From a virus, in IMG/VR virus record IMGVR_UViG_3300018423_000031, positions 1-34,017 of that record: a stretch of DNA of 34,017 nucleotides. One strand, given 5' to 3'. Below are positions 1 to 34,017 of this stretch, piece after piece. Both the position numbers and the translations under genes were made by a program. Under the pieces are notes generated by a model. The model did no database searches. It was not told where the DNA came from and saw nothing but the letters and a program-made list of their open reading frames with translations. Positions within the stretch are counted from its first letter, which is position 1, and every line of letters starts with the position of its first letter.

Positions 1-3000
1 AATTTGCGCAGAGTGATGATCACCTATCTGAGAGAGAATTATCCAGAGGATTTTAACGATTATATTGAAAGTTCTGAATATCTTGCACTGATTGATGCGA
101 TGGCATTTCTTGGGCAAAGTTTAGCCTTTAGAATTGACCTTGCTTCAAGAGAAAATTTTATTGAATTAGCAGAAAGAAAGGAAAGCGTTCTTAGAATTGC
201 TAAGATGCTTTCGTACAACGCCAAGAGAAACGTTCCATCAAAGGGTCTATTAAAATTCACATCAGTTAGTACATCTGAAAATATTTTTGATAGCAACGGA
301 AGAAATCTTGCACAGCAGGTAGTTAGATGGAATGATCCTACAAACACCAACTGGGCAGAACAGTTTATTCTGATATTAAATGCCGCGATGAGCAATAATA
401 CGGAATATGGTAGAAGCCAAGGAAGCGACACCATCCAAGGAATTCCAACTGAACAATATAGATTTAGAACTGTTACAGATGACGTGCCAATTTTTACATT
501 CAATAAAACTGTCGCAGGAAGAAATATGGCGTTTGAAATTGTAAGTACTGGATTTGCTGAATCAGAAGAAATTTATGAAGAAGCACCAACTCCAGGAAAT
601 CAATTAGGGTTTGTATATAGACAGGACGGTAAAGGTCCTGGAAGTAGCAATACTGGTTTTTATTTAATGTTCAAGCAAGGAAGTCTCGAAGTAGCAGATT
701 TTAATATAGACATCCCAACGACAAATGAAGTTCTTTCCATTGATACGGAAAATATTAATAATGACGATGTTTGGTTATTTTCTCTAAATTCTCTTGGAGG
801 CCAACAAAATCAGTGGACCAAGGTTTCGAGCCTTGCTGGTAATAATATTGCCTACAACAGTCTTGTAGGAAATGTTAGAGACATCTATGCAATTGAAACT
901 AAGGAAAATGATACAATAGATTTAATATTTGCTGATGGTGTTTATGGTAATTTGCCTCAGGGAAGTTTTAGAACTTATTACAGAGTCAGTAACGGATTAC
1001 AGTATGTAATTTCGCCAAACGAAATGAAAGGAATCAACGTAAGCATTGATTATTTCAATAGGGCTGGTGCACAACACACTCTACAGATTGGTCTTGAATT
1101 ACAGAATACTGTTACAAGTGCTTCTGCTTCAGAAGACATTGATAGTATCAGAGAAAATGCCCCTGCAAATTATTATGTTCAAAACAGAATGATCACAGGA
1201 GAAGATTACAATCTTGCTCCTCTTTCTGGTTCACAAAACATTTTAAAGGTAAAAGCAGTTAACAGAACTTCAAGCGGTATTTCAAGAAACTTTGATATAG
1301 TTGACGCCAGCGGAAAATACAGTTCAGTAAATGTGTTTGCTGATGACGGATATGTTTACAAAGAAGAAAATGAAAGAAACTTAAATTTTAAATTTTCAAA
1401 TACTAACGACATTATTAATTTTATTAGAAATAGTGTTGAACCGTTGTTTACTGATAACGACGTCTATAATTTTTATCTAACAAAGTTTGATAAGATTCTA
1501 TTTACAGAACAAAATACTGTATGGACGGAAGTCACAAGTGATATAAATCAAACAACTGGTTACTTTAATAATGCCATTGATTTTTCATTGTTAAAGGTTG
1601 GCAACTATGCTACTAACACATTAAAATATTTAAAGATAGGTGCGAATATTAAATTTGTTCCACCAAGTGGACAGGCATTCAAACAAGGAAAACTTGTTAC
1701 TGCTGATAGCACTGATCCAGAACAGCGTTCATACATCTGGACAAAGGTAGTTAACGTTGTAGGAGATGGTACTAATGCGGGTAGAGGATCTTTATCATCT
1801 GGGTTAGGACCAATAACATTTAATGAAAATATTCCAACAGGAGCAATTGCTTCCAAGATTGTTCCTAAGTTTGTATCTGATCTTAACTCTGCTCTTGAAA
1901 GTGAAATGGTAACACAAGTTGCAGGAAATCTTAATTTTGGTCTAAGGTATGATAACATTTCAAGTTCTTGGAAAATAGTTCAAACACAGAACTTGGATTT
2001 AACATCTTCCTTTAGTTTAGGTAGAGCAGGAGATACATCAAACGAAAATCTTGATGCTTCATGGATTATGGCATTTGTTAGAAATAATGATCAGTATGTG
2101 GTAAGAGTCAGAACTATGGATTACGTTTTTGGCAGCGTACAACAAAATAGATTTTATTTTGACAAGAGTGAAAAAGCATATAACAATCTAACAGGTCAGG
2201 TAATAAAGGACCATATAAAAGTATTAAGTATTAATAGTGATACAAATAGTCAAAACTCTCTTGGAAAAGATTATACCTTTGAAATAAGCGATTCGATTGA
2301 ATTCGAAGACGGATATGAAAGCACCAAAGAAATTAAATTATCATTTAGTGACAATGATGATGATGGTGTTGTTGATGATCCTGAAACCTTTGAAGCAATT
2401 GCCGGTGACGATCTTGAATTAAACTTTTTATTCTTTGAAGAAAAACGAGATCAATACGGAACCAAGTATTATGATATAATTGATAATTCTAATAATACAA
2501 TCTTGGTTTATCAAAAACAATCATTGATAGATATCAATCAATTTGATGACGGACAATTAATTTATTTTTATGATAGTGCTGAAAATAAAGTCAAGAGCGT
2601 TAATAGAACAACTAACACTCTTGAACTACAAAGTCAGTACAAGGCAGTTTATGGAAGAAGAAATTTAAAATTCCAGTACATTCATGCAGCAAGTGAGGAT
2701 AGAAGAATTGATCCAAGTCTAACTAATATTATTGATATGTACATTTTGACAAGATCCTATGATACATCATATAGAAATTATTTGCTTGGTGTTGAAACTA
2801 AACCAGATGAACCAACAACTGACGGATTAAGAATTGAATTTGGTAGTAACCTTGGAGAAATCAAATCAATTAGTGATGAAATAGTTTATCATCCAGTAAA
2901 ATATAAAGTACTGTTTGGATCAGCGGCTACTGAAAAACTTAGAGCACAATTTAAGATAGTCAAGAACCCAGGTAAGACAATTAATGATAATAATCTAAAG

Positions 3001-3297
3001 GTTAGAATTGTTAATGCAATTAATGATTTCTTTGCTATAGACAATTGGGATTTTGGTGATCGATTTTATCTTAGTGAATTAACCACATACGTGGTAAACA
3101 GTGTTTCACCAGATATAACAAACTTTATTATTTTACCAAGACAGACCGATCAAGTTTTTGGTAGTTTATTTGAAATTCAAAGTAAGCCTGACGAAATTTT
3201 TGTAAGCGGTGCAACGGTTGATGATATAGAAATTGTAGCAAGTATTACCGCTGCTGAGATTAGAGTTGGTGCAAATTCAGTAGTGAGTAGTACATAA
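1..3297 (+). CDS. 6: Baseplate wedge subunit, T4 gp6-like (5' end outside window)
   Basis: This is a structural component of the contractile-tail baseplate wedge. The N-terminal part has the gp6 signature: a 'YPEDFNDYIESSEYLALIDA' stretch followed by 'RENFIELAERKESVLRIAKM'. The last ~150 residues also look gp6-like ('KNPGKTINDNNLKVRIVNAI', 'RFYLSELTTYVV'). The frame is open at base 1, and the first in-frame start-like codon is a TTG at base 4 with no visible ribosome site, so the true start is probably upstream. At 1,098 or more codons it is far longer than T4 gp6 (660 aa). The extra length lies in the middle, roughly residues 420-850, and includes an acidic 'DNDDDGVVDDPETFEA' run. It ends in TAATG, overlapping the next start by 1 nt, which suggests coupled translation of baseplate proteins. 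Family assignment is by recognition of motifs, without alignment. Confidence 0.85.
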   Translation, partial: NLRRVMITYLRENYPEDFNDYIESSEYLALIDAMAFLGQSLAFRIDLASRENFIELAERKESVLRIAKMLSYNAKRNVPSKGLLKFTSVSTSENIFDSNGRNLAQQVVRWNDPTNTNWAEQFILILNAAMSNNTEYGRSQGSDTIQGIPTEQYRFRTVTDDVPIFTFNKTVAGRNMAFEIVSTGFAESEEIYEEAPTPGNQLGFVYRQDGKGPGSSNTGFYLMFKQGSLEVADFNIDIPTTNEVLSIDTENINNDDVWLFSLNSLGGQQNQWTKVSSLAGNNIAYNSLVGNVRDIYAIETKENDTIDLIFADGVYGNLPQGSFRTYYRVSNGLQYVISPNEMKGINVSIDYFNRAGAQHTLQIGLELQNTVTSASASEDIDSIRENAPANYYVQNRMITGEDYNLAPLSGSQNILKVKAVNRTSSGISRNFDIVDASGKYSSVNVFADDGYVYKEENERNLNFKFSNTNDIINFIRNSVEPLFTDNDVYNFYLTKFDKILFTEQNTVWTEVTSDINQTTGYFNNAIDFSLLKVGNYATNTLKYLKIGANIKFVPPSGQAFKQGKLVTADSTDPEQRSYIWTKVVNVVGDGTNAGRGSLSSGLGPITFNENIPTGAIASKIVPKFVSDLNSALESEMVTQVAGNLNFGLRYDNISSSWKIVQTQNLDLTSSFSLGRAGDTSNENLDASWIMAFVRNNDQYVVRVRTMDYVFGSVQQNRFYFDKSEKAYNNLTGQVIKDHIKVLSINSDTNSQNSLGKDYTFEISDSIEFEDGYESTKEIKLSFSDNDDDGVVDDPETFEAIAGDDLELNFLFFEEKRDQYGTKYYDIIDNSNNTILVYQKQSLIDINQFDDGQLIYFYDSAENKVKSVNRTTNTLELQSQYKAVYGRRNLKFQYIHAASEDRRIDPSLTNIIDMYILTRSYDTSYRNYLLGVETKPDEPTTDGLRIEFGSNLGEIKSISDEIVYHPVKYKVLFGSAATEKLRAQFKIVKNPGKTINDNNLKVRIVNAINDFFAIDNWDFGDRFYLSELTTYVVNSVSPDITNFIILPRQTDQVFGSLFEIQSKPDEIFVSGATVDDIEIVASITAAEIRVGANSVVSST

Positions 3298-6200
3298 TGG
3301 CAGATAGAGTATATCCAAAGAGCCAACTTCCAATTAGAAGAACTTCTGACTTTCTTCCGAATGTCTTTAGATCCGACACCAATGATAAGTTCTTATCAGG
3401 TGTTGTTGATCCTTTGGTACAACCGGGCGTAGTTGAAAAACTTTCCGGTTATGTTGGTAGAAGGTTTGGTAAGACCTATAAGGGCAACGACATTTATCTT
3501 GACAGTGATAACACCCTAAGAAGTAGGTATCAACTTGAGCCCGGCATAACCATTGAAAAGAATGATCAAGTTGAAAAATTTTATGACTACCTTGATTTAA
3601 AAAACATGCTTTCATTCTTCGGCAATAGCATCGAGGATGATAGCAAGACAACCAATCAGGAACATTACACATGGAATCCACCTATTGATTGGGATAAGTT
3701 TATAAACTATAGAGAATACTTTTGGGTTCCTTCAGGACCTCCATCAGTTGCAGTATATGGACAGGCACAAACAGTAACAAGTACCTACAAGGTTAACACT
3801 GGTATTGCGTCGACGTGGGTGTTTACACCAGACGGAGCAACAAACAATCCAGATATTAAATTATACAGAGGACAGACCTACAAGTTCAAGGTTAACAGTC
3901 CTAATGAAAGTTTCTATTTAAGAACAAATTATGACACAGGATCACTAAACTATAATCCTTTGATTACATATTTTCCAGGACAACTTGCGGTCTATGATGG
4001 CAAGTTGTGGAGAGCAAAGGTAGAAATTTCTCCCGCGGATGGTAGCACAATTGATGTTGATAGCCAAGATTGGGAATTAGTAGATTCTAACGCATCTGTT
4101 GATACATTAATATATTCAAGTGGTGTAACAAACAATGGAGTTAGGGTAGGGGAATTAACTTTTGAAGTTCCTCAAGATTCTCCAGATGTGTTATACTATC
4201 AGAGTGATATTGATCCTAACAGATTAGGAAGATTTATAATTGCTGATATAGACAGCAATACCTTCCTTGATGTTGAAAATGAAATTATCGGTAAAGAAAA
4301 TTACAACAGTTCAAATGGTGTAGAATTTAGTAATGGTATGATAGTTGAATTTCTTGGAACGGTCACACCAGCAGTTTATGCAGAAAATAAATGGCTTGTT
4401 GAGGGAGTGGGCGACGAGATTAAACTAATCAAATTCTCTGATCTTATTCCACCTACACTGACTGGAGAAACACCAGAAGTGTTATTTGATAACGAAGGAT
4501 TTGATACACAACCGTTCGATGATGCTACTCAATATCCTGCCGTAAAAGATTATATATTAATAAACAGGGCCAGTGGTGATTCTAATCCTTGGTCAAGATA
4601 TAATAGATGGTTCCATAGATCAGTTCTTGAATATGCATTTAGATCAAGAGGTGACGACTTTGATGCTACTGAAGCATCAAGAGCCAAGCGACCGATTATA
4701 GAATTTAATAAAAATATTCAACTTTTTAATCATGGTCGTAATGCAAAACAAACTGTTGACTATGTTGATGATTATACAACAGATATTTTTTCAACCATTG
4801 AAGGTAGTAAGGGTTATAACATTGACGGCGAATTTTTATTTGAAGGAGCAAGAGTTCTTGTTGTTGCTGACACAGACAGTTTAGCAAATAATAAAATCTA
4901 TACCGTAAAATTTATAACACACAATAACAATAGACAGATAACTTTACAAGAAGCAACTGATTCAGTTTCAGCATTCAATGATTGTGTTCTTGTAAGAAGA
5001 GGAACAAGGAATGCTGGAAAAATGTTCCACTTCAATGGAACTTCTTGGGTACGAAGCCAAGAAAAACTAACTATAAACCAATCTCCACTTTTTGAAGCAT
5101 ATGATGAAAATGGAGTTTCGTTATCCGATCCAGAAACTTATCCAGTTAGTTCATTCTTAGGAACAGAAATTTTAAAATATAAAATTGGTAACAGTGTTGC
5201 TGACAAAGAACTTGGTTTTAGTTTATCTTATTTGAATATTGATAATGTTGGTGACATACAGTTTGAATGGACTTGGGATAAGGAAACATTTACATATAAC
5301 TTGGACAATCAAGACCAAACAAAGAATGTTAATACAGCATTTTATTTTGTTAATGGAAACTATGCTAACGGATGGGCAAAACTTGATAACACATACATTC
5401 AACCAATAATTGATTCAGTTGTATTAACACAGGACACAAATGAAGTTGTGTTCAACACTATTGACTGGAATAATTTTACTGATAATACAAAAATAATTTT
5501 TTATAAAAATGGTGAAAAAGTATTTTCAACTTATACAAGGACAAAAAATACTTTTGTATTTGATGAAACATTTGCAGAGAAAGATGTTATCTCACTAAAA
5601 ATAGTAGATAGCAATATTGTTCCTGATCAAGGATATTATGAAATACCTATCGGCATTGAGAGAAATCCATTAAACCAAGGACTGGGAGATTTTACATTAG
5701 GTCAGGCAGTTGATCATGTTAGAAGTGGTCTTGAATTTATAGATTCGTTTACTGGAGAATTTGTTCCAGGAAATTCAAATTTAAGAGATTTATCTGGTTG
5801 GCAATTGCACGCCAAGAGATTTATTAAACATGCCGGCATAGCAGCAGCCAGCGTGGCAGTATTGGTTGATAAACAATCTAATATAATTAAATCCTTACAA
5901 TATTCTTCCAAGCAATATTCTTCATTTAAGGAAAATTTCCTTAAGAAAGCACTTGAATTAGAGTTTGAAGAATCAATTCCTGATTTTGTTGATAGGATTA
6001 TTGAGGATTTAACCAAGACAAAAACAATTGATAGTCCGTTCTCTGATTCGGATATGATAGGTACTGGCGCATTTAATGGGGTGGAATACACAGTTGAAGA
6101 TCCAGGAATTGTTACCTTTACTCTTTCTGAAAAATTCGATCTAAGCAAATTAAGCAGAAAGGCAGTTTATGTTTACCTGAATGGTGCACAGTTATTACAC

Positions 6201-8921
6201 GAAAAGGATTATACATTTAATTCTGCATTTGGATTTGTAACCATCACCAGACAGTTAAGCGTGGGTGATAAGATTGAAATTAGAGAATACATTTCTACTG
6301 CATTTTCTCATATTCCACCAACTCCAGCAGCCATGGGATTATACAAGAAATATACTCCTATGAAGTTTACGGATGATACCTATCGCCAACCAAGAGAAGT
6401 AATTCAAGGTCATGATGGAAGTATCACAGTGTCGTACGAAGACTACAGAGACGATCTTCTGTTAGAACTTGAATATAGAATTTACAATAATATAAAAAAT
6501 AATTATGATCCACAGGTATTTGATGTTGATGAAATTCTTGGTGGATACTATGGAAATGCAAACTTTACCAAGGATGAATTTGATAACATCATCAATCAAC
6601 AATTTCTTAGATGGGTAGCAAATACAAATCTTGAATACACAACTAATTCTTACTTCATAGAAAACGAACCATTCACTTATACCTATAGTAATATGACTGA
6701 TCCTGCGGGAACAGAAAACTTACCAGGTTATTGGAGAGGAGTGTACAAGTACTTCTATGATACTGATAGACCACATCGCTGTCCTTGGGAATGTTTAGGA
6801 TTTTCAGAAAAACCTACTTGGTGGGAAGAGGAATACGGTCCTGCTCCATACACCAGTGGTAACTTGATACTTTGGGAAGATATTAGAGACGGTATTATCA
6901 GACAGGGGCCTCGTGCTGGAAGATATGATAGATATGCTCGAACTTCGATAATGAATCATCTTCCGGTTAACAGCGACGGAGAGTTGGTAAATCCTCTTGA
7001 TAGTGGATTAGCAAAGAACTTTACTCTTGTTAATAATAGAGGTAGTTTTAAACTTGGAGATATTTCACCCACTGAGTATGCGTGGAGATCAAGTTCGGAA
7101 GAACCATATGCAATGATAATTGCATTGTGTTTATTGAAACCTTTTGATTTTATTATTTCTAATTTTGATAGAGCAAAAACAACAAGAAATATTCTTGATC
7201 AAATTGTTGATATTGAAACAAAAACATTCATCACTCCGAATGAATTAAAATTACCTGTTGCTGGTACAAATCTTGTTTCAGGATTATCCTTTTATGTAAC
7301 AGCATATCTAAAATCAAATGGTGTTTCAGTAACACAGGCACAGGATATAATTGATGGATTACAAGTAAGACTAACATCAAGATTAAGTGGATTCGTTGAC
7401 AAGGAGCAACAAAAATATATACTTGACAGCAAAAATCCAAGTTCTTCAAATTCAAGCATTTTTGTTCCACAGGAAAATTACGATATTATCTTTAATGTAA
7501 GTGCACCGATAGGTAGCGTTACATACAGTGGTGTTATAATTGAAAAAACGCAGACTGGTTGGGCATTAAATGGATATGATGATACGTATCCTTACTTTAA
7601 CTATTACACTGCTGTCAACAATCAAAAAGATCCAGTAATGAGCGTTGGCGGAATCAGTCAGTCGTTCACGGAGTGGCAACCACAAACAAAATATAATAAT
7701 GGAGCAATCGTTGAATATAGAAACACTTATTATAGAGCAAAACAATCTCTTGAAGGTGTTGACGAATTTGATGGTAACGATTGGGTTAAATTACCTGAAC
7801 TACCATTAATTGATGCAATAACAGCACAGCGAAGAAGAAATTTTAATAAAACGGTTGTTAGAAAATTAAGTTATGGTGAAACATTACCAACGGTTCAAGC
7901 CGTGGTTGATTTCCTATTAGGATATCAGGCTTATTTGATCGACCAAGGAATTATTTTTGAAAATTACGATCCAGAAAATCAAGTCGTACAGGACTTTGTC
8001 ACAGCCTGCAAGGAATTTATGTTCTGGACCAAACATAACTGGGCAATTGGTTCTTTATTAACAATTTCTCCTGGTGCAGTACAAATTAGAATAGCAGTTC
8101 CTGTTGGTGTTGCTGATAATATTCTTGACGGCTTTTATGATTATAATGTTCTTAAAAGTGACGGAACTCCTATACAGGTTAAGAACATCAATGTAAAACG
8201 TGATTTCCAAAACGTAACGGTGTCCACGGTTGACACCGATGACGGAATATATTATCTAAAAATTAATTTTGTATTAAAAGAACACGTAACAGTATTCAAA
8301 GATAAGACAGTCTTTAATGATATAATTTTTGACAAACCAACTGGGTATCGTCAAGAAAGAATTAAAACACAAGGATTCAGAACCATCGATTGGGATGGCG
8401 ATTATACATCTCCTGGATTCCTTTTTGATAATGTTAAGATTGAAAGTTGGTCACCGTTCACTGATTACAGACTTGGTGACATCATACAGTACAAGACAAA
8501 ATACTTTACCAGCAGATACAATCATACAAGCGATAAAGAATTTAATGATGATAATTGGACGATACTTGACTCCAATCCAGAAAAACAACTTATTGCTAAC
8601 TTTGATTATCGAGTAAATCAAATAGAAGATTATTTTAATGTTGGTTCTCAAGGACTTGGAAAGAGCCAAAGAGATCTTGCCAGACATACAATAGGATATC
8701 AGCAGAGACAATATCTACAGTATCTTGCTGAGGATGAAGTGACTCAGTACAAATTGTATCAGGGCTTTATCAGAGAAAAAGGCACTAATAATTCGATTAC
8801 TAAACTGTTTAATAAGATTAGTAAGTCTGGACAATCAAGTGTATCACTTGAAGAAGAGTGGGCATTTAGAGTTGGACAGTTTGGTGGAATAGATCAAACC
8901 AATGTTTATGAAATTAAATAG
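3297..8921 (+). CDS. Giant baseplate/tail structural protein, N-terminal piece (1874 aa)
   Basis: This is the first part of what looks like one ~4,670-codon structural gene. Its position directly after gp6 matches T4 gene 7, but I cannot show gp7 homology. Visible content: a Trp/Tyr-rich conserved block at about residues 1143-1190 ('GYWRGVYKYFYDTD', 'EKPTWWEEEYGPAPY'), which I recall from large cyanophage virion proteins; a beta-module with 'VYVYLNGAQLL' at about 927-1000; and three short modules resembling CBM5/12 at about 224-264, 1464-1500 and 1722-1758 (pattern YxxGxxxxYxxxxYxA...W). The ATG lies inside the TAATG shared with gp6. The frame stops at TAG 8919-8921. Protein-like sequence continues at once in the -1 register, so this end is probably not the natural C terminus. 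No signal peptide or membrane segment is seen. Confidence 0.8.
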   Translation: MADRVYPKSQLPIRRTSDFLPNVFRSDTNDKFLSGVVDPLVQPGVVEKLSGYVGRRFGKTYKGNDIYLDSDNTLRSRYQLEPGITIEKNDQVEKFYDYLDLKNMLSFFGNSIEDDSKTTNQEHYTWNPPIDWDKFINYREYFWVPSGPPSVAVYGQAQTVTSTYKVNTGIASTWVFTPDGATNNPDIKLYRGQTYKFKVNSPNESFYLRTNYDTGSLNYNPLITYFPGQLAVYDGKLWRAKVEISPADGSTIDVDSQDWELVDSNASVDTLIYSSGVTNNGVRVGELTFEVPQDSPDVLYYQSDIDPNRLGRFIIADIDSNTFLDVENEIIGKENYNSSNGVEFSNGMIVEFLGTVTPAVYAENKWLVEGVGDEIKLIKFSDLIPPTLTGETPEVLFDNEGFDTQPFDDATQYPAVKDYILINRASGDSNPWSRYNRWFHRSVLEYAFRSRGDDFDATEASRAKRPIIEFNKNIQLFNHGRNAKQTVDYVDDYTTDIFSTIEGSKGYNIDGEFLFEGARVLVVADTDSLANNKIYTVKFITHNNNRQITLQEATDSVSAFNDCVLVRRGTRNAGKMFHFNGTSWVRSQEKLTINQSPLFEAYDENGVSLSDPETYPVSSFLGTEILKYKIGNSVADKELGFSLSYLNIDNVGDIQFEWTWDKETFTYNLDNQDQTKNVNTAFYFVNGNYANGWAKLDNTYIQPIIDSVVLTQDTNEVVFNTIDWNNFTDNTKIIFYKNGEKVFSTYTRTKNTFVFDETFAEKDVISLKIVDSNIVPDQGYYEIPIGIERNPLNQGLGDFTLGQAVDHVRSGLEFIDSFTGEFVPGNSNLRDLSGWQLHAKRFIKHAGIAAASVAVLVDKQSNIIKSLQYSSKQYSSFKENFLKKALELEFEESIPDFVDRIIEDLTKTKTIDSPFSDSDMIGTGAFNGVEYTVEDPGIVTFTLSEKFDLSKLSRKAVYVYLNGAQLLHEKDYTFNSAFGFVTITRQLSVGDKIEIREYISTAFSHIPPTPAAMGLYKKYTPMKFTDDTYRQPREVIQGHDGSITVSYEDYRDDLLLELEYRIYNNIKNNYDPQVFDVDEILGGYYGNANFTKDEFDNIINQQFLRWVANTNLEYTTNSYFIENEPFTYTYSNMTDPAGTENLPGYWRGVYKYFYDTDRPHRCPWECLGFSEKPTWWEEEYGPAPYTSGNLILWEDIRDGIIRQGPRAGRYDRYARTSIMNHLPVNSDGELVNPLDSGLAKNFTLVNNRGSFKLGDISPTEYAWRSSSEEPYAMIIALCLLKPFDFIISNFDRAKTTRNILDQIVDIETKTFITPNELKLPVAGTNLVSGLSFYVTAYLKSNGVSVTQAQDIIDGLQVRLTSRLSGFVDKEQQKYILDSKNPSSSNSSIFVPQENYDIIFNVSAPIGSVTYSGVIIEKTQTGWALNGYDDTYPYFNYYTAVNNQKDPVMSVGGISQSFTEWQPQTKYNNGAIVEYRNTYYRAKQSLEGVDEFDGNDWVKLPELPLIDAITAQRRRNFNKTVVRKLSYGETLPTVQAVVDFLLGYQAYLIDQGIIFENYDPENQVVQDFVTACKEFMFWTKHNWAIGSLLTISPGAVQIRIAVPVGVADNILDGFYDYNVLKSDGTPIQVKNINVKRDFQNVTVSTVDTDDGIYYLKINFVLKEHVTVFKDKTVFNDIIFDKPTGYRQERIKTQGFRTIDWDGDYTSPGFLFDNVKIESWSPFTDYRLGDIIQYKTKYFTSRYNHTSDKEFNDDNWTILDSNPEKQLIANFDYRVNQIEDYFNVGSQGLGKSQRDLARHTIGYQQRQYLQYLAEDEVTQYKLYQGFIREKGTNNSITKLFNKISKSGQSSVSLEEEWAFRVGQFGGIDQTNVYEIK

Positions 8922-11791
8922 ATACCGAAGAATTTGTTCTTAATCCTCAGCCTATATTAGTAGTTGATTCCAAACCTAACCAACCACTTGATCGTTATTA
9001 CAGAGTTAATAAGTCTGATTTTTATTATGCACCAGTTCCTTACACTACTGAAATATTACCAACAACAACTGATCAATTGGTAACAAGAACAGCAGGATAT
9101 GTTAAGACAGGTCAAACGGCACACGTTGTTAAGAACAAGAGCGATATATTAAACATCAACATTGAAGAGTTTAATGAAAATGATCATGTCTGGATTACTT
9201 TCAATAATTTATCGTGGACTGTGTTAAGAGGAAATGTAGTTTATGATCTTCCAGTTGACAACATATCTTCGAAAGGAACAATAGTTACAGTTACCTTTGG
9301 TAAAAAACACAATCTTGTTCCGGGCGATATAATCGGTATTACTAACATAGAAGGAATAATAGGTTTCCATGAAATAGTGGAATTAACACAGACTATTGAA
9401 GGAACAACACTGAATGAGAATTTATCAATTCAATTTATTGTAGATCCTGCTCCAGAAATATCCTTTGATGCGAGTTCGTTAACTTTTCCTATACTTTTCA
9501 CAGAAGCAAGGTTTGCAGATTATGATAGTTTACAACCAGAACACGTTGCATTACTAAGAAACAATTCAAAATTGTTTGTCGATAAGAATGCTGACGGGTT
9601 ATGGGAAGTTGTTCAAAAGAAAAAACAATATCAATCTAAGAAAATAACAAATTATGGCATAACTGATCCTGTCAAGACAGGTTACAAGGTTGAATATGCT
9701 TCAAATTATAAACAGGTAATTGCTTCGATTCCAGGAAGTGGATACGTCAATGTCTACATTGAAACAAATCAAGGGTTGTCAGTTAGACAGATTCTTGAGC
9801 CACAAAGCGGATTAGAAACCACGGTTAATGGATCGTTTGGTTACGAACTTTCTTTAAGTCCTGATCAAAAATACTTGTTTGTTGGATCTCCACTTGCAAG
9901 TGGTGTTACATCAAATTATAAAGGATTGTTTAGTCCTTATGCAACATACGCTCCTGGAGACATCGTTCTTTATGCAGGAAATTTATGGAAATCATTAACA
10001 ACAAATGTTGGCGATGGAAGCACAATTGATTTAGAAAATAATGATTGGGAATTGACTAAAAATATTTCAGCACTATCATCGGGATCAGAAACAGGTCCTA
10101 CGCAACAGGGTGCTGTTTCTGTTTATGAATGGAATGCTCAGCAATGGAATTACGTAGAAAGTTTTGTAAGTCCAAGACCAAATGAATCAGAAAAATTTGG
10201 ATCTAAGATTGTTTGTGGTAAGACAGCAAACGGTTATACACTTGCTATTAGTGCTCCAGGATCAATCAATAACAAAGGAAGGGTCTATCTTTACACACAA
10301 AACACAGACGGTGAGTGGGAATTGATAGAAGATGAAAACTACAAAGGAATTTATAATTCTGGTGTTGCATTTACAGGATCAATCAATGACAATGTATTGA
10401 CAGTTACCGACGTAGCATATGGTAAGATAGTGGAAGGTGCAATACTTGAGGGTTCAGGAATTACTGCCGGAACAAAAGTGGTTTCACAAACACAAGGAAT
10501 TAAAGGTAGCACAGGAACTTATACAGTTGTTCCTTCATACGATGCCGTGGGATCCAATCCAGCGCCAATCGGAAGCACAGCAATAACAGGAACATATTAT
10601 TATCCTACGGGTTCAATAGTTTATGTTGATGGTTTTCTTTGGAAAGCAACTGCAAACAATTATAGCGATGGAAGCACGATTAGCATACAGAGTGCTGATT
10701 GGTTAAAGGTTGATGAAATAGCAACACAATCATCATTACCACAAAGCATGAGCATAGAGGATGACGGATCAACACTTTCCGCTGGAATATTAAGTGATAC
10801 ACAGATTTCAGAATTAATTAAGGATGGTGATCGATTTGGAATGAGCCTATCAATGAACTATGATGGTTCGGTATTAGTAGTAGGAGCACCATATGCTGAT
10901 GGTCAATTCTTTACCAACTTTAAAGGACCATGGGATCCTAACTATGAATACGTAGAAGGTGATGTTGTAAAATACCAAGGCGGCTATCATAAGTTAATTA
11001 ATGCTGGTCCTACAGCAGTCGGCATTGATAGTACAATTAGAAGTTATAACCAAGAACCCGATGCTGGTCTTCCTTGGTCGAATGTTGGCGACAGCAGTGC
11101 TGAAGCAACAGGAAAAATCTTTATCTATAGAAAAGACATCAACGGTTTTTACAAATTAGATCAAACTATCACAACTGAAGGTCTTGAATTTATAAGTGAC
11201 ATTGATCCATCTGAAACAATAAGCACAGGAGATCAGTTTGGTTATGACATGGACATTGATTATTCTGGTAATACATTAGTAGTTTCGAGCCCTAAGGCAG
11301 ATAGGAATTTCCAAAATCAAGGAAGTGCTTACATCTTTAAATATGAAAGCGATAGTTCAGAATTACAATTTAGATTAAAACAAAAAATTGAAAGTTATGA
11401 CATTTATCCTAATGAGTATTTTGGCCAGAGCGTATGCATAACACCTAATACAGAAAAATTAGTAGTAGGAGCAAACAATAGTCCTTACTCATTACCAACT
11501 CGATTTGATTCTTCAACAACAACATTTGATGACGGAGTGACTTCATTCAAGAGTTACGATGGTTTTTCTGGTGCGGTTTATGTGTTTGAAAGAAAAGACG
11601 AAACATATTTCTTAGCAGAAAAACTTGATGAGGATCTAAGCCTTAATGAATCATTTGGTTTTAGTCTTGTTTGTGATACAGACACAATAGTTGTAGGATC
11701 ACCAGATTATATAGAACCTGCCCCCCATGGTCCAGGACTTGCATTTGAAGGATCTAAAGTGGGTAACGTAAGACTGTTCAAAAAACAGTAA
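8918..11791 (+). CDS. Giant structural protein, middle piece: FG-GAP-like beta-propeller
   Basis: This piece is in the -1 register relative to the preceding piece. It is open from 8918, just past a TAA at 8915-8917. No ATG exists in this frame before about 10748. The first start-like codon is TTG at 9077, without a ribosome site, and clear coding sequence ('FVLNPQPILVVDSKPNQPLD') precedes it, so it is not an independent gene. From about 9678 it holds seven repeats of the type 'FG.S...s.dG..lvVgaP....G.vyvY', the FG-GAP/integrin-alpha beta-propeller pattern. Examples are 'RFGMSLSMNYDGSVLVVGAP', 'QFGYDMDIDYSGNTLVVSSP' and 'GAVYVFERKDETYFLAEKL'. CBM5/12-like modules sit in loops at about 9943-10055, 10595-10700 and 10938-11090. 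A phage-typical beta-module lies at about 10366-10560 ('GSGITAGTKV', 'TGTYTVVPS'). It ends at an in-frame TAA, and the same frame continues beyond. The probable role is virion surface binding (inference). Confidence 0.7.
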   Translation: MDTEEFVLNPQPILVVDSKPNQPLDRYYRVNKSDFYYAPVPYTTEILPTTTDQLVTRTAGYVKTGQTAHVVKNKSDILNINIEEFNENDHVWITFNNLSWTVLRGNVVYDLPVDNISSKGTIVTVTFGKKHNLVPGDIIGITNIEGIIGFHEIVELTQTIEGTTLNENLSIQFIVDPAPEISFDASSLTFPILFTEARFADYDSLQPEHVALLRNNSKLFVDKNADGLWEVVQKKKQYQSKKITNYGITDPVKTGYKVEYASNYKQVIASIPGSGYVNVYIETNQGLSVRQILEPQSGLETTVNGSFGYELSLSPDQKYLFVGSPLASGVTSNYKGLFSPYATYAPGDIVLYAGNLWKSLTTNVGDGSTIDLENNDWELTKNISALSSGSETGPTQQGAVSVYEWNAQQWNYVESFVSPRPNESEKFGSKIVCGKTANGYTLAISAPGSINNKGRVYLYTQNTDGEWELIEDENYKGIYNSGVAFTGSINDNVLTVTDVAYGKIVEGAILEGSGITAGTKVVSQTQGIKGSTGTYTVVPSYDAVGSNPAPIGSTAITGTYYYPTGSIVYVDGFLWKATANNYSDGSTISIQSADWLKVDEIATQSSLPQSMSIEDDGSTLSAGILSDTQISELIKDGDRFGMSLSMNYDGSVLVVGAPYADGQFFTNFKGPWDPNYEYVEGDVVKYQGGYHKLINAGPTAVGIDSTIRSYNQEPDAGLPWSNVGDSSAEATGKIFIYRKDINGFYKLDQTITTEGLEFISDIDPSETISTGDQFGYDMDIDYSGNTLVVSSPKADRNFQNQGSAYIFKYESDSSELQFRLKQKIESYDIYPNEYFGQSVCITPNTEKLVVGANNSPYSLPTRFDSSTTTFDDGVTSFKSYDGFSGAVYVFERKDETYFLAEKLDEDLSLNESFGFSLVCDTDTIVVGSPDYIEPAPHGPGLAFEGSKVGNVRLFKKQ

Positions 11792-14700
11792 GGAATCAAT
11801 TCATTAGAACTTATCGGTCAGGAAGAGCCTACAGTTGATATTAGAGATCTAAAACGACTAACATTGTATTCTGATTCATCAACAAATAAGATACAGGATA
11901 TCGAAATAATAGATCCAGCCAAAATGAGAATATTAGCAGCGGCTGAAAGAGAAATAACATTTAAAACATTGTATGATCCTGCTGTTTATTCTGTGGGAAA
12001 TCCAGATAATCAAATTGTTGATAGCGATACAGCATGGACGACAAAGAACGTTGGAAAACTTTGGTGGAACATTTCCACAGTCAAATGGGTATACTATGAA
12101 CAGGGAGATACTGCTTATAGAACGGCGAATTGGGGTAAACTTGCAGAAGGTTCCACGATTGAAGTTTCTGAATGGGTTGAAACAAAATTACTTCCAAGCG
12201 AATGGGCAGTTCTTGCAGATACCACTGAAGGATTAAAGAATGGCATTTCTGGAACACCACTTTATGATGATTCAGTTTATTCTATAAAAGAATTATTTAA
12301 TGTTAACACTGGTGAATTAACTGAAACATTATATTACTATTGGGTTAAATCTAAGGTAACCGTTCCGAACATAAGTGGAAGGACAATATCAGCAGCCAAC
12401 GTTGGAGTATTAATTGCTGATCCTAATTCACTTGGAAATACATTTACAGCATTAATAGCAAAAGACAAATTTTTATTCTACAATTATACATCTTTGGTGA
12501 ATGAAAATTCTACAATATTAAACTTTGAATTTTATAAAAATTCTCCTATCAGAAATGAAGTTCATAATGAATATCAATTGATCACGGAAGATGTTGCAGA
12601 CAGTGTACCAACGCCTAAACTTGAAAGAAAGATGATAGACTCTTTGGTTGGTTATGATATACAAGGTAACAGAGTTCCTGATCCTGATTTACCAGAAAAA
12701 CAAAAGTATGGAATCAAGTTCAGACCAAGACAGAGTATGTTTACCGATAGAAGAGGCATACTAAAAATTATTATTGAAAATGCAAACAAGGTTTTACAGA
12801 AACAGCCGTTTGCTAATATAATTAGTTTTGAAAATTTAAATTTAAAAGACGAACAGCCAAGTAACTTATTAAGACTTTACGACACAAGCGTTTCTAATTA
12901 TATCGATCTTGAAACAGTTGGTACGGTTAGAACTAAGGCTGGCCAGTTATCAGTTAATATCATAGACGATGAAATATCTTCCATAGACGTTGTTGATCCA
13001 GGATTCGGATACAAAGTTGCTCCTAATGTAGAATTTGAAGGAGACGGTGAAGGCGCTGTTGCCACAACAACTATAGACAATCAAGGAAGAATTACTTCGG
13101 TAACCGTTAACAATCCTGGTAGAAATTACAAAACTGCCATTGCCAAAGTAAGAAGATTTAGTGTTCTTGTTGAAACTGATTCAACTTCTCAAAACTATTG
13201 GTCGATATATGCTTGGGATGACATAAGACAAACTTTCTTTAGAAGTGCTTCGCAGGCCTTTGATACAACAAAATATTGGTCATACATAGATTGGTGGAAA
13301 GAAGGTTACAGCGAAACAACAAGAATTATTAAGGAAATTCCATCGGTAGCAGAACTTCCTGCCAATGAAGAAAGTATTTCTGTGGGAGATTTGATAAGAT
13401 TCAAAGAATATGGTTCGGGTGATTGGGCAGTATTCAAGAAAATATCCGATACATCCACAAGCATACTTTCTAATTATGAATTAGTTGGTAGAAAAAATGG
13501 AACTATCAAACTTGAAAATACTTTATATGATGTTGGAACAACAGGAATAGGTTATGATAATGTTACTTCCTTTGATACCAATTTCTATGATAGAGAGCCT
13601 ATCAACGAATTAAGAAATATTTTTACAGCATTAAAACAAGATGTATTTGTCGGAGACTATACAGTTGAATGGAATAAATTATTCTTCAGTTGTGTTAGAT
13701 ATGTATTACACGAACAAGTTTATGTTGATTGGGCATTTAAAACCAGTTTCTTAAATGCTACGCATACTGTTGGAGAGTTGTTACAAACTCCAAACTATAA
13801 GAACGATAGTCTTGATCAATATTTGAATTATATTGACGAAGTAAAACCTTACAGAACAACAATTAGAGAGTACGTGAGTAAGTATGATAAGACTGACTAT
13901 CAATATGCGGGAAGCACAGACTTTGACCTTCCACCTGCATACTTACAATCAAGAGGAAAGATCACAAGAATAACAGAAATAGATCCAGAGATAACAGAAT
14001 ATCCATACAAGTGGTGGTTAGATAATAAGGGATTCTCAGTAACGGAAGTTTTAATATCAAATCCAGGAAGTGGTTATACCAGCGTTCCTCGTGTTGTAAT
14101 TGAGGGAGATGGTACTGGAGCAAAAGGACAGGCTTATGTTTCAAACGGAACAGTATCAGGTGTAGTAATTACCAACCCAGGATCGGGTTATACAGTAACA
14201 CCTACAATTGCATTGGTTGGTGGTAATGGAAGTTCCACAGATAAAGCAAAAGCAGTTGCGGTGCTTGGCGATACAAAAGCGAGAGTGTTTAATCTTGCTA
14301 TGAAGTTTGATAGAATTACCAAAGAAGGATTGTATTCATTCACAGACTTTGAACAAACATTTACGGCAACTGGCACAACTTCTGTCTTCGAATTAAAATA
14401 TGCTCCAACAAGAGACAAGTCTAAGATACAAATTATTAAAAATGGAGAAATTGTTCTTAATAGCGAATACTCCATAACAATCTACAGATCAAATGACGAC
14501 GAGTTTAAGATTCTTAAAGGAAAAGTTGTGTTCAATGAAACACCAACTGCCGGTGATATAATAGAAATAGAATACGAGAAGAATGATGAACTTCTTGATG
14601 CAGTTAATAGAATCAATAAACTTTATAACCCTGTATCTGGAATGAAAGGAAATGACCTTGATCAGTTAATGACTGGTATTGACTTTGGTGGTGTTCAAGT

Positions 14701-17302
14701 CCAAGGAACAACATTTGATGTAACTGGTGGTTGGGACGCACTTCCTTGGTTTACTGACAGTTGGGATAGTGTCGAAGCAGCAAGTGATTATTATCATGTT
14801 TGTGATGGTAGCACAGAATATGTTGAACTACCTTATGTTCCTACAGAAGGGCAAAGAATTAATATCTATCTAAAGCGTGCTGGAGAAGAAGTTTTACCAA
14901 CTATAGATAATTTACAGTATGGTCCTGGAGTAAAATCTCCACCAATTAGAAGAATTGATTCTCCGTACTTCCTTGACGGAAATGATTCTTCCACTGGTCC
15001 TAATCCAAATGCAGAAATGCCAACATTTGTTGGAGATGGTTCAACAAAAACTGTTGAGATAGGAATATACATTACAACTAATGATGGTGATATATTAATT
15101 TTCCGTCCTGAAACCAGTGATGGTTCAGTTACAATTACTGATGATAATCTTGTTGATACAAATATCTCAGGTGGTAGTTTAAGTATAATGGAAGGAGCCT
15201 ACGCAACAGCAACAGGAAAAACCGCAGAAGAAATTAATTTAGAAGGCGGTAGATTCATAGGACCTGAACAGGTTCCAGCAACAGAGGAAAATATTCCAGG
15301 ACAGGTTCTTGATAGTTTAAGTATCAAAGTATACACGGCTAAACAGGACGGAGTCGCTCCATTAAGTTCGAGAGTTGCAATATCAGATGGTTCAACAACA
15401 GTTTATGATATAGGTCAAACAATAACTGAAAATAAATCAGTCATAGTTTATATTGATGGATTAAAAACATCAGCATACACAGTTAATGTTCAAGACAATA
15501 CAGTTGAATTTGCAAGTGCACCTGCATCAAACTCTAAGATTGAGATTTTAAGTATAGGTATTGGTGGTGTTACAATTCTTGATTATCAAGAATTTAAAGC
15601 AGACGGTGATACAGGATTATTCTTAACAAATGCAAATTATGATGATACTGCAAATATTTTTGTATCAGTTAATGGTATTCAGGCAGATGTTGGTTATATT
15701 AACAGCAGTGATGTGTTGGATACTCCTAACAGAACTTTAGTACAGTTTGGAGAAAAACCATCATTCAATTCTGTAATTAAAATTGTGGTACTTGGTTCTT
15801 CAACTGATGTTGATAGTTCATCATTACCTCTTGTTCGAGTTAATCAACAAACAATAATCCATGATGGTAGTACAAGAAACTATGATCTTGATAATTTTGT
15901 TTCCTTAGAAAGAGCAAGTGCAAAATCAAGCATGATTGTTGAAGTCAATGATGTTAAACTAAAAGGAGTTGATACTACATATTTCGAATATGATGGTGTG
16001 ACAAATAATTTTACACTTGGACAGGATCCTTTAGAAGCGGCGGGTGCTATTCTTTCAAGAAATCTTCGAGTGTTTATTAATAATGAATTAAAAACATTCG
16101 TTCAGGATTATGTTTATAATGGTTCTACCAAGGTGCTTACTTTAACAGCAGGTGTAGCACAGATAGGTGACATCATTAAGATTGAAAACGATCTAAGATC
16201 CGAGTATAACATTGTTGGTGGAAATCTTGTTATCGGTAGTGGTGTTACACTTAATCCAGGTGATGAAATAAATGTAACTTGGTTTAGTGAATATCCTTCC
16301 ATGGATGTTTATTCTGATAGAACCATTGGCGGCAAAGTTTATTTTGAATTGCCATTTAAACCAATATCTGCAAGTTATGTTTGGGTTTACAAAAATGGAG
16401 TTAAATTAATTCAGGATGTTGATTATCAAGTTAAGGTAGATAGAGGAATTATGTACCTAACAGATCCTACAACAACAAGTGATGTTATAACAATTACTAT
16501 TTTCGGTACATCTGTTTTTAGAAATCCAAGTGCTTATGAAATTAACAAGGATATGTTAAACATTTATAGATTTAATAGATATTCCAAGGATGCTAATTTA
16601 ACTCTTGCCAAGAATCTAAATTATTACGATCTTACAATTGAAGTAACTGACGGAAGCATGCTTTCCGAACCAATTAGACAGAAAAATATACCTGGAGTAA
16701 TCTTAATTAATAATGAAAGAATTGAGTATTTGCAAAAAGATGGAAATATACTATCTCAACTCAGAAGAGGAAGCCAAGGTACTTCAATCAAGGAACTGCA
16801 TTCAGTAGGATCATACTTGATTGATGTTAGCCAATCAGAATATATTCCATACCAGGAAGAAAATGAAAGAATGGATTTCGTTAGTGATGGAAGTTCACTA
16901 TTGATTGGTCCTTTGGGTTACGTTCCAGCACAAAGTACAGATGCAAATTGGTATGCTGGTACAATACCACAAGGATATGGAAGATGCGATACTGTGGAAG
17001 TATTCGCAGCAGGAAGACGTTTGAGAAAGGTTTCTTTAACAGTTTTTGATGAAACACTTGGCGCAGTTAGTCCAGATGCTGATAGACAGATTGAAGCAGA
17101 ATTTTCAGTTGATGGAACGAGCCAAAACATCAGATTAACCGAAACTTTACCAGCGGGAACACGTATTACGGTAATTAAAAAGGTAGGAAAAACATGGTAT
17201 GATAGGGGCGAAACTACAGCATCTACAGGTGTTACATTGCTTGAAAATACAACACCAATAAGTAAATTCATTGCTGCAAAGTCAACCAGATTACCTGAAT
17301 AA
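11792..17302 (+). CDS. Giant structural protein, C-terminal piece (beta-module repeats)
   Basis: This is in the same frame as the preceding piece, immediately after TAA 11789-11791, with protein-like sequence from the first codon ('GINSLELIGQEEPTVDIRDL'). The first start-like codon is TTG 11864 and the first ATG is 11924. Neither has a ribosome site, so this is a continuation rather than a separate gene. Content: two regions of 'NPGSGY...P.v...GdG.GA' repeats (about 12973-13150 and 14044-14230). These are followed by a long series of beta-sandwich-like modules of the form DGST...y.l...v.VyvNG......Y......tv.f...P..gd.I.I (about 14350-16520). A basic, Trp-containing end follows ('KKVGKTWYDRGETT'). 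Such modules are common in phage fibres and baseplate appendages. It ends 28 nt before the next gene, with a putative late promoter overlapping the stop. Confidence 0.72.
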   Translation, partial: GINSLELIGQEEPTVDIRDLKRLTLYSDSSTNKIQDIEIIDPAKMRILAAAEREITFKTLYDPAVYSVGNPDNQIVDSDTAWTTKNVGKLWWNISTVKWVYYEQGDTAYRTANWGKLAEGSTIEVSEWVETKLLPSEWAVLADTTEGLKNGISGTPLYDDSVYSIKELFNVNTGELTETLYYYWVKSKVTVPNISGRTISAANVGVLIADPNSLGNTFTALIAKDKFLFYNYTSLVNENSTILNFEFYKNSPIRNEVHNEYQLITEDVADSVPTPKLERKMIDSLVGYDIQGNRVPDPDLPEKQKYGIKFRPRQSMFTDRRGILKIIIENANKVLQKQPFANIISFENLNLKDEQPSNLLRLYDTSVSNYIDLETVGTVRTKAGQLSVNIIDDEISSIDVVDPGFGYKVAPNVEFEGDGEGAVATTTIDNQGRITSVTVNNPGRNYKTAIAKVRRFSVLVETDSTSQNYWSIYAWDDIRQTFFRSASQAFDTTKYWSYIDWWKEGYSETTRIIKEIPSVAELPANEESISVGDLIRFKEYGSGDWAVFKKISDTSTSILSNYELVGRKNGTIKLENTLYDVGTTGIGYDNVTSFDTNFYDREPINELRNIFTALKQDVFVGDYTVEWNKLFFSCVRYVLHEQVYVDWAFKTSFLNATHTVGELLQTPNYKNDSLDQYLNYIDEVKPYRTTIREYVSKYDKTDYQYAGSTDFDLPPAYLQSRGKITRITEIDPEITEYPYKWWLDNKGFSVTEVLISNPGSGYTSVPRVVIEGDGTGAKGQAYVSNGTVSGVVITNPGSGYTVTPTIALVGGNGSSTDKAKAVAVLGDTKARVFNLAMKFDRITKEGLYSFTDFEQTFTATGTTSVFELKYAPTRDKSKIQIIKNGEIVLNSEYSITIYRSNDDEFKILKGKVVFNETPTAGDIIEIEYEKNDELLDAVNRINKLYNPVSGMKGNDLDQLMTGIDFGGVQVQGTTFDVTGGWDALPWFTDSWDSVEAASDYYHVCDGSTEYVELPYVPTEGQRINIYLKRAGEEVLPTIDNLQYGPGVKSPPIRRIDSPYFLDGNDSSTGPNPNAEMPTFVGDGSTKTVEIGIYITTNDGDILIFRPETSDGSVTITDDNLVDTNISGGSLSIMEGAYATATGKTAEEINLEGGRFIGPEQVPATEENIPGQVLDSLSIKVYTAKQDGVAPLSSRVAISDGSTTVYDIGQTITENKSVIVYIDGLKTSAYTVNVQDNTVEFASAPASNSKIEILSIGIGGVTILDYQEFKADGDTGLFLTNANYDDTANIFVSVNGIQADVGYINSSDVLDTPNRTLVQFGEKPSFNSVIKIVVLGSSTDVDSSSLPLVRVNQQTIIHDGSTRNYDLDNFVSLERASAKSSMIVEVNDVKLKGVDTTYFEYDGVTNNFTLGQDPLEAAGAILSRNLRVFINNELKTFVQDYVYNGSTKVLTLTAGVAQIGDIIKIENDLRSEYNIVGGNLVIGSGVTLNPGDEINVTWFSEYPSMDVYSDRTIGGKVYFELPFKPISASYVWVYKNGVKLIQDVDYQVKVDRGIMYLTDPTTTSDVITITIFGTSVFRNPSAYEINKDMLNIYRFNRYSKDANLTLAKNLNYYDLTIEVTDGSMLSEPIRQKNIPGVILINNERIEYLQKDGNILSQLRRGSQGTSIKELHSVGSYLIDVSQSEYIPYQEENERMDFVSDGSSLLIGPLGYVPAQSTDANWYAGTIPQGYGRCDTVEVFAAGRRLRKVSLTVFDETLGAVSPDADRQIEAEFSVDGTSQNIRLTETLPAGTRITVIKKVGKTWYDRGETTASTGVTLLENTTPISKFIAAKSTRLPE

Positions 17303-17305
17303 ATA
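17298..17305 (+). promoter_or_regulatory. Putative T4-type late promoter (AATAAATA)
   Basis: AATAAATA overlaps the stop codon of the giant gene. It differs at one base from the T4 late-promoter core TATAAATA, which is read by gp55-type sigma factors. Transcription would begin about 6-7 nt downstream, near 17312. That would leave the ATG at 17310 outside the transcript and favour the start at 17331. Confidence 0.45.
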
Positions 17306-17330
17306 CACTATGAATAACAAAGAGAAAGAT

Positions 17331-17978
17331 ATGCCAGTGAACAATAATACTACAAACGAATCCAAGAAACCTGTGGTAAATGAGCAGGGCGGATTCCATT
17401 TTGAAGGACACATAAAGATTTTTGACCCTGAAACTGGAGAAGTTTTTCAGGATAAACGCAATGCAATTCACTATGAAAATATGAGCGTTGCAATGGTAAA
17501 CAGTTTATCAAACCAAGGTTTGGGAACAATTTATCAAATGGTATTTGGCTCCGGCGGAACTACTGTAGATCCTACAGGATTAATTACATATCTTACTCCG
17601 AACACCGTCGGAATCAATTCAAGTTTATACAATCAAACATACGCAAAGATTATTGATCAAAATGCAACTGGCAATAACGATCCTGTTAGAAACAAAATGG
17701 AAATTAGGCACATCAGTGGAGCAACATACAGTGATATAGTAATTTCATGTTTGCTTGATTATGGAGAGCCACAGGATCAGGAAGCATTTGATAACAGCGT
17801 TAACATGGATGGAAACTTTGTCTTTGATGAACTTGGATTAAAATCATATAGTTCAACAGGAGATGGAAAACTTTTAACACACGTGGTATTCCATCCGGTG
17901 CAGAAATCACTAAACAGATTATTACAGATTGATTATACAATTAGAGTTCAAAGTTTAACAGGTTTTAACGAGGGGTAA
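17331..17978 (+). CDS. Virion structural protein, unknown role (215 aa)
   Basis: I do not recognise a named family. The N-terminal third reads 'FHFEGHIKIFDPETGEVFQD' then 'KRNAIHYENMSVAMVNSL', a pattern I associate with cyanophage-type virion proteins located between baseplate and fibre genes. The C terminus is beta-rich ('LLTHVVFHPVQKSLNRLLQI', ending in 'DYTIRVQSLTGFNEG'). The ATG at 17331 is chosen because a weak purine-rich stretch (AAGAGAAAG) precedes it and because the putative late promoter at 17298 would start transcription just downstream of the alternative ATG at 17310. Coding potential extends back to 17271 but would overlap the previous gene. No membrane segment is seen. The next gene starts 3 nt after the stop with its own GAGGGG site, so the two are probably co-expressed. 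It could be a small baseplate, adaptor or fibre-attachment protein. Confidence 0.75.
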   Translation: MPVNNNTTNESKKPVVNEQGGFHFEGHIKIFDPETGEVFQDKRNAIHYENMSVAMVNSLSNQGLGTIYQMVFGSGGTTVDPTGLITYLTPNTVGINSSLYNQTYAKIIDQNATGNNDPVRNKMEIRHISGATYSDIVISCLLDYGEPQDQEAFDNSVNMDGNFVFDELGLKSYSSTGDGKLLTHVVFHPVQKSLNRLLQIDYTIRVQSLTGFNEG

Positions 17979-17981
17979 TAG

Positions 17982-20132
17982 ATGCCATATATTGTAAATT
18001 TTACAGATAGCGAAAACAAATCACCTATTACCGTTTTCGATAACACATCAAACCAAGATACGAGTTTGACGTTTCCAGGAAGAAACGTAGTTGGATATGG
18101 ACAGATTATTGCTGAAAACTTTCTTTCTCTATTAGAAAACTTTGCAAGTCCGAATGCACCAGTCAATCCAACAGAAGGACAACTTTGGTATGATACGACT
18201 AATAACGTTCTTCAGTTATGGGACAACACTAACTGGAAGGCAGCATCAAACATTCAAAAATCACCAACTGAGCCAAGTGTTGAAAATTCCAAGATAGGAG
18301 AACTTTGGGTTGATACTACCAATCAACAATTAAGAATCTTTACAGGAACAAGATGGTTGCTTGTTGGACCAAGTGAGAGTGCAATTGATGGTAAGAGATA
18401 CGGTCCAGCAGTTGAAAGAATTACAGACAGTGATAACAACAATAAAAATGTTTTAATTTTTTACATTGCAGATACTCCTGTTATTATTATTTCAAAAGAT
18501 ACATTTACACCGAAGATTGACATTACTGGTTTTGATATTATTAGAGCAGGACTTAATGTTGCGATTCCAGCCAACTCAGATGAAGAATTAGAATTTGCTT
18601 CAATCTTCCTTGGCGGGGAATTACCTAAGATGCTTGGTACCGCTGCAAATGCTGACGCATTAAACGTTGGTGGTGTTGAAGTTAGTGCAGGAAAATTTTT
18701 AAGAAGTGATACGATTAATACAACTGAATTTGGAATTAACGTTAGAAACAATGCAGGTATCACTGTAGGTATTGACGGTAACTTCAATATTATTACAAGT
18801 AGCACGGCTGCAAAACTTTATAACTCGGCAGCAGGTAGTGCTCTTGATTTACAAATTAATAGAAACGGTGTTCCAAGCACAATCCTAAGAGTTCTTGACA
18901 ATAAGGTTGGTATTAACAAAACAACACCAGAAGAAGCACTTGACGTTGATGGTAATTTTGCGCTTTCAGGTAATTTGTTAATTAACAACACTGATGAAGC
19001 AACAAATTTAAGTACGGGTTCTGCTGTATTCAAGGGCGGTATTTCCGTAACAAAAAATATTAGAATCGGAACAACGCTAAATGTTGAAGGAACCGTAACT
19101 ACTACAAATATTACCCCAGCAGGTAACGAATTATATGATCTTGGATCCACGTCAAGAAAATGGAATAACTTCTTTGCTAAAAAAATTATAGCAGATGAAA
19201 TTGTTGGAACAATTAACGGTAGTATTACTGGTAATGCTAACACGGCAACAAACCTTAAAACAGTTTCGACTTTCCAGTTACAGGGAGATGTAGTTTCTAA
19301 CTCTGTTAGATTTGATGGACAGGTTGATGGATCAACCAAATTATTTTCAACACAATTAACTGCAAACATCATTAAGGATAAACCAGCACCATCGCCAAAT
19401 AGATCAAAACTTGACGATTTTGTTTTAACATACAGGGCGTCGGCTGAAACTGGTGGATCCAGCGGATTATTAAAACAGACCCGAGATACGTTTGTCGGAG
19501 ACCTTGGTATTCCTATAGGAGCAATTTTACCTTATTCAGGAACCACTGCTCCATATGGTTTCCTATTGTGTGATGGTGGTGAAGTTGAGATAGCAAAATT
19601 TCCTTTACTATATGATGTGATTGGAACGAACTACAATGGAACAGCAACACTTAATGGAACGGGAACATTTAGGGTTCCGGACTTGAGAGGTAGATTTCCT
19701 CTTGGTAAACACAACATGGATAACAACATTGACGTTCCTACAGCAGCAGGTGGATTTACAGATAACGGAGGTGGTAACCCATCACCGGCAAGGGTTGAAG
19801 GTACTGAAGCAACAACACTCGCAGCATCCAGTGGTTCAAGCACAACAAGCCTAACTCTTGGAAACGTTCCTGAACACTCTCATAACATGCAGAATGAAGG
19901 CGAACAATTTTATGCTGTTAGGGTAACAACAGATCCTGCAGAAGGAATACAGATTTCAAACAATGGACCAACAGCCGCTGGTGAGGCAGTTTATCTCCCA
20001 GATTCCGGACCTGTTAAAAAGCCAAGCGTAGATTTTACATTGGGTGCACCTTTTGGTATCATGAACCCATTCTTAACATTAAATTATATTATTAGATCTG
20101 GACCACCAGCATTTACAACAGTAGGATCATAA
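17982..20132 (+). CDS. Tail fibre protein with phage tail-collar domain (716 aa)
   Basis: This is the first of four fibre paralogues. The N-terminal ~135 residues form the shared module: 'IIAENFLSLLENFASPNAPV' followed by two copies of GxLWxDTTNxxLxxxxxxxW at about residues 66-86 and 106-126. The middle is low-complexity, beta-rich fibre shaft sequence ('ATNLKTVSTFQLQGDVV'). At about residues 508-580 it has a clear tail-collar domain, as in the T4 gp12 family: 'IGAILPYSGTTAPYGFLLCD', then 'GTFRVPDLRGRFPLGKH'. A 'VPEHSHNM' segment at about 628 and an 'NPFLTLNYIIRSG' ending are also collar-family features; histidines there often bind metal in gp12-like trimers. The start ATG has a GAGGGG ribosome site 6 nt upstream. 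It probably contributes to receptor contact or short-fibre function. Confidence 0.88.
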   Translation: MPYIVNFTDSENKSPITVFDNTSNQDTSLTFPGRNVVGYGQIIAENFLSLLENFASPNAPVNPTEGQLWYDTTNNVLQLWDNTNWKAASNIQKSPTEPSVENSKIGELWVDTTNQQLRIFTGTRWLLVGPSESAIDGKRYGPAVERITDSDNNNKNVLIFYIADTPVIIISKDTFTPKIDITGFDIIRAGLNVAIPANSDEELEFASIFLGGELPKMLGTAANADALNVGGVEVSAGKFLRSDTINTTEFGINVRNNAGITVGIDGNFNIITSSTAAKLYNSAAGSALDLQINRNGVPSTILRVLDNKVGINKTTPEEALDVDGNFALSGNLLINNTDEATNLSTGSAVFKGGISVTKNIRIGTTLNVEGTVTTTNITPAGNELYDLGSTSRKWNNFFAKKIIADEIVGTINGSITGNANTATNLKTVSTFQLQGDVVSNSVRFDGQVDGSTKLFSTQLTANIIKDKPAPSPNRSKLDDFVLTYRASAETGGSSGLLKQTRDTFVGDLGIPIGAILPYSGTTAPYGFLLCDGGEVEIAKFPLLYDVIGTNYNGTATLNGTGTFRVPDLRGRFPLGKHNMDNNIDVPTAAGGFTDNGGGNPSPARVEGTEATTLAASSGSSTTSLTLGNVPEHSHNMQNEGEQFYAVRVTTDPAEGIQISNNGPTAAGEAVYLPDSGPVKKPSVDFTLGAPFGIMNPFLTLNYIIRSGPPAFTTVGS

Positions 20133-20133
20133 G

Positions 20134-22005
20134 ATGGCATATCAGATAAACAAAACAGATGGAACAGTAGTAGCAACGGTCGCTGACGGTCAGGTTGATA
20201 ATATTTCAACTGATATTACTCTTATAGGTAAAAACTATAGTGGGTTTGGCGAAGCACTTAACGAAAATTTTGTAAAACTACTTGAAAATTTTTCAAGCAC
20301 CAGCCGTCCTGAACATCCTATCAAAGGCCAGATATGGTTTGATGCTACTGAAAACAAATTAAAAGTATACAGCGGAACGGCTTTTGTTCCTGTTAGTTCA
20401 GCAACTATATCAAGCACACAGCCAAGCACACTTGGTGTTGGCGATCTTTGGTTTAATGATGTTGCCAAGCAGTTATATTTCTTCGATGGAACAAATACTA
20501 TTCTACTTGGACCTGCTTATTCAGAATCACAGTCATTGAGTGGTTTAAGAGTATCAAGCATACTTGATACATTGAACCAAACACGTGTTATCACGAGTTT
20601 ATACAACAATGGAATACTGTTAGGAATATTTGCAAAAGATTCATTTACTCCTAAGAATGCTATTGAAGGATTCAGTGGGGATATCATTCCAGGATTTAAT
20701 CAGGGAACTCTATCAGGATTAAAATTTAACGTAACAACAACCAATTCAGAAAAACTTGGTAACGTAACGGCAATTACATATGCAAGAAAAGACACATCAA
20801 ACTCATTCGAAGGACAGATAAGAGTTAATTCGGATCTTGGTATAGTATTTGGTGCGGGTGACCAAGGAAACTTCACTGTTGATGGTGCTGGTAACGTAAC
20901 ATTTTCAAACTCTGCTTCCGATAAGAAACTTACACTTAACGTGAGAAAGGGTATTGCACAGGAAGATGCAATAATTATTAATTCAGATTCAAGAAGAGTT
21001 GATGTTTATCCAGGATACAGCGATAGTGAATTAACAGTTGGTGGTGATGTTACAGTGGAAGGTGTCGTAACCATCAAGGGCAATCTTGTTATTAACGACG
21101 GCGATGTATTGGTTCAGAGAGAAACTTCACTTGAAATTGAAAACAAATATTTAATAATGGCCCAACAGGGAGATAGTGCTTCCAACAAAGATGAACTTGC
21201 TGACGGTGGTGGTATAATTCTAAAGGGTGCAACGGATCACGTGCTTTTATGGAGCCAGAATGGCTTCCCCGCTTCACCAGAATATCCGGCACTTGCCGCA
21301 GGAGCATGGACCAGTTCGGAACACGTTAACCTTGCTTCAGGCAAAGCATTCAAGATTAACGGAGTAACCGTTCTTGACGGAACATCATTGGGTACGGGAA
21401 TTACGAGCATTCCGGGTGTTACGTCCTTTGGTACGCAGAACGTTATCAACATTGGACCAGGAGCACCACCGGTTGCTGAGATGAGATTGCAAAATCATAG
21501 AATTTCCACTCTAAGCAGTAACTATGACATAGAATTAGAACCAAACGGAACTGGAAATATCTCATTAATAGGATCACCCAAGATAACTGGCATGGCAGAT
21601 CCTACATCCGCACAGGATGCTGCTACCAAGGAATACGTTGATGATGTCGCTGAATCAAGAAGCCTTGCATTTTCAATGGACTTAACTGACGGTAAACCAA
21701 ACAGTTACATTGCGGGAACGGTTCTTGCTGCATTGGCACCCGTTGCTGAATATAGAAATGGTACCATTGCAAGAATTTTATGTACGCAGTTGTCAAACTC
21801 AACTACGAGTCTTGACATTGATCCTCTGTTAAGTCAGAGTACGGCAGAATTTAACACTCCATCGGGAACAGCATATGCGGTAACTGATGTTGCGTCAGCG
21901 GTTGCAACCGTTAGCGCACCAAGCATTACAACAACAAGAATTATCAAGACATTCCAGTTACTTGCTGGTGCTTGGACATATGTATCAGAAACGGTGTTAC
22001 CATAA
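20134..22005 (+). CDS. Tail fibre paralogue (623 aa)
   Basis: This is the second paralogue. It opens 'MAYQINKTDGTVVATV' and carries the shared N-terminal module: 'GFGEALNENFVKLLENFSST' and 'GQIWFDATENKLKVYSGTAF', with a second GDLWFND copy. The middle is beta-rich with Gly/Asn/Thr repeats. Near the C terminus is 'ADPTSAQDAATKEYVDDVAE', the ATKEYVD motif typical of phage trimeric fibre stalks before a distal domain. The last ~100 residues have no recognisable domain and may be the distal binding tip. ATG 20134 follows the previous stop by 1 nt, with a TAGGA ribosome site at 20122-20126 inside the preceding gene, so translation is coupled. It lacks the collar domain of its upstream neighbour, so the paralogues share the attachment end but differ distally. 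Confidence 0.85.
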   Translation: MAYQINKTDGTVVATVADGQVDNISTDITLIGKNYSGFGEALNENFVKLLENFSSTSRPEHPIKGQIWFDATENKLKVYSGTAFVPVSSATISSTQPSTLGVGDLWFNDVAKQLYFFDGTNTILLGPAYSESQSLSGLRVSSILDTLNQTRVITSLYNNGILLGIFAKDSFTPKNAIEGFSGDIIPGFNQGTLSGLKFNVTTTNSEKLGNVTAITYARKDTSNSFEGQIRVNSDLGIVFGAGDQGNFTVDGAGNVTFSNSASDKKLTLNVRKGIAQEDAIIINSDSRRVDVYPGYSDSELTVGGDVTVEGVVTIKGNLVINDGDVLVQRETSLEIENKYLIMAQQGDSASNKDELADGGGIILKGATDHVLLWSQNGFPASPEYPALAAGAWTSSEHVNLASGKAFKINGVTVLDGTSLGTGITSIPGVTSFGTQNVINIGPGAPPVAEMRLQNHRISTLSSNYDIELEPNGTGNISLIGSPKITGMADPTSAQDAATKEYVDDVAESRSLAFSMDLTDGKPNSYIAGTVLAALAPVAEYRNGTIARILCTQLSNSTTSLDIDPLLSQSTAEFNTPSGTAYAVTDVASAVATVSAPSITTTRIIKTFQLLAGAWTYVSETVLP

Positions 22006-22016
22006 GGAGTAAGGAG
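22004..22016 (+). promoter_or_regulatory. Tandem ribosome binding sites (AAGGAGT-AAGGAGC)
   Basis: AAGGAG occurs twice, at 22004-22009 (overlapping the previous TAA) and 22011-22016. It precedes the ATG at 22026 at 16 and 9 nt spacing; the nearer copy is the better placed. Such duplication is unusual in this window, where most fibre genes rely on weak sites or overlap. Confidence 0.6.
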
Positions 22017-22025
22017 CGATAATAG

Positions 22026-24281
22026 ATGGCATACGTAATTAACAAGAGCGATGGAACAGCACTTTTAACATTAGAAGATGCTACCGTGGATAATTCAACA
22101 AGCATCACGCTTGTTGGAAGAAATTATATTGGCTACGGTGAAGCACAGAACGAAAACTTCTTATTCCTTCTTGAAAATTTTGCCAACACCTCCGCTCCAG
22201 CCAGACCAATAGCGGGGCAGTTATGGTTTGACACCACAAACAGAACCGTAAATGTTTATGATGGAGACAAATGGGTTGAAGCAGGTGCTGCTGCACTTTC
22301 AGCAACTCCACCACCGGCACCACCACTTGGTGCTTTTTGGTTAAAAACACCCTATAACACACTGCACGTTTGGAACGGAACTGATTGGGGACTGATAGGT
22401 CCTGAGGTAGCAGAAGGATTTGGTCTAACAAGGGCAAGAAGCACAACACTGCTGGATGACGTCAACACCCAACATCCGGTGATCATACTCACGGTGAATG
22501 GAACGGAGATTGGTATAATTTCCAATACTGCGTTTACCATAAACAGTTCCAATGCAATTTCTGGTTTTGGCACCTTGCAGGCCGGCCTAACAATGAGCAC
22601 CGCACACACGTTTGCGGGAGAATTGTCTGGAAACGCCACAACAGCAACAAGATTAAAAAATGTAAGATTAATAAATGGCATATCCTTTAACGGAACGCAG
22701 GACATCACGATCAAATCATCGACCACGAATAAGTTGGAATCCGGAGATCACATAATTGGATCTGATTTTGATGGTGGAACTGCTGTAAGATGGGACATTG
22801 ATGCAACTTCCAACAACACAGTTGGAAAGATAGTGGCAAGAGACAGTGCTGGAGATTTTAGTGCTGGCACCATCACTGCTGATCTAATTGGCGATGTGAC
22901 TGGAAACGTAACGGCAAGTTCGGGCATCAGCACATTTGATGAAGTACAAGCAACAAGATTCATAGGACAATCGTTGAGCGGTAATGCCGCAACGGCAACA
23001 AAATTGAGAAACACCGTCAACATCAACGGAGTGCAGTTTGATGGCAGCGTTGACATAACAGTTCCTGCTTCGGCAAGAACTCTAACGGACACGCACCTTG
23101 CAAACGCAGTGGTTACGTCAAATTTATCCACGGTTGGAACGCTTACGAGTTTGGCAGTAACGGGCAACGTTGTTGTTAACAGCAATCTTACAATTTCATC
23201 CGCGGGCGGAACACAATCAGAATTGTCCGCAACAAGGAATTTAATAATCACGGCCGATGATGGATCGGACACAACACAATTAAAGGTCATTGCTCCGGAC
23301 GTTTCAGTTCTTGATGGCACTGGACCCAACGGTGCATTGGTTCCCGTAACAACGGGTGACGTGGATCTTGGTAAGACAACCAACAAGTTTGATAATGTTC
23401 ATGCTAACACGTTCATTGGTGATTTAACTGGAAACGCAGATACTGCCACGCTGGCAACAACCGCTACAAATATCGCGGGCGGAGCCGCAGGCTCTTTTGC
23501 TTACCAGACTGCGTCTGGCGCAACTTCGTTGCTTCCAGCGGGAACGGCAGGACAGGTCCTACACACATCAGGCACGGGCGGTGCACCTTATTGGGATGCT
23601 CCTTCGTTGCAGGCACACGAAATAGGAAACTATCTCGTTGGTAGTGATTATGATGGGTTGGGAGCAACAAGATGGGATGTTGATGCAACATCGGCTAACA
23701 CGGCTGACAAGGTTGTTGCAAGAGATAGTTCAGGAAACTTTGCGGCAGGAACAATCACTGCTAATTTAACCGGAAACGTAACTGGTAATACCAACGGAAC
23801 TCACACTGGTGCAGTTGTTGGTAATGTTACAGGTAATGTAGTTGGAGATTTGACCGGAACAGCAACAAACGCAACAAATGCTGTATACAGTACAACAAGA
23901 TCTGCAGGAACAAGCGATACAACAATTGCAACAACAGAGTTTGTAACTAATGCTATTGCAAATTCAAGACCAAGAACAATGACAGTGTCTGGTCCAGTTC
24001 CTAATACTTCAAGTCCGGATACTCAGTATATTGATTTAATACAGGCTTATCTACCTGCGAACACAGTTTCCAGTGGAGCAGAATTTACGTTAGTTGTTCA
24101 AGCATTATCAGCAACATCATCTTCTTCATTTAGTGCAGCAAGATGGATTTTAGCATACAGATGGGCAACGGCATCGGTAACTACAAGTACAAATTTATTA
24201 TTATCAAGCAGTGCTTACAAGTTAATTTACAGATCCAATGGATCAACTTGGTCATATAACAGATATGGTGGTGCTGTGTAA
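22026..24281 (+). CDS. Tail fibre paralogue with internal duplications (751 aa)
   Basis: This is the third paralogue. It opens 'MAYVINKSDGTALLTL' and has the shared module ('GYGEAQNENFLFLLENFANT', 'GQLWFDTTNRTVNVYDGDKW'). The shaft contains tail-fibre repeats of the type ATxLxNxxxINGxxFxGxxDITxxxS, at about 22643-22715 and 22990-23060. It also has a ~55-residue duplicated unit, 'GSDFDGGTAVRWDIDATSNN' versus 'GSDYDGLGATRWDVDATSAN', at about 22734-22907 and 23617-23780. A short 'TTIATTEFVTNAIANSRPR' segment precedes a compact ~100-residue C-terminal tip. Base composition is odd: lines from about 22260 to 23760 reach 52-62% G+C, against ~33-40% in neighbouring genes and in the gene's own 3' end. 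This suggests a recombined shaft. The stop TAA overlaps the next ATG by 1 nt. Confidence 0.85.
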   Translation: MAYVINKSDGTALLTLEDATVDNSTSITLVGRNYIGYGEAQNENFLFLLENFANTSAPARPIAGQLWFDTTNRTVNVYDGDKWVEAGAAALSATPPPAPPLGAFWLKTPYNTLHVWNGTDWGLIGPEVAEGFGLTRARSTTLLDDVNTQHPVIILTVNGTEIGIISNTAFTINSSNAISGFGTLQAGLTMSTAHTFAGELSGNATTATRLKNVRLINGISFNGTQDITIKSSTTNKLESGDHIIGSDFDGGTAVRWDIDATSNNTVGKIVARDSAGDFSAGTITADLIGDVTGNVTASSGISTFDEVQATRFIGQSLSGNAATATKLRNTVNINGVQFDGSVDITVPASARTLTDTHLANAVVTSNLSTVGTLTSLAVTGNVVVNSNLTISSAGGTQSELSATRNLIITADDGSDTTQLKVIAPDVSVLDGTGPNGALVPVTTGDVDLGKTTNKFDNVHANTFIGDLTGNADTATLATTATNIAGGAAGSFAYQTASGATSLLPAGTAGQVLHTSGTGGAPYWDAPSLQAHEIGNYLVGSDYDGLGATRWDVDATSANTADKVVARDSSGNFAAGTITANLTGNVTGNTNGTHTGAVVGNVTGNVVGDLTGTATNATNAVYSTTRSAGTSDTTIATTEFVTNAIANSRPRTMTVSGPVPNTSSPDTQYIDLIQAYLPANTVSSGAEFTLVVQALSATSSSSFSAARWILAYRWATASVTTSTNLLLSSSAYKLIYRSNGSTWSYNRYGGAV

Positions 24282-24778
24282 TGATAAAGGTATCTTTGAT
24301 ACCTAATTATATAAACAATGTTGACCAAATAATTGGGTTGGCAGAAAAATACCAGGACAAATTTTTTGTTCGGGCGCCAGGGGAAGAGTTTAATTTTGTA
24401 ACTGCCTATGGTGATAGTAGTTTAAAGAGCATGTTTCGTTGGAACATGCCAGAGGATTTGAAGGAATTGATTTACGAATCACTTCCTGAGGAAGATAGAT
24501 CCTGCGATGGTTTCTGCATAAACAGATACGATCCAGGAGACTACTTGAAGAAGCACAGAGATAGTGCTGGAGGGTATTGGAAATTTAAACTGATATTCCT
24601 TAGAGCAGATGCTCCGCACTTTAAGTGGTATGATGAGGATGGAGAAGGATATTTGGTGGATGAAGAACCCGGAATGCACATTGACATGCCAGTTAATCTT
24701 CCACACGAAGTAACACAAATAGGAGAAAACGAAAGACCTAAATATAGTCTTGCGTTAAGTTGGGGTAGAATAAAATGA
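24281..24778 (+). CDS. 2-oxoglutarate/Fe(II)-dependent oxygenase (165 aa)
   Basis: This is a non-haem iron oxygenase of the prolyl-hydroxylase-like superfamily. It would couple 2-oxoglutarate decarboxylation to hydroxylation of a substrate that cannot be read from the sequence. The facial triad is visible: H92 and D94 in 'YLKKHRDSAG' (HxD) and H142 in 'NLPHEVTQ'. R152 in 'ERPKYSLALSW' is placed to bind the 2-oxoglutarate C5 carboxylate. Length suits a minimal double-stranded beta-helix fold. There is no signal peptide. The ATG overlaps the upstream fibre stop (TAATG) and the downstream gene starts in an ATGA overlap, so it is made together with fibre proteins. Phage genomes of this kind often carry such oxygenases. 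The location suggests action on virion or fibre proteins or on a host component, but this is inference. Confidence 0.85.
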   Translation: MIKVSLIPNYINNVDQIIGLAEKYQDKFFVRAPGEEFNFVTAYGDSSLKSMFRWNMPEDLKELIYESLPEEDRSCDGFCINRYDPGDYLKKHRDSAGGYWKFKLIFLRADAPHFKWYDEDGEGYLVDEEPGMHIDMPVNLPHEVTQIGENERPKYSLALSWGRIK

Positions 24779-25218
24779 CAAAAATGTTATTAGTTTTTAA
24801 TACTGATGGAAGCAGTGTAATTTCTGCTCAGGAATATGATGCTGAATTTGAAGCAGGATTAATTTCTGGAAATGTTAAACACAAGGTGTTAGAATACGAC
24901 AACCAGAATGAATATTACTGGGGTAATTACGACACGGGTTCTATTAGATCCCTAAATGATTATCCTATCATGGAAGAGTTAGCACTTGATGAACTCGTTA
25001 ACAAGACGATACTTAACAAGTATTCAATTCACAAGCAGTTAAACATCATTTCCGAGTGCATGGAGCAAGCAGGAATACCTTTAACAGAAGATTTTCAGGC
25101 TATGAGGGCGTTTATTAAGGAAAAAACTACTAACCACAGTAGTGCTATTCAAACCTATAAAAACAACCCCGATACGTACAGTTTTGTGCCAAAACCTGAG
25201 ACACCTGCAGAGGACTAA
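24775..25218 (+). CDS. Small protein of unknown function, fibre cassette (147 aa)
   Basis: I do not recognise this family. It begins 'MTKMLLVFNTDGSSVISAQE' and has a Tyr/Asn/Trp-rich segment ('YDNQNEYYWGNYDTG'). A probably helical middle follows ('HKQLNIISECMEQAG'), then a hydrophilic tail ending 'KPETPAED'. The ATGA overlap with the oxygenase stop indicates translational coupling, and the next gene is another fibre paralogue 36 nt downstream. Small genes in such a position are sometimes fibre chaperones or assembly factors, but no motif here proves it. Composition resembles its neighbours, and coding quality is good throughout. Confidence 0.75.
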   Translation: MTKMLLVFNTDGSSVISAQEYDAEFEAGLISGNVKHKVLEYDNQNEYYWGNYDTGSIRSLNDYPIMEELALDELVNKTILNKYSIHKQLNIISECMEQAGIPLTEDFQAMRAFIKEKTTNHSSAIQTYKNNPDTYSFVPKPETPAED

Positions 25219-25254
25219 TTTTGGTAAATATAACAGTAATATAGGAAAAAATAC

Positions 25255-27024
25255 ATGGCATACCAAGTAGACAAATTTAATGGAACATTTTTAACGTCAG
25301 TTGAAGACGGTACTATCGATACAACTACGGATTTAAGATTCGTAGGTAAAAATTATGCTGGGTATGGCGAAGTACAGAACGAGAATTTCCTGCACTTATT
25401 AGAAAATTTTTCCAATACATCTGCTCCACCAAAGGTTATTGAAGGGCAGATTTGGTACGATAGTGGAAATAAGAAACTAAAATTTTATGACGGAACCAAG
25501 TTCAAGTCAGCAAGTGGAGCAGAAACAAGTCCTTCTGCACCAAGCGGATTGGGTACTGGTGATTTTTGGTGGGACACCGCCGCTAAACAATTATATGCCT
25601 GGGACGGTGCAGCATTTGTCCTGATTGGTCCTGAAGCATCTCCGGATCTTGGAGCCAGCGGTGTAACAGCACAGGTTGTTAAGGACACCGGTAATACCAA
25701 TCATTCAATCTTAAAAGTACAGGCAGGCGGTAAAACTGTAGCCATTATTTCACAAACAGCATTCACACTAAATTCTTCGGTCAATCCTATTGATGATTTT
25801 ACTTTAATCAAGAAAGGAATAACGTTAGCCAAGACGGATTCAAATGGTATTAGTGCTGACGATTACGTTTACTGGGGAACATCTTCCAATTCATTAAAAC
25901 TTGGTGGAGTTGCCGCAGATCAATTCTTGCAAAAAGGCAGTATCACATTTACTTCAACAATTGGGTTTGAAGATGCTGGTTACACAGTTGGTGATCAGAA
26001 TGATTTAAGAGTTAGAGTAGAGAATGATGATGAAATAATCATAGAATCAGTGCTTGGTAATGATATCAAGATGATTGTAACAGACTCTGGTGTAACAAGA
26101 AAAAATATTGCAAACTTTTCTGTAACTGGTATTATTCCAGGTGATAACAATTCATATGATCTTGGATCAACAACCAAGAAATGGGCCGAGGCATATGCAA
26201 CCACATTCATTGGTGACCTAACAGGTGATGTGACAGGAAACACAACAGGATCTCACACTGGTAATTTATTAGCAACAGACACTACCGTGATGATCAATGC
26301 AACTTCAAAAGAAATTGGTTATGCAGGAGCAACACTAAAAGGAACACTAATTGGTAACGTAAGTGGTAACGTAACAGGAACTGCATCAAATGCGAGTACA
26401 CTTGGTAACGTTTCACCATCAACTGCATTGCCGGCAACCGTTGACAAAACATCTGTTCCTGTAAGAGATGCATCAGGTAATATTGCAGCGACTCAATTTG
26501 TGGGAATTACTGACAAGGCTGACAGATTAAAAATTGATGACTCAGCAACAGATACTGATCCAAATTATAAATCTGCAAAAACAACTGCAACTCCAAGCAC
26601 GATTGCAGCAAGAACTGCTGCCGGAGACATTTACGCTAATCTTTTCCAAGGAACAGCAACCGCAGCAAGATATGCAGACCTTGCAGAAAAGTATTTGACA
26701 GATAAGAATTATGACTATGGAACAGTAGTTAAGGTAGGTGGTTCCACAGAAGTTACCGCGGCAGGCGAAGGCGACAGAGCGATAGGTGTTATATCACAAT
26801 CTCCAGCATTCATGATGAACTCACACTTGGCTGGAGGTCAATTTGTTGCATTGAAAGGAAGAGTTCCAGTTAAAGTAACTGGTGCTGTTAACAAGGGCGA
26901 TAGGCTCGTAGCAGCAGCGGACGGAACTGCAAAATCATCGAATTCATCGCCTGATGTATTTGCTATAGCATTGGCATCAAGCGACCAAGCAGAAGTAAAA
27001 TACATTGAAGCGGTAATTCTATAA
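25255..27024 (+). CDS. Tail fibre paralogue with distal LAEKY-type domain (589 aa)
   Basis: This is the fourth paralogue. It opens 'MAYQVDKFNGTFLTSV' with the shared module ('GYGEVQNENFLHLLENFSNT', 'GQIWYDSGNKKLKFYDGTKF', 'GDFWWDTAAKQLYAWDGAAF'). The shaft has Gly/Thr/Asn-rich stalk sequence ('GDLTGDVTGNTTGSHTGN', 'GNVSGNVTGTASNAST'). From about residue 475 there is a separate C-terminal domain starting 'ARYADLAEKYLTDKNYDYG' with 'GTVVKVGG' and 'GRVPVKVTGAVNKGDRLV'. This arrangement is frequent at the ends of marine phage fibres. The gap before it (25219-25254) holds GGTAAATA at 25223-25230, a poorer late-promoter match, and a purine-rich AGGAAAAAA just before the ATG. The stop overlaps the next ATG by 1 nt. 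Confidence 0.85.
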   Translation: MAYQVDKFNGTFLTSVEDGTIDTTTDLRFVGKNYAGYGEVQNENFLHLLENFSNTSAPPKVIEGQIWYDSGNKKLKFYDGTKFKSASGAETSPSAPSGLGTGDFWWDTAAKQLYAWDGAAFVLIGPEASPDLGASGVTAQVVKDTGNTNHSILKVQAGGKTVAIISQTAFTLNSSVNPIDDFTLIKKGITLAKTDSNGISADDYVYWGTSSNSLKLGGVAADQFLQKGSITFTSTIGFEDAGYTVGDQNDLRVRVENDDEIIIESVLGNDIKMIVTDSGVTRKNIANFSVTGIIPGDNNSYDLGSTTKKWAEAYATTFIGDLTGDVTGNTTGSHTGNLLATDTTVMINATSKEIGYAGATLKGTLIGNVSGNVTGTASNASTLGNVSPSTALPATVDKTSVPVRDASGNIAATQFVGITDKADRLKIDDSATDTDPNYKSAKTTATPSTIAARTAAGDIYANLFQGTATAARYADLAEKYLTDKNYDYGTVVKVGGSTEVTAAGEGDRAIGVISQSPAFMMNSHLAGGQFVALKGRVPVKVTGAVNKGDRLVAAADGTAKSSNSSPDVFAIALASSDQAEVKYIEAVIL

Positions 27025-27914
27025 TGGCAGATGTTAAAGCCTCAGATCTAAATGCAATAAGAACAAAGATATCCAAGGTCCTTGGAACGGGCGTTGGTTC
27101 GTATGGTTATGGTCAAACCATATACAGTTCTGATGTTTCCGCAGGAGAAAAAATTCTTAAATCGCACTGGGATGCCGTAAGGTATGATATTTATAATTCC
27201 TTGGTTCATCAAACTGGAACCACTGGTTCCAGCATCGCGATGATAACAGACAATCAAGTTATTACTGATGATGCAGGAGATCCCTATCAAAATTGGAACT
27301 ATTGGGCAGATCTTGCGCAAAACAATAGATTTGAAGCAAATGATCTAACCATTGCGGGAACGACAACAGCGAGTACCTCTACATCATGGAGTACTTCTGC
27401 TGAAGTTACTTTTACAATTACATTTACAACAGCAGACAACGCCAGATATTTTTTTAATGGCGGAGGAAAATTAAGAATCACTTCTGAATTAGATGCAGGG
27501 GGTTCTCCTACTCAACAGAGTAATGCCTGGAAAGAATTATTAGCCGCTGCACAAAATGAAGAATTTGGTGGTAATGTTTTTAATCCTGTAAATTTTTACT
27601 CTCTAACTAATTCATACCAAGAATATTATCAAAGAAATGATTCCACACCATATTCTGCCAATTCATACAAATTAGAGGCAAAGTGTGATGTTGCAAATAA
27701 TTCATTAGGAACAGCAAGAATAGTTGATATAAGGGTTAAACTTTTAGATTCATACGTTGACCCAGGTGCTCCGGCCCCGGGAGATTTGGTGAGCGGAGAT
27801 TTAGACATAACCTGCGATTTAGTAAAACCAACAGGAACTACCTTACAACCAGGATTGACTTCATGGGTAGCAGAAACACCTACTTTGGTTAAATCAAGTA
27901 TTACGTTGTCCTAA
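27024..27914 (+). CDS. Virion structural protein, YFFN-GG family, copy 1 (296 aa)
   Basis: This is a probable tail or fibre-associated structural protein; I know the pattern from marine myovirus fibre regions but not an exact function. Features are an N-terminal helical segment ('KASDLNAIRTKISKVLGTG'), 'YGQTIYSSDVSAGEKI', 'WDAVRYDIYNSLVHQTG', and the central motif 'ARYFFNGGGKLRITSELDAG'. It shares this layout with the next gene (27948), including the middle motif and a C-terminal 'DLVKPTGTTLQPG...ETPTL' ending. It is translationally coupled to the upstream fibre gene by a 1-nt overlap (TAATG). The pair probably arose by tandem duplication followed by strong divergence. No membrane or signal segment is seen. 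Confidence 0.8.
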   Translation: MADVKASDLNAIRTKISKVLGTGVGSYGYGQTIYSSDVSAGEKILKSHWDAVRYDIYNSLVHQTGTTGSSIAMITDNQVITDDAGDPYQNWNYWADLAQNNRFEANDLTIAGTTTASTSTSWSTSAEVTFTITFTTADNARYFFNGGGKLRITSELDAGGSPTQQSNAWKELLAAAQNEEFGGNVFNPVNFYSLTNSYQEYYQRNDSTPYSANSYKLEAKCDVANNSLGTARIVDIRVKLLDSYVDPGAPAPGDLVSGDLDITCDLVKPTGTTLQPGLTSWVAETPTLVKSSITLS

Positions 27915-27923
27915 AAACGACAA

Positions 27924-27931
27924 AATAAATA
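27924..27931 (+). promoter_or_regulatory. Putative T4-type late promoter (AATAAATA)
   Basis: AATAAATA lies in the 33-nt gap between the two related structural genes, 16 nt before ATG 27948. It is identical to the boxes at 17298 and 28958. A start about 6-7 nt downstream would give a very short leader that still includes the GAGGAAAA ribosome site beginning at 27937. Confidence 0.45.
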
Positions 27932-27947
27932 GTTTTGAGGAAAACAT

Positions 27948-28925
27948 ATGGCCGCAGTAAATGACAAAATCAAAGCAGCAGATTATAATGCAATCTATAA
28001 TAAGATCGCTCCTGTTCTTGGTGTTGGTTCTGCGGATACAGGTTGGGGACAAACAGTACAGAGTGCAGCAGTAACCACTTCAGATTCAGTGACCGTGAAT
28101 GAATATGCGGCATTGAGATACGATGTCATTAATGCCTACACGCATTTGTTTAATACCGTTCCTTCACCAGCGGTCAGCACACAAACTATTGGAGCCAAGA
28201 TCAAATATAATTTAACTGATGCTCCTATCAATTACTGGAACAATCTCGCAAACACGATAGTTGCAAACAAGAAAAATCTTGCAGTTGCAGGTCAGAGAAG
28301 AACAGTTAATCACGGAACGGTAAATTTAACAACCACCTGGGATACTGAACTTAACTGCATTATTACTGTTGGATTCACAACAGCCGAAGCAGCAAGATTC
28401 TTTTTTAATTCAGGAGGTAGTTTCCAGTTTCAGAGTGCAAGAACGGGAGGCGCCGGAACAAATCAAAATGCATCCTGGACAACTCTGTTAAGCACGGCAG
28501 GAACGAGAATTTTTGGAGGCAATACTCCGGGCACTGGAGTTTCTCCACTTGACGGAAACAATTGGTTTAGAATGACGCAGGTGAGAAACCAGTGGAGCCA
28601 GGTAATTGCATCATCACCATACGCACTAAATGAATGGAGACTGTGGGCAAGAGCACTTGATGTTAACGATAACAGCAGTGGTACTTCCACGGTGATGGAA
28701 TTTTATTGCCAATGGGTTGACAACCATATTGGACTTGGTGGACCAGCCGAGGTTGGTGATCCATCGCTTGGTGCTGGCACCTATGGTCCTGACGCAGTTG
28801 ATGGAACGATATCATTGACCGTCCAAACTGTAGAACCAACTGGCACATTAGTACCAGCAAGTGCTGGTAATTTCAACATAGAAACTCCAACGGTCACGAT
28901 TGGCGCCATAAACAAAGTCGCCTAA
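27948..28925 (+). CDS. Virion structural protein, YFFN-GG family, copy 2 (325 aa)
   Basis: This is a paralogue of the gene at 27024. Parallel segments in the same order are 'KIKAADYNAIYNKIAPVLG', 'GWGQTVQSAAV', 'YAALRYDVINAYTHLF', 'AARFFFNSGGSFQFQSARTG', and a C-terminal 'TVQTVEPTGTLVPA' with 'ETPTV'. Trp-rich segments ('NNWFRMTQVRNQWSQVIA', 'ALNEWRLWARALDV') occupy the C-terminal half and may form the surface of a binding domain. ATG 27948 has a GAGG site 7 nt upstream and its own putative late promoter. It is the last structural gene before the accessory enzyme cassette. Exact role is unknown; fibre tip or tail-associated protein is the most reasonable guess. Confidence 0.8.
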   Translation: MAAVNDKIKAADYNAIYNKIAPVLGVGSADTGWGQTVQSAAVTTSDSVTVNEYAALRYDVINAYTHLFNTVPSPAVSTQTIGAKIKYNLTDAPINYWNNLANTIVANKKNLAVAGQRRTVNHGTVNLTTTWDTELNCIITVGFTTAEAARFFFNSGGSFQFQSARTGGAGTNQNASWTTLLSTAGTRIFGGNTPGTGVSPLDGNNWFRMTQVRNQWSQVIASSPYALNEWRLWARALDVNDNSSGTSTVMEFYCQWVDNHIGLGGPAEVGDPSLGAGTYGPDAVDGTISLTVQTVEPTGTLVPASAGNFNIETPTVTIGAINKVA

Positions 28926-28952
28926 TTTCAATTAATTTTACGCACCTTCTGT

Positions 28953-28974
28953 AGCATAATAAATATAATATGCT
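28953..28974 (+). promoter_or_regulatory. Putative late promoter inside an AT-rich palindrome
   Basis: AATAAATA at 28958-28965 lies within an imperfect palindrome. AGCATA (28953-28958) pairs with TATGCT (28969-28974), and inner TA/TA steps can also pair. A second, overlapping inverted repeat is ATAATA/TATTAT (28965-28970 and 28974-28979). It sits in the longest intergenic gap of the window, directly before the accessory cassette, and could set when that cassette is expressed. The stem is too AT-rich, and lacks a T-run, to be a convincing terminator. Confidence 0.5.
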
Positions 28975-28982
28975 ATTATAAT

Positions 28983-28990
28983 AAGGAGGT
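28983..28990 (+). promoter_or_regulatory. Strong ribosome binding site (AAGGAGGT)
   Basis: AAGGAGGT matches the full anti-Shine-Dalgarno complement and sits 3 nt before ATG 28994. It is the strongest site I see in the window and marks the first gene of the enzyme cassette. Confidence 0.7.
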
Positions 28991-28993
28991 AGT

Positions 28994-29350
28994 ATGCTTG
29001 ATGAAATACAAAAAGCCTTGGAATTTTCAAACTACAGACAAACCCTTTCTGTACAAAGAAAAACACTAAAAGAAAAAATTGATGCCAAATTAACCTATGG
29101 GTTTAATGGCGGAATATTCAAAATTGATAGAACCCTATTGAATTTTATTGAAATGTTGATCTACAAGGATAGATCAGAAAATGTCGTGGTTCTTGATGTT
29201 AATGAAAACCCAATCTTGATCGAAGATCTTGTATCATTCAGAGAAGAAATCTTTGATAGATATTTTTCAGCAACATTTGAATATCACGAAGAATATCAAA
29301 AAATTAAAAAAAGCAGATCAGTCGAAGCCTTGATGAATTCCAATGAGTAA
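28994..29350 (+). CDS. Small conserved-looking protein, head of enzyme cassette (118 aa)
   Basis: No named family is recognised. The protein is charged and probably mostly helical ('LQ'-free N-terminal 'LDEIQKALEFSNYRQTLS', then 'RKTLKEKIDAKLTYGFNGGI', and a C-terminal 'EYQKIKKSRSVEALMN'). It has a central hydrophobic stretch ('VVVLDVNENPILIEDLV'). It is the first gene after the promoter and strong ribosome site, and it overlaps the downstream glycosyltransferase-like gene by 8 nt. Similar small proteins occur next to fibre or enzyme genes in cyanophage-like genomes. The function is unknown; a coupling or leader role in the operon is possible. Confidence 0.75.
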   Translation: MLDEIQKALEFSNYRQTLSVQRKTLKEKIDAKLTYGFNGGIFKIDRTLLNFIEMLIYKDRSENVVVLDVNENPILIEDLVSFREEIFDRYFSATFEYHEEYQKIKKSRSVEALMNSNE

Positions 29351-30203
29351 AGGCGTACTAATTTTTGCCCACAATAATAGGCAGGTAGATTATGCAAGGA
29401 TGGCTATAATTGCCGGAGGTCTTGCCACAAAAAATCTGCAGGTTCCCGTAACACTTGCCACTGACGATTCAACGGTTGCTTGGATGAAGGAATCAAATAT
29501 TTACACAACTGCCATGAAGATATTTGAACACATACGCATTGTTAACAGACCAGAAGATCTACAGAATAGAAAATTTAATGACGGAACTGAACAGGTAGTC
29601 GCTCCTTTTAAGAATAGCAATAGAGCCTCGGTATACAACATAACTCCTTACGATAGAACGCTACTAATTGATAGCGATTTTTTTATATTAACTGACGAAC
29701 TAAACAACTATTGGGACATAGATAGCAGCGTCCTAATATCAAAGAATTATAATGATATACTTGGTCCGGAAAGAATAGGATATCTTGATAGATATGTTTC
29801 TAACACAGGTGTTCAACTGTTATGGGCAACCAAGGTAATGTTTACAAAAAATGAAGAGTCAAAAACCTTCTTTAATCTTGTTAACCATGTAAGAGAAAAT
29901 TATAAAAGATATGCAGACGTTTATCGATACGATTCAAGAATGTATAGGAATGATATTGCATTTGCGGTAGCAAGGCATATCATGTATGGATTTGAAACTG
30001 ATAATGACTATTCATTACCCGATGTGTTTTCCGTTCCTGATAAGGACGTGTTGTATGACGTATCAAATGAAAGTCTTAAATTTTTAGTTTCACCAAAACT
30101 GAATAATAATTTTATAGCAACATCAGTAAAGGGAAGAGACGTACACATAATGAACAAACAAAGCATAATTAGAAATTTTGATAAACTGGTGGAAATGATA
30201 TGA
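29343..30203 (+). CDS. Putative GT-A glycosyltransferase, DSD motif (286 aa)
   Basis: This is a probable nucleotide-sugar transferase of GT-A fold, GT8-like in pattern. The start 'MSKGVLIFAHNNRQVDYARM' is a typical first beta-strand and helix. 'VPVTLATDDSTVAWM' follows, and then 'PYDRTLLIDSDFFILTDEL' carries the metal-binding D110-x-D112. A late 'RDVHIMNKQSI' supplies a possible second metal-site histidine, as in GT8 enzymes. Donor and acceptor cannot be read from the sequence. No signal peptide or membrane segment is present, so it acts in the host cytoplasm. It overlaps the upstream gene by 8 nt and the halogenase by 4 nt (ATGA), which implies joint expression with the halogenase. Alternative: a GT-A-like protein that has lost catalysis. 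Confidence 0.75.
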   Translation: MSKGVLIFAHNNRQVDYARMAIIAGGLATKNLQVPVTLATDDSTVAWMKESNIYTTAMKIFEHIRIVNRPEDLQNRKFNDGTEQVVAPFKNSNRASVYNITPYDRTLLIDSDFFILTDELNNYWDIDSSVLISKNYNDILGPERIGYLDRYVSNTGVQLLWATKVMFTKNEESKTFFNLVNHVRENYKRYADVYRYDSRMYRNDIAFAVARHIMYGFETDNDYSLPDVFSVPDKDVLYDVSNESLKFLVSPKLNNNFIATSVKGRDVHIMNKQSIIRNFDKLVEMI

Positions 30204-31675
30204 AAAATATCTTGGTGTTAGGAGGAGGAACTGCTGGATTAATTGCAGCACTAATGATAAAGTCAAAGCATCCTTCTTATGGCATCACCATAATTAAATC
30301 TGATGATGTAGGAATAATAGGAGTGGGTGAAGGAACTACCGAACACTGGTCACACTTTGTAAACAGTATTGGACTGAACATGAGAGAAGTGATAACCGAA
30401 ACTGATGCAACATTTAAGAGTGGTATTTTTTACGAGGAATGGACCAAGGATCCTTATTTTCATGTGATTACTGATCAGATGAGCAGCATGAAATACGGTC
30501 AGTACAAGATAGGTTATGCTTCAGCAATAGGCAGTAATTTAAATAATTTTGATGTAACTCCATCCTATATTGTTGACGGGATCATCGGAGAAGATTTCTT
30601 GCCCAACCAATATCATTTTAATACATTTAAATTAAATGAATATCTAATCAAGATATGCGAACAGAGAAAGATTAATATTATAAATGATTCAATCAATGAC
30701 GTTGAAGTAGACAACGGAAAGATAACAAGCATAACAGGAAGCGGAACTTATTCAGCAGATTTTTATATAGACTGCACAGGATTTAAGAGAGTTCTAATAG
30801 GTAAACTTAATTCAGAATTTATTAGTTGTGAGGATCGAACATTCGTAAACGAAGCAATAGCATTTCAAACCGATGACTTGGAAAATTATAATCCGTATAC
30901 TATTTCAAGGGCAATGAATTCGGGTTGGTTATGGAGAATTCCTACCTATGGCAGGCACGGTAATGGATATGTTTTTAATAATAATTTTATAACAGCAGAC
31001 GAAGCAATCAAAGAGGTGGAAGACCTTTATGGGCATAAAATTAGCGTGGCAAAAAATATTAAGTTTGAAACAGGATATCTAAAAGATTCTTGGATAGGTA
31101 ATTGCTGTGCTGTAGGACTAAGCAGCGGTTTCTTTGAACCTCTTGAAGCCACATCTATTGCATCAACAATACAACAGACCTTTTTAATTCTTAACTCCAT
31201 TTCAACATATGATGAACAAAGCATAATTGATTTTAATAAAAAGTTAAGAAACATTTATTCGAACATACTTGATTTTGTTCAATTGAGTTATATGTGTGGA
31301 AAAGAAGACACACCATTCTGGCAAATGGTTAAGGAACAGTTTAATCCTACTGATCAATTAAAATACATATTGGATGTTGCACAAAAGAGATTGCCCATTT
31401 ATGAAAATTTCGATCAGTCTTACTTAATTTTTACTGAGGATAATTTTATAGTAAAACTACATGCTCTTGGATTATTAAATTTAAAAAATATTAAGAACGA
31501 GTATGAGGAAGTGAATGAATTAGCAAGGAATCATTTCCAAGAAGAACTTAACAACTATCAAGATTTTAAAAAGAGTTCTAAAAAAATGAAACATAAAGAT
31601 ATGCTTGACTTGATTAGAAGCAACAAGGATAATTTTTATGGAATTATTGACAACACAATCAAGGAGACAGCATGA
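30200..31675 (+). CDS. Flavin-dependent halogenase, tryptophan-halogenase family (491 aa)
   Basis: The predicted reaction is FADH2/O2-driven formation of hypohalous acid and halogenation of an electron-rich substrate. Motifs in order: FAD-binding 'GGGTAGL' (residues 8-14); 'GVGEGTTEHW' (41-50); 'ATFKSGIFYEEW', whose K73 corresponds to the catalytic lysine (K79 in PrnA/RebH); 'DCTGF' (191-195); the halogenase signature W243-L-W-R-I-P248; and 'SGFFEPLEATS', whose E316 corresponds to the active-site glutamate. The serine that normally follows that glutamate is alanine here. Length is close to the usual ~500-540 aa. A marine cyanophage member, VirX1, is known to iodinate diverse substrates. No flavin reductase is encoded in this window. 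The gene overlaps both flanking glycosyltransferase-like genes by ATGA, suggesting one pathway or a shared target. Confidence 0.9.
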   Translation: MKNILVLGGGTAGLIAALMIKSKHPSYGITIIKSDDVGIIGVGEGTTEHWSHFVNSIGLNMREVITETDATFKSGIFYEEWTKDPYFHVITDQMSSMKYGQYKIGYASAIGSNLNNFDVTPSYIVDGIIGEDFLPNQYHFNTFKLNEYLIKICEQRKINIINDSINDVEVDNGKITSITGSGTYSADFYIDCTGFKRVLIGKLNSEFISCEDRTFVNEAIAFQTDDLENYNPYTISRAMNSGWLWRIPTYGRHGNGYVFNNNFITADEAIKEVEDLYGHKISVAKNIKFETGYLKDSWIGNCCAVGLSSGFFEPLEATSIASTIQQTFLILNSISTYDEQSIIDFNKKLRNIYSNILDFVQLSYMCGKEDTPFWQMVKEQFNPTDQLKYILDVAQKRLPIYENFDQSYLIFTEDNFIVKLHALGLLNLKNIKNEYEEVNELARNHFQEELNNYQDFKKSSKKMKHKDMLDLIRSNKDNFYGIIDNTIKETA

Positions 31676-32514
31676 CATTCGGTTATCTAATAATTGTGTC
31701 CGATGATACAAAAAATAATTATCCAACGTTAGCCTATGCACTTGCGTTAAGCATTAAGAATACACAGAAAGAGGGCTTTGATAAGGTAGCATTGGTTATT
31801 AATGATAAGAGTAAAATTAAGGACTTCAATTCAACATGGGTGTTTGATGAAATAATCGAATGGGGAGAACAAACACATTGGAATGGTAGATCTTACATGG
31901 ACAAACTTACTCCTTGGGATTACACAATCTGCCTTGATGCAGACATGCTATTCTTTAGAGATTATAGCCATTGGGTAGAATATTTTATCAAGAACTGTGA
32001 ACTGTATGTTGCTAATAAATCCTATACGTATAGGAATGAATTAGTAACTGATAATTCATACAGAAAATGTTTTACAGCAAATGATTTACCTAATTTATAT
32101 TCCTTCTACACATTTTTTGTTAAAGATAGTGCATTAGCAAAAGATTTCTTTAATTTACAGAGAGAAATTATTAACAATCCTACAGAATTCGCAAACAATT
32201 TTTTAACGAAGCATAAGCCTAAGATCATCGGCACCGACGAAGCATTTGCACTTGCCAGCAAGATACTTGACATAACAGATGAAATTGCATATCCTTTGGA
32301 ATTTCCGCGAGTATCACATTTAAAAGGAATGGTTCAAAATTGGCCATATCCAGCAGATAGTGTTTATGATCATGTTGGTTTTTATTTTGATAGGAGTGGT
32401 AATTTAAAAATTGGAAATTATTTACAGACTAACATTGTTCACTATGTAGATAAGAAAAAAGTAAATCTTGAAACAATAAACATACTTGAGGAAATAGCAT
32501 GGAAGAAAGATTAG
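31672..32514 (+). CDS. Putative GT-A glycosyltransferase, DAD motif (280 aa)
   Basis: This is a second GT-A-like protein. Its N-terminal strand 'FGYLIIVSDDTKNNYPTLAY' and 'FDKVALVINDKSKIKDF' lead to 'LTPWDYTICLDADMLFF' with metal-binding D89-x-D91. A candidate late acidic/catalytic region is 'KIIGTDEAFALASKI', and 'FPRVSHLKGMVQNWPYP' follows with a histidine in the usual C-terminal metal-ligand position. It is only distantly similar in wording to the DSD protein at 29343, so the two probably have different donors or acceptors. It is coupled to the halogenase (ATGA, 4 nt) and overlaps the next gene by 16 nt. Predicted location is cytoplasmic. The substrate is unknown. Confidence 0.75.
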   Translation: MTFGYLIIVSDDTKNNYPTLAYALALSIKNTQKEGFDKVALVINDKSKIKDFNSTWVFDEIIEWGEQTHWNGRSYMDKLTPWDYTICLDADMLFFRDYSHWVEYFIKNCELYVANKSYTYRNELVTDNSYRKCFTANDLPNLYSFYTFFVKDSALAKDFFNLQREIINNPTEFANNFLTKHKPKIIGTDEAFALASKILDITDEIAYPLEFPRVSHLKGMVQNWPYPADSVYDHVGFYFDRSGNLKIGNYLQTNIVHYVDKKKVNLETINILEEIAWKKD

Positions 32515-33134
32515 AATTACCTGATTTTGATGAATGGTTGAAAAATTATAAACCACCAGTAATAAAGTATGTTGCGGCGTTTGATCTGGATAGCGGAAAA
32601 GTACTCTCCGTTGGTCCTGACTATGCTCTTAAACAAGACGGGTTTAAGAATATAATTGACATTGATTCGCATGTTGCTGAAAAAATTATTTCTGGAGATA
32701 TAAGAATTAATAACTGTTTTGTTGATCCAACCATGGGTAAACTTGAAATAGTTGAAGTAAAAAATCTTTCAACCATAGATGATGTAATGCATAGAATTAT
32801 AGAAAAGCAATGGTCTGAAGTAGAGAAACCAGAAATATATCTTACGCACCAGGGAGATAAATTAAAAATTGAATTATCTGAAGAATTTGGCGGAACCTAT
32901 AAATTGGATCAAAAGCATCATCCTATTGCTAAGAGAAAAATATTTTGGGATGGTAGTACGGTTATGAGTTTTTTAATTACGGATTATAATGATCCTCATA
33001 AAATACATAATATTTTAGAAATTAAAATAGAAGATGTTGTGGACAATTTTAAGGAATTTAAAATAAACACTCCTCAAAGATTTAGTATCTTTACCAGAAG
33101 ATTATTTAAGAATTACGTGTTGGAAATGAAATGA
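32499..33134 (+). CDS. Unknown protein of the enzyme cassette (211 aa)
   Basis: I do not recognise a domain. The sequence has an N-terminal acidic helix ('LPDFDEWLKNY'), then 'YVAAFDLDSGKVLSVGPDYA', a beta-rich middle ('PEIYLTHQGDKLKIELSEEF', 'KRKIFWDGSTVMSFLITDYN'), and a basic Phe/Arg-rich end ('RFSIFTRRLFKNYVLEMK'). The ATG lies 16 nt inside the preceding glycosyltransferase-like gene, and its stop shares ATGA with the next one. That tight overlap indicates it belongs to the same pathway. G+C is low (about 30% in a sampled line), in contrast to its downstream neighbour. It could be an accessory or binding partner for the transferases; this is inference from position only. Confidence 0.7.
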   Translation: MEERLELPDFDEWLKNYKPPVIKYVAAFDLDSGKVLSVGPDYALKQDGFKNIIDIDSHVAEKIISGDIRINNCFVDPTMGKLEIVEVKNLSTIDDVMHRIIEKQWSEVEKPEIYLTHQGDKLKIELSEEFGGTYKLDQKHHPIAKRKIFWDGSTVMSFLITDYNDPHKIHNILEIKIEDVVDNFKEFKINTPQRFSIFTRRLFKNYVLEMK

Positions 33135-34017
33135 AAAAAGTAATAGAATTTGATGTGTTCTTTCTTAGTTATGATGAGCCAAATGCTGATCTAAACTATG
33201 CGGACCTCTGCAACAAGGTGCCTTGGGCCAAAAGAATACACGGTGTAAAGGGATCAGATCACGCACACAAGGCAGCAGCAGAACAATCAGAAACTGATTG
33301 GGTATTAACAGTTGATGCGGACAACATTGTGTATCCGGAATTCTTTGACATAGAAATAGACATGGACAATCCAGACATTCGTGCATACAGTTGGTGCGGA
33401 CGCAACAATGTAAATGGCCTGCGCTATGGCAATGGTGGATTGAAACTGTGGAACAGAGATCACGTGCTAAACATGAAAACGCATGAGAATGCTGATTCAG
33501 AAAGGGCACAGGTTGATTTTTGTTGGGAAGAAGGATACAGAAACTTTCCAAGAACATACAGCGATACCGTGATCAACGCAACTCCATACATGGCATGGCG
33601 TGCAGGATTCAGAGAAGGTGTCAAGATGACGCTGGATGGCGGACTAAAGGTGCCCGCACAGGAAATTGAAAAGCGTGTGTGGTGGCACAACATACACAGG
33701 CTACGTCAGTGGAGCACGGTGGGCAGCCACACAGAGAATGGCCTGTTTGCTATATTAGGTGCAAGGCAGGGCAACTATCTTACCAACTGCACGGATTGGG
33801 ATCATGTGCGTGTGAGAGATTTTGAAATGCTAAAGGAAGAATACGAAACGCATGCCAAGAAATTCGAGAATGACGAAACAGCAATGATAGAGGAAATTAA
33901 GTCATTGGGAGAAAAATTAAAACACAGCCTTGGATTCAACTATCCATATCTTGATCCTGCCATGAGCAAATACACCGTGGATCTATACAACGAATCCATT
34001 AACATGGGAACAACCTA
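33131..34017 (+). CDS. Putative GT-A glycosyltransferase, 3' end cut by window
   Basis: The frame is open from ATG 33131 (ATGA overlap with the previous stop) to the end of the window, 295 complete codons. The start 'IEFDVFFLSYDEPNADLNYA' followed by 'KRIHGVKGSDHAHKAAAEQS' and 'TDWVLTVDADNIVYPEFFD' (D62-x-D64) is a pattern I recognise from T4-like marine phage proteins of presumed GT-A type. 'NGLRYGNGGLKLWNRDHVL' and a Trp/His-rich segment ('EKRVWWHNIHRLRQWSTVG') follow, with a charged helical stretch near the visible end. Base composition jumps to about 48-52% G+C in sampled lines, from about 30% in the preceding gene, suggesting a separate origin. The true C terminus is not visible. Donor and acceptor are unknown. 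Confidence 0.78.
   Translation, partial: MKKVIEFDVFFLSYDEPNADLNYADLCNKVPWAKRIHGVKGSDHAHKAAAEQSETDWVLTVDADNIVYPEFFDIEIDMDNPDIRAYSWCGRNNVNGLRYGNGGLKLWNRDHVLNMKTHENADSERAQVDFCWEEGYRNFPRTYSDTVINATPYMAWRAGFREGVKMTLDGGLKVPAQEIEKRVWWHNIHRLRQWSTVGSHTENGLFAILGARQGNYLTNCTDWDHVRVRDFEMLKEEYETHAKKFENDETAMIEEIKSLGEKLKHSLGFNYPYLDPAMSKYTVDLYNESINMGTT

Follow-up and report, generated by a model that had tools for sequence, protein, structure and literature searches.

A predicted seven-bladed FG-GAP propeller with CBM5/12-like insertions in a giant baseplate-region protein of uncultured jumbo myophages

The closest described relatives of the protein considered here are members of phrog_10938, annotated 'virion structural protein' (PA5oct gp355, Atu_ph07 gp180, GAP32_230, SCTP-2 gp140 and Phosso XYS97451.1), each encoded by a single gene, 3,341-4,555 residues in length, located after or close to a gp6-like wedge gene. 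The same slot, directly after gp6, is taken in Synechococcus cyanophage S-MbCM6 by the gene for a virion structural protein of 7,022 aa (YP_007001806.1), which contains an FG-GAP_2 propeller (131.6 bits) together with a Laminin_G_3 lectin-type domain. Propellers of FG-GAP_2 type are also found in S-TIM5 gp54, Vibrio phage nt-1 ORF127, Phosso ORF108 and the Atu_ph07 'hemagglutinin'; phage virion proteins bearing an FG-GAP propeller can already be found in databases and are not new. Sinorhizobium phage Phosso ORF108 (3,693 aa; L102 288-11366) carries many FG-GAP blades along its length, enough for several propellers. The propeller of integrin alpha chains (alpha-L, 5e6u; alpha-M, 7usm) likewise comprises seven FG-GAP blades and accommodates an inserted domain (the alpha-I domain).

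The sequence examined, IMG/VR virus record IMGVR_UViG_3300018423_000031, originates from a large bacterial virus, marine or freshwater, and its entire 34,017 bases are referred to as the window. Within it a giant gene appears as three ORFs (3297-8921, 8918-11791 and 11792-17302), and a seven-bladed beta-propeller of FG-GAP_2 type is encoded at 9668-11827. Both flanks of the propeller match phrog_10938 (E=5.8e-233 and 4.7e-82), and homologues of the flanks were identified in the jumbo myophages PA5oct, Atu_ph07, SCTP-2, Phosso, GAP32 and Vibrio phage 2.275.O, the N- and C-flanks of the phrog_10938 members named above being 24-31% identical to those of the window. These proteins differ at the propeller site itself, where the phrog_10938 members contain either short segments without FG-GAP (59-284 residues; PA5oct, SCTP-2 and GAP32, with 2.275.O also having a short segment) or a different repeat that spans ~1,180 residues (Atu_ph07 and Phosso). 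In S-MbCM6, by contrast, it is the propeller that is held in common: the flanks are not convincingly homologous and the propeller is without CBM insertions. The FG-GAP proteins of S-TIM5, nt-1, Phosso and Atu_ph07 are undecorated in the sequences compared and are separate from the giant protein.

None of the open papers searched joins FG-GAP, phage and baseplate, and a CBM-decorated propeller, together with its occurrence in 38 or more distinct jumbo-phage lineages from the environment, appears to be undescribed in them. The preliminary description of this DNA had regarded such a propeller as no standard T4 baseplate element; this is right in that T4 gp7 has no FG-GAP in Pfam, but too broad in that S-MbCM6 already has an FG-GAP propeller after gp6.

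The propeller and its predicted fold

FG-GAP_2 (PF14312) was detected in the middle ORF at 79.8 bits against a Pfam cut-off of 23 (E=1.7e-22), and in relatives at 51.8-100 bits, supporting the propeller family that had been proposed from the repeat pattern. An AlphaFold2 model, built from a 38-sequence alignment (A3), predicts seven successive four-stranded blades that close a ring, blade 1 included (pLDDT 81, pTM 0.77), and the blade starts in this model (Table 1) fall no more than 10 bases from the seven positions originally suggested. The top structural match located by VIA-align was integrin alpha-L (Z 28.1 over 356 residues, 2.8 A, 17% identity); since WD40 propellers gave a nearly equal score (Z 27), the fold match is to be read as 'seven-bladed propeller', with the FG-GAP profile providing the kind. 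Among viral models, Foldseek returned matches to FG-GAP proteins from both giant viruses and phages.

The individual repeats were subjected to a held-out test, in which a blade HMM was trained on six blades and the seventh sought in 38 relatives, with shuffles as control. Blades 2-7 were recovered in all 38 relatives, at median scores of 17.5-39 bits against shuffle maxima of 3.7-16, and blade 1 reached 2.3 bits in the same set, no better than the shuffles. Blade 1 is degenerate in sequence, and its place in the ring is a prediction of the structure model. The phage blades also differ from those of integrin alpha chains in that no DxDxDG calcium-binding loops were found in the blades of the 38 sequences (the only matches precede blade 1), as well as in the type and positions of their inserts.

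Table 1. Positions of the propeller, its insertions and the surrounding genes in the window
Feature	Position	Strand	Evidence and remarks
gp6-like baseplate wedge gene, directly upstream of giant gene	4-3297	+	phrog_10646, E=7.5e-283; phrog_219, E=1.3e-15
Giant virion structural protein gene	3297-17302	+	~4,670 residues when intact
Blade 1	9668-9805	+	Four strands in model; degenerate sequence
Blade 2, with module 1 in B-C loop	9827-10177	+	Model and held-out HMM
CBM5/12-like module 1	9914-10087	+	Blade 2 B-C loop; 38/38 relatives; PF02839 above cut-off for whole protein
Blade 3	10184-10327	+	Model and held-out HMM
Extra insert, ~75 residues, blade 3-4 linker, before module 2	10361-10585	+	Alignment A3; optional
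CBM5/12-like module 2	10583-10717	+	Blade 3-4 (D-A) linker; 37/38 relatives
Blade 4, with module 3 in B-C loop	10823-11179	+	Model and held-out HMM; PF14312 22.8 bits at 10823-10903
CBM5/12-like module 3	10907-11095	+	Blade 4 B-C loop; 37/38 relatives
Blade 5	11225-11398	+	PF14312 35.1 bits at 11222-11338; model and held-out HMM
Blade 6, with hairpin insert in B-C loop	11405-11632	+	PF14312 20.2 bits at 11378-11479; model and held-out HMM
Blade 7	11645-11827	+	Model and held-out HMM; last strand past in-frame TAA
Conserved 235-residue protein, same cluster, downstream	17271-17978	+	phrog_11259, E=1.5e-72; syntenic in relatives
Fibre/collar-like protein, downstream	17982-20132	+	phrog_9116; phrog_523, tail collar fiber

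Modules inserted in the propeller loops

The CBM5/12-like insertions were found where the preliminary description had placed them, and their identity is supported by profile, CBM_5_12 (PF02839) scoring 29.1 bits for the whole protein against a Pfam cut-off of 26.2 (E=1e-6); the likeness is partial, however, with most of the aligned positions falling in roughly the N-terminal half of the CBM profile. The best PF02839 stretch is module 3 (residues 671-687 of the middle ORF), and module 2 has the signature Y..G.IVY..G.LWKA..DGSTI..DW. Whilst the phage modules have the PF02839 profile in common with CBM5/12 of ChiA1 (1ed7), chitinase C (2d49) and the Vibrio chitin oligosaccharide deacetylases, they match the CBM5/12 signature in its first half and have GDGSTI..DW in place of the C-terminal half, and they are without the aromatic WW pair of the chitinase type, WW being present in only 2 of the 38 sequences. 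This pair forms the binding surface of chitinase CBM5/12.

Two sister modules lie outside the propeller in the same giant protein (residues ~1455-1505 and ~1713-1765) and have predicted folds resembling those of chitin deacetylase CBMs (45 residues superposed at 1.2 A). A model of the conserved core of the giant protein (P0001, residues 1000-1895) was poor (pLDDT 52), its confident parts matching CBM5/12 domains. The sister modules match small domains of the Milano baseplate receptor-binding complex (8fqc), the 7-7-1 tail fibre (9rkv) and the Pam1 tailspike (7eea), and also baseplate and cap proteins of contractile injection systems and the T4 capsid proteins gp23/gp24. Because these matches include both receptor-binding and structural proteins, the small CBM5/12-like fold is one that serves phages in both kinds of part alike.

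The decoration of the propeller varies among relatives. One of them (L007) has the bare seven blades plus module 1 only, indicating that the fold does not depend on modules 2 and 3. The extra insert in the blade 3-4 linker occurs in 10 of 38 relatives, with at least two unrelated types swapped, and no Pfam family matched the version at 10361-10585 in the window. The loop that holds a recurrent GTT[ND][FW] module differs from one phage to another, further inserts occupy the B6-C6 and B7-C7 loops among relatives, and a single 110-residue insert, present in 4 sequences, lies in a C-D loop, on the opposite face. In a sub-group (L085, L087, L088 and L090) three other loops of the propeller are also occupied, by inserts of 110, 55 and ~80 residues. 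Since the B-C and D-A loops lie on one and the same face in beta-propellers, nearly all of the decorations would be found on the side corresponding to the ligand-binding face of integrins.

Occupancy of the site and possible function

The propeller is conserved throughout the clade, being present in all 38 non-redundant IMG/VR relatives, one of which has a contig (L067) of 219 kb, consistent with a jumbo genome. Taken with the cultured homologues described above, sequence comparison indicates that the site is a variable one, filled by the propeller specifically in this lineage. Searches of cultured phages by tblastn, at the limits used, returned no match for the window propeller, the extra insert or one CBM module; with the undecorated L007 propeller as query, FG-GAP phage proteins were found. 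A scan of bacterial genomes located only distant FG-GAP proteins (Nannocystis and a deltaproteobacterial MAG).

Amongst relatives with 60-75% whole-protein identity, the N-flank is 66%, the blades 56% and the modules 55-60% identical, and at higher whole-protein identity this difference between flank and propeller or modules vanishes. Hypervariability was sought in the propeller and modules and none was found, divergence being only modestly faster than in the flanks, which speaks against a hypervariable receptor-binding tip. The giant protein overall is slightly more divergent than its four neighbours. On these sequence comparisons, the divergence data do not favour the propeller as a host-range determinant.

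Our preferred, though tentative, reading is that the propeller serves as a binding domain, specific to this lineage and displayed outwards, in a giant baseplate-region virion protein of jumbo (T4-like) myophages. The seven FG-GAP blades would constitute a rigid disc, and the B-C and D-A loop insertions would place the CBM5/12-like modules, along with other small ones, on a single face, corresponding to the ligand-binding face of integrin alpha chains. With several of these discs arranged around the baseplate, contact with the cell envelope, probably with its glycans, would be weak and multivalent and would take place beside the tail fibres. We infer single-face display from propeller topology, and virion exposure, the type of ligand and host contact are likewise conditional. 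In favour of a binding domain are the scores of FG-GAP_2 and CBM_5_12 above the Pfam cut-offs and the seven-bladed predicted fold, the location of the modules in the B2-C2, D3-A4 and B4-C4 loops with further inserts in B6-C6 and B7-C7, the swapping of the blade 3-4 insert and movement of the GTT[ND][FW] module between loops, the occurrence of CBM5/12-like folds in solved phage receptor-binding parts (those of Milano, 7-7-1 and Pam1), and the marking of the PA5oct homologue gp355 as ESI-MS/MS in its record. It is weakened by the missing WW pair and the modest divergence of propeller and modules, by the C-D loop insert on the opposite face, and because PA5oct and GAP32 manage without a propeller and CBM5/12-like modules occur elsewhere in the giant protein. 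Host recognition by the propeller, with the glycan binding that the preliminary description attached to it, is plausible, but the scarcity of WW and the near-flank rates of divergence did not bear it out.

It is also quite possible that the propeller is a protein-protein hub, holding the tail fibres or neighbouring wedges, and that the modules are packing domains in which sugar binding has been lost, for which T4 capsid proteins, with their chitin-binding-like insertion domains, provide a parallel. The absence of WW and a divergence near that of the structural flanks suit such a hub, as do the retention of modules 1-3 in 37-38 of 38 relatives, the synteny with downstream fibre genes and the matches of the small fold to gp23/gp24 and to injection-system baseplate and cap proteins. 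However, FG-GAP propellers and CBMs function for the most part in extracellular binding, and a structural hub sits less easily with optional inserts that are gained, lost and swapped, or with a propeller that is dispensable in the wider family. The fuller version of the binding-domain reading, namely that in an uncultured jumbo myophage clade the giant baseplate protein has acquired an integrin-like head for ligand binding, its ligand face bearing exchangeable glycan-binding modules, in parallel with the alpha-I integrins and working beside the tail fibres, we consider rather unlikely.

Gene identity and implications

That the giant gene belongs to the baseplate region, as the preliminary description had it, agrees with the gene order, since it follows immediately upon a gp6-like gene that matches the annotated baseplate wedge genes of Phosso, Atu_ph07 and BF (tblastn), and with the PA5oct homologue being marked as detected by mass spectrometry. 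Downstream, four fibre-like genes at 17982-27024 (+) have related N-terminal segments of ~75 residues (phrog_14394, phrog_15511), and this similarity in sequence suggests a common attachment domain. A tryptophan halogenase gene is located at 30200-31675 (+), downstream of the tail genes (phrog_2928, E=7.1e-100).

The same order is seen in T4, where gene 7 follows gene 6, and the giant gene holds this position in all annotated jumbo relatives, so that the giant protein might be gp7 and its propeller the orthologue of a gp7 domain diverged past recognition. We take T4 gp7 to contain a beta-propeller-like domain, a statement found in none of the papers searched. This identity is nevertheless improbable: hhalign comparison of the propeller and both flanks with seven gp7 sequences gave probabilities of 0.1-0.2%, the flank profiles have no PDB gp7 match, and the propeller is missing from most of the giant homologues.

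The gene is interrupted in the window by a frameshift near 8918 and an in-frame TAA at 11789-11791. Three IMG/VR contigs from other metagenomes (L001-L003), 99.96-99.97% identical to the window, are open through both sites; in L001 the giant gene reads without interruption for 4,670 codons, as it does, over 4,217-4,924 codons, in every complete relative. Both interruptions are therefore peculiar to the window contig, where they represent rare variants or errors of assembly, other contigs having the gene intact, and the three ORFs are, from these sequences, parts of a single gene. That there are three separate genes, or that programmed frameshifting and stop readthrough give alternative products, would account for the three ORFs of the window itself but is ruled out, to a very high degree of confidence, by these open relatives, from one of which (L001) the window differs over 21.8 kb by only 8 mismatches and 1 gap. 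'GYxxxPxV' repeats, common to many phage structural proteins, are present in the 3297-8921 and 11792-17302 pieces.

If the propeller does contact the host, large environmental phages would possess a receptor-binding device embedded in the baseplate, and not in a fibre, with loops that would offer binding modules a natural place of insertion. Should its role be structural, the propeller is still a marker for a jumbo-phage clade, and the analysis provides a first domain map of a ~4,670-residue protein hitherto annotated only as 'virion structural protein'.
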